Shown: piece by piece, positions 1 to 64,000 of the stretch | Numbering within the stretch: the first letter of the stretch is position 1 | Layout: every line of letters starts with the position of its first letter | NCBI RefSeq assembly: GCF_000960975.1 | Contig: NZ_CP010803.1 | Span: forward strand, 1,515,944-1,579,943 | DNA from: Martelella endophytica | GTDB lineage: Bacteria; Pseudomonadota; Alphaproteobacteria; Rhizobiales; Rhizobiaceae | Length of the DNA stretch: 64,000 nt | Reading direction: 5' to 3' | Notes under the pieces: generated by a model | What the model saw: only the letters and a program-made list of their open reading frames with translations | Told to the model about the DNA's origin: nothing | The model's database searches: none | Made by a program: the position numbers and the translations under genes

Positions 1-745
1 AGGGGGAAGGGTCGTCGGCCTTGATGAGCCTTTCGAGCCGCAGCCACTCGATCGTGCGGGGGGCAAAGGCGAAGCGCTGGGCCGCCCCGGTCTTCGTCAG
101 CGGCAGGGTTTCCCTCGTTCCGTCACTGAAGGCAATGTCCGCCGCCGTCCACCAGGCGTCGTGGGGAAAGTCGGCGCGGGTGACGAGTGCGACGGCCCCG
201 ACGGTCACGGGTCGGCCGAAGGTCAGCGTGAAGGTCGCCTCCGGATCGGAGTTGATGCCCCAGCTGGTATAGGGCCAGAAGCCGTGATTGTCGTTGGCGC
301 TCTCGCCGTCAATGGCGTTGCGGGCGGCAAAGGCTGCCTCGCCACGGGTCTCGACGCTGGCCGAGGCGTGCGGAAACAGGGCCTGGTTCTCGTTGTGGTC
401 GAACGGGTTGAGGGCCAGGTTTCGGGTCGCCCCAATACTGTCGGGAAGCGCCGCGCAGGCTGCGAGGCGGTGTCGCTCGCCGGCAAAGGCGGTGGGCGCG
501 TAGACGGTCCTGGCGTCGCCTTGCGGCACGGGCAGACAGAACCGTCCCTCCTTCATGTAAAGCGTCGCCGGTGGCAGGGCATTGTCGAGGCTGAGCGTCA
601 GGAACGCGCCCGGCATATCGGTTTCGACGACGATGCTGTCGCCCGCTTCATAGGCCGCATCGAAGACCAGCGACAGGGCGTCGCGGCCTTGCTTGCGGGC
701 CCGGACCGCTCCGGTCTTGTCCAGAACCGAAAGGGCAATTTCCAT
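1..745 (-). CDS. Discoidin-like (F5/8 type C-like) carbohydrate-associated protein, partial
   Basis: The reading frame opens at an ATG at 745 and is still open at base 1, so at least 248 residues are present and the C-terminus lies outside the window. It starts 12 bases after the stop of the heparinase-type gene, so the two are surely co-transcribed. No signal peptide is visible. The second half (about residues 115-240) has the look of an F5/8 type C or related beta-sandwich: an 'NLALNPFDHNENQ' stretch, 'AIDGESANDNHGFW', then 'ATFTLTFGRPVTVGAVAL' and alternating hydrophobic strands. Such modules bind carbohydrate or sit next to glycan-active domains. A direct catalytic role is not evident. 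Family assignment is from pattern only and is moderate; the neighbour supports a role in handling an acidic polysaccharide. Confidence 0.7.
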   Translation of the reverse strand, partial: MEIALSVLDKTGAVRARKQGRDALSLVFDAAYEAGDSIVVETDMPGAFLTLSLDNALPPATLYMKEGRFCLPVPQGDARTVYAPTAFAGERHRLAACAALPDSIGATRNLALNPFDHNENQALFPHASASVETRGEAAFAARNAIDGESANDNHGFWPYTSWGINSDPEATFTLTFGRPVTVGAVALVTRADFPHDAWWTAADIAFSDGTRETLPLTKTGAAQRFAFAPRTIEWLRLERLIKADDPSP

Positions 746-757
746 CAGTGTCTCCCG

Positions 758-2542
758 TCAGTTAATCGTGAGCCTGAGCGTGTCGCCGCCCAGGGGGATG
801 AGAACGCGGTAAAGGGTGTCCGGCCATGCGGCCCGAAGGCGCGGGTCGGCAATCGGCGCGGCTTCCATGGTGAGTGGGCCTGCGCCGTCGATTGCGATGG
901 CGCCGGTGCCTTCGACCACGATGCGGTCTGGCTCCAGCGCCGGCATTTCGGCAAACATCAGCGACAGCGTCGCCGGCTTTTTGCCGGAGAAGCTGTCGGT
1001 GATTTCGATGCCCTTGCCCTTGATGAAGACGACGGCGCGACGGTAGGTTTCGACCTCCGCCTCGGCCGGATAGGCGCCGGCGAGCTCCATCGAGATCGAC
1101 GCTGCTTCCGGGGTGAGCGCAACGGCGACATCGCTTGCCGCAAAGGTCGCCCCATCCTTCTGCATCACGCCGCCGAAGGTCGGCAGGTTGTGCCAGGCTG
1201 ATTGCATGGTCCAGATTTCATAGCGTCGGGCAGAGAAGGTCTTGGCCGTATAGCTCTCGACGCCGACATCGACGACGAAGGGCTTGCCGTTCCTGTAGAG
1301 CGTGAAGCTGCCGGTATCGTTGTGGTTATGGCTGTCGCCATTGTCGCCGGCCTTCACCGCCAGCGCATACTGCCCGTCGCGGGCGACCATCAGTCCGATG
1401 CTCGGAAAGAAATGGTCGTCCGGGACGGGGCGCGGTCTGCCCTGGGAGGCGAGTTCGGCGGCGCTCATGGCGCCCTGCAGGCGGTAGAAAAGGTTGATCT
1501 CGTCCGGCTGATCGGGGGCGGGATCGGCGCGCCAGTCGGCGGCCGCGAAATCGGCGAGCAGATCGGAGCCGACCGCCTTGCCGAACAGATATTCGCGGGC
1601 GCCGCAGAAGCCGGCGCGAGCGGAGGAATCGGCGAAATTGAAATAGCGGTCGCCGGCAACATGCATGTAGGGAATGAACTCCGCGATGTTGCGAATCTTG
1701 TCTTCCTTCCACAGCGGCGCGAAGGCGTCCGGCGCCACATCCGCCAGGATATTCAAAGCGTTGAATAGGCAGAGGCCGGCGTGGCGATAGTAGAGCACGC
1801 CCTCCTCGCAGGCGCCGTCCTCGCCGTAATCCTTGAGGAAGCAATCGAGGCTGCCGGCGGCCTTTTCGACCACGGCGCGGCGGGTTTTGGCGTCGAAGGG
1901 GCGGAGGAAGACGGTGAGCAGCACATTCTGCGTGCACCAGGCCGTCCAGTTGTTCATCGGCTCGTCGCCATTGCCCATCCACCAGAAGTGTTCGGTGAGG
2001 TAGGGCGTGATGATGCGGTGGTGGATCTCGTCGTCGAGCCGTTCCGCGATCATCGGCGTGACCGCATTCATCCGGTCTTCGAAAAGGTAGAGAAGGGCTG
2101 CGAGTTGCGCACCGGTCTCGGCGGCGAAAAGGTCGACAACCGGGCGCTTCGGGTCCGGCAGCGGCAGCACCGGTGTGTCGCGGATATAGGTGTTGTGGGC
2201 GGGAAGCTGCCAGCCGCTCTCCTCGGCAAGCAGCAGCGCGCCGTCAATGATGCGGGTGATATAGCGGCCGTTGCCCTCGACGCACTCGCCGAGCGCCAGC
2301 GCATTCAGCATCCGGCGGCGCTGCATGTAGAGCGCCTCGAAGCCTACACGGTCGCCCCTTTTGGTAAAGGCGAGGTAGTCGGAAGCTGTCATCACGGGCC
2401 AGGTGGCAGGGCATTCCTGCACCCCCCTGGTCAGGCGCGCTGCAAAATCCGCCGGCAGCGACGTCCAGCGCTCGCGATCGCGCCATGGCGGCGTGAAGTC
2501 GCCGAGAGCAGCAGGCAGAGCCTTGAGACGCTCGCGAAACAT
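758..2542 (-). CDS. Heparinase II/III family protein (putative polysaccharide lyase)
   Basis: This 594-residue protein has the layout of heparinase II/III-like lyases: an N-terminal alpha/alpha toroid (about residues 60-340) followed by a beta-sandwich carrying the family hallmark 'SHNHNDTGSF' (His405, His407, Asp409). Family members cleave uronate-containing polysaccharides by beta-elimination and leave an unsaturated uronate at the new non-reducing end. The start at 2542 is chosen because AGGGAGGAG lies just upstream; an in-frame ATG 12 codons earlier has no such site. I see no signal peptide, so it may act on imported oligosaccharides in the cytoplasm. The divergent operon encodes an importer and a GH88 hydrolase that would remove exactly the unsaturated uronate. 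The polysaccharide itself cannot be named from sequence. Confidence 0.85.
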   Translation of the reverse strand: MFRERLKALPAALGDFTPPWRDRERWTSLPADFAARLTRGVQECPATWPVMTASDYLAFTKRGDRVGFEALYMQRRRMLNALALGECVEGNGRYITRIIDGALLLAEESGWQLPAHNTYIRDTPVLPLPDPKRPVVDLFAAETGAQLAALLYLFEDRMNAVTPMIAERLDDEIHHRIITPYLTEHFWWMGNGDEPMNNWTAWCTQNVLLTVFLRPFDAKTRRAVVEKAAGSLDCFLKDYGEDGACEEGVLYYRHAGLCLFNALNILADVAPDAFAPLWKEDKIRNIAEFIPYMHVAGDRYFNFADSSARAGFCGAREYLFGKAVGSDLLADFAAADWRADPAPDQPDEINLFYRLQGAMSAAELASQGRPRPVPDDHFFPSIGLMVARDGQYALAVKAGDNGDSHNHNDTGSFTLYRNGKPFVVDVGVESYTAKTFSARRYEIWTMQSAWHNLPTFGGVMQKDGATFAASDVAVALTPEAASISMELAGAYPAEAEVETYRRAVVFIKGKGIEITDSFSGKKPATLSLMFAEMPALEPDRIVVEGTGAIAIDGAGPLTMEAAPIADPRLRAAWPDTLYRVLIPLGGDTLRLTIN

Positions 2543-2579
2543 TTTCTCCTCCCTGACGCAACGCTTGTTGAAAAGCATA

Positions 2580-2593
2580 TGACAACGTTGCGA
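2580..2593. promoter_or_regulatory. Candidate LacI-type operator
   Basis: TGACAACGTTGCGA contains the perfect palindrome CAACGTTG with a central CG, the usual shape of LacI-family sites, and matches an ideal symmetric version at 12 of 14 positions. It lies 38 bases upstream of the heparinase start. This is a pattern match only. Confidence 0.35.
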
Positions 2594-2687
2594 CCATGCA
2601 GCAAATCACTGTGCTGAGCGGGGCTCTCGGTCGCAGTCGTGCTCGCCTGCAGCGCCAAAATCACTCCACTCGAGCCATCACCTAGCA

Positions 2688-2747
2688 TATATGTCGGATG
2701 AATTTTAGTGGAAAAAATACATTTTATGAGACTTGTATTATATGTCG
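2688..2747. promoter_or_regulatory. Paired direct repeats TATATGTCG
   Basis: Two exact 9-base copies (2688-2696 and 2739-2747) have starts 51 bases apart, close to five helical turns. They sit in an AT-rich stretch about 100 bases upstream of the permease start. Paired sites at this spacing suggest regulator binding, but no regulator can be named. Confidence 0.3.
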
Positions 2748-2848
2748 ACCGACGATAGGATGCCCAAAAATCGCGGAAGGTCTGCCTTTCCGTGGGTGAG
2801 CATTCCCGGGTTGTCGCCAAGGGCGGCCCGATGGACTGGGAGGATAAT

Positions 2849-3787
2849 GTGGCAGTGAGTAGCCTGGAGCTCGAAGGCAAGCCGAGGAAGAAGCGTCGCG
2901 TGCTGTCCAAAAGGCAGCAGAAGCTGCGCGCCAATCTCGTCGCCTATTCGTTCATCGCTCCCAATTTTCTCGGCTTCGCAGTGTTCACGCTGGGGCCCAT
3001 CATCTTCGCTTTCGCTCTTGCCTTCATGCATTGGGATGGCTCGAACCCGATCGAATTCGCCGGGCTCGACAATTTCTTCGAGCTGTTCCGGGATCGCCCC
3101 TTCCAGGCGGCGTTCTGGAACACCATCGTCTACACCCTGTTCTCCGTGCCGTTGACCATGGCCTGCTCGCTCGGGCTCGCCATGCTGCTGAACAAGAAGC
3201 TGTTCGGCCGCAATTTCTTCCGCGCGGCGATGTTCTTTCCCTATGTCGCCTCGCTGGTCGCGGCCGCGGTCGTCTGGAACATGCTGTTCAACCCGGAAAT
3301 GGGTCCGGTCAACATGATCCTCTACACCATGGGGGTCGATCCGAAGAACCTGCCTGGCTGGGCGGCCGACAAGGACTGGGCGATGGTCACCATCATCCTG
3401 TTCGGTATCTGGAAGCAGGCCGGTTATTTCATGGTCATCTATCTGGCGGGCCTTCAGGGTGTGAACCGCGAGCTCTATGAAGCCGCCGATCTCGATGGTG
3501 CCAATGCCTGGCAGAAATTCTGGAACGTGACGCTGCCGCAGCTCGCGCCCACCACCTTCTTCGTCTCGGTGATGCTGACGATCAACTCCTTCAAGGTGTT
3601 CGATCAGGTCTACATGATCACGCAAGGCGGTCCCGGAACCTCGACGCTGGTGCTGGTCTACCACATCTACAACGAGGCCTTCATCTCCTGGGATCTCGGT
3701 TATTCCAGCATGGTGGCGCTGGTTCTCTTCGTGCTGGTTCTGGCGGTCACGCTTGTCCAGTTCCGCTATTCGCGCAGCCTGGACTAA
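2849..3787 (+). CDS. Sugar ABC transporter permease (MalF/UgpA type)
   Basis: An inner-membrane permease of the carbohydrate uptake 1 (CUT1) class, about 312 residues with six predicted membrane segments. The conserved cytoplasmic EAA loop is visible as 'ELYEAADLDGANAWQKFW' followed by 'TLPQL'; it couples to the ATPase. It is expected to pair with the next gene product and with the ATPase at 5840 and binding protein at 7729 to import an oligosaccharide. Start choice is uncertain: I take the GTG at 2849 because GGGAGGA ends four bases before it, but a GTG at 2855, an ATG at 2831 and a GTG at 2792 are in frame. The charged N-terminus (PRKKRR) is typical for MalF-like subunits. Confidence 0.92.
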   Translation: MAVSSLELEGKPRKKRRVLSKRQQKLRANLVAYSFIAPNFLGFAVFTLGPIIFAFALAFMHWDGSNPIEFAGLDNFFELFRDRPFQAAFWNTIVYTLFSVPLTMACSLGLAMLLNKKLFGRNFFRAAMFFPYVASLVAAAVVWNMLFNPEMGPVNMILYTMGVDPKNLPGWAADKDWAMVTIILFGIWKQAGYFMVIYLAGLQGVNRELYEAADLDGANAWQKFWNVTLPQLAPTTFFVSVMLTINSFKVFDQVYMITQGGPGTSTLVLVYHIYNEAFISWDLGYSSMVALVLFVLVLAVTLVQFRYSRSLD

Positions 3788-3799
3788 GGGGAGGACGAC

Positions 3800-4636
3800 A
3801 TGCGTATTCTCGGCCGCAAGGTAAAGCCCGGCACCATCGCCACCTATGTCCTCGTCATCGCCCTGACGGTGATCATGCTGCTGCCCTTCGTATGGATGCT
3901 GTCGGCGTCGCTGAAGCTCAACCGCGAAGTGTTCGAATTCCCGATCCACTGGATCCCGCAACATCCGCGCTGGCAGAACTATGCCGATATCTGGACGAAG
4001 ATCCCGCTCGGCCTGTTCGTTTTCAATACCGCGAAGATCACGATCATGGTGACGCTGCTGCAGCTCTTCACCTCGTCGTTCGCGGCCTATGCCTTCGCCA
4101 AGCTTAAGTTCCCCTATCGCGACGTGCTGTTCCTCGGCTACATCGCCACCATCGCCATGCCCTGGCAGGTCTACATGGTGCCGCAGTTCATCCTGATGCG
4201 GGAATTCGGGCTCTATAACACCCATTGGGCGCTGATCGCGCTGCAGGCCTTCACCGCCTTCGGTGTGTTCCTGATGAAGCAGTTCTACATGTCGATCCCG
4301 GATGAACTGTGTGAGGCGGCGCGCGTCGACGGCATGAATGAATACCAGATCTGGTGGAAGATCATGCTGCCGCTGTCGAAGCCGGCGCTGTCGACGCTGA
4401 CGATCTTCACCTTCGTCTTCGCCTGGAACGACTTCCTCGGCCCGATGATCTATCTCACCAAGACCGACCTCAAGACGATCCAGATCGGCCTGCGCATGTT
4501 CATCAGCCAGTACTCGGCCGAATATGGCCTGATCATGGCCGCCTCGGTGGTCGCGATCATCCCTGTTCTGCTTGTCTTCCTTGCCCTGCAGCGTTTCTTC
4601 GTCGAAGGCGTTGCCAATGCCGGACTGAAAGGCTGA
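3800..4636 (+). CDS. Carbohydrate ABC transporter permease (MalG/UgpE type)
   Basis: The second CUT1 inner-membrane permease, 278 residues. The MalG-type EAA loop is seen as 'ELCEAARVDGMNEYQIWW' followed by 'KIMLPLSKPAL', and the C-terminus has the usual 'RFFVEGVANAGLKG' ending, which in this family reaches the ATPase interface. GGGGAGGAC precedes the ATG at 3800, 12 bases after the stop of the partner permease. It forms the heterodimeric channel with the upstream gene product. The substrate is inferred from neighbours to be an unsaturated uronate-containing oligosaccharide. Confidence 0.93.
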   Translation: MRILGRKVKPGTIATYVLVIALTVIMLLPFVWMLSASLKLNREVFEFPIHWIPQHPRWQNYADIWTKIPLGLFVFNTAKITIMVTLLQLFTSSFAAYAFAKLKFPYRDVLFLGYIATIAMPWQVYMVPQFILMREFGLYNTHWALIALQAFTAFGVFLMKQFYMSIPDELCEAARVDGMNEYQIWWKIMLPLSKPALSTLTIFTFVFAWNDFLGPMIYLTKTDLKTIQIGLRMFISQYSAEYGLIMAASVVAIIPVLLVFLALQRFFVEGVANAGLKG

Positions 4637-4641
4637 TCCCC

Positions 4642-5817
4642 ATGACCGTCCACGACACCAGTTTTCCCGTCGCGCCGATCACGGATGCCGAAGTCGGCGC
4701 CGCTATCGAAGTCGCCGTGGCGCAGGTGCGCCGCAACCTGCCGGACTTCACCTACCGCCAGCAGAACCATTCGAGCGTCGGCAATTTCTATCCGGCAATC
4801 GACAATGTGCAATGGACCTGCGGCTTCTGGCCGGGCGAGATCTGGCTCTCCTACGAGCTGACCGGCGACAAGGTCTTCCAGTATGCCGCGCAGATCCAGG
4901 TGCAGAGCTTTCTCCACCGCATCGAAAACCGCATCGAGACCGACCACCACGACATGGGCTTCCTCTATTCGCCGACCTGTGTCGCGGCCTGGAAGCTCGT
5001 CGGTGACGCGGACGGGCGTAAGGCTGCCATTCTTGCTGCCGATCAGCTTATTGCCCGTTTCCACGAGGTCGGTGGCTTCATCCAGGCCTGGGGTGCGATG
5101 GGGGCTCAGGAAAACTATCGCTACATCATCGATTGCCTCCTGAACCTGCCGCTGCTCTATTGGGCCAGCCGCGAGACCGGCGATGACAAATATCGCGATA
5201 TCGCCCGTATCCATGCGGCGACGACGCTTGCCAATTCCTTCCGCGAAGATGGCTCGACCTATCACACCTTCTTCATGGACCCGAAGACCGGCGGCCCGGT
5301 CAAGGGCGTGACCGTGCAGGGCTATCGCGATGATAGCGACTGGGCCCGCGGCCAGGCATGGTCGATCTACGGTCTGGCGCTCTCCTATCGCTACGACCCG
5401 AAGCCGGAATATGCGGCGATGTTCAAGCGCGCGCTCGACTTCTTCATGGCCCGCCTGCCGGCCGACATGGTTCCCTACTGGGACATGATCTTTTCCGATG
5501 GCGATGACGAACCGCGCGACAGCTCGTCCGCATCGATCGTCGCCTGCGGACTTCTGGAAATGGCCGAAATCGTCGGCGGCGAGGATGCGGAAAAATACCG
5601 CGACATCGCCCGACGGTTCGTGAAGAGCCTTGCCGAGAACTACGCCGTGAAGGATCCGGCCGTCGCCAACGGCCTCGTGCTGCACGGCACCTATTCGAAG
5701 AAGACGCCCTTTAACACCTGCACGCCGGAAGGCGTCGATGAATGCGTGTCATGGGGTGATTATTATTATCTGGAAGCGCTGACGCGGCTTTCGCGCAATT
5801 GGTCGTCCTACTGGTGA
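4642..5817 (+). CDS. Glycoside hydrolase family 88 protein (unsaturated glucuronyl/uronyl hydrolase)
   Basis: A 391-residue alpha6/alpha6-barrel enzyme that removes the 4,5-unsaturated uronate left at the non-reducing end by polysaccharide lyases, through hydration of the double bond. The GH88 signatures are clear: 'GFWPGEIWLSYELTGD' (about residues 61-76), 'HHDMGFLYS' with Asp104, and 'IIDCLLNLPLLYWAS' with Asp164; these aspartates match the two essential ones in characterised GH88 enzymes. No signal peptide is seen, so it is cytoplasmic and acts after import. It lies between the two permease genes and the ATPase gene, five bases after the MalG-type gene, which ties substrate and transporter together. 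A second GH88 gene (58397-59578) is a distant paralogue. Glucuronyl versus galacturonyl preference cannot be told. Confidence 0.93.
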   Translation: MTVHDTSFPVAPITDAEVGAAIEVAVAQVRRNLPDFTYRQQNHSSVGNFYPAIDNVQWTCGFWPGEIWLSYELTGDKVFQYAAQIQVQSFLHRIENRIETDHHDMGFLYSPTCVAAWKLVGDADGRKAAILAADQLIARFHEVGGFIQAWGAMGAQENYRYIIDCLLNLPLLYWASRETGDDKYRDIARIHAATTLANSFREDGSTYHTFFMDPKTGGPVKGVTVQGYRDDSDWARGQAWSIYGLALSYRYDPKPEYAAMFKRALDFFMARLPADMVPYWDMIFSDGDDEPRDSSSASIVACGLLEMAEIVGGEDAEKYRDIARRFVKSLAENYAVKDPAVANGLVLHGTYSKKTPFNTCTPEGVDECVSWGDYYYLEALTRLSRNWSSYW

Positions 5818-5839
5818 CGCGCCTCGGGAGGAATGGATA

Positions 5840-6949
<1,110 letters not shown>

Positions 6950-6986
6950 GGAAACAACGACCATCGGGCGCGGGAGGCGTCTTGAT

Positions 6987-7715
6987 ATGAACTGGCTGAC
7001 CAACTGGATGATGCGTGAGGGACCGGGCATTCCGAAGAATGCGCCGAAGAAGAAGGGGCTTGCCCTCTTCGCCTTCATTCTCGTCCGCGAGGCCTGGGAC
7101 CTGTTCAAGCTCAACCTGCTGATCCTGGTCTTCTCCATTCCCGTGATCACCGCGCCGGCGGCCCTTGTTGCCGGCATGAGTGTCACCCGGCTGATGATCG
7201 ATGACGAGAATGTCTGGCTCTGGCGCGATTTCCAGCGCGCCTTCCGCCGCCACTTCTGGGCGGCAACGCTCTGGGGGCTTGGCTTTGCCGTGGTGCTCGG
7301 GCTTTCGACCTATGCCGTCTACATCTACGGCCAGCTGGCGCGTCACGCCTTCCTCTATGTGATGCCGGTCGCCGTTGCCGTCTGCGTCATGACCTTCATT
7401 GCGATGACGGCGATCTGCCTGTTTTCGGCGATGGCCGGTTACGGGCTTTCGGGCGGGCGGCTGTTCAGAGTGGCGCTGCTTGCAGCACTCGCAAAGCCGC
7501 TGCCGGTGCTGGCGGGTCTCGCCTTCACGCTGGCGCTCTGGCTGCTGCATGTCGCCTTCTACCCGGTCACCGTCTTCATGCCGGTCATCTTCAACTTTTC
7601 CCTTGGCGCGCTGGCGATGGCCTTTGGCGCGCACAAGGCAACCGCTTTCGCTTTCGAACGTGCCGCCGGCCGTCCGGATTCGAAGATCCTGAGAACGGCG
7701 CAGATGCGCCCATAA
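6987..7715 (+). CDS. YesL-family (DUF624) membrane protein
   Basis: A 242-residue integral membrane protein with about five to six hydrophobic segments, starting after a GGGAGGC ribosome site. The N-terminus 'MNWLTNWMMREGPGIPKN', then 'FKLNLLILVFSIPVITAPAAL' split over the first helix and 'RDFQRAFRRHFWAATLWG', resembles the YesL/DUF624 family. YesL lies in rhamnogalacturonan-use clusters of Bacillus with a sugar ABC importer. Its biochemical function is not established. Its place here between the importer's ATPase and binding-protein genes argues for an accessory role in the same uptake system. No enzymatic motif is visible. Confidence 0.75.
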   Translation: MNWLTNWMMREGPGIPKNAPKKKGLALFAFILVREAWDLFKLNLLILVFSIPVITAPAALVAGMSVTRLMIDDENVWLWRDFQRAFRRHFWAATLWGLGFAVVLGLSTYAVYIYGQLARHAFLYVMPVAVAVCVMTFIAMTAICLFSAMAGYGLSGGRLFRVALLAALAKPLPVLAGLAFTLALWLLHVAFYPVTVFMPVIFNFSLGALAMAFGAHKATAFAFERAAGRPDSKILRTAQMRP

Positions 7716-7728
7716 CGGAGGAGTGAAC

Positions 7729-8982
7729 ATGAAATCTGCAATCAAACTCGCGCTTCTTGCGACTGTCGGTCTGATGCCGATCGCCGCCCACGCGGAAGAA
7801 ACCATCAACTGGGCGCTCTGGGACTGGGATAAGACCCCCTACTACCAGCCGCTCATCGAAGCCTTTGAAGCCAAGTATCCGGATATCAAGGTCGAGCATA
7901 CTGACCTTGGCTCGAACGACTATTCGACCATGTTGATGACCCAGCTGTCCGGCGGCGGTTCCGATCTCGATGTCGTCACCATCAAGGACACGCCCGGATA
8001 CGCCAACCTGATCAAGTCCAACACGCTGGTCGATCTTTCCCAGGATATTGCGGACAACGGCATCGACACGGCAGCCTATGGCGGTGTCGTGGAAGCCCTG
8101 ACCGTCGATGGCAAGGTCTATGCCATGCCGTTCCGTTCCGACATCTGGATCCTGTACTACAACAAGGACATCTTCGATGCGGCCGGCGTCGACTATCCGA
8201 CCAACGACATGACCTGGGACCAGTTCGCCGAAACCGCCGAGAAGATCACCTCGGGCTTCGGCGCCAACAAGAACTACGGTGCGCTGCTGCACACATGGCG
8301 TTCGGCGGTTGAAATGCCCTGCATCATGGACGGCGAGCATACGCTGATCGATGGCACCTATGAATTCCTGAAGCCGTGCTACGATCGCGCACTGAAGTTG
8401 CAGGAAGACGGCGCCATCCCGTCCTATGCCCAGCTCAAGACCTCGAATACCCATTATTCGGGTCCGTTCTTCAATGGTACCGTCGGCATGATGCCGATGG
8501 GGAGCTGGTTCGTCGCGACCCAGATCGACAAGCTGAAGTCGGGCGAGTCGCTGTCGAAGAACTGGGGTATCGCCAAGTACCCGCATATGGAAGGCGTCGA
8601 GCCCGGCACGACGGCTGCCACCATCACCGCGCTTTCCGTCGCCGCCAATTCGCAGCATCAGGATGCCGCGGAGAAGTTCGTAAACTTCGTCGCAGGTCCG
8701 GAAGGTGCCGCCATCGTTGCCCAGACCGGTTCGCTGCCGGCACTGAAGAACGATGACGTGATGGCGATCGTCACCGCCAAGGATGGCTTCCCGTCCGACG
8801 ACACCAGCAAGGAGGCGCTCATTTCGCCGAAATCCTATCTCGAACTGCCGGTTGACCTCAGGGCTGCCGACATCGAGGTCGTGCTCAACCGCGCCCACGA
8901 CGAGATCATGACCGACAATATCTCGGTCGAGGACGGTCTGAAGCAGATGGACGAAGGCGTTCAGCAGATCCTCAACAAGTAA
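7729..8982 (+). CDS. Extracellular sugar-binding protein (family 1 solute-binding protein)
   Basis: A 417-residue periplasmic binding protein of the CUT1 importer. It begins with a Sec signal peptide (MKSAIKLALLATVGLMPIAA, likely cleaved after 'AHA') and continues with the family 1 pattern: 'INWALWDWDKTPYYQPLIEA', 'LMTQLSGGGSDLDVV', a 'MPFRSDIWILYYNKDIF' stretch and 'NGTVGMMPMGSWF'. The start at 7729 is preferred over an in-frame GTG six bases upstream because GGAGGA ends six bases before the ATG. A perfect GC-rich hairpin (8997-9020) follows the stop, a common arrangement for keeping binding-protein transcripts abundant. The ligand is not known but should match the GH88 substrate. Confidence 0.92.
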   Translation: MKSAIKLALLATVGLMPIAAHAEETINWALWDWDKTPYYQPLIEAFEAKYPDIKVEHTDLGSNDYSTMLMTQLSGGGSDLDVVTIKDTPGYANLIKSNTLVDLSQDIADNGIDTAAYGGVVEALTVDGKVYAMPFRSDIWILYYNKDIFDAAGVDYPTNDMTWDQFAETAEKITSGFGANKNYGALLHTWRSAVEMPCIMDGEHTLIDGTYEFLKPCYDRALKLQEDGAIPSYAQLKTSNTHYSGPFFNGTVGMMPMGSWFVATQIDKLKSGESLSKNWGIAKYPHMEGVEPGTTAATITALSVAANSQHQDAAEKFVNFVAGPEGAAIVAQTGSLPALKNDDVMAIVTAKDGFPSDDTSKEALISPKSYLELPVDLRAADIEVVLNRAHDEIMTDNISVEDGLKQMDEGVQQILNK

Positions 8983-8996
8983 ACTTTTTAGCAAAT

Positions 8997-9020
8997 GCCC
9001 CGGCCCTTGCTGGCCGGGGC
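8997..9020 (+). terminator. GC-rich stem-loop after binding-protein gene
   Basis: GCCCCGGCC (8997-9005) pairs perfectly with GGCCGGGGC (9012-9020) around a six-base loop. No run of T follows, so it may act as a 3' stabiliser or partial terminator rather than a classical intrinsic terminator between the ABC operon and galK. Confidence 0.6.
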
Positions 9021-9155
9021 ACTCTCTGACTGTCGCTTAGGCGGCTTCTGCTCTTTGCCACGATGCAAAAAAATCGCTCCTTTTCTGCCAATCTTCCTTG
9101 ACCTCGAGAGGCTTTCGGCCTCACATGCGCGCGTCTTTCATGAGGAGGCGTTGAT

Positions 9156-10313
9156 ATGTCTGACACCGTTCCACTGCGCGACCAGTTCATTCAGAAATTC
9201 GGCGTGGCGCCGCGGCTTTTCCGCGCGCCGGGACGTGTCAACCTTATCGGCGAGCACACCGACTACAATGACGGCTTCGTCATGCCGGCCGCGCTTGAAT
9301 TCGAGGCGGAGGCGGCTGCCACCCGTCGCGACGATCGCATCATCCGCATCCATTCGCTGAACAATGGCGAGACCGCCGAATTCGATCTCGACGCGGCCGA
9401 CAATGAACCGCGCCGCAATTGGACCGACTACGCCTTCGGCGTAGCGGTGATGCTGGAAGGTGCGGGAAAGAAGCTGCCGGGTGCGGAAATCATGATTTCC
9501 TCATCGGTTCCTGTGGGGTCCGGCCTGTCGTCTTCCGCCGCGCTTGAAGTGGTGGTCGGCTATACGCTGCTGTCGCTCGCCGGCGAAACCGAGATCGATA
9601 CGGTCGAACTCGCCAAGCTCTGTCAGAAGGCGGAGAACGAATATGTCGGCATGCGCTGCGGCATCATGGACCAGTTCATTTCCTGCAACGGCGTTCACGA
9701 CCACGCGCTGATGATCGACTGCCGCTCGCTCGAAAAGCGGCCTGTGCCCATCGATCCGAAGGCACGCATCGTTGTCGCCAATTCCATGGTGCACCACGCG
9801 CTCGCAGACGGTGAATACAACAAGCGGCGCGACAGCTGTGAAGAGGGCGTGCGGCTCCTGAAACCCGCACTCGGCGAGATTGCCGCACTGCGGGATGTCT
9901 CCTTCGAGGAGCTTGAGGAAAACCGCGATTTCCTCTCCGATGTCACCTATCGCCGCTGCCGCCATATCGTCACCGAGAACGAACGGGTCGAGCAGGCCGC
10001 CGATGCGCTCGACCGTGGCGATCTTGAGACCTTCGGGCTGCTGATGAATGCCTCCCACGCCTCGATGCGCGATGACTACGAAATCTCCTGCGAGGAAGTC
10101 GACATTCTGGTCGATATCGCCCAGGGGCAGAAGGGTGTCTTCGGCGCGCGCATGACCGGCGGCGGGTTCGGTGGTTGTATCGTGGCGCTCGTCGCCGTTG
10201 ATGACGTTGATGCCTTCATTGAGAATGTGCGCGCCGCCTACAAGGAGGCGACCGGCTTCACCTCCGACATCTTCGCCTGTGCGCCGCAGGCCGGCGTCGG
10301 ACCGCTTGCCTGA
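9156..10313 (+). CDS. galK: Galactokinase
   Basis: This 385-residue GHMP-family kinase phosphorylates alpha-D-galactose at C1, the first committed step of the Leloir pathway, in the cytoplasm. The galactokinase signature is '[18 protein letters not shown]' near the N-terminus, the phosphate-binding motif is '[14 protein letters not shown]', and the third GHMP motif is '[12 protein letters not shown]' near the C-terminus. Length is typical. GAGGAGG precedes the ATG. It begins 173 bases after the sugar-binding protein gene, with a hairpin between, and is followed by galT, a beta-galactosidase gene and galE. This suggests that galactose is one product of the imported glycan. Confidence 0.97.
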
Positions 10314-10327
10314 ACGAGGAAAATGCG

Positions 10328-11365
10328 ATGAACAGCTTTACCGACCACCCGCACCGCCGCTTCAATCCTCTCACCGGCGAATGGGTGCTGGTCTCCCCGC
10401 ATCGCGCCAAGCGCCCGTGGCAGGGGCAGGTCGAGGACGATGTGCTGCCGCAGATGCTGGAGCATGATCCGGACTGCTATCTCTGCGCCCGCAACACCCG
10501 CATCAATGGTGCGGTCAATCCCGACTACAAGCACACATTCGTGTTCGAGAACGACTTCGCGGCGCTGACGCCGGATGCACCGGCTGAAAGCTTCGAGGAT
10601 GGGCTGCTGAAGGCCGAGGGCGAAAGCGGCGTCTGCCGGGTCATCTGCTTCTCGCCGCGCCACGATCTGACGCTGGCGCGCATGGCGGTCGATGATATCG
10701 CCAAGGTGGTCGATACCTGGGTCGAGCAATATCAGGACCTCGGCGCCATGCCGGACATCAACCACGTCCAGATCTTCGAAAATCGCGGTGCAATGATGGG
10801 CTGTTCCAATCCCCATCCCCACGGCCAGATCTGGGCAAGCCGCAGCGTGCCGAACGAGCCCGCCAAGGAGACCGAAAACCAGCGCGCCTACTACGAAAAG
10901 AATGGCAAGCCGCTGCTGATGGCCTATCTTGAGCAGGAACTGGCACATCGTGAACGCATCCTGTTCGAGAACGCAAGCTTCGTGGTGCTGGTGCCTTACT
11001 GGGCAGTCTGGCCCTTCGAGACCATGGTTCTGCCGAAGCGCCATATCCGCTCGATGGAAGAAATGACGGCGTCCGAGCGGATGGACCTTGCCGAGGCGAT
11101 GTCGAAGACGACGATCCGCTACGACAACCTGTTCCGCACCTCCTTCCCCTATTCGATGGGCTTCCACCAGCGTCCGACGGATGGCGAGGCCCATGACGAG
11201 TGGGTGATGCACGCCCATTTCTATCCGCCGCTCCTGCGCTCTGCGACGGTGAAGAAATTCATGGTTGGCTTCGAACTGCTCGGCGGCCCGCAGCGCGACC
11301 TGACAGCGGAGCAGGCAGCCGACCGGCTGCGCGGGCTTGCGGATACCCACTACCTCGCCGGCTGA
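10328..11365 (+). CDS. galT: Galactose-1-phosphate uridylyltransferase
   Basis: The 345-residue enzyme exchanges UMP between UDP-glucose and galactose-1-phosphate, giving UDP-galactose and glucose-1-phosphate. The HIT-superfamily active site is visible as '[13 protein letters not shown]', where the second His of HPH forms the uridylyl intermediate. The N-terminal '[20 protein letters not shown]' and the C-terminal '[11 protein letters not shown]' are also typical of GalT. The gene starts 14 bases after galK and is surely co-transcribed with it. Nothing unusual in length or composition. Confidence 0.97.
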
Positions 11366-11451
11366 CCGCCGCAGGCCAGAGACATTTGGCGGACGGCGGG
11401 AGATGAGGCCGGCCGTTCGCGCAGACGCGCCAAGGGCGCAGGAGGACTTTC

Positions 11452-14424
11452 ATGACGCCCGACATCGCCTGGCTTGCCGACTCGCGCACCTTCGCCGTCA
11501 ACCGGCTTCCCGCCGTTTCCGACCATGTTGCGCGGCCGGCCGGCGATGGATCGTTGCGCCAGAGCCTCGACGGTGCCTGGGCCTTCGCGCTTGCCGAAGA
11601 CGTTGCGAGCCGACCGCAGGGGTTCGAGGCCCGCGGCTTCGATGCCTCCGGCTGGGCGACGATCGAGGTGCCGGGCTACATGCAGCTTCAGGGGTTTGGC
11701 CCCAACCAGTATGTCAACACCCAGTATCCCTGGGACGGCATCGAGCATCTGCGCCCGCCGGAAGTGCCCGAGGCCAATCTGGTCGGCTCCTACATCCGCG
11801 ACTTCACCTTCGCCGGCAAGAAGAGCCGCGTCATTCTCACCTTTGACGGCGTCGAGACGGCCTTCTTCGTCTGGCTGAACGGCACCTTCGTCGGCTATGC
11901 CGAGGACAGTTTTACGCCTTCGCGTTTCGATGTCACTGATCTGATCGAGGAAGGCGACAATCGCTTGGCCGTGCAGGTGTTCCAGCGCTCGTCGGCGAGC
12001 TGGATCGAGGACCAGGATTTCTGGCGGCTCACCGGCATCTCCCGCAGCGTATGGCTCGAAAACCAGCCGGCGCTGCATCTCGATGACCTGTTCGTCACCA
12101 CCGATCTCAATGACGATTTCTCCTCCGCCAGCCTGCGTCTGCGGCTGAAGCTCAGCCTGCCGGGTGAGGGCGGCAAGGTGGAGGTTGCGCTTTCGGGCAG
12201 CGACGGTCTGGTGCTGGAGCCGTGGCAGTGCGAGGCCAGCGCCGAGATGGACCTCGCCTTCGATGTCGCAGGACCAGAACTCTGGAGCGCCGAGGCGCCG
12301 AACCTCTATGACCTGTCGCTGACGCTGATCGGCGCTGATGGCGAGGACTCCGAGACCGTCACCGAACGCATCGGCTTCCGTCGTTTCGAGATGATCGACA
12401 AGGTGATGCATCTGAACGGCAAGCGCATTATCTTCAACGGCGTCAACCGTCATGATTTCGATGCCAGGCGCGGCCGCGCCGTCACCTATGAGCAGATGCT
12501 CTGGGATGTGAAATTCTTCAAGCAGAACAACATCAATGCGGTGCGCACCTGCCATTATCCCAACCAGACCGTGTTCTACCGACTGTGCGACGAATACGGC
12601 ATCTACCTCATCGACGAGGCCAATCTGGAAAGCCATGGTTCCTGGCAGAAGGACGGCAAGGTCGAGCCGAGCTGGGTGGTGCCGGGCGACCGCGAGGACT
12701 GGCAGGATTGCGTCACCGACCGCGCCCGCTCGATGCTGGAGCGTGACAAGAACCACCCGTCCATCCTGATCTGGTCCTGCGGCAACGAGAGCTTCGGCGG
12801 CAAGGTGATCTACGAGATGTCGCAGTTCTTCCGCGATCGCGACCCCTCGCGTCTGGTGCACTACGAAGGCGTGTTCCACGACCGGCGCTATGACGACACC
12901 TCCGACATGGAAAGCCGGATGTATGCCAAGCCGGCCGATGTCGAGACCTATCTCAACGACAATCCGCAAAAGCCCTTCATCCTGTGCGAATACATGCACG
13001 CCATGGGCAATTCCTGCGGCGGCATGCATCTCTACACCGATCTCGTCGACCAATACCGCCTCTATCAGGGCGGCTTCATCTGGGATTATATCGACCAGGC
13101 AATGGACGATGGCGACGGCAGGCTGCGGCTTGGCGGCGATTTCAGCGACCGTCCGTCCGACTATGAATTCTGCGCCGATGGCATCGTCACGGCCCGGCGC
13201 GAGCCTTCGCCCAAGGTGCAGGAGGTCAAGGCGCTCTATCAGTCATTCGACATCGCACCGTCGGCCGCGGAAGTCATCATCCGCAACAAGAACCTGTTCG
13301 TTTCAACCGCCGGCCTCTCACTCGCCGTCACGCTGCTGAAGGATGGCGCCGTGGTGTTCGAGACGGTCATGACGCCCGAGATCGCCGCCGGCGAGACCGC
13401 GACACTGCCGCTCGCGCTGCCGGAGGCGGCAGAACCCGGCGAATATGCCGTGCAGTGTGCGCTGAAGCTCGATGAAGCGACGCTCTGGGCCGAGGCGGGC
13501 CACGAGGTGGCTTTTGGCGAGCATATGTTCACGGTCGAGGGCGAGAAGCCGGCGCCGGCTCCGGTTGCGCTCACCACATCGCGTGGCGATATCAATTTCG
13601 GTGTGCGCAGTCCGGACATGTTCGCATTGTTCTCCGAACCCTTCGGCGGTCCGGTTTCGCTGAAGAAGGGCGGCCTCGAATTCCTGGCGCGACCGCCGCG
13701 CCTCACCTTCTGGCGGGCGATGACCGACAACGACCGCGGCCGCCAGCACGGTTTCGAGCATGCCGTCTGGCAGACCGCGCATCTTTACTACAAGCGCGGG
13801 CCGGTGGTGATCGCCGATGGCGATGAGCCTGTCATCCGCTACCGCTTTACGCTGCCCGGCATCACCGTTGAGCCGGAGGTGACCTATCGCGTCGGTCGCG
13901 ATGGCCGCATCCACGTGACGGCCGACTTTCCCGGCGCCGAAGGCCTGCCGGAACTGCCGATCTTCGGCCTGCAGTTCTTCATGGATGCCGCTTTCGATCG
14001 CTTCCGTTACTATGGCCTCGGCCCGGACGAGAACTACCGCGATCGCCTGCGCGGCGCCCGGCTGGGCATTTTCGAGCGCACGGTCGCCGAAAACCTGTCG
14101 CCCTACGTTGTGCCGCAGGAATGCGGTAACCGCGTCGGCACTCGCTTTGCCGAGGTGACCGACGGGGAGGGCCGTGGCCTGCGGTTCGAGGCCGAGGGCG
14201 CGCCGTTCGAATTCAACGCGCTGCCGCATGGCACGATGGAGCTCGAAACCGCGACGCGTCCCTGGGAATTGCCGCCTGTCACCCGAACCGTCGTGACGAT
14301 TGCGGCGAAGCAGATGGGCGTCGGCGGCGATGACAGCTGGGGTGCACCCGTGCATCCGCAATATCGGGTGGCTTCCCATCGCCCGCTTTCTCTTGCATTC
14401 TCGTTCGCGCCGGTCGGCGTCTGA
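11452..14424 (+). CDS. lacZ: Beta-galactosidase, glycoside hydrolase family 2 (LacZ type)
   Basis: A 990-residue GH2 enzyme that hydrolyses terminal beta-D-galactosides. The acid/base glutamate lies in 'IWSCGNESFGG' (Glu446) and the nucleophile in 'FILCEYMHAMGNS' (Glu513), as in E. coli LacZ. The jelly-roll domain is at the N-terminus and the C-terminal 'small chain' domain (about residues 720-985) is complete. No signal peptide is seen, so it acts in the cytoplasm on imported galactosides. CAGGAGG precedes the ATG. It lies between galT and galE, so released galactose passes straight into the Leloir enzymes. The natural substrate need not be lactose; galactosides from the glycan handled upstream are likely. 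Confidence 0.95.
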   Translation: MTPDIAWLADSRTFAVNRLPAVSDHVARPAGDGSLRQSLDGAWAFALAEDVASRPQGFEARGFDASGWATIEVPGYMQLQGFGPNQYVNTQYPWDGIEHLRPPEVPEANLVGSYIRDFTFAGKKSRVILTFDGVETAFFVWLNGTFVGYAEDSFTPSRFDVTDLIEEGDNRLAVQVFQRSSASWIEDQDFWRLTGISRSVWLENQPALHLDDLFVTTDLNDDFSSASLRLRLKLSLPGEGGKVEVALSGSDGLVLEPWQCEASAEMDLAFDVAGPELWSAEAPNLYDLSLTLIGADGEDSETVTERIGFRRFEMIDKVMHLNGKRIIFNGVNRHDFDARRGRAVTYEQMLWDVKFFKQNNINAVRTCHYPNQTVFYRLCDEYGIYLIDEANLESHGSWQKDGKVEPSWVVPGDREDWQDCVTDRARSMLERDKNHPSILIWSCGNESFGGKVIYEMSQFFRDRDPSRLVHYEGVFHDRRYDDTSDMESRMYAKPADVETYLNDNPQKPFILCEYMHAMGNSCGGMHLYTDLVDQYRLYQGGFIWDYIDQAMDDGDGRLRLGGDFSDRPSDYEFCADGIVTARREPSPKVQEVKALYQSFDIAPSAAEVIIRNKNLFVSTAGLSLAVTLLKDGAVVFETVMTPEIAAGETATLPLALPEAAEPGEYAVQCALKLDEATLWAEAGHEVAFGEHMFTVEGEKPAPAPVALTTSRGDINFGVRSPDMFALFSEPFGGPVSLKKGGLEFLARPPRLTFWRAMTDNDRGRQHGFEHAVWQTAHLYYKRGPVVIADGDEPVIRYRFTLPGITVEPEVTYRVGRDGRIHVTADFPGAEGLPELPIFGLQFFMDAAFDRFRYYGLGPDENYRDRLRGARLGIFERTVAENLSPYVVPQECGNRVGTRFAEVTDGEGRGLRFEAEGAPFEFNALPHGTMELETATRPWELPPVTRTVVTIAAKQMGVGGDDSWGAPVHPQYRVASHRPLSLAFSFAPVGV

Positions 14425-14443
14425 AGCTTTAGGAGATTTTGAA

Positions 14444-15436
14444 ATGGCAATACTCGTAACCGGAGGCGCTGGCTATGTCGGCAGCCACATGGCCCATGCG
14501 CTGGTCGATCGCGGCGAAAAGGTCGTGGTCCTCGATGATCTCTCCACTGGCCACCGCGAACTCGTTCCGGAAGCCGCAAAGCTCGTCCAGGGCGATATCG
14601 CCGATACCAAGATGGTGACGAAGCTGATCACCGAGGAGGGCATCAACGCGATCGCCCATTTTGCCGGTTCCATCGTCGTGTCGGACTCGGTCTCCGATCC
14701 GTTGACCTATTACGACAACAACACGGTCAAATCCCGCGCGCTCATCGCAGCCGCCGTCGAGGCCAAGATCGAGGCCTTCCTGTTCTCCTCCACCGCTGCC
14801 GTCTATGGCGAGCCGGGCGTCGATCTGCTCGACGAGGAGCAGAACCTGCAGCCCGTCTCGCCCTATGGCTGGTCGAAGCTGATGACCGAGGTGATGCTGC
14901 GCGACAGTGCCCGCGCCTATGGCCTGAAATATGCAGCGCTGCGTTATTTCAACGTTGCCGGCGCTGATCCTCAGGGCCGCACGGGCGAAACCCGCGAGCA
15001 TGCCACCCACCTGATCGAGATCGCCGCCCAGGCCGCCACCGGCCGTCGCAATCGCATGCAGATCTTCGGCACGGATTACCCGACGCCGGATGGCACCTGC
15101 CTGCGCGACTATATCCACGTCACCGATCTGATCGATGCCCATGTGAAGGCGCTAATGCACCTCCTGAACGGCGGTGACAACTTCGTCGCCAACTGCGGCT
15201 ACGGCCACGGCTTCTCGGTGCTGGAAGTGGTTGACGCGATCAAGCGCGTCTCCGGTGTCGATTTCCGCGTCGACCTGGCGGAGCGCCGCCCCGGCGATCC
15301 GCCGGCGCTCGTCGCCGACAATGCCCGCGTGCGCGACATTCTTGGCTGGGAGCCGAAATACGACGATCTCGATACGATCGTGAAGCATGCGCTCGCCTGG
15401 GAAGACCAACTCGTCAAGGGTCGGGTCAAGCTCTGA
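14444..15436 (+). CDS. galE: UDP-glucose 4-epimerase
   Basis: A 330-residue extended short-chain dehydrogenase that interconverts UDP-galactose and UDP-glucose. The NAD-binding motif 'TGGAGYVGSH' is at the N-terminus and the catalytic 'SSTAAVYGEP' and 'YGWSK' (Tyr-x-x-x-Lys) motifs follow. The start at 14444 is set by AGGAGA and by the family's N-terminal 'MAILVTGGAGY'; the frame is open upstream into lacZ but without homology. It is the last gene of the galK-galT-lacZ-galE set, 19 bases after lacZ. UDP-galactose from GalE also feeds exopolysaccharide and lipopolysaccharide synthesis. Confidence 0.96.
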   Translation: MAILVTGGAGYVGSHMAHALVDRGEKVVVLDDLSTGHRELVPEAAKLVQGDIADTKMVTKLITEEGINAIAHFAGSIVVSDSVSDPLTYYDNNTVKSRALIAAAVEAKIEAFLFSSTAAVYGEPGVDLLDEEQNLQPVSPYGWSKLMTEVMLRDSARAYGLKYAALRYFNVAGADPQGRTGETREHATHLIEIAAQAATGRRNRMQIFGTDYPTPDGTCLRDYIHVTDLIDAHVKALMHLLNGGDNFVANCGYGHGFSVLEVVDAIKRVSGVDFRVDLAERRPGDPPALVADNARVRDILGWEPKYDDLDTIVKHALAWEDQLVKGRVKL

Positions 15437-15458
15437 GCGTCGCCGCGAGCCGCAATCA

Positions 15459-15590
15459 ATTTCCCCCCTTTTGTGGGGGGAGATGCCCCGGATGGGTAAA
15501 AGGGAGCGAACCCGTTCAGCAAGCGCGGCGTCCGCGGTTTATTCCGTCTACCGCACCTCTGCCGCTTCCGCGAAATTTCCTCCCTCGGGC
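15459..15590. repeat. Degenerate copy of palindromic intergenic repeat
   Basis: The left end (TTTCCCCCCTTTTGTGGGGG, continuing GAGATGCCCC) and the right end (CTCTGCCGCTTCCGCGAAAT followed by TTCCTCCCTC) match the two ends of the element at 26008-26150 with several changes. The size is also close. It looks like an old, diverged copy. Confidence 0.6.
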
Positions 15591-15679
15591 GTGACATAAG
15601 CCGCGGGCGACCGATAAGGCGCTGACGGATTGTGGTCATTCCGGAAGCGATGAAATTGTCCGGTAAAAAAGAGGTGGCG

Positions 15680-15882
15680 GGGGCCCTTCCGTCGCACAAG
15701 GCTTTGCCCGTGCGTGTCGGTCATGCCGTGTCATCCTCCCCATGACAGGCAAAGGGCCGCCCGCGGTGTCCCTTTCGCAAGGAACACAACCTGAGATGCA
15801 AGACCTGTTAGCATGGATCGCGGATCGGATTCAACCGCCCTCGACGGGAAAAGCCGCGACCTGGCCAAATCGCGGCTTTTCA
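15680..15882 (+). ncRNA. Candidate structured small RNA
   Basis: A gene-free stretch with several hairpins in series that ends at a terminator. GGCTTTGCC (15700-15708) can pair with GGCAAAG (15748-15754); inside lies TGTCAT/ATGACA (15729-15734 and 15742-15747) with a CCTCCCC loop; next is GTGTCCCTT/AAGGAACAC (15766-15774 and 15779-15787) with a TCGC tetraloop. GGCCCTT at 15682-15688 can compete for AAGGGCC at 15752-15758. The CCTCCCC loop would resemble an anti-Shine-Dalgarno sequence. No promoter is clear and no known RNA family is recognised, so confidence is low. Confidence 0.35.
15849..15880. terminator. Bidirectional intrinsic terminator
   Basis: AAAAGCCGCGA (15849-15859) pairs perfectly with TCGCGGCTTTT (15870-15880), giving a GC stem with A/T tails readable from both strands. 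It can end the minus-strand aldo/keto reductase transcript and any plus-strand RNA from the galE side. Confidence 0.75.
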
Positions 15883-15948
15883 TGAGGTTTTTGGCCGGAA
15901 ACAAGCTTGATTCCGGAAACCGGAACGGTTGCTGCTTTTGCGCGTGGC

Positions 15949-16929
15949 CTATTTGAAACCCGCCACGCGGTGCGGAATATACGGGTCTTCCAGACGGGCA
16001 ATCTCGTCATCGGAGAGTTTCAGCGCCAGAGCCGCCTCGGCGTCGTCGAGATGATGCGGCTTCGACGCGCCGATGATGGGGGCGGAGACGACCGGCTTGG
16101 ACAGCACCCAGGCGAGCGCCACCCGCGCCATCGGCACACCGCGCTCGTTGGCAACTTCGGCGACGGCATCGACAACCTTGCGATCGGCCTCGGCGGTGTC
16201 GACGTAGAGCGTCTTGCCGAACTCGTCGGTCTCGGAACGTCCGGTGCTGGTGTCCCAGGGCCGTGTCAGCCGGCCGCGCGCCATCGGGCTCCACGGAATG
16301 ACGCCGATGCCTTCGGCGGCGCAAAGCGGCAGCATTTCGCGCTCTTCCTCGCGGTAGAGCAGGTTGACGTAGTTCTGCATGGTCACGAATTTCGCCCAGC
16401 CATTGGCCTTCTGCGTGGCGAGCATGGTGGCGAACTGCCAGGCATGCATGGATGAGGCGCCGATATAGCGCGCCTTGCCGGCCTTCACCACGTCGTGGAG
16501 CGCTTCCAGCGTTTCCTCGATCGGGGTGTTATAGTCGAAACGGTGGATCTGGTAGAGGTCGACATAATCGGTACCGAGCCGGCGAAGCGAGTTGTCGATC
16601 TCCTGCATGATCGCCTTGCGCGACAGGCCGGCGCCGTTCGGCCCTTCATGCATGCGGTTCATCACCTTGGTGGCGAGAACGATCTCGTCGCGGCGGGCAA
16701 ATTCCTTCAGCGCCCGGCCGACGATCTCCTCCGAAGAACCGGCGGAATAGACATTGGCGGTATCGAAGAAATTGATGCCGTCCTCCACCGCCTTGCGGAT
16801 AAAGGGACGGCTTTGCTCCTCCGGCAGCGACCAGGGGTGGGTGCCGCGGTCGGGAGTGCCATAGGTCATGCAGCCAAGGCAGAGGCGGGAGACATCGAGG
16901 CCGGTGCGGCCAAGCTTGACGTATTCCAT
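15949..16929 (-). CDS. Aldo/keto reductase
   Basis: A 326-residue cytosolic NADPH-dependent (beta/alpha)8 oxidoreductase. The catalytic tetrad is visible: Asp and Tyr in 'FFDTANVYSAGSSEE', Lys in 'LATKVMN', and His in 'DLYQIHRFD'. The N-terminal 'MEYVKLGRTGLDVSRLCLGC' is typical of the group that includes E. coli YajO. The C-terminal 'PIIGASKPHHLDD' binds the cofactor phosphate. It follows a second aldo/keto reductase gene but is separated from it by a terminator, so it may have its own promoter. The physiological substrate, probably an aldehyde or sugar, cannot be told. Confidence 0.92.
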   Translation of the reverse strand: MEYVKLGRTGLDVSRLCLGCMTYGTPDRGTHPWSLPEEQSRPFIRKAVEDGINFFDTANVYSAGSSEEIVGRALKEFARRDEIVLATKVMNRMHEGPNGAGLSRKAIMQEIDNSLRRLGTDYVDLYQIHRFDYNTPIEETLEALHDVVKAGKARYIGASSMHAWQFATMLATQKANGWAKFVTMQNYVNLLYREEEREMLPLCAAEGIGVIPWSPMARGRLTRPWDTSTGRSETDEFGKTLYVDTAEADRKVVDAVAEVANERGVPMARVALAWVLSKPVVSAPIIGASKPHHLDDAEAALALKLSDDEIARLEDPYIPHRVAGFK

Positions 16930-16959
16930 TGGGTTTCGTCCTGAATGTGAGCGTCAATG

Positions 16960-16988
16960 AAAAAAGCCGCCGGATGACCCGGCGGCTT
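16960..16988 (-). terminator. Intrinsic terminator of upstream aldo/keto reductase
   Basis: AAGCCGCCGG (16964-16973) pairs with CCGGCGGCTT (16979-16988); read on the minus strand the stem is followed by a run of six T. It lies just after the stop of the gene at 16995-17876. Confidence 0.85.
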
Positions 16989-16994
16989 CTGGTA

Positions 16995-17876
16995 TCAGGC
17001 AGCCTTGGCGAAGGCCTTCTTGCCCTCGGCGTCAAGCGCGGCGAACTCTTCATCCGACAGCGTGATGTTGGCTGCCGCGACGTTTTCCTCCAGATGCTTG
17101 ACCTTGGATGTGCCGGGGATCGGCAGCATTACCGGGCTGCGTTTCAGCACCCAGGCCAGCGCGATCTGGCTTGGTGCGGCATCGTGCTTCCTGGCGATCT
17201 CATCGAGCAGCGAACCCGGATTGGCGAGCTCGCCGGCAGCCAGCGGGAACCACGGAATGAAGCCGATATCGTTTTCAGCGCAATAGTCGAGAACGTCCTC
17301 GCTGGTGCGATCGACCAGATTGTAGCGGTTCTGAACGGTCGAAACCGGGAAGATCTTCTGTGCAGCCTTGATGTCTGCGACCGAAACCTCCGAAAGCCCT
17401 GCGTGCGAAATCAGGCCCTCGTCGAGGAACTCCTTGATCGCGCCGAACTGCTCGTCCGCCGGCACCTTGCTGTCGATGCGGTGCAGCTGCCAGAGGTCGA
17501 TCTTTTCCACACCGAGATTGCGCAGGCTCTTGTGAACCTGCTGGCGCAGATATTCCGGCCGCCCGACCGGAAGCCAGACGCCGGGACCGGTGCGGGTAAG
17601 CCCGCCCTTGGTGGCGATCTTGACGGAGGGATAGGGATGCAGTGCTTCCTTGATCAGCCATTCGGAAACGTCTGGTCCATAACTGTCGGCGGTGTCGATG
17701 AAATCGACGCCGAGTTCCGGCAGCCGCTTCAGCATCGCGATCGCGCCGGCATGGTCATCCGGTTCGCCCCAGATGCCCTTGCCGGTCACCCGCATTGCGC
17801 CGAAGCCAAGCCGGTTGACGGTCAGCATGCCGCCAATGGAAAAGGTGCCCGCCTTGTCAGCCAGTTTATCAGCCAT
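16995..17876 (-). CDS. Aldo/keto reductase
   Basis: A second aldo/keto reductase, 293 residues, of a different subgroup from its neighbour. The tetrad residues are in '[14 protein letters not shown]' (Asp, Tyr), 'IATKGGL' (Lys) and '[10 protein letters not shown]' (His); the phosphate-binding segment is '[15 protein letters not shown]'. The start at 17876 ([10 protein letters not shown]) is supported by GGGAGGCC three bases upstream; the frame runs 15 codons further without a ribosome site. It is divergent from the gamma-glutamyltransferase gene across a 231-base gap in which I see no clear operator. The substrate is unknown. Confidence 0.92.
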
Positions 17877-18107
17877 GAAGGCCTCCCATGTTTGGTGATG
17901 AAACGAGAATGCGACACGCAAAGCGCAGGCTCATGCCGGCTTTCCGTGCGCGGGAATTTTATGAATACCCTTCTGACATGGGCGGGCCGGAGGCCGGTTT
18001 CAATGCGGGGCATGGAAAATCTTTCACGACTGAAGGTCGAGCGCGTGCGGGGTTTCCCGCCCGCTCCGGTGGTGGCATAGTCACCGCGAAGCAGGAAGGA
18101 GCCACGG

Positions 18108-19907
18108 ATGTCCAGATTTCTCGCAGCCAGCGCGTTGTTCGCGCTCATTGCCGTTTCGGCCACGGCGCAGGATGCCGCCGACAGCGTGGCGCCGGAAGCG
18201 GGAACCGCGACGGTCTTTGCCGCCGAAACCCCGGACGTGAAGGCGGCACTGGCCGCAAAGGCCGCGGGCGAGCCGGTGGAGGCCGGGCAATGGATGGTCG
18301 CGGCCGCCAATCCGCTGGCGGTCAAGGCCGGCGCGGATGTGCTGGCCGAAGGCGGCAGCGCTGCCGATGCCATGGTCGCGGTGCAGGCGGTACTGGGGCT
18401 GGTCGAGGCGCAGTCCTCGGGGCTCGGCGGCGGCGCGTTTCTGGTCTGGTATGATGCCGCAACCGACAGGCTGACGACGCTTGACGGTCGCGAGACCGCT
18501 CCGCGCGATGCCACGCCCAAGCTCTTCCTCGATGAAAACGGCGAGCCGCTGCAGTTCTACGAAGCCGTGGTCGGTGGCCGCTCCGTCGGCACGCCCGGCA
18601 CGCCGCGGCTGATGGAAGCGGCCTATGCGCGCTGGGGAAAATTACCCTGGGCCGGGCTTTTCGACGATGCCATTGCCCTTGCCGAAGGCGGGTTCACCGT
18701 CTCGCCGCGCCTTGCAGGATTGATTGCAGAGGACGGCGACAGGCTCGGCCGGTTCCAGCCGACCCGCGACTATTTCTTTCCGAACGGCAAGGCGCTTGCC
18801 GCCGGCGACACGCTGACCAATGCCGCCTATGGCGCGACGCTGAGAGCGATGGCCGCCGACGGCGCGAATGCCATCTATACCGGCGACATCGCCGCCGATA
18901 TCGTTGACACCGTGAAAGGGGCCGAGGGCAATCCCGGCCGCCTCTCGCTGGCCGATCTTGCCGCCTATCGCGTCATCGAGCGCGCGCCGGTCTGCGTCAC
19001 CTATCACGCCTATGATGTCTGCGGCATGGGGCCGCCGTCTTCGGGCGCGCTGACTGTCGGGCAGATCCTCGGCATGGTGGCGGAAAAAGACATTGCCGGT
19101 CTCGGGCCGGACAATCCGGAAAGCTGGCGGCTGATCGGCGATGCATCGCGCCTCGCCTTTGCCGATCGCGGCCGCTACATGGCCGATATCGATTTCGTGC
19201 CGATGCCGCTGAAGGGCCTCGTCGCGCCGGAATACCTGGAGATGCGGGCAAAGCTTCTCGATGGCGAAAAGGCGCTTGAGAGCGTTGCGCCGGGCGCGCC
19301 GGGCTGGGATCATGCCATGATCGAATATGGCGATGGCACGGCGATCGAACTGCCCTCGACCACCCAGATCGTCATTGTCGATTCCGACGGCAACGCCCTG
19401 TCGATGACCTCGACCATCGAGAACGGCTTCGGCAGCCGGCTGATGACCAAGAGCGGCTTCCTGCTCAACAACGAGCTGACGGATTTCTCCTTCGAGACTC
19501 ACGATGCCGATGGATATCCGATTGCCAATCGCGTCGAGCCCGGCAAGCGGCCGCGCTCGTCGATGGCGCCGACCATCGTGATGAAGGATGGCAAGCCGGT
19601 GCTGGTCATCGGTTCGCCGGGCGGCAGCAGCATCATCGGCTATGTCGCGCAGGCGGTGATAGCCTATCTTGACTGGGGCATGAATGTGCAGGAGGCGGTC
19701 TCCATGCCACATCTCCTGAATCGCTTCGGCACCTATGATGTCGAGGCGGGGACGAGCGCCGAGGACATGGTCGCGCCGCTCGAGGCGATGGGCTTCAAGG
19801 TCAAGGTCGGCGACCAGACCTCCGGCCTGCAGGCAATCGCCATCGAGGATGGCAGGCTTTACGGCGCGGCCGACCCGCGCCGCGAAGGCATCGCGCTCGG
19901 CGAATGA
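18108..19907 (+). CDS. ggt: Gamma-glutamyltransferase
   Basis: A 599-residue exported Ntn-hydrolase precursor that cleaves or transfers the gamma-glutamyl group of glutathione and related compounds in the periplasm. A signal peptide (MSRFLAASALFALIAVSATA) is followed by the large subunit. The self-processing site is 'PSTTQIVIVD'; Thr418 is expected to become the N-terminal nucleophile of the small subunit, matching Thr391 of the E. coli enzyme. The glycine-serine motif is present as 'SPGGSSIIGYV'. AGGAAGGAG precedes the ATG. It is monocistronic and ends four bases before the convergent rhamnose mutarotase gene. Confidence 0.94.
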   Translation: MSRFLAASALFALIAVSATAQDAADSVAPEAGTATVFAAETPDVKAALAAKAAGEPVEAGQWMVAAANPLAVKAGADVLAEGGSAADAMVAVQAVLGLVEAQSSGLGGGAFLVWYDAATDRLTTLDGRETAPRDATPKLFLDENGEPLQFYEAVVGGRSVGTPGTPRLMEAAYARWGKLPWAGLFDDAIALAEGGFTVSPRLAGLIAEDGDRLGRFQPTRDYFFPNGKALAAGDTLTNAAYGATLRAMAADGANAIYTGDIAADIVDTVKGAEGNPGRLSLADLAAYRVIERAPVCVTYHAYDVCGMGPPSSGALTVGQILGMVAEKDIAGLGPDNPESWRLIGDASRLAFADRGRYMADIDFVPMPLKGLVAPEYLEMRAKLLDGEKALESVAPGAPGWDHAMIEYGDGTAIELPSTTQIVIVDSDGNALSMTSTIENGFGSRLMTKSGFLLNNELTDFSFETHDADGYPIANRVEPGKRPRSSMAPTIVMKDGKPVLVIGSPGGSSIIGYVAQAVIAYLDWGMNVQEAVSMPHLLNRFGTYDVEAGTSAEDMVAPLEAMGFKVKVGDQTSGLQAIAIEDGRLYGAADPRREGIALGE

Positions 19908-19911
19908 GGCC

Positions 19912-20226
19912 TCAGGGCAGGTGAAACATCTTCGTCAGCGGGACCTCGACCGGTGAATTGTCGGGCGTGGTCTCCATGACGTCGGCCATGAAATCCCACC
20001 AGCGGCGGACGACCTCGTTCTTCGGGAGGCCCTCCATCGTGTGGTCGTCATTGCGCTTCAGCACCGCGAACAGATGGTGGGTCTCCTCATCGAGCCAGAT
20101 CGAATAATCGGAGACGCCGGCCTGCTTCAGAACAGTGGCAAGCTCCGGCCAGATTTCGTCATGCCGTCGCTTGTATTCCTCCGCCTGTCCGCGATTGAGG
20201 TTCATGCGGAATGCGATGGTTTCCAT
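19912..20226 (-). CDS. rhaM: L-rhamnose mutarotase
   Basis: This 104-residue protein has the exact length of E. coli RhaM. It interconverts the alpha and beta anomers of L-rhamnose in the cytoplasm so that the isomerase gets its preferred form. The family pattern is clear: 'AFRMNLNRGQAEEYKRRHDE', 'SDYSIWLDEETHHLFAVLK' and a C-terminal 'RRWWDFMADVMETTPDNSP'. The start at 20226 is set by GGAGGAAATCCC; eight earlier in-frame codons have no ribosome site. It is the third gene of the rhaD-rhaI-rhaM operon, 20 bases after rhaI. In R. leguminosarum the equivalent rhaU lies between rhaQ and rhaK, so this position differs. Confidence 0.95.
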   Translation of the reverse strand: METIAFRMNLNRGQAEEYKRRHDEIWPELATVLKQAGVSDYSIWLDEETHHLFAVLKRNDDHTMEGLPKNEVVRRWWDFMADVMETTPDNSPVEVPLTKMFHLP

Positions 20227-20246
20227 GGGATTTCCTCCGCCGCCAC

Positions 20247-21533
20247 TCACACGATGCCGCCGCCGGCGCCCGTGACGGCCGGGCGTTCGCCCGCGACCTT
20301 CTGCCGGTAACCCGCCGCGCGGTAGGTCGCGATCGGATCGATGGCGCCGCCGGCATTTTTGCGGGCCATGGCGAGGATCGGGGCGACGTCGGTGCGGAAG
20401 GCATCCTTCAGCGTCTCGGACGCCATCATCGCGTCATTGTCTTCCTGGTAGCCGGTGAGCGTGGTGCGATCGACCAGAAGCGCCTGCGCATAGGCGCGGC
20501 GGACTTCGATGGCTGAGCGCATCAGGCTCTCGATCGGATCGGTGACATTGTGCGACTGGTCGAGCATATGGGCCGGGTTGAAGCCTTCCACGCCCTCGGC
20601 ATCGACCAGTTCGTTGAAGACGAGGAACAGCCGGAACGGGTCGATCGAGCCGGTGTCGAGGTCGTCATCGCCATATTTGCTGTCATTGAAATGGAAGCCG
20701 CCGAGCTTGCCGAACTGGATCAGGCGGGCGACGATCATCTCGATATTGACGTTTGGCGCGTGGTGGCCGAGGTCAACGAGGCAGAAAGCCTTCGGCCCGA
20801 GTTCCTTGGCGATCAGGTAGTTCGTGCCCCAGTCCTGCACGACCGTCGAATAGAAGGCCGGTTCGAAGATCTTGTGCTCGGAAAAGATCCGCCAGTCGTC
20901 GGGAAGCGCCGCATAGACGCTCTTCATCGCGTCGAGATAGCGCTCGAACTGTCTGGTGAAATGGCTCTGGCCGGGAAAGTTGGAGCCGTCGCCGATCCAC
21001 ACCGTCAGCGCCTTCGAGCCGAGCGCCTTGCCGATCTCGATGCACTCGATGTTGTGGTCGATCGCCTGCTGGCGGGTTGCCGCGTCGGTGTGTGAGAGCG
21101 AGCCGTATTTGTAGGAATGGTCCTGGCCCGGCTGGTCCTGAAACGTATTGGAATTCATCGCGTCGAAGCCGAGGCCGAGGCTCTCGCCCTTCTGGCGGAG
21201 TTCGGAAAGGTCATCGACCTTGTCCCACGGAATGTGCAGCGAGACGGTTGGCGTCGCGCGGGTCAGCTGATGGATCACGGCGCAGTCCTCAAGCTTGTCG
21301 AAGATGCCGCGCGGCTCGCCGCCGCCGGGGAACCGGGCAAAGCGGGTGCCGCCGGTGCCGACGCCCCAGGAGGGCACGGCGACGCCATAGGCCGCGACCT
21401 TGGCCGTGACGTCGTCAATGGCGACACCCTGGCGGGCAAGCCGCTCGCCGAGCGTGTTGTAATCCTGCTCAAGCGCCGTCGCCCGCTTCTCGTTCTCCGC
21501 GGCCAGCACGCCGCCATCGATCATCTCTTCCAT
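20247..21533 (-). CDS. rhaI: L-rhamnose isomerase (RhaI type)
   Basis: A 428-residue sugar isomerase that converts L-rhamnose to L-rhamnulose. It belongs to the Pseudomonas/rhizobial RhaI group rather than the E. coli RhaA group; sequence landmarks are 'VSLHIPWDKVDD', 'LTVWIGDGSNFPGQ', 'FSEHKIFEPAFYSTVVQDWG' and 'GGFHFNDSKYGDDDLD', which carry the metal-binding Glu, Asp and His residues of the xylose isomerase-like TIM barrel. The start at 21533 (MEEMIDGG) follows GGGAGGAAGAC; the frame is open 33 codons further but crosses a repeat. It follows rhaD with an unusually long, repeat-filled spacer of 336 bases. Confidence 0.94.
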   Translation of the reverse strand: MEEMIDGGVLAAENEKRATALEQDYNTLGERLARQGVAIDDVTAKVAAYGVAVPSWGVGTGGTRFARFPGGGEPRGIFDKLEDCAVIHQLTRATPTVSLHIPWDKVDDLSELRQKGESLGLGFDAMNSNTFQDQPGQDHSYKYGSLSHTDAATRQQAIDHNIECIEIGKALGSKALTVWIGDGSNFPGQSHFTRQFERYLDAMKSVYAALPDDWRIFSEHKIFEPAFYSTVVQDWGTNYLIAKELGPKAFCLVDLGHHAPNVNIEMIVARLIQFGKLGGFHFNDSKYGDDDLDTGSIDPFRLFLVFNELVDAEGVEGFNPAHMLDQSHNVTDPIESLMRSAIEVRRAYAQALLVDRTTLTGYQEDNDAMMASETLKDAFRTDVAPILAMARKNAGGAIDPIATYRAAGYRQKVAGERPAVTGAGGGIV

Positions 21534-21595
21534 GTCTTCCTCCCGTTGCAGGCTGGGCCTGCTGAATTCGTTTCCCCAAGGTGTCTCAGTCATCA

Positions 21596-21618
21596 ATCTC
21601 CCCCTCAAGGGGGGAGAT
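21596..21618. repeat. Solo end of palindromic intergenic repeat
   Basis: A 23-base sequence identical to 26128-26150 and the exact reverse complement of 26008-26030. It is itself nearly palindromic (CTCCCCCTC and GGGGGGAG arms). Only one end of the element is present here. Confidence 0.85.
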
Positions 21619-21654
21619 TGGCCGTGTGGCAAGGTACGGAGGGCACACCGCTCT

Positions 21655-21815
21655 GCCTCTCTCTTCCGTCATGCTCGGGCTTGTCCCGAGCATCTAACCA
21701 CATAGGCCGCGAGCGGAGTTTGCGGTTTGCGCCTCTAGAGCCCGCCCCTCCTGTCGTGGTGAAACGGGCTTGGATCCTCGGGTCAAGCCCGAGGATGACG
21801 CAGAGGGGGAGGGCT
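21655..21815. repeat. Inverted pair of a second hairpin repeat
   Basis: ATGCTCGGGC/TTGTCCCGAGCAT (21671-21693) and ATCCTCGGGT/CAAGCCCGAGGAT (21774-21796) are each strong hairpins and are reverse complements of one another apart from a few changes. The flanks (CTCTTCCGTC on the left, GACGCAGAG on the right) are also inverted copies, so the whole is an inverted-repeat element of about 160 bases. Confidence 0.7.
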
Positions 21816-21869
21816 GTCGTACCCGATGGGCCGGCGGCGGCACTCCGCCTGACCGTGCCCCTTCTACCT

Positions 21870-23969
21870 CTAACGCGGAAACGACACCGCGTTGCCTGCA
21901 TCCACGTTGATGATATTCCCCGTCGACTTCGCCGACATGTCGGAGGCGAGGAAGTAGATGGCTTCGGCGATATCTTCCGGGAATACCGAACGCTTCAGCA
22001 TCGAGCGCTCGCGGTAGTGCGCTTCCAGTTCATCCGTCGACATCTTGTAGGCGGCGGCGCGCTGTTCCTTCCACTCGCCGGTCCAGATCTTCGAGCCGCG
22101 CAGCACGGCATCCGGATTGACGGTGTTGACCCGGATCTGTGCGGCGGCTCCTTCCAGCGCCAGGCAGCGGGCCAGATGGATTTCGGCGGCCTTTGCGGTG
22201 CAATAGGCGGACGCGCCAGGGGAGGCGGCGAGACCGTTCTTGGACGAGACGAAGACGACGTTGCCGCCGGCATTCTGGTAGCGGAACAGCCGGAAGGCCT
22301 CGCGCGAAACGAGGAAGTAGCCGGTCGCCAGAATGGCGATATTCTTGTCCCAGAGATCGAGCGTCGTTTCCTCGATCGGCGCCGAGGAGGCGAGGCCTGC
22401 ATTGGAGACCAGAATATCGAGCCCGCCGAATTCGACCACCGCATCGGAAAAGCCCTTTGCCACCTCGTTCTCGCTGGTGACGTTCAGGTGCACGCCGCGG
22501 ACGATGTCCTTGCTGAAGGCCTTGGAAAGCTCGCCCTTCGCCGTTTCCAGCGCTGCGTCGTCGATATCGGCCAGCACCACGCAGGCGCCTTCGCTGGCAA
22601 GTCGGAAGGCAGTCGCCTTGCCGATGCCGCCGGCACCGCCGGTCACAAGCGCGATCTTGCCGGCAAGCGGCTTCGGCTTGGGCATGCGCTGCAGCTTCGC
22701 CTCTTCCAGAAGCCAGTATTCGATATCGAAGGCCTCCTGCTCCGAAAGGCCCTGATAGGTCGAGACAGACGATGCGCCACGCATGACATTGATGGCGTTG
22801 ACGTAGAACTCCGCCGAGATGCGGGCGGTCGCCTTGTCCTTGGCAAACGAGATCATGCCGACGCCGGGAACGAGATAGATGACGGCGTTGGAGTCGCGCA
22901 TGCCCGGCGAATTGTCGTGCTTGCAGCGCTCGTAATAGGCGGCGTAGTCGTCGCGGTAGGCGGCGATTGCGTCAGGCAGGCCCTCGACCGTCTTGTCGAT
23001 GTCCGGATTTTCCGGGTCGAAATTGACCACGAGCGGACGGATCTTGGTGCGGAGAAAATGGTCCGGGCAGGAGGTGCCGAGTGCGGCCAGCTCTTCCAGA
23101 CGATTGGAGCCGACGAATTCGAGCACGGCCGGCTGATCGTCGAAATGGCCGAGCTTGCCTTCCGTTTCCGAAATCATGCCACGGATCTTCGGCATCAGCT
23201 TTTCGGCGATCGCGCGGCGCTCTTCTGCCGGCAACGTTTTCACCCTCACGCCACCGAAGACCTCGCCATCGATTTTGGCATCAAGCCAGGCCATCGCCTT
23301 GTTGATGATCTCCAGCGTGGTCTCGTAGCTTTCCTTCGCCGTATCGCCCCAGGTGAAAAGCCCGTGGCTTTCGAGGATCACGCCGCGCGAGCCCGGATTT
23401 TCCTCGCAATATTTGCCGAGCCAGAGACCCAGTTCATAACCCGGACGTTTCCAGGGCAGCCAGCCGATCTCTCCGCCGAAGATTTCCTGCGTCAGCGCCT
23501 TGGAATCGGACGAGGCGGCAATGGCGATGATCGCGTCGGGATGCATGTGGTCGACATGTTTCTTCGGCACATAGGCATGGAGCGGCGTGTCGATGGAGGC
23601 GGCGCGATTGTTCAGGTTGAAGGTGCAGTGGGGGAGGTAGCCCACCATCTCGTCCTCATGCTCAAGCCCGCGGTACAGGCCCCTCAGCGCGTTGAGCTTG
23701 TCCATGTAGAGCGTGGCGAAGCCATCCATCTTGATGGTGCCGACATCGCCGCCGGAGCCCTTGACCCAGAGCACCTCGACCTCGTCACCCGTGAGCGGAT
23801 CCTTTTCCATCACCTTGGCAGAGGTGTTGCCGCCGCCATAATTGGTGATGCGCTTGTCGGAGCCGAGCAGGTTGGAGCGGTAGAGCAGCAGTTCCGGCTC
23901 GCTCATCCCGGCCGCCTTGCCGTCATCCCATAGGTTATCGAGCCGGCCGGCCCGGTTTTCATTGAGCAT
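21870..23969 (-). CDS. rhaD: Bifunctional rhamnulose-1-phosphate aldolase/short-chain dehydrogenase
   Basis: A 699-residue fusion of a class II aldolase domain (about residues 1-420) and a short-chain dehydrogenase (about 430-699). The aldolase splits rhamnulose-1-phosphate into dihydroxyacetone phosphate and L-lactaldehyde; its zinc site is suggested by 'HVDHMHPDAIIAIA' and 'VILESHGLFTWG'. The dehydrogenase has 'TGGAGGIGKATA' for NAD and 'YCTAK' as catalytic Tyr-x-x-x-Lys, and is expected to oxidise lactaldehyde to lactate. The start at 23969 follows GAAGGAGGAAACC. The gene leads the rhaD-rhaI-rhaM operon and diverges from rhaR across a promoter with repeated operator-like elements. Confidence 0.96.
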   Translation of the reverse strand: MLNENRAGRLDNLWDDGKAAGMSEPELLLYRSNLLGSDKRITNYGGGNTSAKVMEKDPLTGDEVEVLWVKGSGGDVGTIKMDGFATLYMDKLNALRGLYRGLEHEDEMVGYLPHCTFNLNNRAASIDTPLHAYVPKKHVDHMHPDAIIAIAASSDSKALTQEIFGGEIGWLPWKRPGYELGLWLGKYCEENPGSRGVILESHGLFTWGDTAKESYETTLEIINKAMAWLDAKIDGEVFGGVRVKTLPAEERRAIAEKLMPKIRGMISETEGKLGHFDDQPAVLEFVGSNRLEELAALGTSCPDHFLRTKIRPLVVNFDPENPDIDKTVEGLPDAIAAYRDDYAAYYERCKHDNSPGMRDSNAVIYLVPGVGMISFAKDKATARISAEFYVNAINVMRGASSVSTYQGLSEQEAFDIEYWLLEEAKLQRMPKPKPLAGKIALVTGGAGGIGKATAFRLASEGACVVLADIDDAALETAKGELSKAFSKDIVRGVHLNVTSENEVAKGFSDAVVEFGGLDILVSNAGLASSAPIEETTLDLWDKNIAILATGYFLVSREAFRLFRYQNAGGNVVFVSSKNGLAASPGASAYCTAKAAEIHLARCLALEGAAAQIRVNTVNPDAVLRGSKIWTGEWKEQRAAAYKMSTDELEAHYRERSMLKRSVFPEDIAEAIYFLASDMSAKSTGNIINVDAGNAVSFPR

Positions 23970-24037
23970 GGTTTCCTCCTTCGCCGGCCAGTCTGGCCTT
24001 CGTTCTTCCCCGGCAAAATCCATCCGAAAGTCGGGCT

Positions 24038-24111
24038 TGTCAATCAGAAACAATCAAAAACAGTCAGTAATGTGCCGTATTGCAGTGCGGTATGATTATT
24101 TTTGATTGACA
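24038..24111. promoter_or_regulatory. Candidate RhaR operators in the rhaD-rhaR divergent promoter
   Basis: TGTCAATCAGAAA (24038-24050), AAACAATCAAAAA (24048-24060) and, inverted, TTTTTGATTGACA (24099-24111) are variants of one element. CAATCAAAAA and TTTTTGATTG form a perfect 10-base inverted repeat. TTGACA at 24106-24111 also fits a -35 box for rhaR. Multiple phased half-sites are usual for DeoR-family repressors, and RhaR is encoded next to them. Confidence 0.55.
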
Positions 24112-24151
24112 CTGATGGAAATTCGCTGAACTCTGTCAAAAGGGAGGCCCC

Positions 24152-24952
24152 ATGCACGAAAAAGAGCGTCATCGCATCATCCTGTCCGCCGTACAGGAAA
24201 AGCCGGTCGTGACCGTGGCGGAGCTCGTCGACCTGACGGAAAGCTCCGAGGCGACGATCAGGCGCGATATCGCCGCCCTGCATGTGGCCAAGCGTCTGCG
24301 CCGGGTGCGCGGCGGTGCGGAGGCGCTGAGCCCACCGCAATTCGTCGGCCTTGCCGGCAGGCCCTTTTCCGTCAACCAGACGATGAATGCCCGCCAGAAA
24401 CAGGCGATCGCGAAAGCCGCCGTCGCGCTTTGCAGCGATGGCGATTCGGTGATCATCAATGGCGGCACGACGACGTTCCAGATGGTCCATCATCTGGCAA
24501 ACCGTCGGCTGCAGGTGTTCACCAACTCGTTCCCGATCGCCGAGCATCTGCTGAAGCACTCGAAGAACACGGTGATGCTGTCGGGCGGGGTCATCTACCG
24601 GGAGCAGAACGTCATACTGAGCCCGTTTGAGAACGATGTGACCCGGAATTTCTGGGCGAAGCGGATGTTCATGGGCGCGCAAGGCGTCGGGCCGCTGGGG
24701 CTGATGGAAGCCGATCCGCTGCTGATCCAGGCGGAGCAGAAGCTGATCGACCAGGCCGAGGAACTGGTGGTTCTGGTTGATTCCTCGAAGTTTGCGCAGC
24801 GTTCGAGCCTGATTTTGTGCGGTCTGAAGCGGATTTCGACCGTGATTACGGATTCCGGCCTGCAGGCGTCCGACGCCCGCATGTTGGAGGAGGCCGGCAT
24901 ATCGGTGATCATCGCCGATGCCGAGGCCATGGAGGAAACCGGTTCGGTCTGA
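24152..24952 (+). CDS. rhaR: DeoR-family transcriptional regulator of rhamnose genes
   Basis: A 266-residue DeoR/GlpR-type repressor. The N-terminal winged helix-turn-helix shows the family signature 'VAELVDLTESSEATIRRDIA', and the C-terminal sensor domain shows 'GDSVIINGGTTTFQM' and 'LSGGVIYRE', the phosphosugar isomerase-like fold that senses a phosphorylated sugar. AGGGAGGCCC precedes the ATG. In R. leguminosarum the DeoR-type rhaR heads the same operon and represses it. The effector is probably a rhamnose pathway phosphate ester. It is divergent from rhaD and is followed by rhaS after 50 bases. Confidence 0.94.
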   Translation: MHEKERHRIILSAVQEKPVVTVAELVDLTESSEATIRRDIAALHVAKRLRRVRGGAEALSPPQFVGLAGRPFSVNQTMNARQKQAIAKAAVALCSDGDSVIINGGTTTFQMVHHLANRRLQVFTNSFPIAEHLLKHSKNTVMLSGGVIYREQNVILSPFENDVTRNFWAKRMFMGAQGVGPLGLMEADPLLIQAEQKLIDQAEELVVLVDSSKFAQRSSLILCGLKRISTVITDSGLQASDARMLEEAGISVIIADAEAMEETGSV

Positions 24953-25002
24953 AGCTTTGGAGGAAGCGAAGCCGGACCCTGTTCATCAAATGGAGGAGTA
25001 GG

Positions 25003-25992
25003 ATGAGCATTTTGAAGAAAGTACTCGTCGGGGCGCTGATCTCGACCGCGCTGATTGCGCAAGGCGCCAATGCCGCCGACAAGAAGATTGCGCTTGTCGT
25101 CAAGGCGCTGGGTATCGGCTTTTTCGAGGCCGCTGCGGATGGTGCTGAGGAAGCCGCCAAGGAGATCGGCGATGTCGAGCTGATCTATACCGGGCCGACC
25201 GATACGACCGCAGAAGGCCAGATCGAGGTCATCAACGCGCTGATCGCCCAGAAGGTCGATGCCATCGCGATTTCGGCCAATGATCCGGATGCCGTCGTGC
25301 CGGCGCTGAAGAAGGCGATGGACCGCGGTATCAAGGTTATCTCGTGGGATTCCGGCGTGGCCCCTGAGGGGCGAATGGTTCACCTCAACCCGTCTTCCAA
25401 CCCGCTGATCGGCAACATGATCATCAAGCTTGCCGCCGACAACCTGCCGGATGGCGGCAAGGTCGCGGTGCTGTCGGCTTCGGCGACGGCCACGAACCAG
25501 AACATCTGGATCGAGGAGATGAACAAGGTCAAGGACAACTATCCGGGCATCGAAGTGGTCACCACCGTCTATGGCGACGACATCTTCGACAAGTCCTATC
25601 GTGAGACGCAGGGCCTGATCCAGACCTATCCGGACCTGAAGGCGATCATCGCGCCGACCTCCGTCGGCGTCGTCGCGGCCGCGCAGGCGGTGACGGACGA
25701 GGGCAAGATCGGCGAGATCAATGTGACCGGCCTCGGCCTGCCCTCCGAAATGGCGGCCTATGTCGACAACGGCGCATCGAAATCCTTCGCCATCTGGAAC
25801 CCGATCGACCTCGGCTATGCCGCCGTCATGCTGTCGAACGACCTGATCGACGGTGCCGAAGCCAAGCCCGGCGCGACGCTCTCCATGGGGCGCCTCGGCG
25901 AGTTGACGCTCGACGACGACAATGCCGGCGCCATGGCCGATCCCTTCGTCTACGACAAGTCGAACATCGACAAGTTCAAGGACATTTTCTGA
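25003..25992 (+). CDS. rhaS: Rhamnose ABC transporter substrate-binding protein
   Basis: A 329-residue periplasmic protein of the type I (RbsB-like) binding-protein fold. It has a Sec signal peptide (MSILKKVLVGALISTALIAQ, then GANA before the mature ADKK). The mature part shows the alternating beta-alpha pattern with 'IAISANDPDAVVPALKKAMD' and 'KVISWDSGVAPEGR', as in rhizobial RhaS. The start at 25003 follows TGGAGGAGTAGG. It passes L-rhamnose to RhaP/RhaQ with RhaT as ATPase. A hairpin-rich repeat (26008-26150) separates it from rhaT and may favour rhaS messenger over the rest. Confidence 0.94.
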   Translation: MSILKKVLVGALISTALIAQGANAADKKIALVVKALGIGFFEAAADGAEEAAKEIGDVELIYTGPTDTTAEGQIEVINALIAQKVDAIAISANDPDAVVPALKKAMDRGIKVISWDSGVAPEGRMVHLNPSSNPLIGNMIIKLAADNLPDGGKVAVLSASATATNQNIWIEEMNKVKDNYPGIEVVTTVYGDDIFDKSYRETQGLIQTYPDLKAIIAPTSVGVVAAAQAVTDEGKIGEINVTGLGLPSEMAAYVDNGASKSFAIWNPIDLGYAAVMLSNDLIDGAEAKPGATLSMGRLGELTLDDDNAGAMADPFVYDKSNIDKFKDIF

Positions 25993-26007
25993 GGCCTCTT
26001 CTTATCG

Positions 26008-26150
26008 ATCTCCCCCCTTGAGGGGGAGATGCCCCGACAGGGGCAGAGGGGGGTGAACCCTATCCGAGAGCACAGAGACCGCGTCTTTAGGGCTTAGCCC
26101 TTTACCCCTCTCTGTCGCTTTCGCGACATCTCCCCCTCAAGGGGGGAGAT
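26008..26150. repeat. Palindromic intergenic repeat, full copy
   Basis: The outer 23 bases at each end (26008-26030 and 26128-26150) are exact inverted copies, and each end is itself a hairpin of C and G runs. Inside, GACAGGGGCAGAGGGGGGTG on the left is matched on the right by an inverted version (ACCCCTCTCTGTCGC). No open reading frame is present. It resembles the short mosaic palindromes known between genes in Rhizobiales, but I cannot assign a named family. It lies between rhaS and rhaT. Confidence 0.85.
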
Positions 26151-26246
26151 TGGTGGCGGCAGAGTCTGAGCAACCATCCCTCCGAAAGCGATCCGGCCCG
26201 CCCTCAACTACAGCGGGCCGGCACTCCAGAGAAAACATGGCAGGCC

Positions 26247-27761
26247 ATGATGCCCGATACCGATAAAAACGCCGCCATCGCGCTGGACGGCATCACCAAG
26301 ACCTTTCCCGGCGTGCGCGCGCTGTCGGATGTCTCGCTCCGCCTCTATCCGGGCGAGGTAACGGCGCTTGTCGGCGAGAATGGTGCCGGCAAGTCGACAC
26401 TGGTGAAGATTCTGACGGGCATCTACCAGCCGGATTCCGGCGAAATCACCATGGACGGTGAGCTCGTCACCTTCCCGACGGCCGATGCCGCAAGTGAACA
26501 CGGCGTCACCGCCATCCACCAGGAAACCGTGCTGTTCGATGCGCTGACGGTGGCCGAGAACATCTTCATCGGCCATGCGCCGAAGAACCGGCTCGGTCTC
26601 ATCGACTGGAAGAAAATCCGCGCCGAGGCCCGCGATATCCTCGACAGCATCGGCGCGCGTATCGATCCGCGCCATCGCCTCTCCGATCTCGGCATCGCCA
26701 ACCGCCACATGGTCGCCGTCGCCCGCGCGCTTTCGGTCGATGCCAGCGTCGTCATCATGGACGAGCCGACGGCGGCGTTGTCGCAGAAGGAGATCGAGGA
26801 GCTTTATGAACTGGTCGAAAAGCTCAAGCGCGACGGCAAGGCGATCCTGTTCATTTCCCACAAGTTCGACGAGATCTTCCGCATCGCCGATCGCTACACC
26901 GTCTTCCGCGATGGCGAGATGGTGGGCGAGGGGAAGATCGCCGAGACCGATGAAAACACGCTGGTCGAACTCATGGTCGGCCGCCCGGTCGATCAGGTGT
27001 TTCCCAAGCAGGAGGTCGAAATCGGCGGCCCGGTGCTCACCGTTGCCGGCTATCGCCATCCGACTGAGTTCGAGGACATCAATTTTACCCTCCGCAAAGG
27101 TGAAATTCTCGGCTTTTACGGGCTTGTCGGCGCGGGGCGTTCGGAATTCATGCAATCGCTGTTCGGCATCACGAAGCCCTCGGCCGGCGCCGTGCGCATC
27201 GATGACGAGATCGCCGTCATTCGCTCGCCGTCCGAAGCGGTCAGGCAGGGCATTGTCTATGTGCCGGAAGAGCGCGGGACGCAGGGGACGATCACGGCCA
27301 TGCCGATCTTTGCCAACGTCACCCTGCCGTCGCTCACCAAAACCTCGAAGAGCGGCTTCATCCGCTTGGCGGAGGAGTTCGCGCTCGCCCGCGAGTTTAC
27401 CGAACGGCTCGACTTGCGCGCGGCAAGCCTCGATCAGCCGGTCGGCAATCTCTCCGGCGGCAACCAGCAGAAGGTGGTGATCGCCAAATGGCTGGCGACA
27501 GAACCCAAGGTCATCATTCTCGATGAACCGACCAAGGGCATCGATATCGGTTCCAAGTCCGCCGTCCACGCCTTCATGAGCGAACTTGCGGGCAGGGGAC
27601 TTTCGATCATCATGGTGTCGTCCGAAATCCCGGAGATTCTTGGCATGTCCGACCGTGTCATCGTCATGCGTGAAGGGCGGATGGCCGCCGAATTTTCCCG
27701 TGAAGAAATGACGGCGGAGAGGCTGGTGCGCGCGGCGGCCGGCATTGGGGAGGCGGCTTGA
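26247..27761 (+). CDS. rhaT: Rhamnose ABC transporter ATP-binding protein
   Basis: A 504-residue ATPase with two ABC domains, as in RbsA/XylG-type (CUT2) importers. The first half has Walker A 'GENGAGKST' and Walker B 'VVIMDEPTAALS'; its signature region reads 'LSDLGIANRHMVAVARAL', the degenerate form common in this class. The second half has a degenerate Walker A 'GLVGAGRSE', a good signature 'LSGGNQQKVVIAKWL' and Walker B 'VIILDEPTKGID'. It energises uptake of L-rhamnose through RhaP and RhaQ. The ATG at 26247 is followed directly by a second ATG. Its stop overlaps the rhaP start by one base. Confidence 0.95.
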   Translation: MMPDTDKNAAIALDGITKTFPGVRALSDVSLRLYPGEVTALVGENGAGKSTLVKILTGIYQPDSGEITMDGELVTFPTADAASEHGVTAIHQETVLFDALTVAENIFIGHAPKNRLGLIDWKKIRAEARDILDSIGARIDPRHRLSDLGIANRHMVAVARALSVDASVVIMDEPTAALSQKEIEELYELVEKLKRDGKAILFISHKFDEIFRIADRYTVFRDGEMVGEGKIAETDENTLVELMVGRPVDQVFPKQEVEIGGPVLTVAGYRHPTEFEDINFTLRKGEILGFYGLVGAGRSEFMQSLFGITKPSAGAVRIDDEIAVIRSPSEAVRQGIVYVPEERGTQGTITAMPIFANVTLPSLTKTSKSGFIRLAEEFALAREFTERLDLRAASLDQPVGNLSGGNQQKVVIAKWLATEPKVIILDEPTKGIDIGSKSAVHAFMSELAGRGLSIIMVSSEIPEILGMSDRVIVMREGRMAAEFSREEMTAERLVRAAAGIGEAA

Positions 27762-28741
27762 TGGCGGGGCTGTTCAAACACCGCGAGGCGCTGCTTCTGG
27801 TCGCCATTGTACTTCTGGTCGGCGCGATCGAGCTGCGCTTTCCGGGCTTCATCGCCCCGCGCAATCTCGTCTCGATCTACAACGACACGGCCATCCTGAT
27901 CATCCTTGCGCTCGGTCAGGCGGCGGTGATCCTGTCGCGCGGCATCGATCTTTCGATTGCTGCCAATCTGGCGCTTTCCGGCACCATCGCCGCCCTTCTC
28001 AATGTCGCCTTTCCGGATCTGCCGGTCATCCTGCTGCTCGCCGCTTCGGTCGCGAGCGGCACGCTGCTCGGCGCCATCAACGGTCTTCTGGTCTGGCGTC
28101 TGTCGATCCCGCCGATCGTCGTCACCCTCGGCACGATGACGATCTATCGCGGCACGATCTTTCTTCTGACCGATGGCGCCTGGGTGAACGCCCACGAGAT
28201 GACGGCGGCCTTCAAGGCGGTGCCGCGTGCGACATTCCTCGATCTGCCGGTGCTGTCATGGGTGTCGCTTGCGGCCATCGCCGCCATGGTGGTGGTGTTC
28301 GTTTACACCCGCCTCGGCCGCGCCTTCTATGCTGTCGGCGGCAACCCGCACGCCGCCGTCTACACCGGCATCTCGGTGGGACGGACGCATTTCTTCGCCT
28401 ACCTGATTGCCGGGAGCCTCGCCGGCCTTGCCGGCTATCTCTGGGTCGCGCGCTATGCCGTCGCCTATGTCGATATCGCCAGCGGCTTCGAGCTCGATGT
28501 CGTCGCCGCCTGCGTTATCGGCGGCATCTCGATTGCCGGCGGGGCAGGCACGGCGATCGGCGCCGTGCTCGGCGCGCTCTTCCTCGGCATCATCAAGAAC
28601 GCCCTGCCGGTGATCAATATCTCGCCCTTCTGGCAGATGGCGATTTCCGGCGCGGTGATCATCATTGCCGTGATCGTCAACGCCCGCGGGTCTAGGGTAA
28701 AGGGGCGGGTCATCCTGAAGAAGGCGGAGCACGCGCTATGA
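27761..28741 (+). CDS. rhaP: Rhamnose ABC transporter permease
   Basis: A 326-residue inner-membrane permease of the RbsC family with eight to ten hydrophobic segments. Family marks are 'IILALGQAAVILSRGIDLSI' and 'VIGGISIAGGAGTAIGAVLG'. The ATG at 27761 shares its A with the rhaT stop, so translation is coupled. It pairs with the next gene product to form the channel. Confidence 0.94.
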   Translation: MAGLFKHREALLLVAIVLLVGAIELRFPGFIAPRNLVSIYNDTAILIILALGQAAVILSRGIDLSIAANLALSGTIAALLNVAFPDLPVILLLAASVASGTLLGAINGLLVWRLSIPPIVVTLGTMTIYRGTIFLLTDGAWVNAHEMTAAFKAVPRATFLDLPVLSWVSLAAIAAMVVVFVYTRLGRAFYAVGGNPHAAVYTGISVGRTHFFAYLIAGSLAGLAGYLWVARYAVAYVDIASGFELDVVAACVIGGISIAGGAGTAIGAVLGALFLGIIKNALPVINISPFWQMAISGAVIIIAVIVNARGSRVKGRVILKKAEHAL

Positions 28742-29748
28742 GCATGACTGAGACCCGTCACGTTCCCGACAGGCTGCACAGCCGTGGTCATCGCGCCCTT
28801 CGAAGCTGGGAAAGCCTGCTGCTCGTCGTCGCCGTTGCGATCTTCATCGCCAACAGCTTCGCCTCGCCCTATTTCCTCGATGCCTGGAACCTGTCGGACG
28901 CGACCTTCAACTTCACCGAAAAGGCGCTGATCGCCTTTGCCATGGCGCTGGTCATCATCTCCGGCGAAATCGACCTTTCCGTCGCCTCGATCATCGCGCT
29001 TGCCTCCACCGCGATGGGTTACGCGCTGCAATATGGCGCCGGCACACCGGAACTGGTGGCGATCGGCCTTGGCGTCGGCCTTCTTTGCGGCGCCTTCAAC
29101 GGGCTTTTGATCACCGGCCTCGGCCTCCCCTCCATCGTCGTCACCATCGGTACGATGAGCCTGTTTCGCGGGCTTTCCTATGTGGTTCTCGGGGACAAGG
29201 CGTTTACCGGCTATCCGCCAGGCTTTGCCTATTTCGGCCAGGGCTATGTGTTTTGGGTGATCTCCTTCGAACTGGTGCTGTTCGTGGTCACGGCCATCCT
29301 GTTCGGCATTCTTCTGCATCTCACGAGCTTCGGCCGCATGGTCTATGCCGTCGGCAACAATGCCACCGCCGCGCGCTTTTCCGGCATCCGCGTCGGCCGG
29401 GTGAAATTCCTGCTGTTCCTGATGACCGGCGTGATGTCCGGACTTGCCGCCATCTGCCTGACCTCGCGGCTCGGCTCGACGCGGCCGTCGATCGCCTTCG
29501 GCTGGGAGCTGGAAGTGGTCACCATGGCCGTACTCGGCGGCATCAACATTCTTGGCGGGTCCGGCACCATTCCCGGCGTCGTTCTCGCCGCGATCATCAT
29601 GGGGCTTGTGACTTTCGGCTTCGGGCTGATGAATGTTCCGGGTATCGTGATGTCGATCTTCATCGGCCTGCTGCTGATTGGCGTCATCGCGCTGCCGGTG
29701 CTTTATACCCGCCTCGCACGGCGCATGAAAAAGAGTGAAACCGCATGA
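28738..29748 (+). CDS. rhaQ: Rhamnose ABC transporter permease
   Basis: The second RbsC-family permease, 336 residues. 'FAMALVIISGEIDLSVASI' and 'VLGGINILGGSGTIPGVVLA' mark the family. Its ATG overlaps the rhaP stop (ATGA). It is about the same size as rhaP and forms a heterodimer with it. The stop again overlaps the start of rhaK by four bases, so rhaT, rhaP, rhaQ and rhaK form a translationally coupled chain. Confidence 0.94.
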   Translation: MSMTETRHVPDRLHSRGHRALRSWESLLLVVAVAIFIANSFASPYFLDAWNLSDATFNFTEKALIAFAMALVIISGEIDLSVASIIALASTAMGYALQYGAGTPELVAIGLGVGLLCGAFNGLLITGLGLPSIVVTIGTMSLFRGLSYVVLGDKAFTGYPPGFAYFGQGYVFWVISFELVLFVVTAILFGILLHLTSFGRMVYAVGNNATAARFSGIRVGRVKFLLFLMTGVMSGLAAICLTSRLGSTRPSIAFGWELEVVTMAVLGGINILGGSGTIPGVVLAAIIMGLVTFGFGLMNVPGIVMSIFIGLLLIGVIALPVLYTRLARRMKKSETA

Positions 29749-31109
29749 ATGTCGCCGTCATCGATATCGGAAAGACCAACGCCAAGGTCATTCTCTATGA
29801 TCTTGAAGCGGCAGCGGAAAAGGATGTCCGCTCGACACGCAATGCGGTAACCGGCAGCGATCCCTATCCGCATTTCGAGGTCGACGACCTGTTCGCCTTC
29901 ATTCTGGGCGCCCTTGCGGAGCTGCACAAGGCGTACGGCGTCGATGCCATCTCGGTCACCACCCACGGGGCGACAGCGACGCTTCTGAAAAAGGATGGGA
30001 GCCTGGCGCTTCCGGTGCTCGACTACGAGCATGACGGACCGGATGAGACCCGCGAAGCCTATGAGAGCGTGCGTCCGCCCTTTGCCATCACCGGCTCGCC
30101 GCATCTGGCCGTCGGGCTCAATATCGGCGCCCAGCTTTTCTGGCAGAAGACACGGTTTCCTGAAGCTTTTTCCGACATTGCCACTGTATTGCCCTATCCG
30201 CAGTACTGGGGCTTTCGCCTTACGGGCAGACTTGCGAGCGAAGTGACGAGCTGGGGGTGCCACTCCGATCTCTGGTCGCCGCGCGCGAAGACGTTTTCGC
30301 CGCTGGTGGAGGCCCTCGGGCTTGAGGGGAAGATGGCGCCGCTGGTGCGCGCGGATGAGGAGCTCGGAGCCATCCTGCCGGAGATTGCAGAGAAAACTGG
30401 GCTTTCGTCGGATACACCGGTCTATGCCGGCATTCACGATTCCAACGCCTCGCTGCTGCCGCATCTCTGGTCGCGCAAAAGCCCGTTCGCCGTGGTCTCG
30501 ACTGGCACGTGGGTGGTGGTGATGGCTGTCGGCGGCCATCCGCCGATGCTGGACGAGACCCGCGACACGCTGATCAACGTCAACGCCTTCGGCGATCCGG
30601 TGCCGTCTGCCCGGTTCATGGGCGGTCGCGTCTTCGAGGTCGCGGCGCCGAAGGGCGATGTCGCGGTCACCGATGAGGATCGCACTGCGATGCTGAAACG
30701 CGGCGTCATGCTGATGCCCTCCGTGCTCGGCGATACCGGTCCTTTCCAGGGCATCATTGGCGGCTGGACGATTGACGAGGCGAAGCTCACCCCCGGCATG
30801 CGGCTTCTCGGCGTGTGCTGGTATCTGGCGCTGATGACCGGCGTCTGCCTCGAGCTGACCGGCGCTTCCGGCCCGGTCATCGTCGAGGGACCGTTTTCCG
30901 AGAACCGCGATTTCCTCGCCATGCTCGCCGCCGCCACCGGCCGCCCTGTCGAAAAGAGCCCGGGTAGCGGCACGTCGACAGGCACGGCGGGCCTCGTCAC
31001 CGGCGGCCCGAAGCTGAAAGCCTTCGCGCCGCATCCGGAGCCGCTGCACGATCTCGATGCGCTCAACCGCTACGCCGAAGCCTGGCGCGAGAACCTGCCG
31101 GCCGTGTGA
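29745..31109 (+). CDS. rhaK: L-rhamnulose kinase (FGGY family)
   Basis: A 454-residue FGGY-family carbohydrate kinase with N-terminal phosphate-binding 'VIDIGKTNAKVILYD' and a second-domain adenosine/phosphate segment 'VVSTGTWVVVMAVGGH'. It phosphorylates L-rhamnulose to rhamnulose-1-phosphate, the substrate of RhaD. In R. leguminosarum the kinase is also required for activity of the rhamnose ABC transporter. The ATG overlaps the rhaQ stop. No mutarotase gene lies between rhaQ and rhaK, unlike in R. leguminosarum; that gene is at 19912-20226. rhaK is the last gene of the operon. Confidence 0.93.
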   Translation: MNVAVIDIGKTNAKVILYDLEAAAEKDVRSTRNAVTGSDPYPHFEVDDLFAFILGALAELHKAYGVDAISVTTHGATATLLKKDGSLALPVLDYEHDGPDETREAYESVRPPFAITGSPHLAVGLNIGAQLFWQKTRFPEAFSDIATVLPYPQYWGFRLTGRLASEVTSWGCHSDLWSPRAKTFSPLVEALGLEGKMAPLVRADEELGAILPEIAEKTGLSSDTPVYAGIHDSNASLLPHLWSRKSPFAVVSTGTWVVVMAVGGHPPMLDETRDTLINVNAFGDPVPSARFMGGRVFEVAAPKGDVAVTDEDRTAMLKRGVMLMPSVLGDTGPFQGIIGGWTIDEAKLTPGMRLLGVCWYLALMTGVCLELTGASGPVIVEGPFSENRDFLAMLAAATGRPVEKSPGSGTSTGTAGLVTGGPKLKAFAPHPEPLHDLDALNRYAEAWRENLPAV

Positions 31110-31186
31110 GCCGTGGCCTTTCAAAATCCGCCTGTTTCGGCTAAAGCCTGCCGCATCGTCAAAGACCGCTCAGCGGGGAAGCAGGC

Positions 31187-32176
31187 TTGAAAACCGCAAC
31201 GGCAAATGATGTGGCCCGGCTTGCCGGCGTTTCGCGCTCCGCGGTGTCGCGCACGTTTTCGGGCAATGGCTTCGTTTCCGCCGAGAAGCGCGAGAAGATC
31301 CTCTCCGCCGCCGCGCAGCTGAACTACCGGCCAAACGCGCTTGCCAGCAGTCTCGCCTCCAGCCAAAGCAATCTCGTCGCGCTGATCCTGAACCGTCGCG
31401 AGGAATACCGCTCGCCCTATTTCTACAACGCGCTGGTCAATGCCGTGCAGGAGGCAGGCTTCTTCCCGCTCGTCGTCGTCATGGATCCGGCCGAGGATGG
31501 CACGCGGACCATTGCCCGCGCCTTCTCCTATCCTGTCCACGGCATCATCGTCATGGCCGACAGCGTCCATCCCGGCTCCACCCGCGGTCTCGTCTCGGCA
31601 ACCCGCCCGATCGTGCTTAACAGCAACTGGACCGGCGACGATGCTGTCGACGCCATGGTTGTCGATCACCGCGGCGGTATCTTTGCCATGGTCGCTGCAC
31701 TCGAGCGCTCGGGCCACAAGACCGTCGCCTTCATCGATGGCCGGTCGACCTCCACCGAATCGACCACGCGGCGCTCGAATTTCATCAATGCCGTCGCCGC
31801 AAGCGGCCTGACGCTGATCGCCGAAGGCAACGGCGACTACAGCTATGACACCGCCGCCCGGGAGGCGATCCGCATCATTGAGAGCGGCGCTGCGCCAGAT
31901 GCCTTCTTCTGCGCCAACGACCAGATGGCGTTCGGAGTCATGGATGCGCTGCGGCTGACGCTTGGCAGGCGGGTGCCGGAGGATGTCAGCGTGATCGGTT
32001 ATGATGGCAGTCCGGAGGCGCGCTGGGCCTCCTATGGGCTTGCGACGATCCGGCAGCGCAACGAGGAAATGGTCTCGAAAGTCGTCTCGCTGCTGACCGA
32101 GCCGCTCGACCATCCGCGGCAGTTTCTGATCACCACCGAGTTTATCCCCCGCGCCTCGATCCGCGGCGGTGGCTGA
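31187..32176 (+). CDS. LacI-family transcriptional regulator
   Basis: A 329-residue LacI/GalR-type regulator. The N-terminal helix-turn-helix and hinge helix are seen in 'ATANDVARLAGVSRSAVSRT' and 'LNYRPNALASSLAS'; the periplasmic-binding-protein-like effector domain follows, with 'PDAFFCANDQMAFGVMDALR' near its end. The only reasonable start is a TTG at 31187, preceded by GGGGAAG; no in-frame ATG lies near the DNA-binding domain. It sits directly upstream of the family 5 transporter operon, whose promoter region holds CG-centred palindromes typical of LacI operators. It is therefore the likely local regulator; the effector is unknown. Confidence 0.92.
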   Translation: MKTATANDVARLAGVSRSAVSRTFSGNGFVSAEKREKILSAAAQLNYRPNALASSLASSQSNLVALILNRREEYRSPYFYNALVNAVQEAGFFPLVVVMDPAEDGTRTIARAFSYPVHGIIVMADSVHPGSTRGLVSATRPIVLNSNWTGDDAVDAMVVDHRGGIFAMVAALERSGHKTVAFIDGRSTSTESTTRRSNFINAVAASGLTLIAEGNGDYSYDTAAREAIRIIESGAAPDAFFCANDQMAFGVMDALRLTLGRRVPEDVSVIGYDGSPEARWASYGLATIRQRNEEMVSKVVSLLTEPLDHPRQFLITTEFIPRASIRGGG

Positions 32177-32177
32177 T

Positions 32178-32387
32178 TACTGCACGCGATTTCATAAAAG
32201 CTTCAATGCCCTGCACAAAAACTGTGATCCGCATTGCCTAGCCTGATGGCGAAGCGCGGCTGGGTCTACCACACGGTGTCCACCTGAATGAAGTTGTGCA
32301 CGCGCGTGCATACGGGAACGACCTTCAACAAACCTTCATAAACCGTTCATCGTTCTTATAAGAACCAGTCCTATGAACGCGTGTGCA
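32178..32387. promoter_or_regulatory. Promoter region of the family 5 transporter operon with CG-centred palindromes
   Basis: TGCACGCGCGTGCA (32297-32310) is a perfect 14-base palindrome with a central CG. TGAACGCGTGTGCA (32374-32387) matches it at 12 of 14 positions, and TGCACGCG at 32178-32185 is a half-site. Between them lies another perfect palindrome, GTTCTTATAAGAAC (32352-32365). The first two are 77 bases apart, centre to centre. They are good candidates for the LacI-family regulator encoded just upstream; the second overlaps where the transcript of the binding-protein gene would start. Confidence 0.5.
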
Positions 32388-32439
32388 GTTTCCCGGTCGC
32401 GTCATGCGCCGCCCATCCGGCATCCAGAAGGACACCGTC

Positions 32440-34413
32440 ATGAGTATTCTCCGTCATCGCATCGCAATCCTTGCCAGCGCCGCCACTCTCAGCGCGCTGG
32501 CCGGCACCGCTTCCGCTCAGAATGCCTGCGACGCCTATCAGCAGGCGCCACAGCTTGACGCTCAGGTCGAAGACGGCGCGCTGCCGCCGGTGGCCGAACG
32601 TCTTCCCGAACAGCCGCTCGTCGTCGACGTCGCCGAACAGATCGGCGTTTATGGTGGCAATCTTATCGATACCCAGAACGGCACCCGCGTTTCCGATATG
32701 CGCCACTATGGCTATGAGCCGCTGGTCCGCTGGTCGGTCGACGGCAGCGAGATCGTTCCCAATGTCGCCGAAAGCTGGGACATCTCCGACGACGCCACCA
32801 CCTACACCTTCCATCTGCGCAAGGGGATGAAATGGTCCGACGGCGAGCCCTTCACGGCCGACGACATTGTATTCTGGTGGGACCGCGTCGAAAACAACAC
32901 CAAGATCAACGCCAAGCCGCGCGCTTTTCTGGTCGTCGATGGCGAGGCGGCCAAGGTCGAAGCACTCGACGACGAGACCGTGAAGTTCTCCTGGACCAAG
33001 CCGAACGGTCTTTTCCTGATCAACCTCGCAACCCCTTACGGCCAGCGCGTCGTTCAGTTTCCCGAACATTACATCAAGCAGTTCGACATCGACCTCAATC
33101 CCGATGGCGTGAAGCAGATGATGGCGGATGCCAACGCCACCGACTATAACAGCTGGTGGTGGGATGTCGTCGGCTCCTACAGCTCCCCGTCGCAGTACAA
33201 CGATCCGGCCCGTCCGCGGATCCAGGCCTGGCTGCCGGTTGCGCCCTATCTTGGCGAACAGCGCTTCACCTTCGAGCGCAACCCCTATTATTTCAAGGTC
33301 GACACCGCCTGCAATCAGCTGCCCTACATCGATGGTCGCACCTTCGTCATGGTGCAGGATCCCGAGGTTGAACTCGGCAAGACGCTTGCCGGCGAGATCG
33401 ATATCTCGCGCGTAAGCATCTCCAATCCGTCCAACCGCGCGATCTTCTTCGAAAACCAGGAGAAGGGCGACTATCGCCTGATGAGCGCTTCGAGCGCCGA
33501 CATGAACACCGCCTTCTTCATGTTCGCGATGAACAATCCCGATCCTTTCAAGGCGAAGGTCTATCAGGACAAGAACTTCCGCATCGGTCTCTCCTACGCG
33601 ATCAACCGTCCGGAAATCATTGACGTCGTCTATCTCGGTCAGGGGGAGCCGAGCCAGGTCGGACCGCGTCCGGGCTCGCCGTTCTACAGCGAGAAGATGG
33701 CCAAGCAGTACGCCGAGTATGATCCGGAAAAGGCCAATGAATATCTCGACAAGGTTCTGCCCAACAAGGATGCCGAAGGTTACCGCCTGAACGACAAGGG
33801 CGAGCGCTTCCGCATGACCGTCTCGGTCAACCAGGACTTCCGTTCGGACTGGGTCGATGCCGCGCTCCTGATCGCCAAATACTGGAAGGCCGTCGGCATC
33901 GATCTCAATGTCGACGTTGTCGGCGGCGATGTCTTCAAGGAACGCGAGTTCGCGCCGAACCGCGACGTCAATCTGTGGATTGCGGAGAACGGTTCCGGCC
34001 GGCTGCCGCTGGTTTCGACCTTCGTCATGGTCGGCGGTCCGGGCATGGCCGGCAACTGGGATGCCTGGGAGCGTGGCTATGCCCGGGACACCGGCGGCAA
34101 TGCCAATTTCGGCTCTGATGTCGCGGCTGAAGTCGAACCGGTCTCCCCGCCTCAGGAAATCGCCGACATGTTCCGGATGATGGAAGAGATCCCGGCAACG
34201 GCTGGCGACAAACAGGACGAGCTGATGAACCAGTTCCTCGATGCGGTCACCGACTATTTCCCGACGATTGGCATCGCCCTGCCCATGGGCAATTACCGCG
34301 CGGTCAAGAACCGCCTGCACAACGTGCCGGACACGCTGATCGAAGGCTGGCTCTATCCGGGTATCGCCCCGGCCAACTTCGAGACCTTCTACATCGACAA
34401 GGACAAGCAGTAA
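32440..34413 (+). CDS. ABC transporter substrate-binding protein, family 5 (peptide/opine type)
   Basis: A 657-residue periplasmic binding protein of the DppA/OppA superfamily. The signal peptide spans about residues 1-26 (MSILRHRIAILASAATLSAL onward, cleaved after 'ASA'). The family 5 pattern follows: 'YEPLVRWSVDGSEIVPNVAE', 'YTFHLRKGMKWSDGEPFTAD' and 'FRIGLSYAINRPEIIDVVYL'. At over 650 residues it is longer than dipeptide-binding proteins and closer to those for large or sugar-containing ligands. The start at 32440 is the ATG that opens the signal peptide. A GC hairpin (34434-34458) follows. The ligand is unknown, and the two hydrolases at the operon end suggest it is an ester or phosphodiester. 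Confidence 0.92.
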   Translation: MSILRHRIAILASAATLSALAGTASAQNACDAYQQAPQLDAQVEDGALPPVAERLPEQPLVVDVAEQIGVYGGNLIDTQNGTRVSDMRHYGYEPLVRWSVDGSEIVPNVAESWDISDDATTYTFHLRKGMKWSDGEPFTADDIVFWWDRVENNTKINAKPRAFLVVDGEAAKVEALDDETVKFSWTKPNGLFLINLATPYGQRVVQFPEHYIKQFDIDLNPDGVKQMMADANATDYNSWWWDVVGSYSSPSQYNDPARPRIQAWLPVAPYLGEQRFTFERNPYYFKVDTACNQLPYIDGRTFVMVQDPEVELGKTLAGEIDISRVSISNPSNRAIFFENQEKGDYRLMSASSADMNTAFFMFAMNNPDPFKAKVYQDKNFRIGLSYAINRPEIIDVVYLGQGEPSQVGPRPGSPFYSEKMAKQYAEYDPEKANEYLDKVLPNKDAEGYRLNDKGERFRMTVSVNQDFRSDWVDAALLIAKYWKAVGIDLNVDVVGGDVFKEREFAPNRDVNLWIAENGSGRLPLVSTFVMVGGPGMAGNWDAWERGYARDTGGNANFGSDVAAEVEPVSPPQEIADMFRMMEEIPATAGDKQDELMNQFLDAVTDYFPTIGIALPMGNYRAVKNRLHNVPDTLIEGWLYPGIAPANFETFYIDKDKQ

Positions 34414-34433
34414 GTCCTCTCCAAGCTGAATAC

Positions 34434-34458
34434 GGGTGCGGGCCGGGCGTCCGCACCC
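34434..34458 (+). terminator. Stem-loop after binding-protein gene
   Basis: GGGTGCGG (34434-34441) pairs with CCGCACCC (34451-34458) around a nine-base loop, between the binding-protein stop and the first permease. No T-run follows; it is likely a 3' stabiliser or attenuator rather than a full stop. Confidence 0.5.
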
Positions 34459-34480
34459 CTTCCTTTACGAAAGTTTTCCG

Positions 34481-35488
34481 ATGCTGGAGTTTCTGGCCCG
34501 TCGCGCCGTGCTGATGGTGTTCACGGTGCTTGCGATCACCGTGGTTTCCTTTGCCGTCATCACCCTTCCGCCCGGCGACTATGTCGACAAGCTTGCCCTC
34601 GATGCGCGCATGACCGGCGATGTCATGCCGGCGGAGCAGCAGGCCCAGCTGCGCCACCGCTTCGGCTTGGACAAGAGCCTGCCCGAACAATATTACGACT
34701 GGGTCTCCAACATCGTCCGATACGGCGATTTCGGCCGGTCATTCACCTATGAGCGTCCCGTCACCGAGCTGATCTGGGAGCGGCTCGGGCTGACCTCGCT
34801 GTTGTCGGTGCTGACGCTGATGTTTATCTGGGTGATCGCCATTCCCATCGGCATCTACTCTGCCGTCCGCAAATATTCGCTCGGCGACTATCTCTTCACC
34901 TTCATCGGCTTCATCGGGCTCGCCATCCCCAATTTCCTGCTGGCGCTGGTGCTGATGTACGTCTCGTTCAAATATATGGATCAGAGCGTTGGCGGATTGT
35001 TTTCGCCGCAATATCTCGATGCGCCCTGGTCGTTTGCCCGCATCGGCGACCTGCTGTCGCATCTGTGGATCCCGATGGTCGTGCTCGGCACGGCGGGTAC
35101 AGCCAGCGTCATCCGCACCATCCGCGCCAATTTGCTGGATGAGCTGCACCGGCCCTATGTGTTGACAGCACGGGCAAAGGGGCTTTCCGAGCACCGGCTG
35201 ATCGTCAAGTACCCGGTGCGCTACTCGCTCAATCCCTTCGTTTCCGGGCTCAACGAAATCTTCGTCACCATCGTTTCCGGCGAAACCATCGTCGCGGTCG
35301 TTCTCGGTCTGCAGACCACCGGCCCGCTTCTGCTCGATGCGCTGCGAAATCAGGACATGTATCTGGCGGCGACGCTGATCATGTTCCTGAGCTTCCTTGC
35401 CGTCGTGGGTACCCTCTTTTCCGACATGCTGCTGATGATCCTCGATCCCCGTATCCGCCGGCAGGCCCGTGAAGGAGAGCTGTTGTGA
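34481..35488 (+). CDS. ABC transporter permease (DppB/OppB type)
   Basis: A 335-residue inner-membrane permease with six predicted segments. The N-terminal 'MLEFLARRAVLMVFTVLAIT' helix, the large periplasmic loop with 'HRFGLDKSLPEQYYDWVSN', and the EAA-type loop 'PYVLTARAKGLSEHRLIVKY' are typical of DppB. The start at 34481 is the first ATG that gives the standard first helix. It pairs with the overlapping DppC-type gene. Confidence 0.92.
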   Translation: MLEFLARRAVLMVFTVLAITVVSFAVITLPPGDYVDKLALDARMTGDVMPAEQQAQLRHRFGLDKSLPEQYYDWVSNIVRYGDFGRSFTYERPVTELIWERLGLTSLLSVLTLMFIWVIAIPIGIYSAVRKYSLGDYLFTFIGFIGLAIPNFLLALVLMYVSFKYMDQSVGGLFSPQYLDAPWSFARIGDLLSHLWIPMVVLGTAGTASVIRTIRANLLDELHRPYVLTARAKGLSEHRLIVKYPVRYSLNPFVSGLNEIFVTIVSGETIVAVVLGLQTTGPLLLDALRNQDMYLAATLIMFLSFLAVVGTLFSDMLLMILDPRIRRQAREGELL

Positions 35489-36585
35489 AGGCATCCTCCG
35501 ATCAGGTCAGCTATCAGGCACTCATCTGGCGCCGGTTCCGCCGCCACAGGCTCGGCGTCCTCGGTGCCGTGGTGACCGGCTTCATCTATTTTGTGGCGCT
35601 TTTCGTGGAGTTCCTGGCGCCGTTCAATCCGCAGGATTTCTCGCCCCGCGCGCTCTATTCGCCGCCGCAGATGGTCCATCTCATCCGCACCGATGATACC
35701 GGCGCCATGCATTTCGGTCCCTATGCGATCGGCTTCAAATCGACGGTCGACTACAATACCGGACATCGCATCTTCAAACCGGATCCGGAGCGGGTCATTC
35801 CGCTCGGCTTCTTCGTGAAGGGCGATGCCTACAAGATGTGGGGTTTCCTGCCCTGGGACCGGCATTTCTTCGGCCCGACCGATCCTGAAGACAAGGTCTA
35901 TTTCTTCGGCGCCGATCGGCTTGGCCGCGATGTGTTCAGCAGAACGATCTATGCGACGCGGGTTTCGATGACGATCGGGCTTATCGGCGTGGCGCTGAGC
36001 CTCGTGCTCGGTCTCATCATCGGCGGCGCCTCCGGCTATTTCGGCGGCTGGATCGATGTCGCCATCCAGCGCGTCATCGAATTCCTGCAGTCGCTTCCGT
36101 CGATCCCGCTGTGGATCGGGCTGGCGGCGGCCATTCCGCCGACCATGCCGCCGATCCAGACCTACTTCCTGATCACCGTCATCCTCTCGGTGCTTGGCTG
36201 GACAGGGCTGGCCCGGGTCGTGCGCGGCCGGTTCATGGCGCTGAAGAAGGAGGAGTTCGTGGTGGCCGCGCGTCTCGACGGCTGTCGCCCGCCGCGCATC
36301 ATCCTGCGCCACATGGCGCCGAATTTCCTCAGCCACATCATCGCCGTCGTCACGCTTGCCATTCCCGGCATGATCATTGCCGAGACGTCGCTCAGCTTCC
36401 TCGGCATCGGCCTCAGGCAGCCGGTGGTGAGCTGGGGCGTTCTGTTGCAGGAGGCGCAGAATTTTCGCTCGATCGCTGCTGCCCCCTGGCTGTTCGCGCC
36501 CGGTGGCGCGGTCGTGATTGCGGTGCTCGCGCTCAATTTCCTCGGCGACGGCCTTCGCGACGCGGGAGATCCCCATGCAAACTGA
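35485..36585 (+). CDS. ABC transporter permease (DppC/OppC type)
   Basis: A 366-residue inner-membrane permease. It starts with a GTG at 35485 that overlaps the stop of the DppB-type gene, so the two are translationally coupled. The DppC signature 'GADRLGRDVFSRTIYATRVS' and the coupling loop 'EEFVVAARLDGCRPPRIILR' are clear. A long insertion of about 90 residues (roughly 50-140) between the first helix and the core lies in the periplasm and is seen in OppC-like members. With the DppB-type partner it forms the channel. Confidence 0.92.
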   Translation: MKASSDQVSYQALIWRRFRRHRLGVLGAVVTGFIYFVALFVEFLAPFNPQDFSPRALYSPPQMVHLIRTDDTGAMHFGPYAIGFKSTVDYNTGHRIFKPDPERVIPLGFFVKGDAYKMWGFLPWDRHFFGPTDPEDKVYFFGADRLGRDVFSRTIYATRVSMTIGLIGVALSLVLGLIIGGASGYFGGWIDVAIQRVIEFLQSLPSIPLWIGLAAAIPPTMPPIQTYFLITVILSVLGWTGLARVVRGRFMALKKEEFVVAARLDGCRPPRIILRHMAPNFLSHIIAVVTLAIPGMIIAETSLSFLGIGLRQPVVSWGVLLQEAQNFRSIAAAPWLFAPGGAVVIAVLALNFLGDGLRDAGDPHAN

Positions 36586-38656
36586 GACCCTGCTCGAAAT
36601 CGACGGCCTTTCCGTTTCTTTCAAGGATGATGACAATTCGCTGGCTGCCCTCAAGGATGTCTCTTTCGATATTCCGACCGGCAAGACCGTCTGCCTGGTG
36701 GGTGAATCCGGCTGCGGCAAGTCACTGACGGCGCGCAGCCTGTTACGCATCCTTGATCCGAACGCCGACATCGTGGGGGGCCGGATGCGCTTTCGCGAGC
36801 GTGATGGTGCCGTCACAGATCTTGCGGCGGAAACGCCGAAATCGGCGCCCCTGCGTCAGGTCCGCGGCAACGAGATCACCATGATCTTCCAGGAACCGAT
36901 GACCGCGCTTTCCGTGTTTCACACCATTGGCGACCAGATCATCGAGGCGATCCGTGTCCATGAGCGCATGTCGAAGAAGGCAGCGCGGGCACGGGCGCTG
37001 GAGGCGCTCGAGGCGGTCGGCATGCCCGATGCCGCGGCGCGGCTTGATGCTTATACGTTCGAGCTTTCGGGCGGGCAGCGCCAGCGCGCGATGATCGCCA
37101 TGGCGCTGGTCACCAATCCCCGTCTGCTGATCGCCGACGAACCGACGACCGCGCTCGATGTCACCACCCAGGCGGTGATCCTCGAATTGCTGCAGGACCT
37201 CAAGGCGCGCTTCGGCATGTCGTTCCTGTTCATCACCCACGATCTCGGCGTGGTTGCCGAAATGGCCGACGAGGTGGTGGTGATGTATCTCGGCGAGGTG
37301 GTGGAACGTGGTCCCGTGGAGCGCATCTTCAATGCTCCGCGCCACCCCTATACGCGGGCGCTGCTTGCCGCCGCACCGCATTATTCGACGGGCAACAACA
37401 CGCGGCTCCCTGTCATTCCGGGCACCGTGCCGAGCCTTTCCAAACGGCCGGAGGGCTGCGCCTTCGTGACGCGCTGCGCCTTTGCCGAAGCCGGCCGATG
37501 CGATGTCGAGCGGCCGCCGATGGTGCCGGGTGAGACCGAGGCACGCTGCTTCTTTGCCGGCGATGAGCGGCTGGCGGGGCCGGTTCCGAACGAAGAACTT
37601 GCGTCTCCGGCGGTGACTGACGCGGTGACGAAAGAGCGGCGCCCGATCATTCTGGCGGCCGATCGCGTGTCGCGCCATTTTGAAAAGAAGCGCGGCCTGT
37701 TTCGTGGCGGTGAGTGCGTGACCCGCGCGGTGAACGATGTTTCACTGGAGCTGGCGGAAGGCGAGACGCTCGGCCTCGTCGGCGAGTCCGGTTGCGGCAA
37801 GTCGACGCTCGGCAGCACGCTGGCGGCGCTGCTCGATCCGACCGGCGGTTCGGTTCGGCTCGGCATCAATGGCGAGAGCCGCGTGATCTCCGGGCTGTCA
37901 GAGCCGGAGCGCCGTGCGGTCTGGCGTGACCTCCGCGTGGTGTTCCAGGACCCCTACAGTTCCCTCAATCCGCGCATGAGCGTGTTCGATATCGTTGCCG
38001 AGCCGCTCAGGGCCGGCGCCGGACGGACGATGAAGCCGGCGGCGCTCAAGGCGCGGGTCGACGACGTTCTGGCCCGTGTCGGGCTCGATCCGTCATTGTC
38101 CGGTCGCTATCCACATGCCTTTTCGGGTGGTCAGCGGCAGCGCATCGGCATTGCCCGTGCGCTCGCCCCATCGCCGCGCATCATCATTGCCGATGAGCCG
38201 GCGTCCGCGCTCGACGTTTCGGTGCAGGCGCAGATCCTCAATCTGTTCCGTGACCTGCAGAAGACACTGGGGCTGACCTACCTCTTCATCTCGCACGATC
38301 TCAACGTTGTTTCCAACATCGCCGGGCGGGTTGCGGTCATGTATGCGGGGCGCATCGTCGAAATGGCAGACACGGCCGACATCTACCACCGTCCCCGCCA
38401 TCCCTATTCGGCGGCACTTCTGAATGCGGTGTTGACCCCCGAATACCATCCGACGAAGCCTGTGCGGGAGCGGCTTTCGGGCGCACCGCCCAATCCGGCC
38501 AATCTGCCCGTCGGCTGCGCCTTCTCGCCACGTTGTCCCTTCGCGACCGATCTTTGCCGCAGCGCCGCACCGCCGCTGGAGCATGATGGTAATGGGCGGT
38601 TGACAGCCTGTCATCGTCGCGATGATCTGCAACTGACGGGGCTGGGAGAGGCGTGA
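36575..38656 (+). CDS. Fused ABC transporter ATPase (DppD-DppF type, two ATP-binding domains)
   Basis: A 693-residue protein in which the two ATPases of a peptide-type importer are joined in one chain. Domain 1 has Walker A 'GESGCGKS', signature '[15 protein letters not shown]' and Walker B '[12 protein letters not shown]'; domain 2 repeats these as 'GESGCGKST', '[15 protein letters not shown]' and '[12 protein letters not shown]'. After each comes the C-terminal oligopeptide-transporter extension with cysteines ('[20 protein letters not shown]' and '[16 protein letters not shown]'), which in this family can hold an iron-sulphur cluster. Both halves look intact. It starts within the end of the permease gene (overlap of 11 bases). 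Confidence 0.93.
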
Positions 38657-40020
38657 TGCAGATTATCGACACGGGACTGAGCCTTGCCGGAACGCGTGAG
38701 ACGACGTTCAGGGTGGAGCGCGATGACCAGGCGCGAAGTCCCTATCTTTACGTCGCGGTCGATGTGCCGTCCGGGCTTTCGTCGTTGTCGGTGACGCTGG
38801 CTTATGAAAAGGGCGAAGACTGCATCATCGATCTCGGCCTCCTCGATCCGCGCGCGAGCGCCTATCCGACCCGCGAAGGCTTTCGCGGCTGGAGCGGCGG
38901 CGCCCGCAACGCCGTCTTCGTCGGCGAGAAGACGGCGACGCCCGGCTATGTTCCGGGGGCCATCATGGCAGGGCGCTGGCTGGTCATGCTCGGCCTCTAT
39001 CGCTTGCCGGAGGCGGGGGCGGAGATTTCGCTGACTGTGGGTGACACGCCAATCGGGCCCGCGGCGTCAGCGGTTCCGGAAGCCACCCGCTGGACGCCAA
39101 AAGGCCCCGGCTGGTATCGCGGCGACACCCACAGCCATACCTTCCACTCCGATGCGAAGGGCGCGCCCGAGACCCTGCATAGGATGGCGCGCGAACGTGG
39201 ACTCGATTTCCTGTTCGTCACCGATCACAACACGCTGACGGGATGGACCGCCTATTTCCGCAACGTCACCGGTTCTGACCTCGTCTTTCTTCCGGGCGTC
39301 GAAATCACCACGGCCGACGGCCACGCCAATATTCTAGGGCTTGAGACCTGGGTCGATTTCCGGCTTGAACGGGATGAGGACATCGCGGTGCTGGAGGCGT
39401 CCGCCAGGAGCGCCGGCGGCATCCTCTCGGTCAATCACCACAAGCCGCCGATCCCCTGGCGGCACGCATGGCCGGAGGTGAAATGCATGGAGGCGTGGCA
39501 TGAATGTTGGGATCGCGACAACGCGCTGCTGCTCTCGCGCTATGATGCGCTTTTGAAATCCGGCAGGCGCATCACCGGCATCGGTGGCAGCGATTACCAC
39601 CAGCCGGCGGCGCTGACGCATGAAGGCGCCTGGCTGCTCGGCAATCCGACGACCGTGGTTCATGCCGAAACGCTCGACAGGACCGGTGTCGTGGAAGCAA
39701 TCCGCCGGGGCCGGGTCTTCATCACCGAAAGTCCGGACGGCCCGCATCTCGAGCTTGAAGCAGACGGCCAGCCGATGGGGGGCGTGGTTGCCGCCTCAAA
39801 AGGCGTGGTTCTGAACGTGCTGACCGAAGGTGCAAAGGGTGACGGCCTGCATCTCGTCAGCGATCGCGGTCTCCTCGCGACCCTGCCTGTCGGCTCCGGG
39901 CGGTGGCAGGCCGAGATGCGCCTTCCTTCCGGCCTTCTTTATGTGCGCGCCGAAATCCGCCGTGGCAAGGCGGTGCGGGCGCTTTCCAATCCGATCTATT
40001 TCGACAGGCAAATGCGATGA
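38656..40020 (+). CDS. CehA/McbA family metallohydrolase (PHP domain), copy 1
   Basis: A 454-residue protein with an N-terminal beta-rich region (about 1-145) followed by a PHP-type metallohydrolase. Metal-binding motifs are 'RGDTHSHTFHSDAKG' (Asp157, His159, His161, His164), 'VTDHNT' (Asp190, His191) and 'GGSDYH' (Asp313, His315). PHP enzymes mostly hydrolyse phosphoesters; the CehA name comes from a carbamate hydrolase. No signal peptide is seen, so it is cytoplasmic and acts after uptake. The ATG shares its A with the stop of the ATPase gene, which couples it to the importer. The true substrate is not known. Confidence 0.88.
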   Translation: MQIIDTGLSLAGTRETTFRVERDDQARSPYLYVAVDVPSGLSSLSVTLAYEKGEDCIIDLGLLDPRASAYPTREGFRGWSGGARNAVFVGEKTATPGYVPGAIMAGRWLVMLGLYRLPEAGAEISLTVGDTPIGPAASAVPEATRWTPKGPGWYRGDTHSHTFHSDAKGAPETLHRMARERGLDFLFVTDHNTLTGWTAYFRNVTGSDLVFLPGVEITTADGHANILGLETWVDFRLERDEDIAVLEASARSAGGILSVNHHKPPIPWRHAWPEVKCMEAWHECWDRDNALLLSRYDALLKSGRRITGIGGSDYHQPAALTHEGAWLLGNPTTVVHAETLDRTGVVEAIRRGRVFITESPDGPHLELEADGQPMGGVVAASKGVVLNVLTEGAKGDGLHLVSDRGLLATLPVGSGRWQAEMRLPSGLLYVRAEIRRGKAVRALSNPIYFDRQMR

Positions 40021-41375
40021 CGCTTCTCTTCGAAGGCCGGCTGACGCTCGACCAGATGTCCTCCCACATTCCCTTTCGGTTCGAACTGCCGGAAGGCGTC
40101 GGTACGCTCCGTATCGATTTCAGTCATACGCCGCACCATCCGGGCGTCGGCGACATTCCGCATCAGCTCAGCATTTCGGTTTATGGCCCGAACGGCGCGC
40201 GCGGCACGCGGCACAACAATGCTGACCAGAGCCCGGTCATCTCGACGCGCCATGCCTCGCCCGGCTACCTCCCCGGCCCGATCGAGCCGGGAGAGTGGTG
40301 CGTCGAAATCGATTGCCACCGCATCCTGCCGCCGGGCGGGGTCAGTTACCGGCTTGCGATCGACTGGCAGGATCAGGAAACCGAGCCGCCAACTGCCGAG
40401 CCCCTGCCTTCCGCAGCACCCCGCCGGCGCGGCAAGGGCTGGTATCGTGGCGATCTGCACGGCCATACGCTGCATTCCGATGGCCGGATGAGCATCGCCG
40501 AATATCTCGCCTACGCGCAGGAACGCGGCCTCGATTTCGTGGCGCTCACCGACCACAACACCGTCTCCGCCATTTCCGAGCTCGAACGGCTGGCGGGCGA
40601 GGGGATCACCATCCTGCCGGGAACGGAACTCACCACCTATCACGGCCACGCATTGGTGCTTGGCAGCCGGCAATGGCAGGAATGGCGGGTGAAGGACGGC
40701 TCCACCATGAGTGCGATCGCTGATGCCGCATCCGAGCAAGGCCAGCTCTTCGTCATCGCCCATCCCCAGCATGAGGGGCATCCGTTCTGCACCGGCTGCC
40801 ACTGGGCCTGGGCTGACATGATGCCCGGTCCGGCGCGCCATGTGGAGGTCTGGAACGGTCCGCGTGACAACGGCGATCACAACGACCGCTCGCTGGCACT
40901 GTTCTATCATTTCCTCAACCAGGGCTACCGTATGATCGCGACCAGCGGCACGGACACCCATCGCCGCGCCGCGCCCGAACACCGTATCCCGGTGCTGATG
41001 GTCGAGGCCGAGGATAACACCGTTTCCGCACTTCTGTCGGCGATCAGGCGCGGCCGCTCATACATCACCGGCGGCCCGCTGCTCGAGGTGGGCGCCACCG
41101 ACGAGAGCGGTCGACGGATCGAGATGGGCGAAACGGCAGAACCGGGGCAGCTTTCGCTTTCCTGCCGCTGGACCGCCGACGATGGCACGCTCACCGCACG
41201 TCTGATCCGCCGTGGCGATGTGATGGAGACGGCAACTGCAACCGGCGAGCTGACGGTCGAAACCGAAGCGCGATCGAACGACTGGTTCGTCATTGAACTC
41301 CGCGACGCCCTTGCCCGCCTCCACGCCGTCACCAACCCGATCTTCCTCGGCGGCGACGGCGCCGTGTGGTATTGA
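40017..41375 (+). CDS. CehA/McbA family metallohydrolase (PHP domain), copy 2
   Basis: A 452-residue paralogue of the preceding protein with the same two-part layout. Motifs are 'RGDLHGHTLHSDGR' (Asp146, His148, His150), 'LTDHNT', 'IAHPQHEGHPFC' and 'TSGTDTHRR', so all metal ligands appear present. The ATG overlaps the stop of copy 1 (ATGA). The pair differ in detail (for example 'HPFCTGCHW' in this copy only), which suggests two related steps or a heteromer rather than simple redundancy. It is the last gene of the operon and converges on the siderophore permease gene. Confidence 0.88.
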   Translation: MTLLFEGRLTLDQMSSHIPFRFELPEGVGTLRIDFSHTPHHPGVGDIPHQLSISVYGPNGARGTRHNNADQSPVISTRHASPGYLPGPIEPGEWCVEIDCHRILPPGGVSYRLAIDWQDQETEPPTAEPLPSAAPRRRGKGWYRGDLHGHTLHSDGRMSIAEYLAYAQERGLDFVALTDHNTVSAISELERLAGEGITILPGTELTTYHGHALVLGSRQWQEWRVKDGSTMSAIADAASEQGQLFVIAHPQHEGHPFCTGCHWAWADMMPGPARHVEVWNGPRDNGDHNDRSLALFYHFLNQGYRMIATSGTDTHRRAAPEHRIPVLMVEAEDNTVSALLSAIRRGRSYITGGPLLEVGATDESGRRIEMGETAEPGQLSLSCRWTADDGTLTARLIRRGDVMETATATGELTVETEARSNDWFVIELRDALARLHAVTNPIFLGGDGAVWY

Positions 41376-41457
41376 GGCGCCTTCACGTCGATCTTCAGGC
41401 GCCCCGCAAGGACGCCCAATGTCAGGATGATGATGCGGAGAGAGGGGTTTTGACGCT

Positions 41458-43428
41458 CTACGCCTTGCGGCCGCGCATCAGCAGTACGAGGAATGGGGCG
41501 CCGAGGAGTGAGGCGGCGAGGCCGGCGGGGATTTCATAGGGGAAGATCGCGGTGCGGCCAGCCCAGTCGGCAAGCGTCATCAGACCGCCGCCGAGAAGGG
41601 CCGCGGCGAGGAGGGTTTCGGCCGGACGCCGGAAGCCCAGAAGCCGGGCGGCATGCGGTGCCATCAGTCCCACGAAGGTCAGGGGCCCGACGCAAAGCGT
41701 TGCCGCTGCGCTGAGAATGCCGGCAAGCAGCAGCAACAGGCTGCGCGCCCGCGCCACGGGGACGCCGCGGGCGGAGGCGACGGCCTCGCCGAGCGGCAGC
41801 ACGGCAAGCCAGCGCCGTGTCATCAGGGCGGCCGGCAGCAGCACGGCAAGCGTGAGCGCTGCAAGGCCGGCGAGCGGAAAGCCGGCATTGTAGGTCGAAC
41901 CGCTCAGCCAACGCATCAGGAACAGGGCACGCGGATCGCCGCTTGCGGCGAGGAAGCCGATCACCGCATCGGCGAGCGCGGTGAGCGCGATGCCGCCGAG
42001 CAAAACCCGCTCCGGCGCCAGGCCCGATCGGACTGCGAGGAGGAAAATCACTGCGATCACCGCCATCGCCCCGAGCGCCGCCACCGCGAATTGCCCCACG
42101 AGCGATAGTGACGCGAAGATCAGCACACCCGCCGTCACCCCAAGCGTGGCGCCGGCGCCGATGCCGAGAATTTCAGGGCTCGCCATCTCGTTGCCGGTCA
42201 GCCGCTGCAGGATGACACCGGCAAGCGAAAGCATGGCGCCGGCGAGGAAGGCGACCATCACCCGTGGCGCGCGCAGTCCGCCGACCGAGGCCAGCAGGTC
42301 GGGGCCAAGCAGGGCGAAGTCTCCCGTTCCGGTGCGTCCGACGAAAATGGCGAGACAGGCCGCAGCAAGGGCGAGGGCGGCGGCGATGGCCAGCCGCAGG
42401 CGGATGTGGCCATGATTGGGGGCACCGGCCATGGTGGTTTCGGGCCGGCGGTGACGCGTCTTCAGCCGGGGCAGCAGCGCGATCAGGAGCGGAGCGCCGA
42501 AAACCGCGGTCACGGCACCCGTCGGCACCAGCCCGATGTCGCCGGTGCTCAGCATCATGACGGCATTGTCGGTGAGAAACAGCAGGGCCGCGCCGATCAC
42601 CGACGACCAGATGAGGATCTGCGAGGGCCTGCGCGCGCCGGTCAGTCGAGCAAGCGTCGGGGCCACGAGACCGACAAAGCCGATCACCCCGACAGCACTT
42701 GTGACGATCGCTGCAAGGCCGACGGCCACCGCAATGGCGACCACGCGCAGCAGGTGGATATTGATGCCGAGCGCGCGCGCGCCTTCATCGCCAAGTTCGA
42801 TGAGGGCGAGCGGTCGGATCAGCAGAGCTGACAGGCCGCCAAGGACAGCGAGTTTTGCCGCAAGCCAGGCCGGCACCGACCAGCTTTGCTGGGCAAGCGA
42901 CCCCGCGCCCCAGATGAACAGGCCGGCCAGATAGCGATCGTTGAGAAGCACGAGCACCGCCGAGAGCGCGCCGCACCAGAGCCCGACAATCAGGCCAGCA
43001 ATGACCAGCGAGAAGGGCGAGAAGTTCTGCCGGGCGCCGATGGCGAGCACCAGTCCGGCGGCTGCCGCGGAACCGGCAAGGGTCACGAGGTCGCGGCCGA
43101 AACCGAGCAGCGCCGGCGCAAACAGCATGGCGAGCGCCAGCGCCAGCCCGCCGCCGGCGGAAACGCCGAGCGTCGTCGGCGAGGCCAGCGGATTGCGCAG
43201 CACCTGCTGGAACACGGCTCCGGACAGCGCCAACGCCGCGCCGCAGAGAAGCGCGGTGGCCATGCGGGGCAGGGTTGCATAGAAGAGCAGCATGCGGCCG
43301 ATATCATAGGCTTCTCCGGCATGGCCAGTGGCGGATGCCGTGATCACAAAGGCGGCGGCAAGGCTGCCGAGACCACCAAGGACAAGGGCGAGCCCGATCG
43401 GCCCGCGCGTTTCTGCCGCGATCCTCAT
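41458..43428 (-). CDS. fhuB: Iron-siderophore ABC transporter permease, fused FecCD domains (FhuB type)
   Basis: A 656-residue inner-membrane protein made of two FecCD-type permease halves in tandem, about 20 membrane helices in all, as in FhuB. Each half has its signature: 'LRNPLASPTTLGVSAGG' in the first and 'GNEMASPEILGIGAGA' in the second. It moves a ferric hydroxamate-type siderophore into the cytoplasm. The start at 43428 overlaps the stop of the binding-protein gene (ATGA); an earlier open stretch of 42 codons lies within that gene. The fused form points to the ferrichrome/ferrioxamine branch rather than catecholate systems. Confidence 0.93.
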   Translation of the reverse strand: MRIAAETRGPIGLALVLGGLGSLAAAFVITASATGHAGEAYDIGRMLLFYATLPRMATALLCGAALALSGAVFQQVLRNPLASPTTLGVSAGGGLALALAMLFAPALLGFGRDLVTLAGSAAAAGLVLAIGARQNFSPFSLVIAGLIVGLWCGALSAVLVLLNDRYLAGLFIWGAGSLAQQSWSVPAWLAAKLAVLGGLSALLIRPLALIELGDEGARALGINIHLLRVVAIAVAVGLAAIVTSAVGVIGFVGLVAPTLARLTGARRPSQILIWSSVIGAALLFLTDNAVMMLSTGDIGLVPTGAVTAVFGAPLLIALLPRLKTRHRRPETTMAGAPNHGHIRLRLAIAAALALAAACLAIFVGRTGTGDFALLGPDLLASVGGLRAPRVMVAFLAGAMLSLAGVILQRLTGNEMASPEILGIGAGATLGVTAGVLIFASLSLVGQFAVAALGAMAVIAVIFLLAVRSGLAPERVLLGGIALTALADAVIGFLAASGDPRALFLMRWLSGSTYNAGFPLAGLAALTLAVLLPAALMTRRWLAVLPLGEAVASARGVPVARARSLLLLLAGILSAAATLCVGPLTFVGLMAPHAARLLGFRRPAETLLAAALLGGGLMTLADWAGRTAIFPYEIPAGLAASLLGAPFLVLLMRGRKA

Positions 43429-44318
43429 GCGCGTTCTGCCATCGCCGTGGTGAAAAGCCTGGCAAAGCGCGTCGCCTCGTTGACCATGCCGAAGAGAAGC
43501 ACCGGCGGGATCACCACGAGACGCTCTCTTGCGGTGAAGGGCAGGGCCCGCCACAGCGGACTGCGTTCGAGGCTTGGCAGGATATCGGCGGCCAGCGGTT
43601 CGATGACGACAAGCGCGGTCTTTGGATCGGCGATGCGTGCGAGATCGGCGATGGCGATGGTTTCGTAGCCCCAGACATTGGCGGCACCCGGCCAGGCATT
43701 GGCCACACCCAGCCGCTCAAGCACGCTGTCGTAGAGCCCGGGTGCCGAATAGATGCGGACGTGACGTTCGTCGAGGAAGCTGATGATCGCGACCGGCGGC
43801 GTTTCGCTGCCTCCGAGCGTCGCCGCGCAATCTTCGAACATGCGATCGGCCTGCTGCAGGAATGCGGTTGCGGCCTCCTCGCGGCCGATCGCCTGGCCCA
43901 GCCTTCGCGTTGCGGCGATCGCCCGCGTCAGGACGGGGCCGTCTTCGGCGGTATAGACGTCGAGGCTGAGGACGGGCGCATAATGTTCGAGGCGGGGAGT
44001 GAGATGGGCGAGGAACGGCGAGGTCAGGATCAGATCGGGCTGGAGTGCTGCCAGAACCTCGAAGCTGATTTCCCACGAGGAGCCGAGGTCGGCAACGCCT
44101 TCGGGCATTTGCGGCTTTCCGACCCACTTGGCCCAGCCGTCGAGGGAGGCGACGGCGATCGGCGTGATGCCGAGCGCCAGGAGGGTGGATGCGCCGGCAT
44201 AGTCGAGGCAGGCGATCCTTTTCGGCGCCGCGGCCCGTGCTGGCACCGCCCCCAGGAGAGGCGCCGTCGCCAAGCCGGCGAGAAAACGGCGTCGGCCTAT
44301 TTCGGGTTCAGCGGACAT
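43425..44318 (-). CDS. fhuD: Iron-siderophore substrate-binding protein (FhuD type)
   Basis: A 297-residue periplasmic binding protein with a twin-arginine-like signal (GRRRFLAGLATAPLLGAVPA), as is common for FhuD. The class III binding-protein fold is suggested by 'RIACLDYAGASTLLALGITP' and 'SFEVLAALQPDLILTSPF'. The start at 44318 overlaps the end of the ATPase gene by 11 bases. It passes the ferric siderophore from the outer-membrane receptor to FhuB. The exact ligand cannot be told. Confidence 0.9.
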   Translation of the reverse strand: MSAEPEIGRRRFLAGLATAPLLGAVPARAAAPKRIACLDYAGASTLLALGITPIAVASLDGWAKWVGKPQMPEGVADLGSSWEISFEVLAALQPDLILTSPFLAHLTPRLEHYAPVLSLDVYTAEDGPVLTRAIAATRRLGQAIGREEAATAFLQQADRMFEDCAATLGGSETPPVAIISFLDERHVRIYSAPGLYDSVLERLGVANAWPGAANVWGYETIAIADLARIADPKTALVVIEPLAADILPSLERSPLWRALPFTARERLVVIPPVLLFGMVNEATRFARLFTTAMAERA

Positions 44319-45120
44319 AGGCAAGCGGCATGGCCGAGTCAGGATGCGGGATGACGCCCATTTCGACGCCATAGATCGCGCGCAGCGTCTCGGCATTGAG
44401 GAAGGTGTCCGGCCGGCCGTCGGCGACAAGCTTTCCACCCTTCAAAGCATAAATGTGATCGCAGAACCGTGCCGCCATGTTGATGTCGTGCAGCACGACG
44501 ATCACCGAAAGTCCGTTGTCGTGCGACAGTCGGCGGATCAGGCTCAGCACCTCGATCTGATGGGCGATGTCGAGCGCCGAGGTCGGTTCGTCCAGAAGCA
44601 GGCAGCGGCTGTCCTGCGCGATCAGCATGGCGATCCAGGCGCGCTGGCGCTCGCCTCCCGACAGCGTATCCACCATGCGCTCCGCCATCGCTTCAAGTCC
44701 CGCCATCGCCAGCGCGGTTTCGACCTTTTCGCGGTCATTGTCGCTGAAGCGGCCGACTGCCCCGTGCCAGGGATAGCGGCCGCAGGCGACCAGTTCGCGC
44801 ACGCTCATGCCGGTGGCGGAGCTGGTATCCTGGGCGAGATAGGCAACCCTGCGGGCGAAGTCGCGGGCACCGATCGCCTGCAGCGGCTCGCCGTCGAAGA
44901 CGATGCTGCCCCCGCTCGGCTGCTGCTGGCGGGCAAGGAGCTTCAGCAGTGTCGATTTACCCGAGCCATTGTGGCCGACGAGCGCAGATACGACGCCCTG
45001 CGGAAAATCGATCGAAATGCCGGAAAGGAGCGGCCGCGCCTCGACCGAAAAGCAAAGGTCCCGTGTCGTAAAACCGGTCGCCTGCAGTGTCTGCGGCGCT
45101 GATATGGAGGCAAAACCCAT
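44308..45120 (-). CDS. fhuC: Iron-siderophore ABC transporter ATP-binding protein (FhuC type)
   Basis: A 270-residue ATPase with Walker A 'GHNGSGKST', signature 'LSGGERQRAWIAMLIAQ', Walker B 'CLLLDEPTSALD' and H-loop 'IVVLHDINMAARFCDH', all matching the FepC/FhuC group. It is the first gene of the fhuC-fhuD-fhuB operon. The start at 45120 (MGFASISAPQ) gives the usual length; 22 more codons are open upstream but overlap the iron-box promoter. It is divergent from the AraC regulator, and a TGA-N9-TCA box lies 51 bases upstream. Confidence 0.92.
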   Translation of the reverse strand: MGFASISAPQTLQATGFTTRDLCFSVEARPLLSGISIDFPQGVVSALVGHNGSGKSTLLKLLARQQQPSGGSIVFDGEPLQAIGARDFARRVAYLAQDTSSATGMSVRELVACGRYPWHGAVGRFSDNDREKVETALAMAGLEAMAERMVDTLSGGERQRAWIAMLIAQDSRCLLLDEPTSALDIAHQIEVLSLIRRLSHDNGLSVIVVLHDINMAARFCDHIYALKGGKLVADGRPDTFLNAETLRAIYGVEMGVIPHPDSAMPLAYVR

Positions 45121-45170
45121 TGGACGATCCCGAATTCCCGGCAAGCGGCTTGAAGCCTGCTTATTAAAGA

Positions 45171-45185
45171 TGATAATTGCTTTCA
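45171..45185. promoter_or_regulatory. Candidate RirA iron-responsive box (fhuC / araC)
   Basis: TGATAATTGCTTTCA fits the rhizobial iron-responsive operator pattern TGA-N9-TCA exactly. It lies between divergent fhuC and the AraC regulator gene and could repress both under high iron. Confidence 0.6.
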
Positions 45186-45247
45186 AGTTTTTTCAGGCTT
45201 TGCAGTTCCCGAATGTGGGTGGTCCTCCGGTGCAGCATTTTCCGCGG

Positions 45248-46120
45248 ATGGAAATCGAGATCGAAGGTTTTTGCGTGACCGGCAGCCGGCATCACCGCTT
45301 CGGCGGGGATCTGGTCGCCGATCTGTGGGACGTCGATTGCAGCGAGGAGGCCGGCGGCTATTATGTGAGCCGCGATCCGCGCCTTTTCGTTCTGCTCGAG
45401 ACGCGTGCCCGCCCGGAGGCTGTGTTCACCATGTCGGAGATCGGCGGACGAACGCTGCCGGACTGCGGCGTGCGGGCGATGCACTTCATACCCGCCGGCA
45501 TGGAAATGCGCACAAGGCTGACGGCCATGCAGGGGCTGCGTCACCTCGACCTCCACTTCGACGCCGGCACGCTTGCCCGCAGGCTCGGAAACCGCTTCGA
45601 TCCGGCGGTGCTGAACGAGCCCCGCTTCATGCTGAATGATGACCGGCTCAATCAGATCGCCGCGCTTCTGGCCGCCGAACTTTCCGCCGACAATCCGCTT
45701 CACGATCTTTACGGCGACGGCCTGGTCAATGCGCTGCTGGTCGGGCTTCTGGGGTTGCGTCCCGATGAGGCGCGGCCGCGCAGCAAGCTTGCGGACTGGC
45801 AGGTCCGCCAGGTCACCGGCTATATCGCCGACCATGCGGCGAAACGCATTCCGCTGGAGGAACTCGCCGCGCTTCTCGGCCTTTCCGCTTCCTATTTCAG
45901 CCATGCATTCAAGGCCAGCACCGGGCTTTCGCCGCAGCAATGGCAGATGAACCACAGGATCGACCGGATCAAGGACGAGCTGAAGAATCCGGCGATTCCG
46001 ATCACGGCCATTGCCGCGCAGGCGGGCTTTGCCGATACGGCACATTTTTCGCGCAGCTTCCGCCGGATCACCGGCATGACGCCGTCCGGCTGGCGCACGG
46101 TCAACGGTGGCAGCGACTGA
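45248..46120 (+). CDS. AraC-family transcriptional regulator
   Basis: A 290-residue regulator with an N-terminal sensing region and a C-terminal AraC DNA-binding domain (about residues 190-285): 'IPLEELAALLGLSASYFSHA' is the first helix-turn-helix and 'AQAGFADTAHFSRSFRRITG' the second with its family signature. AraC regulators beside TonB-receptor and Fhu genes usually activate uptake when the ferric siderophore is present. Start choice: an ATG at 45170 would overlap the candidate iron box, so the promoter probably lies there; I take the ATG at 45248 (MEIEIEGF). Neither start has a strong ribosome site. Confidence 0.88.
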   Translation: MEIEIEGFCVTGSRHHRFGGDLVADLWDVDCSEEAGGYYVSRDPRLFVLLETRARPEAVFTMSEIGGRTLPDCGVRAMHFIPAGMEMRTRLTAMQGLRHLDLHFDAGTLARRLGNRFDPAVLNEPRFMLNDDRLNQIAALLAAELSADNPLHDLYGDGLVNALLVGLLGLRPDEARPRSKLADWQVRQVTGYIADHAAKRIPLEELAALLGLSASYFSHAFKASTGLSPQQWQMNHRIDRIKDELKNPAIPITAIAAQAGFADTAHFSRSFRRITGMTPSGWRTVNGGSD

Positions 46121-46188
46121 ACGCGGCCACATTTTTGACCAAATTCATTCAACTGCGAGCGGATTTGTGCAAGCGCCGTGCATATACT

Positions 46189-46203
46189 TGAGTTAATTAC
46201 TCA
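46189..46203. promoter_or_regulatory. Candidate RirA iron-responsive box (TonB receptor)
   Basis: TGAGTTAATTACTCA fits TGA-N9-TCA and has five-base inverted arms (TGAGT/ACTCA). It ends 36 bases before the receptor's ATG, a good place for repression under high iron. Confidence 0.65.
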
Positions 46204-46239
46204 GATTAAATTCCGCTCACTCAGTTACCGGCTCCGATC

Positions 46240-48420
46240 ATGTCCACAGTTCTTCGTCCCGCAATCTTCCGTTCCCTGCTCAAGGCAAGTGCCGCGCTCG
46301 CCTTGCTGAGCGTGGCCGTCCCCGTTTTTGCCCAGGACGCCACGACTCAGCTCGATCCGGTCAACGTCACCGTCGGTTCCGAAAACGGAACCGGCCCGGT
46401 CGACGGCTATGTCGCCAGGGACACGCAGACCGGCGTGAAGACCGACACGCCGATCGCCGAAATTCCGCAATTCGTCTCGGTCATCGGCCGTGACGAGCTT
46501 GAGGATCGGGGCGCCTCCGGCAAGGTCGACGAGGCATTGCGCTATACGGCAGGTGTCTTTGCCCAGCCCTTCGGCGTCGATCAGGATACGGACTGGATCT
46601 ATGTCCGTGGCTTCGACGCGACCCAGACCGGCGTCTATCTCGACGGCCTCAATCTCTGGTCCTACGGTTTCGGCGGCTTCCAGATCGACTCGGATTTCCT
46701 CGAGCGCGTGGAAGTGCTGCAGGGACCGGCTTCGGTGCTTTATGGCGGCTCCAATCCCGGCGGCATCGTCAATCTGGTATCGAAACGTCCGCAGCCGGAG
46801 AATTTCGGCTCGAGCGAAATCGGTATCAACAATTTCGGCAATGCCTATCTCAATCTCGACGTGAACGGCACGACCGATGATCAGGGCGTCTCCTGGCGGT
46901 TTACCGGCAAGATCGCCGGTGGCGACGAATATGCCGATCAGTCGCAGGATTTCCGCGGCGTCGTCATGCCGCAGATCGCCTGGACGCCGGACGACGAGAC
47001 CTCGTTGAACCTCTACGCCTATTATTCCTACCTTGACCAGAACACCGGCTCGAACGGTTTCCTGCCGTATTATGGCACGGTCGAGCCGCAATATTTCGGA
47101 CGGATTCCGCGCGACGCCAATTACGGCGAGCCGTCGACGGACTACAGCAAGATCGGGCAGACCTTCGTCGGCTACGAGTTCGAGCACACTTTCGACAGTG
47201 CCTGGACCTTCACCTCGAATGCGCGCTACGGCCACCTCGACCGCAAGGAAAACCAGCCTTATCCCTACGGCTACTACGATCCGGCAACCGGCTATGGCTT
47301 CCTGACCGAACCGGCCGCCGACGGCGCCTATCTCACCCGCCTCGGCTTCGACCACAAGACCACAGTCGACAGCTTCGCCGTCGACAACCGGCTCGATGGC
47401 AATGTCACCACCGGCATTTTCGATCACGAGATCCTGGTGGGCCTCGACTACAAGTACTACCAGCTGGATAGCGTGCAGGCTTCGTCGACGGCAACGCCGA
47501 TTAGCGTGACGGACCCCGTCTACGGAACGCCGCAGCCCGCCAACAGCGTCTATCTCGACCAGACGCTGACGCAGCAGCAGCTGGGGCTCTATGCCCAGGA
47601 CCAGATCCGCTTCGGCGACGGCTTCATCGCGACGTTCAACGGCCGCTACGATTATGTGCACACCGATCTCGACGACCATCTCGGCAGCGTTTCCTACATC
47701 TCCGACGACAATGCCGTCAGCGGCCGTGCCGGCCTGGCCTACGAGTTCGACAACGGCATCACGCCCTATGTCAGCGCGTCGACCTTCTTCAATCCGCTGA
47801 TCGGCAACAGCGCCGATGGTCCGCTTGAGCCGGAGGATGGCTACCAGTTCGAAGGCGGACTTAAGTACCAGCCCTTCGCCTTCGACGGCCTGTTCACGGC
47901 TTCGGTCTTCCACATCACCAAGAACAACTGGAACGTGACCGATCCGCTGACCTTCCTCGACAGCCAGGTTGGCCAGGTCGATGCCAACGGCATCGAGTTC
48001 GAAGGCAAGGTCAACCTCAACGAGGACTGGAAGCTTCTCGGTTCGTTCACCTGGCAGAAGCAGGAAATCAAGGAACATGCCGATCCGTCGCTGATCGGCA
48101 ACGAGCCTTATATGGTGCCCGATGTCATGGCCGCGGCCTGGCTGACCTATACGGTGCCCGAGGGTGTGCTCGAAGGCCTCAGCCTCGGTGGCGGCATCCG
48201 CTATCAGGGCGAGAGCTGGGCCGATATGGAAAACACCGCGAAGGTGCCAGCCGCGACCGTCTTCGATGCGAGCATCTCCTACGAGAAGAACGACTGGACC
48301 GCCGCGCTCAACGTCGACAACCTGTTCGACAAGGACTATGTCGCCGGTTGCCGGGGACTGAATGTCTGCGGCTACGGCCAGAGCCGCACCATCACGGCAA
48401 GCCTCAGCAAGAAGTGGTAG
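46240..48420 (+). CDS. TonB-dependent siderophore receptor (FhuA/FoxA type)
   Basis: A 726-residue outer-membrane receptor. After a signal peptide ending 'SVAVPVFAQ' comes the plug domain (about residues 60-190) with 'IPQFVSVIGRDELEDRGASG' and 'VLQGPASVLYGGSNPGGIVN', then a 22-strand barrel ending in the aromatic 'TASLSKKW', with C-terminal Trp. It imports a ferric hydroxamate-type siderophore with TonB energy. 'ENQPYPYGYYD' and 'GCRGLNVCGYGQ' with a Cys pair near the C-terminus are typical of the FhuA/FoxA group. It is transcribed alone, downstream of the AraC gene, with an iron box upstream and a strong hairpin after the stop. Confidence 0.94.
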   Translation: MSTVLRPAIFRSLLKASAALALLSVAVPVFAQDATTQLDPVNVTVGSENGTGPVDGYVARDTQTGVKTDTPIAEIPQFVSVIGRDELEDRGASGKVDEALRYTAGVFAQPFGVDQDTDWIYVRGFDATQTGVYLDGLNLWSYGFGGFQIDSDFLERVEVLQGPASVLYGGSNPGGIVNLVSKRPQPENFGSSEIGINNFGNAYLNLDVNGTTDDQGVSWRFTGKIAGGDEYADQSQDFRGVVMPQIAWTPDDETSLNLYAYYSYLDQNTGSNGFLPYYGTVEPQYFGRIPRDANYGEPSTDYSKIGQTFVGYEFEHTFDSAWTFTSNARYGHLDRKENQPYPYGYYDPATGYGFLTEPAADGAYLTRLGFDHKTTVDSFAVDNRLDGNVTTGIFDHEILVGLDYKYYQLDSVQASSTATPISVTDPVYGTPQPANSVYLDQTLTQQQLGLYAQDQIRFGDGFIATFNGRYDYVHTDLDDHLGSVSYISDDNAVSGRAGLAYEFDNGITPYVSASTFFNPLIGNSADGPLEPEDGYQFEGGLKYQPFAFDGLFTASVFHITKNNWNVTDPLTFLDSQVGQVDANGIEFEGKVNLNEDWKLLGSFTWQKQEIKEHADPSLIGNEPYMVPDVMAAAWLTYTVPEGVLEGLSLGGGIRYQGESWADMENTAKVPAATVFDASISYEKNDWTAALNVDNLFDKDYVAGCRGLNVCGYGQSRTITASLSKKW

Positions 48421-48498
48421 GGCCTCGCCCGCATTAGCGCACCAATGCGCCGGCCAAGAGGCCTGCGCCGGTAAACCTGCCGGCGAGGCCGGCGGACC

Positions 48499-48530
48499 CG
48501 TGGATGGCACCATCTCTGTTGCCATCCACG
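48499..48530 (+). terminator. Terminator of the TonB receptor gene
   Basis: CGTGGATGGCA (48499-48509) and TGCCATCCACG (48520-48530) form a perfect 11-base stem with a ten-base loop and are followed by TTT. It lies 79 bases after the receptor stop. The rest of the gap to the next gene (48421-48698) shows no coding sequence. Confidence 0.75.
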
Positions 48531-48698
48531 TTTGGCTGCGTCCGGCAGCCGCCTGACGGTTTTCCGGCTACGATTTGCAACAAAACTGAAACGATCGGGC
48601 AAAACGCCCTGGCTATGTCTGGCAGCGATCTGTCCTCCAGCCTGCAAGCGACCGGCTTGCGGAGCAGGGACTCCGCTTTCGAAGGCCATCGCTAAGAC

Positions 48699-49802
48699 AT
48701 GTTCCAGACGAGATATTCGATGCCGGCGGCACTGCGGGCCGGCACGACATTCCTGCTTTTTTCATTGCTCTTGAGCGGTTGCGGCCGCGATGAGGCAAAG
48801 GATCCCTCCACCGTTTATGTCACCGATACGGTGGTCGAGCGCGAGACGGTTTCGGCTGCCTCGACCTTTACCGGCGAAGTCGAGCCGGTGCAGCAATCGG
48901 ATCTTTCCTTCAAGGTGGCGGGCCAGATTGTGGCGATCCGTGTCGACGTCGGTGACAGGGTCAGGCCCGGCCAGGTGCTCGCCGAGATCGATGATCGCCA
49001 GCAGACAGCCGACCTCGAGATCGCCGAAGCGGGCCTGCATTCGGCGGAGGCGGAACTGGCGCAGGCCGAGGCCAGTGCTGCCCGCCAGAGAAGTCTTGTC
49101 GAGAAGGGTGCCGTGCCCCAGTCCTCGCTGGAGCAGGCCGAGCAACAGCTGACCTCGGCGCAGAACAGTGTCGTCACCGCCAAGAGCGAACGCGCCTCGG
49201 CGAGGAAGGACCTTGCCGACACGCGGATCATTGCCGGCGTCGCCGGCCTCGTCCTCGACCGGCAAAGCGATGTCGGCGCGGTCGTTTCCGCCGGCCAGGC
49301 CGTGTTGACGCTTGCCCGCGGCGACGAGAAGCAGGCGATCTTCGAGGTTCCCGAGGTCGTCATGATGGTGCCGGACCCGCTGGCGATCGCCGTCGAGGTC
49401 GCGCTTCTGCAGGATGGCGAGCGTTCCGTCACGGGCCGGATCACCGATGTCTCGCCGGCCGTCGACCTCGAAACGGGCACGGTGACAGTCAAGGTCAGCC
49501 TTCCGGGCGAGGCTGCGGAATTTCCCCTGGGCGCGCCCGTTTCCGGCCGTTTCGGCCGCCACCAGCAGGTGGGCGTCATCCTGCCGTGGACCGCGCTGAC
49601 CCAGACCACAGACGGTCCGGCCGTCTGGGTGGTCGACAAGGACACGTGCGAGGTCGCAACCCGGCCGGTGACGCTCGGCGATTACGAAGACAGGACATTC
49701 CAGGTGCTTTCCGGCCTTGAGGTCGGCGATACGGTCGTCACCAAGGGCGGTAAGCTGTTGCGGCCGGGCCTGAAGGTGGCCGAGGCGGAGGATGCCCGAT
49801 GA
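48699..49802 (+). CDS. RND efflux periplasmic adaptor lipoprotein 1
   Basis: A 367-residue membrane fusion protein. The N-terminus carries a lipoprotein signal with lipobox 'LLLSGC', so it is anchored to the inner membrane facing the periplasm. Lipoyl-like halves ('FKVAGQIVAIRVDVGDRVRP' and 'AGVAGLVLDRQSDVGAVVSA') flank an alpha-helical hairpin (about residues 105-165, rich in Ala, Glu and Gln). It links the RND pump to an outer-membrane channel, which is not encoded here. The start at 48699 may be replaced by the ATG at 48720. Its stop overlaps the start of a second adaptor. Confidence 0.9.
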   Translation: MFQTRYSMPAALRAGTTFLLFSLLLSGCGRDEAKDPSTVYVTDTVVERETVSAASTFTGEVEPVQQSDLSFKVAGQIVAIRVDVGDRVRPGQVLAEIDDRQQTADLEIAEAGLHSAEAELAQAEASAARQRSLVEKGAVPQSSLEQAEQQLTSAQNSVVTAKSERASARKDLADTRIIAGVAGLVLDRQSDVGAVVSAGQAVLTLARGDEKQAIFEVPEVVMMVPDPLAIAVEVALLQDGERSVTGRITDVSPAVDLETGTVTVKVSLPGEAAEFPLGAPVSGRFGRHQQVGVILPWTALTQTTDGPAVWVVDKDTCEVATRPVTLGDYEDRTFQVLSGLEVGDTVVTKGGKLLRPGLKVAEAEDAR

Positions 49803-50875
49803 AAAGCCGTATCCTGCTCGTTTCACTCATCGCCCTGACGCTTGCCGCCTGCGGCCAGGAGGAGCCGGAAACGGAAACCGTCCGTCCGGTCCTTTCGCTT
49901 GTCGTCGATCCCTCGCATGGCAAGGTGCAGTCCTTCACCGGTGTTGTTGCGGCCCGCACCGAAACCGATCACGCCTTTCGCGTTCTCGGTCAGATGACCG
50001 CGCGAAATGTCGATATCGGCGATCGCGTGCAGCAGGGCGACCTGCTTGCAAGCCTCGATCCGACATCCTTCGCGCTGTCGGTGGAAAGCGCCAGGGCCGG
50101 CGTCGCCAGTGCCGAGGCGGCGCGCGAAACGGCCTCGAGCAATCTCGTCCGCCAGAAGAAACTCTATTCCGCCAATGCGGCCAGCAAGGCGAGCCTGGAG
50201 GAAGCCAGCCAGGCACACGAGGGTGCCACGGCATCGCTCAAGCAGGCGCAGGCCAATCTCGCCAAGGCCGAAGAGCAATTGTCCTATACCCGGCTGGTGG
50301 CCGCCTTCGACGGTGTGGTCACCGATGTCTCGGCCGAGGTCGGGCAGACGGTTTCTGCCGGCGAGCCGGTCGTGACCCTCGCCAAGCTCGGGGAACAGGA
50401 CGTGATCCTCGATGTGCCCGAGGCGGATCTGGCGACGGTTGCACCGGGGCAGCGGTTCGAGACGGCGCTGCTGCTGGGGCCGGACTTCACGGCCCTTGGA
50501 CGGGTTCGTGAAATCGCGCCGGCTGCTGACCCGATCACCCGGACGTGGCGGGTGAAGCTGACGCTGGAGGATCCGCCCGCCGCCTACCGCCTCGGCTCGA
50601 CGGTTGCGGCAACTGCGATGCCTTTGCCGGATCAGCGGCTGGCGATCCCGGCGAAGGCAGTGCTTTCGGAAAAGGACGGACAGCGCGTCTGGGTGGTCGA
50701 TCCGCAATCCTCGACCGTCCGCAGCAAGGCGGTGCAGACCGCACCGATCCCCGGAAGCGACAGCGTCGCCATCCTGTCCGGCATCGCGCCCGGCACGCGG
50801 ATCGTCACCGCCGGCATCCACAGCCTCGACGAAGGCCAGCACGTGAAAATCGCCGAGGGCGCAGATCATGGATAA
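49799..50875 (+). CDS. RND efflux periplasmic adaptor lipoprotein 2
   Basis: A second adaptor of 358 residues with lipobox 'TLAACG' and the same order of parts: lipoyl half 'FRVLGQMTARNVDIGDRVQQ', helical hairpin (about 95-155), lipoyl half 'AAFDGVVTDVSAEVGQTVSA', then beta-barrel and proximal domains. The ATG overlaps the stop of adaptor 1, and its end overlaps the RND gene by eight bases. Two different adaptors with one RND pump recall TriABC of Pseudomonas aeruginosa, where both are needed. Confidence 0.9.
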   Translation: MKSRILLVSLIALTLAACGQEEPETETVRPVLSLVVDPSHGKVQSFTGVVAARTETDHAFRVLGQMTARNVDIGDRVQQGDLLASLDPTSFALSVESARAGVASAEAARETASSNLVRQKKLYSANAASKASLEEASQAHEGATASLKQAQANLAKAEEQLSYTRLVAAFDGVVTDVSAEVGQTVSAGEPVVTLAKLGEQDVILDVPEADLATVAPGQRFETALLLGPDFTALGRVREIAPAADPITRTWRVKLTLEDPPAAYRLGSTVAATAMPLPDQRLAIPAKAVLSEKDGQRVWVVDPQSSTVRSKAVQTAPIPGSDSVAILSGIAPGTRIVTAGIHSLDEGQHVKIAEGADHG

Positions 50876-53800
50876 CAAGTTCAACCTCTCCACCTGGGCG
50901 CTCGAACACCGTTCGCTCGTCTGGTATCTGATGGCCGTCTTCATGGCCGCGGGGCTGCTCTCCTACATTAATCTCGGACGTGAGGAGGATCCCTCCTTCA
51001 CCATCCGCACGATGACCGTTCAGGTCGGGTGGCCAGGTGCATCCGCCGAGGAGATGACCCGGCAGGTAACCGACCGGATCGAGAAGAAGCTTGAAGAACT
51101 CGATGAACTGGACCGGACCCGCAGCATGACCACCGCCGGTCAGGCGATTGTCTATGTCGACCTTCAGGACAATGTCGATGGCGCCGATGTGCAGGCGATC
51201 TGGCAACAGGTTCGCAACATGATCGGCGACATCAAGCAGGACTTCCCGCAAGGGGTAAACGGCCCGTTCTTCAATGACCGCTTCGGCGACGTCTACGGCA
51301 ATATCTACGCCTTCACCGCCGATGGGCTGACCGAGCGACAGTTGCGCGACTATGTCGACGAAGCCCGCAACGCCATCCTGACACTGGACAATGTCGGTGA
51401 TGTCGACGTCATTGGCGAGCAGGATGAGGTCATCTACATCGAGTTCTCGCCGCGCAAGCTGGCGGCGCTCGGCCTCGACACCCAGTCGGTGCTGAATGCG
51501 CTGAAGGAGCAGAACGCGGTCACCGCCTCCGGCGTCATCGAAACCGGCGAGGAGCGGATTGCACTTCGCGTCGGCGGCGCCTTCTCGTCCGAGGAAAGCC
51601 TCCGGGCCGTCAACCTGCGCGTCAATGATCGGTTCTTTCCGCTCGGCGACGTGGCCGAGATCAAGCGCGGCTATGTCGACCCGCCGCAGGCGCTGTTCCG
51701 GGTCAATGGCGAGCCGGCGATCGGGCTTGCAATCGGCATGCGCGCCGGCGCCAATCTCCTGAAGTTCGGCGCGGCGTTGGATCAGGAGATCGACGCCGTC
51801 GTCGCCCAGCTGCCGGCCGGCGTCAACGTCTTCCATGTCGCCGACCAGCCGGAGGTTGTCGACGAGGCGGTTTCAGGCTTCACCCGGGCGCTGTTCGAGG
51901 CGGTTGCCATCGTGCTGGTCATCAGCTTCATCAGCCTCGGCGTCCGTGCCGGGCTGGTGGTGGCGATTGCCATTCCGCTGGTGCTCGCGATCACCTTCGC
52001 CGTCATGTATTACAGCGGCATCTCGCTGCAGCGCATTTCGCTCGGCGGGCTGATCATTGCGCTCGGTCTTCTGGTGGACGATGCCATGATCGCGGTGGAG
52101 ATGATGGTCCATCGGCTTGAGAAGGGCGACAGCCTCGACAAGGCCGCGACCCATGTCTACACCTCGACGGCCTTTCCGATGCTGACCGGCACGCTGGTGA
52201 CCGTTGCCGGCTTCATGCCGGTCGGTCTCAACAGCTCCAATGCCGGCGAGTTCATCTTTACCCTGTTCGTCGTGATCGCGGTTTCGCTGATCGTCTCGTG
52301 GATCGTCGCGGTGTTCTTTACCCCGCTGATCGGCGTGACGGTGATGCCGAAGACGATGAAACAGACGGGCGAGCATCGCGGTTTCGTGATGCGGACCTTC
52401 CGGCGGCTGCTTCTGCTCTGCCTGCGATTCCGCTGGGTGACCATTGTGGTGACCCTTCTGGCGTTTGCGGCCTCGGTCTATGGCTATGGCTTTGTCCAGC
52501 ACCAGTTCTTCCCGGATTCCGACCGCGTCGAGCTGATCGTCGACTGGAACCTGCCGCAGAATTCCTCGATCGAGGAGACCAACCGCCAGATAGCACAGTT
52601 CGAGGAGGAAGCCCTGAAGGGCAATGCCCTTGTCGACCACTGGAGCAGCTATATCGGCGAAGGCGCGCCGCGTTTCATCCTGTCCTTCGATGTCCAGCCG
52701 CCGGGGCGCTATTTCGGCCAGACGGTGATCGTGACCCGCAATCTCGATGACCGGGACGAACTCCAGGGCGAATTGCAGACCTATCTCGACAGGACCTTCC
52801 CCGGCACGGACGCATTCGTGAAACTTCTGGCCATCGGCCCACCCGTCGGCAAGCCCGTCGCCTACCGCATCAGCGGTCCGGATATCCAGAAGACGCGCGA
52901 ATATGCGCAGGAAATCGCCGTGGCGATCGGCAAGAATCCCAATCTGGGTCGGCTGACCATGGACTGGTACGAGCCCTCCCGGATGATCAAGGTCGATGTG
53001 CTGCAGGACCAGGCCCGCAAGCTCGGCATCAGTTCCGAGGATATCGCCACGGCACTGAACGGCATGACCGACGGCACCACCGCCACTCAGGTGCGCGACG
53101 ACATCTATCTCGTCGACGTCGTCGCCCGTGCCAACGATCGCGAACGCGGTTCGATCGATACGCTGGAAAACCTCGAACTGACATCGGCGAACGGCGAATC
53201 CGTGCCGCTCGGCGCCGTCGCGAAATTCCGCTACGAGCTCGAACAGCCGGTGATCTGGCGGCGCGACCGTATCCCGACGATCTCCGTCGAGGCGGCGATC
53301 GTCTCCTCGCTGCAGGCCGCCACCGTCGTCGAGCAGCTGGATCCGACCATCGAAGAGCTCAAAAGCGAGCTGCCGCCGGGCTACAGGATCGAACTGGGCG
53401 GGACCGAGGAGAAGAGCGCCGAGGCCAATGCGCCGATCATCGCGGTGGTACCGCTGATGCTGTTCGTGATGGCGACGGTGCTGATGATCCAGTTGCAGAG
53501 CGTCTCACGGATGCTGCTGGTCTTCTCGGTGGCGCCGCTGGCGCTGATCGGCGTGGTCATGGCGCTGTTCATCACCGGCGCGCCGATGGGCTTCGTCGCC
53601 ATTCTCGGCGTGCTGGCGCTGATCGGCATCCTGATCCGCAACTCGGTCATTCTGATCGTGCAGATCGAGGATCATCGCAAGGAAGGCATGAAAGCCTGGG
53701 AAGCGGTCGTCGAGGCCACCGAAAACAGGATGCGACCGATCATGCTCACCGCCGCGGCGGCGACACTGGCGCTGATCCCGATCGCCCGGGAGATCTTCTG

Positions 53801-53921
53801 GGGGCCGATGGCCGTGGCGATGATGGGTGGCATCATCGTCGGAACGCTGCTCACCCTGCTGTTCCTTCCCGCGCTCTACGTGACCTGGTTCGGCATCCGC
53901 CCCGAAAGGGACGCGAGCTGA
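50868..53921 (+). CDS. RND efflux transporter permease
   Basis: A 1017-residue proton-driven inner-membrane pump of the HAE1-like RND family with 12 expected membrane segments and two large periplasmic loops. The proton-relay aspartates are in 'LGLLVDDAMIAVE' (Asp404, Asp405). The N-terminal 'FNLSTWALEHRSLVWYLMAV' differs from AcrB and is close to the group that includes TriC-like pumps. It exports hydrophobic or amphiphilic compounds with the two adaptors encoded upstream. An outer-membrane factor such as TolC would have to come from elsewhere. It converges on a two-component system 33 bases away. Confidence 0.93.
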   Translation: MDNKFNLSTWALEHRSLVWYLMAVFMAAGLLSYINLGREEDPSFTIRTMTVQVGWPGASAEEMTRQVTDRIEKKLEELDELDRTRSMTTAGQAIVYVDLQDNVDGADVQAIWQQVRNMIGDIKQDFPQGVNGPFFNDRFGDVYGNIYAFTADGLTERQLRDYVDEARNAILTLDNVGDVDVIGEQDEVIYIEFSPRKLAALGLDTQSVLNALKEQNAVTASGVIETGEERIALRVGGAFSSEESLRAVNLRVNDRFFPLGDVAEIKRGYVDPPQALFRVNGEPAIGLAIGMRAGANLLKFGAALDQEIDAVVAQLPAGVNVFHVADQPEVVDEAVSGFTRALFEAVAIVLVISFISLGVRAGLVVAIAIPLVLAITFAVMYYSGISLQRISLGGLIIALGLLVDDAMIAVEMMVHRLEKGDSLDKAATHVYTSTAFPMLTGTLVTVAGFMPVGLNSSNAGEFIFTLFVVIAVSLIVSWIVAVFFTPLIGVTVMPKTMKQTGEHRGFVMRTFRRLLLLCLRFRWVTIVVTLLAFAASVYGYGFVQHQFFPDSDRVELIVDWNLPQNSSIEETNRQIAQFEEEALKGNALVDHWSSYIGEGAPRFILSFDVQPPGRYFGQTVIVTRNLDDRDELQGELQTYLDRTFPGTDAFVKLLAIGPPVGKPVAYRISGPDIQKTREYAQEIAVAIGKNPNLGRLTMDWYEPSRMIKVDVLQDQARKLGISSEDIATALNGMTDGTTATQVRDDIYLVDVVARANDRERGSIDTLENLELTSANGESVPLGAVAKFRYELEQPVIWRRDRIPTISVEAAIVSSLQAATVVEQLDPTIEELKSELPPGYRIELGGTEEKSAEANAPIIAVVPLMLFVMATVLMIQLQSVSRMLLVFSVAPLALIGVVMALFITGAPMGFVAILGVLALIGILIRNSVILIVQIEDHRKEGMKAWEAVVEATENRMRPIMLTAAAATLALIPIAREIFWGPMAVAMMGGIIVGTLLTLLFLPALYVTWFGIRPERDAS

Positions 53922-53954
53922 CGCCTCTATCGGGAAGGCGAGGATTGCAGGTGG

Positions 53955-55292
53955 CTATTCGGCGGGACCGGTTTGCCGCATCGGCGCGAAGGGCAGCAGC
54001 ACGATGACCCTTACCCCGCGCCGGTCCCGCCTGTTTTCCAGCGTTATGCTGCCGCCATATGTCTCGAGGATCTGCCGGACGATGGAGAGCCCGAGACCCG
54101 TTCCCCCGAGGCCGCGGTTGCGTGACGGTTCGCCGCGAAAGAACGGCTCGAAGACCTGTGTCAGTTCCTCTTCCGGAATGCCGGGGCCATCGTCCTCGAT
54201 CGTCAGACGCGCAAACCGTCCAGCGCTTCCCGTCGAGAGCCTGGCATGAGAGGCATAGCGAAGCGCGTTCGAGAGGAGATTGTCGATCACGCGACGCAGC
54301 GGCTGTTGCGGCAGGCTGACATCGAGGCGGCCCGGAGACGTCATCACCTCGATCCTGGTCTTCTCCAGATGCAGCTCCTCGACACAGCCCGAAACGAGGG
54401 CGTTGAGATCGACGGACTGGTTTGTCTGAACCGGCGAGGCGTCGCCGGCAAACAGAAGCGAGTCGTTCAGGAGTTGCTCCATCTGCTCGACGTCGACGAT
54501 TGCACGTTCGCGATGCGGGCTTGCCGGCATCATCTCCAGGCGGAGGCGGAAGCGGGTGAGGTAGGTCTTCAGATCGTGCGAAATCGCGCCGATGAACAGC
54601 GTCCGGCTCGAAATCAGCCGGAGGATGCGATCCTGCATGTTGTTGATCGCCTTGATCAGCATGCGCAGTTCCCGCGCACCCCGCTCCTCCAGCCGGATCG
54701 GCTCGACGCGATTGCCGAGCCTGTCGACGCTTCGCGCAAGCCGGGTGATCGGCCGCGCCACCAACGATACGGCGATGACGGCGCCAAGCGAGATGGCAAG
54801 CGCGAAGATGGCGGCCATGAAGCCGATCGGCTTGTTCCAGACCCGGAGCGTGGCATCGTCGGCGATATGGAACACCGCGTAGTCGCCGCTCGTAAGCGGT
54901 ATCGCCAGATCGACCACATAGGCCTTGCTCTCGCGGCCGCCCGGCACGATGGCGATGATCTGGCGGTCCGGCGCGTAGCCGTCGAGCGCCTTCTGGATGA
55001 GAGTGTACATGCCATCGAGACGATGATTGCCTTCGGAGGGCCTCGGCCTCACGGCGGCCACATCGACTGCAAAGCCGCTGACATTCGCCACGGCAAGTGC
55101 GCTGTCCCGGCGCTCCGGCGGCGTGCCGTCAAGCAGGCGGACGACGGCGACGACGTGCTCGGCGATCAGCAATCCCGGAGGCGCGAGCGAGCGGCTCTGG
55201 CCAAGATAGGCGACGAAGAAGGCGAGCTGCATCAGGAACATCGCAGCGGTGACGATCAGAGCAATCCGGGTGACAATGCCGAAATGCCGCAT
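53955..55292 (-). CDS. Sensor histidine kinase
   Basis: A 445-residue inner-membrane kinase. Two membrane segments (about residues 9-31 and 158-178) bracket a periplasmic sensor of about 125 residues. A HAMP linker follows ('RPITRLARSVDRLGNRV'), then the dimerisation helix with phosphoacceptor His239 in 'AISHDLKTYLTRF', and the ATPase domain with N-box 'DNLLSNALRYA' and G-boxes 'DDGPGIPEE' and 'GGTGLGLSIV'. It is EnvZ/OmpR-like in layout. It starts directly after the stop of the response-regulator gene, so they form one operon. The signal is not known. Confidence 0.93.
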   Translation of the reverse strand: MRHFGIVTRIALIVTAAMFLMQLAFFVAYLGQSRSLAPPGLLIAEHVVAVVRLLDGTPPERRDSALAVANVSGFAVDVAAVRPRPSEGNHRLDGMYTLIQKALDGYAPDRQIIAIVPGGRESKAYVVDLAIPLTSGDYAVFHIADDATLRVWNKPIGFMAAIFALAISLGAVIAVSLVARPITRLARSVDRLGNRVEPIRLEERGARELRMLIKAINNMQDRILRLISSRTLFIGAISHDLKTYLTRFRLRLEMMPASPHRERAIVDVEQMEQLLNDSLLFAGDASPVQTNQSVDLNALVSGCVEELHLEKTRIEVMTSPGRLDVSLPQQPLRRVIDNLLSNALRYASHARLSTGSAGRFARLTIEDDGPGIPEEELTQVFEPFFRGEPSRNRGLGGTGLGLSIVRQILETYGGSITLENRRDRRGVRVIVLLPFAPMRQTGPAE

Positions 55293-56006
55293 CTATCCGT
55301 CCCGGACGGTCGCGTTGAACAAATAGCCGGCATTGCGGACCGTCGTGATCAGCTGCACATCGTCCGGCAGGCAGGCAGCGAGCTTGTTGCGCAGGCGCGA
55401 CACGGTGACGTCGATGGCCCGGTCATAGCTGCCCGATATCGTGCCGCGGGTGAAGTCGAGAAGCTGGTCGCGGCTCAGAACGCGTTTCGGGCGCTCGAGG
55501 AAGCAGGCCAGTAGATCGAATTCGGCAGTCGTCAACGGCACGATGTCTCCGTCCTCCGTCGCAATCGTGCGGGCGTCGATATCGACGACAAGGCCGGCGA
55601 AACGCTTGCTGGAAGACGGCCGGTTTGCAGGCTCCGTCCCCGTCCGCCGCAGGATGGCGCGGATACGGGCCAGCAATTCGCGGGGATTGAAGGGCTTGCC
55701 CAGGTAATCGTCGGCGCCGATTTCGAGGCCGATGATCCGGTCGATATCGCTGGTGCGGGCAGTGAGCATGATGATCGGCACCGAGGATTGCGCGCGCACG
55801 CGGCGACAGAAGGAAAGCCCGTCCTCATGCGGCATCATGATGTCGAGAATGATGATGTCCGGCCATTTGCGCGCGACGAACCGATCGGCGGCGGTGGCGC
55901 CGTCGGCCACGCGAACGTCGAAACCCTCGCCGTCCAGAAATTCGTCCAGCAGGTCCCGGATTTCCGGATCGTCCTCGATAACCAGGACCTTGACCGCCTG
56001 TTCCAT
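55293..56006 (-). CDS. OmpR-family response regulator
   Basis: A 237-residue DNA-binding response regulator. The receiver domain has the acidic pocket 'EDD', phosphoacceptor Asp55 in 'IIILDIMMPHEDG', and conserved Thr and Lys in 'MLTARTS' and 'GKPFNP'. The C-terminal winged helix (about residues 135-235) shows 'LTTAEFDLLACFLERPKRVL' and 'RAIDVTVSRLRNKL'. The start at 56006 follows a GGAAGGA ribosome site (56015-56021), but a 77-base near-perfect palindrome lies just upstream (56030-56106) and would fold in the leader. Its partner kinase follows directly. Nearby targets could include the RND pump. Confidence 0.94.
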   Translation of the reverse strand: MEQAVKVLVIEDDPEIRDLLDEFLDGEGFDVRVADGATAADRFVARKWPDIIILDIMMPHEDGLSFCRRVRAQSSVPIIMLTARTSDIDRIIGLEIGADDYLGKPFNPRELLARIRAILRRTGTEPANRPSSSKRFAGLVVDIDARTIATEDGDIVPLTTAEFDLLACFLERPKRVLSRDQLLDFTRGTISGSYDRAIDVTVSRLRNKLAACLPDDVQLITTVRNAGYLFNATVRDG

Positions 56007-56029
56007 TGCTGCGTTTTCCTTCCAGCGGC

Positions 56030-56106
56030 CTCTTGCCACTATGGTGACCTCGGCGGCGCTGCCTTCAGCGGCTGAAGCGCCGCCGAGGTCACCATAGTGG
56101 CAAGAG
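56030..56106. repeat. 77-base near-perfect palindrome (31-base arms)
   Basis: The arm 56030-56060 (starting CTCTTGCCACTATGG) is the exact reverse complement of 56076-56106 (ending CCATAGTGGCAAGAG). The 15-base centre can form its own hairpin: CTTCAGC and GCTGAAG around a single G (56063-56077). No T-run follows on either strand, so it is not a standard terminator. It lies 24 bases upstream of the response-regulator ATG and 26 bases after the stop of the lipoprotein gene on the same strand. Confidence 0.9.
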
Positions 56107-56131
56107 CGGCGGAAAGGCCAGTGCTTCCACT

Positions 56132-56899
56132 CTATCCCAGCAGCGCCTTGAGGCTTTCGGCGGCTTTCGATGCCCCGCGGTCGATGCCGGCCTTGGCCGC
56201 ATCCAGAGGCCGGATACTGGCCGGGATGTTCAGCGCGCTCGGATATTGTCGCGTGACGAATGCGTAAACGAGCTTGTCCGTCCTGGAATCGAAGAATTCG
56301 ACCGCATAGATGACCGAGCCGGAGAAATTGCTCTCCCTGTCGAGCCCGGCCTGGACGCCGGAAAGCACCAGGCCGACCGGCAGGACCTTGGTCACGGTGT
56401 TGACGACCGGCACACTCTGTTCCACGCCTGTGATCGTCAGGCGCATCTTCAGCACGCCCGGGCCGGTGGCAGGGGCGAGGATGCCCTGTTCGCCGAGTTC
56501 TTCGGTGAAGCGCTTGCGTGCGTAATTCGCAAGCGCGGTCCTGTCTTCTTCGGAAATGTTGCCGAACTGATTGTCGGCGCCGCGATAGACCTGCGCCGGC
56601 TCGAGCATGATCTTCGAATAGGGCGCAAAGGTCTCGGCCGTGATTTCGGTGCGGTAGGGGACGTGCCCGTCGGCATCGGTGGTATTGGGCTGAAGGCGTG
56701 CCGACGAGGCGAGGTCGCCATACTGAGTCGGCTCCGTCGCGCAGCCTGCAAGCAGCGCAAGCGAACCCAGCATCAGCATTGCGCGTGACGTCTTCGTCAG
56801 GCCCCGGCCTTTGCGGCGCGACACTGCCGGGGCAAGGCCGGGGGCAGCCTGGGTGTTGGCCCTTGATCGTCTGAAACGCCTCTCCTGGGCACGTATCAT
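56132..56899 (-). CDS. DUF3313-type lipoprotein
   Basis: A protein of about 255 residues with a lipoprotein-type segment 'AMLMLGSLALLAGC' around residues 40-53, followed by 'ATEPTQYGDLASSARL' and a C-terminal domain that looks like the DUF3313 family ('YRTEITAETFAPYSKIMLEP' and 'FFDSRTDKLVYAFVTRQYPS'). Function is unknown; such proteins are thought to sit in the envelope. Start is uncertain: the ATG at 56899 has AGGAACGG upstream, but about 40 residues before the hydrophobic segment is long for a lipoprotein, and an ATG at 56779 would begin almost at the lipobox helix. Confidence 0.75.
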   Translation of the reverse strand: MIRAQERRFRRSRANTQAAPGLAPAVSRRKGRGLTKTSRAMLMLGSLALLAGCATEPTQYGDLASSARLQPNTTDADGHVPYRTEITAETFAPYSKIMLEPAQVYRGADNQFGNISEEDRTALANYARKRFTEELGEQGILAPATGPGVLKMRLTITGVEQSVPVVNTVTKVLPVGLVLSGVQAGLDRESNFSGSVIYAVEFFDSRTDKLVYAFVTRQYPSALNIPASIRPLDAAKAGIDRGASKAAESLKALLG

Positions 56900-56929
56900 G
56901 CTTTTCCGTTCCTGCTGTTGCTGTGGCAT

Positions 56930-57267
56930 CCGGGCAGCGTCGATCGACGCGTGGAGCGGTCATTGAAGGCCAGCCGTTTTGCCCGGCAATTGCAAACATG
57001 TTGCAGAATGTTGCAGCTTTCCCGGCCTGCCATGGCCGCAGCGTAGGCGAGCGATGAGCCGGAAACGGCGGTAAAGCCGGAACAGGAGAAGATCGGGACA
57101 GGCGGCGCCGCACCAGCTTGGTGGCGGCAAATAAGCCTGCCGGTGAGGCCTGAATGAAAGGCGACGAAACCCATCAACAGAAACATCGGCACTGCCGACA
57201 TGGTGCAACTGGCGACGAAGGAATAGGGCATGTTCGACGGGATGCCGAAGGCCGGCGTGATCGGGCT
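56930..57267. other. Gap upstream of DUF3313 gene holding a TRAP permease remnant
   Basis: The right two thirds (57031-57267) encode a decayed TRAP large-permease fragment on the minus strand. The left part (56930-57030) has no recognisable content and should hold the promoter of the lipoprotein gene. Confidence 0.6.
57031..57267 (-). pseudogene. Remnant of a TRAP transporter large permease (DctM)
   Basis: Directly after the stop of the LacI gene and in the same frame comes 'AFGIPSNMPYSFVAS', then 'AVPMFLLMGFVAFHSGLT' and, about 18 residues later, 'CSGFTAVSGSSLAYAAAM'. These match internal conserved segments of DctM-type permeases (compare 'LALPFFVLAGAI' and 'CLSGSGIAAATAIG' in the intact gene at 60974-62902). 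There is no start, the linker between the segments is shortened, and the frame then loses similarity. It is a fragment left by deletion. It differs enough from the intact gene to have come from another TRAP system. Confidence 0.7.
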
Positions 57268-58293
57268 TCAGCCTTCCTGCGCTGCGCCGGTGGATTGCCG
57301 GGAAATGAGGCGGACACCCATATTGATGCGCTCGACAGCGGCATTGGGCTGCGCCCAGCGTTCCATCAGCATGCGCACCGCCTTGCGGCCAAGCTGTTGG
57401 CGGTCGATATGGACGGTGGTCAGCGGCGGGGTGGAGTGCGCGCCGATGGAAAGATCGTCGAAGCCGACGACCGAAACATCCCCCGGAACCGAGAGACCGC
57501 TGGCTTTCAGCGCCTGGACCGTGGCGAGCGCGACGATGTCGGCGACGCAGAAGAAGGCGGTGGGCACGCTGTCGCGCGCCTTCAGAAAGCGCTCGACGCT
57601 CGCGCGCGCCTCGATGCTGACAAGGTTCGGGTCGCCGAGGTCGAGGACATGGCGCTCCGGATCGAACTCGATCCCGGCCTCCTCCAGCGCATCGCGGAAG
57701 CCGTCGAGCCGGCGCTTGATCGATTCGCGATGCGGATGCGTGACGTGGACGATGTCGCGGTGTCCGAGGTCGATGAGCATGCTGGTCGCCGCCCAGCCAC
57801 CGAAGTGATAATCGGGTGAAACGCTGGAGATATGCATGTTGCGATCCATGCCGTTGATGATCACGGCAGGCGTTTCGGAGCGATGTACGGCTTCGGTGAT
57901 GTCGCGGCGGTCGATGCCGATCAGCACCAGCGCGCTCGGCTCTTCGCCAAGAAGCTGGTCGATGTCGGCAACGGAAAGGGTGGCAGAGGCGATGACCCTG
58001 ACATCGGTCGCCACCAGTTCGTTCGCCGCCTCCTGCAGCACGCCATCGACAATCTCGTTGTAGAATGTGTTGTTGGTAACGAACCGATCAAGCATCACGA
58101 TCGTCAACCGGTCGGGCGTTGCGGCCTTGGCGCCGCGGCCCTGGTAACCCATCTCCGCAGCAAGCTTCAGTACCCGTTCCCGGTTGGCCGCACTGGCGCC
58201 GTCGCGATTGTTGAGCACTTTCGAGACCGTCGCGACCGAGAGCCCGGAGGCTTCTGCAAGGTCCTTCAGCGTCGGACCCTGTTTGATATCCAT
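57268..58293 (-). CDS. LacI-family transcriptional regulator
   Basis: A 341-residue LacI/GalR-type regulator. The DNA-binding headpiece is 'TLKDLAEASGLSVATVSKVL' and the effector domain ends with 'VPGDVSVVGFDDLSIGAH'. It probably controls the GH88 gene and the divergent TRAP importer next door. An inverted repeat (58322-58342) lies 29 bases upstream of its start and may be an autoregulatory site. Its stop abuts the TRAP permease remnant, so a deletion seems to have joined it to the end of an older transport cluster. Confidence 0.93.
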   Translation of the reverse strand: MDIKQGPTLKDLAEASGLSVATVSKVLNNRDGASAANRERVLKLAAEMGYQGRGAKAATPDRLTIVMLDRFVTNNTFYNEIVDGVLQEAANELVATDVRVIASATLSVADIDQLLGEEPSALVLIGIDRRDITEAVHRSETPAVIINGMDRNMHISSVSPDYHFGGWAATSMLIDLGHRDIVHVTHPHRESIKRRLDGFRDALEEAGIEFDPERHVLDLGDPNLVSIEARASVERFLKARDSVPTAFFCVADIVALATVQALKASGLSVPGDVSVVGFDDLSIGAHSTPPLTTVHIDRQQLGRKAVRMLMERWAQPNAAVERINMGVRLISRQSTGAAQEG

Positions 58294-58321
58294 GATCTAT
58301 TCCTCGCAACGCAGAGCAGCA

Positions 58322-58342
58322 AGTTTCCTTTGACAGGAAACT
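58322..58342. promoter_or_regulatory. Inverted repeat upstream of the LacI gene
   Basis: AGTTTCC (58322-58328) and GGAAACT (58336-58342) are perfect inverted arms around seven bases that include TTTGACA. It is a plausible operator for the adjacent regulator, but it lacks the usual central CG of LacI sites. Confidence 0.4.
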
Positions 58343-58396
58343 ATCGCAGATGGCTACGTCTTTGCCAGCTTTGTTACGCGAGCTTCCGGTGCAAAA

Positions 58397-59578
58397 CTAC
58401 CAGAAGAAGCGCGTGTGGCCGAGCGAGCGCATCAGCGCTTCCATGAAATAGTAGTCGCCATAGGGCAGCATGGCATCGGTCTGGCCGGCGCGGACATGGG
58501 CCGCGCCATGGGCGAGAAGTCCCTGCGCGTCCGGGACCGTGGTCAGGTCGCATTGATCCAGCAATCCGTCGAGGAGGCGATCGGCGAGCCTGCGCCAGCG
58601 TTGGGCTTCCGCGCCCTCCAGGGCTGCGGCAAGGATGTAGAGGCCGGCCGACATGATGGCGCCGGCAGAGCTGTCGAGCGGACGCGGCTCATTGTCCGGG
58701 ACGCTGAAATCCCAGACCGGCACGGTGGCATCGCCCATCAGCCGCTCCGTGGCTGCCGCCAGCGCACGGGCGGTTTCGAGATAGGCCGCGTTGCCGGTCG
58801 CCGCATGACACTGGGCAAAGCCGTGCAGCAGCCAGGCCTGGCCGCGCGACCAGCAGGAGCCATCGCGGTAGCCCTGATGGGTCTGGCCTTTCAGCGGTGC
58901 ACCAGAGGCCGGATCGAAGAGGTAGGTGTGGAAGCTGGTGCCGTCTTCACGGACAAGATACCGCCGGCTGGTCTCGGCATGTGCGTCGGCGACGATGCGA
59001 AAGTCCTCGATCGCCGTTTCGCGATGGGCCCAGTAGAGCAGCGCCAGGTTCTGGATGCAGTCGGCGATCATGCGGCCGTTCACATAGGCGGCACGGTCGC
59101 GGTCGACCGTGCCGGTCGGGTTCCACGCCTGGATATAGCCGCCTTCCTCGCGAAAACGGGCGAGCAGCAGGCCGGCGGCTTCCAGGGCCATGGCGCGGGC
59201 TTCGCGATCGCCGGTCATCTGCCAGTCGGCCACCGAATGCAGCGAGAACTGGAAGCCGAGGTCGTGGTCGCGGACCTTGCGGTGCTCGAGGATGTAGCGG
59301 AAATCCGGCCGCCGCGCCTGGGCCGCATTGCGGAAGGCCACATCGCCGGTGAGCTGGTAGGCCAGCCATAGCTGCCCGGAGTGAAAGCTGATCACCCAGT
59401 CGCCGGGATTGCAGAAATGCCAGCGATCGCCTTCTCCGCCGATCTTCGGGTTGCGCAGCCCGATCGTCGGCATCGTGTCAGCGAGCCTGGCAACGACGCG
59501 CTCAAGCGCTTTTTGATGTTCGATCCTGGCGCGTGGAACGGCACGGCTGGCGAAATAGGGATTGGCGGGAGCGTTCAT
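58397..59578 (-). CDS. Glycoside hydrolase family 88 protein (unsaturated uronyl hydrolase), second copy
   Basis: A 393-residue alpha6/alpha6-barrel enzyme of GH88. It has 'FHSGQLWLAYQLTGD', 'DHDLGFQFSLHS' and 'MIADCIQNLALLYWAHRE', which carry the two conserved catalytic aspartates, and the C-terminal 'LPYGDYYFMEALMRSLG'. It hydrolyses the unsaturated uronate from lyase products in the cytoplasm. It differs from the first GH88 protein at many positions, for example Phe-His-Ser-Gly in place of Phe-Trp-Pro-Gly, so substrate preference may differ. It is divergent from the TRAP importer and next to a LacI regulator, which suggests that the TRAP system brings in its substrate or a product. Confidence 0.92.
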   Translation of the reverse strand: MNAPANPYFASRAVPRARIEHQKALERVVARLADTMPTIGLRNPKIGGEGDRWHFCNPGDWVISFHSGQLWLAYQLTGDVAFRNAAQARRPDFRYILEHRKVRDHDLGFQFSLHSVADWQMTGDREARAMALEAAGLLLARFREEGGYIQAWNPTGTVDRDRAAYVNGRMIADCIQNLALLYWAHRETAIEDFRIVADAHAETSRRYLVREDGTSFHTYLFDPASGAPLKGQTHQGYRDGSCWSRGQAWLLHGFAQCHAATGNAAYLETARALAAATERLMGDATVPVWDFSVPDNEPRPLDSSAGAIMSAGLYILAAALEGAEAQRWRRLADRLLDGLLDQCDLTTVPDAQGLLAHGAAHVRAGQTDAMLPYGDYYFMEALMRSLGHTRFFW

Positions 59579-59881
59579 GGCGAATGTCCGTTCACGGTCA
59601 GTTGAATGTGACGCTTTTCTATCACGGGCGCAAATTTCTTCAATGAGAAAAATTTCGTTTATTTAGAAAGTTTCTGTGGCGCCGCTGAAATGATCATGCT
59701 ATCCGCTTTGGACATTGATCGGCCTCGGTGCTTGTTTGCTGGGAGGGCCGCACCGAAGCACGTTGCGTTGCAATGTGTGCCGGACGGCCTCAAACAACGA
59801 GGGCAATGTTCGAGATAGCGCCGAACCGATCAGTGGCGGCGGGCCATCCGTTTGAACGATTGACACCTCAGGAGGAATTCC
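59579..59881. other. Divergent promoter region of GH88 and TRAP operon
   Basis: A 303-base gap without a gene. On the left it is AT-rich, with an odd palindrome AGAAAGTTTCT (59665-59675) and an imperfect inverted repeat (59632-59655, AAATTT ends). These resemble the GAAA/TTTC arms of the site upstream of the LacI gene and may be bound by the same regulator. The ribosome site AGGAGGAATTCC lies before the dctP ATG. Confidence 0.45.
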
Positions 59882-60865
59882 ATGAACCTTTTCAAGAAAG
59901 CTCTGCTGATCGCAGGCGCTGTTGTCGCGCTCAGCGCGAATGCACAGGCAGCAACCTACAAATTCGCCGTCAACATCGCCGACAACGGCTCGACTGCGGA
60001 AGCCCTCCACGATTTCGCCGATGGCGTGGAAGAGCGCACCGATGGCCGCGTCAAGATCAAGTTCTTCTGGAACGGCGTGCTCGGCAGCCAGGACAGCTAT
60101 CTGCAGCAGATCCAGAAGGGCGTCGTCGATCTCGGCCTCGTCAACAGCGCGACGCTCGAGAACCTGATCCCCACCTTCGGCGCTATCAACCTGCCTTATG
60201 TCTTCCGCACGGCTGACGAATACGGCAAGGTCATGGACGATCCTGCGGTCAAGGAGGTGCTGTTCACCTCTGCTGCCGAACATCGCTTCGCACCGCTTGG
60301 CTATCTGAGCTCGGGCTTCCGTTCGCTCTACGTCACCAAGCCGGTCGAAGACATCTCGGGCCTGGCTGGTCTCAAGATCCGCACCATGTCGAGCGCGACC
60401 TATATCGAGATGCTGCGCCGTTTCGGTGCCGTGCCGACGCCACTTGCCCGCTCCGAACTCTTCGCCGGCATGCAGCAGGGCGTGGTTGACGGCGCCGAGG
60501 GTGGCCTCGCAGGTCTTTACGATGGCAAGCTCGGCGAAGTCGCCAAGTGGGCACTGAAGACCGATCAGACCCGTCTCACCGACTTCACCGTCACCAGCCT
60601 GCAGTTCCGCGAAAAGCTCGAGCCCGAAGACCTGACGATCGTCGAGGAAGAGTTTGCGCGCGTCAGTGCCGACACGCTGGCGGTTGCCGACAAGCACCAG
60701 AACGAAGCTGCGGAGATGGCTGCCAAGGAATATGGCGTCACCATCGTCGACATCGACACGGCACCGCTGATGGAAGCCGTCGAGCCGATGTATGAGGAAG
60801 CTCGCAAGGACGAAGGCAAGCGTCAGCTGCTCGATACGATCTTCGAGATCGAAGGCCGCAACTGA
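59882..60865 (+). CDS. TRAP transporter substrate-binding protein (DctP family)
   Basis: A 327-residue periplasmic binding protein. The signal peptide is MNLFKKALLIAGAVVALSAN followed by AQA. The DctP pattern follows: 'SQDSYLQQIQKGVVDLGLVN', 'DISGLAGLKIRTMSSATYIE' (with the conserved Arg that binds the ligand's carboxylate) and 'PTPLARSELFAGMQQGVVDG'. TRAP systems use ion gradients to take up organic acids, often uronates. With a GH88 gene and LacI regulator beside it, an uronate or acidic oligosaccharide is the likely ligand. A GC hairpin follows the stop. Confidence 0.93.
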   Translation: MNLFKKALLIAGAVVALSANAQAATYKFAVNIADNGSTAEALHDFADGVEERTDGRVKIKFFWNGVLGSQDSYLQQIQKGVVDLGLVNSATLENLIPTFGAINLPYVFRTADEYGKVMDDPAVKEVLFTSAAEHRFAPLGYLSSGFRSLYVTKPVEDISGLAGLKIRTMSSATYIEMLRRFGAVPTPLARSELFAGMQQGVVDGAEGGLAGLYDGKLGEVAKWALKTDQTRLTDFTVTSLQFREKLEPEDLTIVEEEFARVSADTLAVADKHQNEAAEMAAKEYGVTIVDIDTAPLMEAVEPMYEEARKDEGKRQLLDTIFEIEGRN

Positions 60866-60879
60866 TCCCCGGCACTCCA

Positions 60880-60903
60880 GAAGGCGGCCTGATGGCCGCC
60901 TTC
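60880..60903 (+). terminator. Stem-loop between dctP and dctQM
   Basis: GAAGGCGGCC (60880-60889) pairs perfectly with GGCCGCCTTC (60894-60903) around the tetraloop TGAT. No long T-run follows, so it probably lowers rather than stops expression of the permease relative to the binding protein. Confidence 0.6.
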
Positions 60904-60973
60904 CTTCCAGGCACAACAAGATTTCGTATCGCCGTTGGCTGTGGCCATCGGCTCGGGTGGAAAGAATCCTGAC

Positions 60974-62902
60974 ATGACGCAGGAAAGTACAGGGGCCGCC
61001 CAGGGCGGCAGCGGCTGGAAAATGCTGCTCGCCCTTTCGCGGGCCGTCGCTCTGGTCCTCAAATATATCCTCCTCCTGTTCCTCGCCCTGATGAGCGTGC
61101 TCATCATCTACCAGGTCGTGGCGCGGTTCATCTTCAACAATCCCAGCGCCTATACGGAGGAGCTGCTGAGCTTCCTGCTCATCTGGCTCGGCATACTCGG
61201 CGGCGCCTTCTGCTTCATGGAGGGCCGGCACCTCAACCTGCCGCTTCTCATCGACATGCTTGGCGAGCGTGGCCAGCACCGGCTGCGGGCCATCAATGCA
61301 CTGCTGACGCTCGGCTTCGGCGTGGTGATGTGCATCGGCGGATATCATTCGATCGTCGATGGCATGATGACCGTTTCGCCCATGCTCCGGCTGCCGATGG
61401 GCTGGCTGCAGAGCGTGCTGCTGGTCACCGGCGTGGCGATCGTGCTGTCGCAGCTGCTCGAGCTTGCCACGCTCATTCATGAAGACCGTCGGAATCTTCG
61501 CAGCGTCGCCATCATTGCCGGTGTCATGGTGCTGCTGATCGTGGCGGTGGCCTTCGCCCGCCAGACGGCGACCTATGAATATCTCGTCGACGAATATCTG
61601 ATGACCTTTTCGATGGTCGTTCTGTTCGGCGCCTTCTTCACCTTCCTTATTCTCGGCACGTCGATTTCGGCGGGACTTGCGCTTGCCGGTATTTTCACGC
61701 TCAGCCTGCAGATCGACTTCGGCTCGCTGTCGTCGACCATCGGCGAGCAGATCTTCGGCGGGCTCGATCACTTCGGCTTCCTGGCGCTGCCGTTCTTCGT
61801 GCTTGCCGGCGCAATCATGAACCAGTGCGGCATTGCCCATCGGCTGATCGACTTCGCCATGCTGATCGGCCGGCGCATCCCCGGTTCGCTGTGGCAGACG
61901 AACGTGCTGGCCAACATGCTGTTCGGTTGCCTTTCGGGCTCCGGCATTGCGGCGGCCACCGCTATCGGCAACATCATCGCCCCGATCGCCCGCGAGAACA
62001 AATACGACATGCCGATGACGACCGCCGTCAACGCGGCCTCCGCGCCAACCGGAATGCTGATCCCGCCCACCGGCGCCTTCATCGTCTATTCGCTGATCAC
62101 CGGCGGTTCGGCCTCCATCGTCGCGCTCTTCCTTGCCGGTTATTTCCCGGGCATCGTCATGGGGCTTGCGGTCATGGTCGTCGCCTATGTCTATGCCCGC
62201 AGGCGCGGCTATGCTTCCGACAAGAGCCCCTTCCGTCTGGCCGAGGTCGCCGGCGTTCTCTGGCGGGCGATCCCGAGCCTCGGGCTCGTCGTGCTGGTCA
62301 TCGGCGGCATTGTCGGCGGTGCCTTCACCGCGACGGAAGGTGCAGGCGTGGCCGTGCTTTACAGTCTGGTTCTGGCCATCTGCTATCGCAAGCTGACGCT
62401 GGAGAAGTTGATCCGGGTCGGCATGGAAACGATCTATGCCTCCGGCGTCATCCTGTTCCTGATCGCCTGTTCCGGCCTGATGAGCTGGAGCATGACCTTC
62501 GCCAGCATTCCCGACCAGATCGGCGAGATTCTGACGAGCATTTCCAGCAACAAATACGTGATCCTGCTGATGATCAACGTGGCGCTGCTGATCGTCGGTA
62601 CCTTCATGGACATGTCGCCGGCGATGCTGATCTTCACGCCGATCCTGTTTCCGGTCGTCACCGATCTCGGCGTCGATCCGGTCCATTTCGGTGTCATTAT
62701 CGTCTACAACCTGTGCATGGGCATCGTCACCCCGCCGGTCGGAACCGTGCTGTTCATCTCCGCCTCGATCACCGGCGAGAAGATCACCCGCGTCATCCCG
62801 CCGCTTTTGCCGATCTTCACGGTGCAGTTCATCGGCCTGCTGGTCGTCACCTATCTGCCGGCCTTCAGTCTCGCGCTGCCACGCCTGTTTGGCGTGATGT
62901 AA
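60974..62902 (+). CDS. TRAP transporter fused permease (DctQ-DctM)
   Basis: A 642-residue inner-membrane protein in which the small (DctQ, about residues 1-190) and large (DctM, about 210-642) TRAP permease subunits are fused. The first part has four helices with 'NNPSAYTEELLSFLLIWLG', typical of DctQ; the second has the DctM landmarks 'ALPFFVLAGAIMNQCG', 'CLSGSGIAAATAIG' and 'MGIVTPPVGTVLFI'. The start at 60974 (MTQESTGAAQ) is chosen over a TTG 13 codons upstream; both have weak ribosome sites. With the upstream binding protein it forms a secondary importer. A terminator follows. Confidence 0.93.
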   Translation: MTQESTGAAQGGSGWKMLLALSRAVALVLKYILLLFLALMSVLIIYQVVARFIFNNPSAYTEELLSFLLIWLGILGGAFCFMEGRHLNLPLLIDMLGERGQHRLRAINALLTLGFGVVMCIGGYHSIVDGMMTVSPMLRLPMGWLQSVLLVTGVAIVLSQLLELATLIHEDRRNLRSVAIIAGVMVLLIVAVAFARQTATYEYLVDEYLMTFSMVVLFGAFFTFLILGTSISAGLALAGIFTLSLQIDFGSLSSTIGEQIFGGLDHFGFLALPFFVLAGAIMNQCGIAHRLIDFAMLIGRRIPGSLWQTNVLANMLFGCLSGSGIAAATAIGNIIAPIARENKYDMPMTTAVNAASAPTGMLIPPTGAFIVYSLITGGSASIVALFLAGYFPGIVMGLAVMVVAYVYARRRGYASDKSPFRLAEVAGVLWRAIPSLGLVVLVIGGIVGGAFTATEGAGVAVLYSLVLAICYRKLTLEKLIRVGMETIYASGVILFLIACSGLMSWSMTFASIPDQIGEILTSISSNKYVILLMINVALLIVGTFMDMSPAMLIFTPILFPVVTDLGVDPVHFGVIIVYNLCMGIVTPPVGTVLFISASITGEKITRVIPPLLPIFTVQFIGLLVVTYLPAFSLALPRLFGVM

Positions 62903-62922
62903 GGCCCACAAGAGAGACGCAG

Positions 62923-62952
62923 GGCCGCCGACATTCAGTGCGGCGGCCTTTT
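62923..62952 (+). terminator. Intrinsic terminator after dctQM
   Basis: GGCCGCCG (62923-62930) and CGGCGGCC (62941-62948) form a perfect stem followed by TTTT. It is only 18 bases before the next ATG, so it probably attenuates transcription into the DUF2264 gene. Confidence 0.75.
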
Positions 62953-62970
62953 CATTCCGGGACAGTTTCC

Positions 62971-64000
62971 ATGGCCTATTACGAAAAATTCCAGAACAAT
63001 CCGATGCGCAGCCGCGCGGACTTCCAGCGGTGCGTCTGCGACCTGTTCGAGCCTCTGGTGGCCCGACTGGAGACGCAGGGCGCGGCGCTTGATCTTCATG
63101 AGGGCGGCGCCCACTACGACATGAAGTCGAGTTCGCTCGAAGGTATTGCCCGCCCGCTCTGGGGCATCGTGCCGCTGACCCGCGGCGGCGGTCATTTTGC
63201 ACACTGGCCGCTGGTGCGGAGGGTGATCGCCGAGGGCACCGATCCGGAAAATCCGCACTTCTGGGGCGATCCCGGCGATATCGACCAGCGCTCCGTCGAA
63301 ATGGCTGCCTTCGGCCTGATGCTGCTGATGGTGCCAGGGGAGGGGTGGCATCCCTTCAGCGAGAGCGAAAAGAACAATCTCGCCCGATGGCTTTCGCGCA
63401 TCCAGTATCAGAGGATGCCGAACAACAACTGGCTGTTCTTCACCGTCATCGTCCAGGAGGCGTTGAAATCCGTCGGCCGGGTCGATCTCGTGGAGGCGGC
63501 CCGCGAGGCCGAATGCCTCAATCGTCTTGCCGGCTGGTATCGCGAAGGCGGCTGGTATGGCGATGGCGACGGGCAGGGGGTCGATCACTATGGCGGCTTC
63601 GCCATGCATTTCTACGGTCTGCTCTACGCGCTCTATGCCGACAAGCCGGACGAGAGGCTCGCTGCCCTGTTCCGCGAGCGTGCCGATATCTTCGCCGAAC
63701 CCTTCGCGCACTGGTTTGCCGACACCGGCGAAACGCTCGCCGTCGGTCGATCGCTGTCCTATCGCTTCGCAACCTCCGCTTTCTGGGGTGCGCTCGCCGT
63801 CTCCGGCCAGACGCCGCTATCGGTGGCCACGATCAAGGGATTGTGGGCGCGGCAGATCCGCATCTGGCGCGACAAGCCGATCTTTTCCGCCGATGGCATC
63901 CTGTCGCGCGGCTATGACTATCCAAGCCTTTTCGTCTGCGAGGAATACAATTCCCCGACCTCTCCCTATTGGGCCATGAAGGCGTTCCTGCCGCTGGCGC
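62971..64000 (+). CDS. DUF2264 domain-containing protein, partial
   Basis: The frame opens at an ATG at 62971 and is still open at the window end, giving 343 residues of an unfinished protein. It begins 'MAYYEKFQNNPMRSRADFQR' and continues with 'FWGDPGDIDQRSVEMAAFG', 'NNNWLFFTVIVQEALK', 'YREGGWYGDGDGQGVDHYGG' and 'RFATSAFWGALA'. These fit the DUF2264 family, whose members look like alpha/alpha-toroid proteins related to sugar-active enzymes; biochemical function is not established. No signal peptide is present. Placed after a TRAP importer and near GH88, it may act on uronate-containing sugars. Confidence 0.82.
   Translation, partial: MAYYEKFQNNPMRSRADFQRCVCDLFEPLVARLETQGAALDLHEGGAHYDMKSSSLEGIARPLWGIVPLTRGGGHFAHWPLVRRVIAEGTDPENPHFWGDPGDIDQRSVEMAAFGLMLLMVPGEGWHPFSESEKNNLARWLSRIQYQRMPNNNWLFFTVIVQEALKSVGRVDLVEAAREAECLNRLAGWYREGGWYGDGDGQGVDHYGGFAMHFYGLLYALYADKPDERLAALFRERADIFAEPFAHWFADTGETLAVGRSLSYRFATSAFWGALAVSGQTPLSVATIKGLWARQIRIWRDKPIFSADGILSRGYDYPSLFVCEEYNSPTSPYWAMKAFLPLA

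Follow-up and report, generated by a model that had tools for sequence, protein, structure and literature searches.

A seven-gene operon in Martelella endophytica, located within the 64 kb stretch of the genome analysed here (the window), encodes a LacI-family regulator, an ABC importer of family 5 and two PHP metallohydrolases of the CehA/McbA type. In the reading that we prefer, and whose chances we consider evenly balanced, the compound taken up is an anionic glyco-compound and most probably a phosphodiester, which both hydrolases, PHP1 and PHP2, then cut in the cytoplasm.

Organisation of the operon and its regulator

All seven genes lie on the same strand and their order is kept in other genera, which agrees with the preliminary description of a single operon (Table 1). 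That description spanned 34481..41375 and began at permease B, so the regulator and the binding protein lay outside it. The importer is of the OppA type: it combines an SBP_bac_5 binding protein (SBP5), two BPD_transp_1 permeases with OppB/OppC-type N-terminal domains and ATPases with oligo_HPY. By eye, a signal peptide is present on SBP5 and none is visible on PHP1 or PHP2, as had been stated for the hydrolases, and no peptidase occurs within the operon, again as described. Stop/start overlaps had been reported at almost every junction; overlaps were indeed found, but at four of the six (permease B/C, 4 nt; permease C/ATPase, 11 nt; ATPase/PHP1, 1–4 nt; PHP1/PHP2, 4 nt), the remaining two junctions being gaps of 67 bp (SBP5–permease B) and 263 bp (LacI–SBP5).

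Table 1. Genes and putative operators of the operon, in window coordinates
Feature	Coordinates	Strand	Remarks
LacI-family regulator	31187-32176	+	PF00356, PF13377; TTG start uncertain
Putative LacI operator 1, TGCACGCGCGTGCA	32297..32310	.	Perfect palindrome, LacI-SBP5 gap
Putative LacI operator 2, TGAACGCGTGTGCA	32374..32387	.	77 bp downstream of operator 1
SBP5, family 5 periplasmic binding protein, 657 aa	32440-34413	+	PF00496
Permease B	34481-35488	+	PF00528, PF19300
Permease C, GTG start	35485-36585	+	PF00528, PF12911
Fused double ATPase, 693 aa	36575-38656	+	Two ABC_tran and two oligo_HPY stretches
PHP1, CehA/McbA-type metallohydrolase	38656-40020, alternative GTG start 38653	+	NF038032
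PHP2, CehA/McbA-type metallohydrolase	40017-41375	+	NF038032

The regulator would repress the operon through the two putative operators, both near TGNACGCGYGTGCA, that precede the SBP5 gene. The palindrome TGCACGCGCGTGCA has a single exact copy in the window. Operator-like sites close to TGNACGCGYGTGCA were also found upstream of SBP5 in two of the related loci described below, L110, where there are two of them 78 bp apart, and L010; the LacI orthologues of these loci share 63% and 42% identity, respectively, with that of M. endophytica.

Conservation of the gene order

The preliminary description had proposed a search for this gene order elsewhere. The order recurs in full in Pelagibacterium sp. 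26DY04 (L110, 55–78% identity) and in a Rhodobacteraceae MAG (L010, 42–72%), and six of the genes, without LacI, recur in an Alphaproteobacteria MAG (L011, 49–74%). Across these three loci permease B is 70–78% and permease C 72–76% identical to its M. endophytica counterpart, and the flanks of the operons are unrelated. Among database proteins, SBP5 and PHP2 shared 12 contigs at the threshold of at least 10 kb versus approx. 0.07 expected, SBP5 and PHP1 shared eight, and all three were found together on five, these counts including the M. endophytica genome (shifted controls at ≥10 kb, 0.07 and 0.02). Since the order is kept across genera and contig sharing is far above the shifted control, the genes of the operon are more than chance neighbours. 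No published description of this gene order was found in open-licence PMC papers.

Counting M. endophytica itself, PHP2 was detected in two of the 297 genomes sampled from the order (E 1e-60) and in one of the 385 sampled from the class (E 1e-80); PHP1 was detected in five of the 297 genomes sampled from the family and in ten of the 297 from the order. In Devosiaceae, a count to which M. endophytica does not belong, PHP2 was found in 4 of 136 genomes.

The two hydrolases and the neighbourhoods of their relatives

Both hydrolases scored well above the curated cut-off of 80 for the CehA/McbA family NF038032 (232.6 bits for PHP1 and 239.1 for PHP2). The structure model of PHP1 (pLDDT 88.2) has the PHP fold that defines the superfamily, with a PPC-like beta domain at the N-terminus. 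PHP proteins bind metals through the pattern HxH, D, H, E, H, H, D, H. The expected positions are kept in both proteins, as H159, H161, D166, H191, E216, H223, H261, D313 and H315 in PHP1 (invariant in a 19-row family alignment, H159 nearly so) and as H148, H150, D155, H180, E204, H211, H249, D313 and H315 in PHP2 (invariant in 23 rows), and the metal-binding motifs are thus intact, as originally noted. Nine metal-ligand residues are likewise stated for Sb-PDE of Sphingobium sp. TCM1, a known PHP-domain phosphodiesterase with activity on diesters and of similar length (441 aa), which differs in having a signal peptide and was likened to PHP1 and PHP2 by description, not by sequence (PMC5460133).

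A recent tandem duplication of PHP1 and PHP2 is ruled out by the tree and by the 34% identity between them. The four PHP1 proteins linked to family 5 importers form one clade (99/96), sister to those linked to CUT1 importers (99/92), while four of the five PHP2 proteins linked to family 5 importers cluster (100/99) with L093, a locus carrying a gene for a glycerophosphodiester phosphodiesterase (GDPD); the remaining one, from L113, joins that clade together with L112, L114 and L094 (97/89). The PHP1 lineage occurs mostly with CUT1 sugar importers and the PHP2 lineage with spermidine-type importers, often with GDPD nearby. In Devosia, Ensifer, Rhizobium, Agrobacterium and Martelella, LacI–CUT1 importer–PHP1 operons with a divergent DUF5054 gene were found; as in the M. 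endophytica operon, a PHP1 relative (41–50% identity) follows the importer genes, but the importer class is unrelated and PHP2 is absent from those loci. The conserved synteny of PHP genes with three types of importer lends good support to the earlier proposal that the hydrolases act on whatever is imported.

Of the 11 loci with PHP2-type genes that were examined, four (L093, L094, L095 and L112) have GDPD nearby, and all four are among the five loci with a spermidine-type importer; the sample is non-random, since L093–L095 were hand-picked from 71 plasmid records. A homologue search detected no GDPD in the whole window or in L010, L011, L110, L111, L113 and L114, a set that includes all five PHP2 loci linked to family 5 importers. 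Near PHP1-type genes (80 loci) GDPD was found in 3, DUF5054 in 30 and GH38 in 3, glycosidase-type genes being commoner than GDPD; a search with chosen reference sequences revealed no importer permease in 42 of these 80. In L023, L029 and L035 a PHP1–CUT1 run is followed by a spermidine-type importer and GDPD, with an inositol-monophosphatase (IMPase) gene adjoining, and in L113 the importer and PHP2 are followed by a gene above the HAD-IIA cut-off. Sister importers in Devosiaceae were accompanied by LacI and a HAD-family protein in all eight loci examined, of 17 found, and in two of the eight also by IMPase and GDPD genes. Phosphatases of the HAD type usually carry DxD. The Devosiaceae protein has DSGDT at this position and may therefore not be a phosphatase; its first 200 residues received no Pfam name.

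An alternative chemistry, to which we assign a lesser though appreciable probability, is that the importer takes in a natural carbamate, or else a sugar or sugar acid in esterified or lactonised form, with the PHP proteins acting as carboxyl-ester hydrolases or lactonases. Those CehA/McbA enzymes that have been named are described as carbamate esterases, and CehA also acts on physostigmine, a natural carbamate and plant alkaloid (PMC8292978), so PHP1 and PHP2 could hydrolyse esters as well; the carbamate context of CehA and McbA is, however, lacking in the M. endophytica operon. Many PHP1-type genes adjoin Gfo/Idh and TIM-barrel isomerase genes. Moreover, the third PHP gene of the M. endophytica genome (L116) lies in a same-strand run with a CUT1 importer, two MR/MLE dehydratases, SDR and FAA-hydrolase genes, that is, in a sugar-acid pathway.

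The binding protein and its pocket

The best PDB match of SBP5 was 5ipw (T. maritima OppA; E 1e-87), followed by SPH1118 (E 3e-84), the binding protein of the SPH1114–1116 importer of Sphingomonas sp. A1, which is of the same class and shares approx. 33% identity. Arg57, Arg438 and Trp594 of SPH1118 are key for substrate binding (PMC9314435) and are kept in SBP5 as R88, R468 and W637; the triad reads R, R, W in L110, R, K, W in L010 and L011, and S, G, gap in 5ipw. The pockets differ at the other contacts, Asn53, Glu216, Asn324, Arg466, Asp483, Arg496 and Glu505, none of the seven being identical in SBP5, and Arg294 was matched to R324 in the pairwise alignment but unmatched in the multiple one. 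The conserved Arg88/Arg468/Trp637 pocket, which corresponds to the acid-sugar pocket of SPH1118, suggests that SBP5 may prefer anions. The available portion of the sources names no hydrolase in the SPH1118 cluster.

The rhamnose locus and the match to SPH1118 made rhamnogalacturonan the favoured substrate at first. The operon would then import pectin (rhamnogalacturonan) oligosaccharides for the neighbouring rhamnose/pectin region, the PHP proteins stripping side groups such as acetyl esters. SPH1118, with its three shared residues, binds pectin (PMC9314435), the window contains rhamnose-type genes, two GH88-family genes and a heparinase II/III gene, as well as beta-galactosidase and galactose genes identified by eye, and in R. 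leguminosarum a 39% identical binding protein has genes for fucosidase and arabinofuranosidase in its vicinity. However, a reference search found no homologue of the rhamnose locus or of GH88 in the stretches around L010, L011 and L110; rhaK is present in 9 of 12 congeners, yet a binding protein of >40% identity is absent from all 12, and in the seven congeners inspected rhaK is followed neither by a PHP gene nor by an orthologue of the importer genes. Within the genus sample, only the M. endophytica genome has the operon next to the rhamnose locus. Rhamnogalacturonan as the obvious substrate is weakened by these comparisons, and we regard it as rather improbable. In one congener (L146), a different family 5 importer lies 5–10 kb beyond rhaK.

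Binding of ordinary peptides by SBP5, which the preliminary description had named as evidence against its own proposal, became less likely, as SPH1118 is the nearest relative with a studied ligand and its melting point is unshifted by tryptone (PMC9314435); on the other side, its authors first suspected peptide binding too, the transcription of sph1114–1118 being higher in yeast extract (PMC7055323), and two M20 peptidases lie near the operon of a distant relative, L053. A plain oligopeptide importer whose hydrolases are incidental would fit the naming of family 5 importers for peptides, the top match to OppA and a subtilase-like gene seen by eye upstream of the L011 importer, but is highly improbable given the conserved PHP linkage, the lack of a peptidase in the operon and the pocket residues that SBP5 has and 5ipw lacks.

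Proposed import followed by hydrolysis

Under the preferred reading, periplasmic SBP5, whose fold and family are evident, would capture an anionic glyco-compound, which permeases B and C and the fused double ATPase, judging from their families, would move to the cytoplasm. PHP1 and PHP2 would cut it there, most likely by phosphoester hydrolysis; one might, for example, open a phosphodiester and the other remove the phosphate or a second ester. The operon would thus be an inducible import-and-hydrolyse unit. A phosphodiester substrate, as first put forward, gains indirect support from the GDPD genes near PHP2-type and PHP1-type loci, from the HAD, IMPase and GDPD genes beside the sister importers and from the putative anion-binding pocket, and loses from the carbamate esterase activity of the named CehA/McbA enzymes.

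The closest functional parallel would be agrocinopine catabolism, with PHP enzymes replacing AccG and AccF, the latter a GDPD-type phosphodiesterase. The acc system of Agrobacterium consists of the repressor AccR, the binding protein and ABC importer AccABCDE, the phosphodiesterase AccF and the phosphatase AccG (PMC4526662). Both operons thus have a repressor, a binding protein with an ABC importer and then two hydrolases; in M. endophytica, however, both hydrolases are of the PHP type, a single fused chain serves as ATPase and an AccF-like GDPD homologue was found nowhere in the window. AccA, compared with SBP5 by entry name only, is not named among the best 60 of its 91 PDB matches.

As a broader and rather doubtful extension, we tentatively suggest that the operon may be one of several such assemblies in a bacterial guild that takes up glycosylated phosphodiesters of glycerol or inositol, for instance deacylated headgroups of glycolipids or of the GPI/GIPC type, via at least three unrelated classes of ABC importer and dismantles them intracellularly with PHP hydrolases, which would replace or join GDPD, inositol monophosphatase, GH38-type mannosidases and Gfo/Idh dehydrogenases. 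If so, PHP1 and PHP2 would provide the phosphodiesterase and phosphatase steps of a previously undescribed guild. CehA/McbA-type PHP proteins are numerous and for the most part unassigned, and one review links those that have been named to carbamates, namely pesticides and physostigmine; their conserved association with importers suggests that such proteins have a catabolic role in nature. Should the substrate be a phosphodiester, the operon would represent a second and independent answer to the agrocinopine-type task of feeding on phosphate-linked sugars.

Gene content and putative operators

All seven genes of the operon were found as the preliminary description had them, and the families of all were confirmed by Pfam and NCBIfam; its coordinates hold from permease B onward, but LacI and SBP5, the family 5 binding protein, precede the start it gave. 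Overlapping junctions, claimed for almost every gene pair, occur at four of six, and the double ATPase is a genuine fusion with two ABC_tran domains in one chain. PHP1 and PHP2 score 232.6 and 239.1 bits (NCBIfam CehA/McbA cut-off, 80), and their metal-binding motifs are indeed intact, with the expected ligand positions kept in family alignments of 19 and 23 rows, respectively. In the PHP2 alignment (A2), H249, P250, G254, P256, C258, G260, C261 and W263 are invariant among PHP2-type proteins; cysteines like C258 and C261 were not found in the PHP1 alignment. Judged from the alignment, residues 249–263 could form an extra metal or specificity site.

Two operator-like sites in the LacI-SBP5 gap are the sole matches within 64 kb at two or fewer mismatches. 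As shuffled sequence gives a mean of 1.2 matches per 64 kb, the count alone is unremarkable, and a functional role is argued from their position and from similar sites in the LacI-SBP5 gap of Pelagibacterium (TGGACGCGCGTGCA and TGCAAGCGCGTGCA, 78 bp apart) and upstream of SBP5 in a Rhodobacteraceae MAG (TGCACGCGTGTGCA).

Features of the window and of comparison loci (window coordinates unless a locus is named)
Feature	Position	Strand	Remark
Heparinase II/III gene	758-2578		
GH88-family genes	4354-5817, 58397-59578		
Galactose genes and beta-galactosidase	9156-15436		assigned by sight
Rhamnose-type catabolic locus	20247-31109		
LacI regulator	31187-32176	+	precedes SBP5 and permease B
Putative operator 1, TGCACGCGCGTGCA	32297		LacI-SBP5 gap
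Putative operator 2, TGAACGCGTGTGCA	32374		LacI-SBP5 gap
SBP5 binding protein	32440-34413	+	upstream of permease B
PHP1	38656-40020	+	
PHP2	40017-41375	+	
Siderophore-type uptake genes	41458-48420		directly 3' of operon
GH38-family gene and third PHP gene	L110:14371-18702		Pelagibacterium sp. 26DY04
PHP1 remnant and PHP2, P0148	L111:4791-6542		Devosia pacifica
1512 aa protein	L011:13131-17669	-	Alphaproteobacteria MAG
Third CehA/McbA PHP gene and preceding run	L116:8962-17216	-	own genome
Na/Pi cotransporter, inositol-monophosphatase and GDPD genes	L173:15086-18605		Devosiaceae
GDPD, ABC importer and PHP cluster	L095:5108-11167		Enterococcus faecium plasmid

Conservation of the gene order

Loci fetched from other genomes were compared by tblastn with the window proteins as queries. 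The full order recurs in Pelagibacterium sp. 26DY04 (L110; seven of seven genes, 55–78% identity) and in the Rhodobacteraceae MAG (L010), and without LacI in an Alphaproteobacteria MAG (L011); by eye, the flanks of L010 and L011 bear no relation to each other or to those of the window. Two further genes extend the Pelagibacterium operon: one of the GH38 alpha-mannosidase family, which shares 58% identity with a gene beside a PHP1-type operon of Martelella (L091), and then a third PHP gene. Adjoining PHP2 on the opposite strand in L011 is a protein that resembles, by eye, a 5'-nucleotidase/phosphatase with calcium-binding repeats.

More distant loci are partial. A Devosiaceae genome (L113) has the importer and PHP2, then a HAD-IIA family gene; SBP5 and permease C each match in two pieces, and PHP1 was not found in the locus by tblastn. 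In Devosia pacifica, PHP2 is preserved behind what is left of the PHP1 C-terminus, both within a single annotated protein of 555 aa, and no family 5 importer of the window type was found in the stretch examined. Two Caldilineaceae loci combine an importer, its SBP5 28% identical, with one PHP1-like gene.

Linkage was also assessed by a test in which locus choice plays no part, homologs being counted as linked when their longest contigs were equal in size. Among the best 120 SBP5, 118 of the best 120 PHP1 and the best 120 PHP2 homologs, window genome included, shared contigs numbered 12 for SBP5/PHP2, eight each for SBP5/PHP1 and PHP1/PHP2, and five for all three (shifted-control means, approximately 0.4 over all contigs). 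On contigs of at least 10 kb, the listed homologs gave 12 for SBP5/PHP2 against 0.07 in the shifted control, and eight against 0.02 for SBP5/PHP1.

Two PHP lineages with different partners

In a tree of 42 hand-chosen sequences, the PHP1s linked to alphaproteobacterial family 5 importers (window, L110, L010 and L011) form one clade (99/96), sister to 14 chosen PHP1s from CUT1 loci (99/92). The PHP2s of the same four operons cluster with that of L093, a locus with a spermidine-type importer and GDPD (100/99); a fifth family 5-linked PHP2 (L113) joins them together with L112, L114 and L094 (97/89). Branches of L094 and L095 are long. The operon thus unites two old paralogs partnered elsewhere with other importers. 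The third PHP protein of the Martelella endophytica genome is sister to that of the Pelagibacterium operon (100/100).

Of the 80 PHP1 loci listed in named genomes, 38 have same-strand importer permeases no more than 9 kb away (34 CUT1, four family 5). None was found at the other 42 with reference permeases that are all alphaproteobacterial; 28 of these loci are from Actinomycetota, several are short contigs, and one (L042) carries an importer ATPase. Further neighbours are DUF5054, which gives a weak GH38N match (30 loci), GH38 (three) and GDPD (three). At L029, a single plus-strand run joins CUT1 importer genes and PHP1 to a TIM-barrel isomerase gene, a Gfo/Idh dehydrogenase gene, spermidine-type importer genes and GDPD, and the opposite strand carries an inositol-monophosphatase-family gene; L023 and L035 resemble this locus, the latter without isomerase and dehydrogenase.

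The 11 PHP2-clade loci (window, L010, L011, L110–L114 and L093–L095) have a family 5 importer in five cases, a spermidine-type importer in five and neither in one. GDPD lies near four, all within the spermidine-type five, and was not found at the remaining seven; L093–L095 were our picks among 71 plasmid records, so that this count is not random. The Enterococcus faecium plasmid cluster (L095) has the same general design.

Sister importers in Devosiaceae

At E 1e-180 or better, SBP5 matched 17 of 136 Devosiaceae genomes. Besides the Pelagibacterium ortholog there are 17 sister loci (51–55% identity), and these include a second copy carried by Pelagibacterium itself. At the eight examined, no PHP homolog was found; all eight carry a LacI gene, its product 58–90% identical to the L168 regulator, along with a gene for a HAD-family protein (57–80% to the L168 homolog) divergent from the importer. 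The HAD motif, DSGDT, is without the second Asp usual in phosphatases, which makes a phosphatase role uncertain. Two of the eight also carry inositol-monophosphatase and GDPD genes, one of them with a Na/Pi cotransporter gene; in L173 all three follow the importer immediately.

Genome context and origin

In the window genome (single contig, 4.81 Mb), the operon lies between a rhamnose-type locus, whose isomerase matches RhaA below threshold and which also holds aldolase/dehydrogenase, regulator, ABC importer and FGGY kinase genes, and siderophore-type genes named from their translations (fused FecCD-like permease, FecB-like, FecE-like, AraC regulator, TonB receptor). PHP1 was not found at E 1e-60 in four congeners sampled, and the best SBP5 match among 12 is 40% identical, whereas rhaK is present in nine of 12. 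Seven congeners examined have no PHP or orthologous importer gene after rhaK; in one of them, another kind of family 5 importer lies 5–10 kb beyond it. The operon was therefore probably acquired by this lineage, and the adjacent rhamnose genes are a weak clue to substrate. Together, the rhamnose locus, two GH88-family genes, heparinase II/III and the galactose/beta-galactosidase genes assigned by sight give the window the look of a region for pectin/rhamnogalacturonan utilisation.

Binding protein and proposed function

The top PDB matches of SBP5 are Thermotoga maritima 5ipw (E 1e-87) and SPH1118, the pectin-binding protein of Sphingomonas sp. A1 (E 3e-84). According to PMC9314435, Arg57, Arg438 and Trp594 of SPH1118 are particularly important and barely conserved in 5ipw; its tables place the MES sulfonate at Arg57. 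These residues align with R88, R468 and W637 of SBP5. The same positions are R, R, W in L110 and R, K, W in L010 and L011; a 38% identical Rhizobium leguminosarum protein has R, S, S, and two Caldilineaceae proteins M, N, W and M, R, W. Seven further SPH1118 contacts are not kept in the alignment, and the match of Arg294 to R324 seen in the pairwise alignment is lost in the multiple one. The ligand is probably anionic and probably contains a pyranose, with phosphate and carboxylate indistinguishable at this level. For SPH1118 itself, two papers report a preference for rhamnogalacturonan, with peptide binding left possible (2020; PMC7055323), and for polygalacturonate (2022; PMC9314435).

We propose that an inducer would relieve repression of the operon and that an anionic glyco-compound would be imported and then cut in the cytoplasm by phosphoester chemistry; taken jointly, these steps have about an even chance of being correct. 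The closest working parallel is the agrocinopine catabolism operon (acc) of Agrobacterium (PMC4526662), the enzymes of which differ from PHP1 and PHP2. That the PHP enzymes instead act on carboxyl esters or lactones seems rather unlikely; what speaks for it is the example of CehA and McbA, together with the genome's third PHP gene, which follows a sugar-acid pathway run (CUT1 importer, two MR/MLE dehydratases, SDR, FAA-hydrolase gene). With no earlier description found in the literature searched, the operon is, as far as our searches show, uncharacterised; it is real and conserved, and its proposed role is import followed by hydrolysis.
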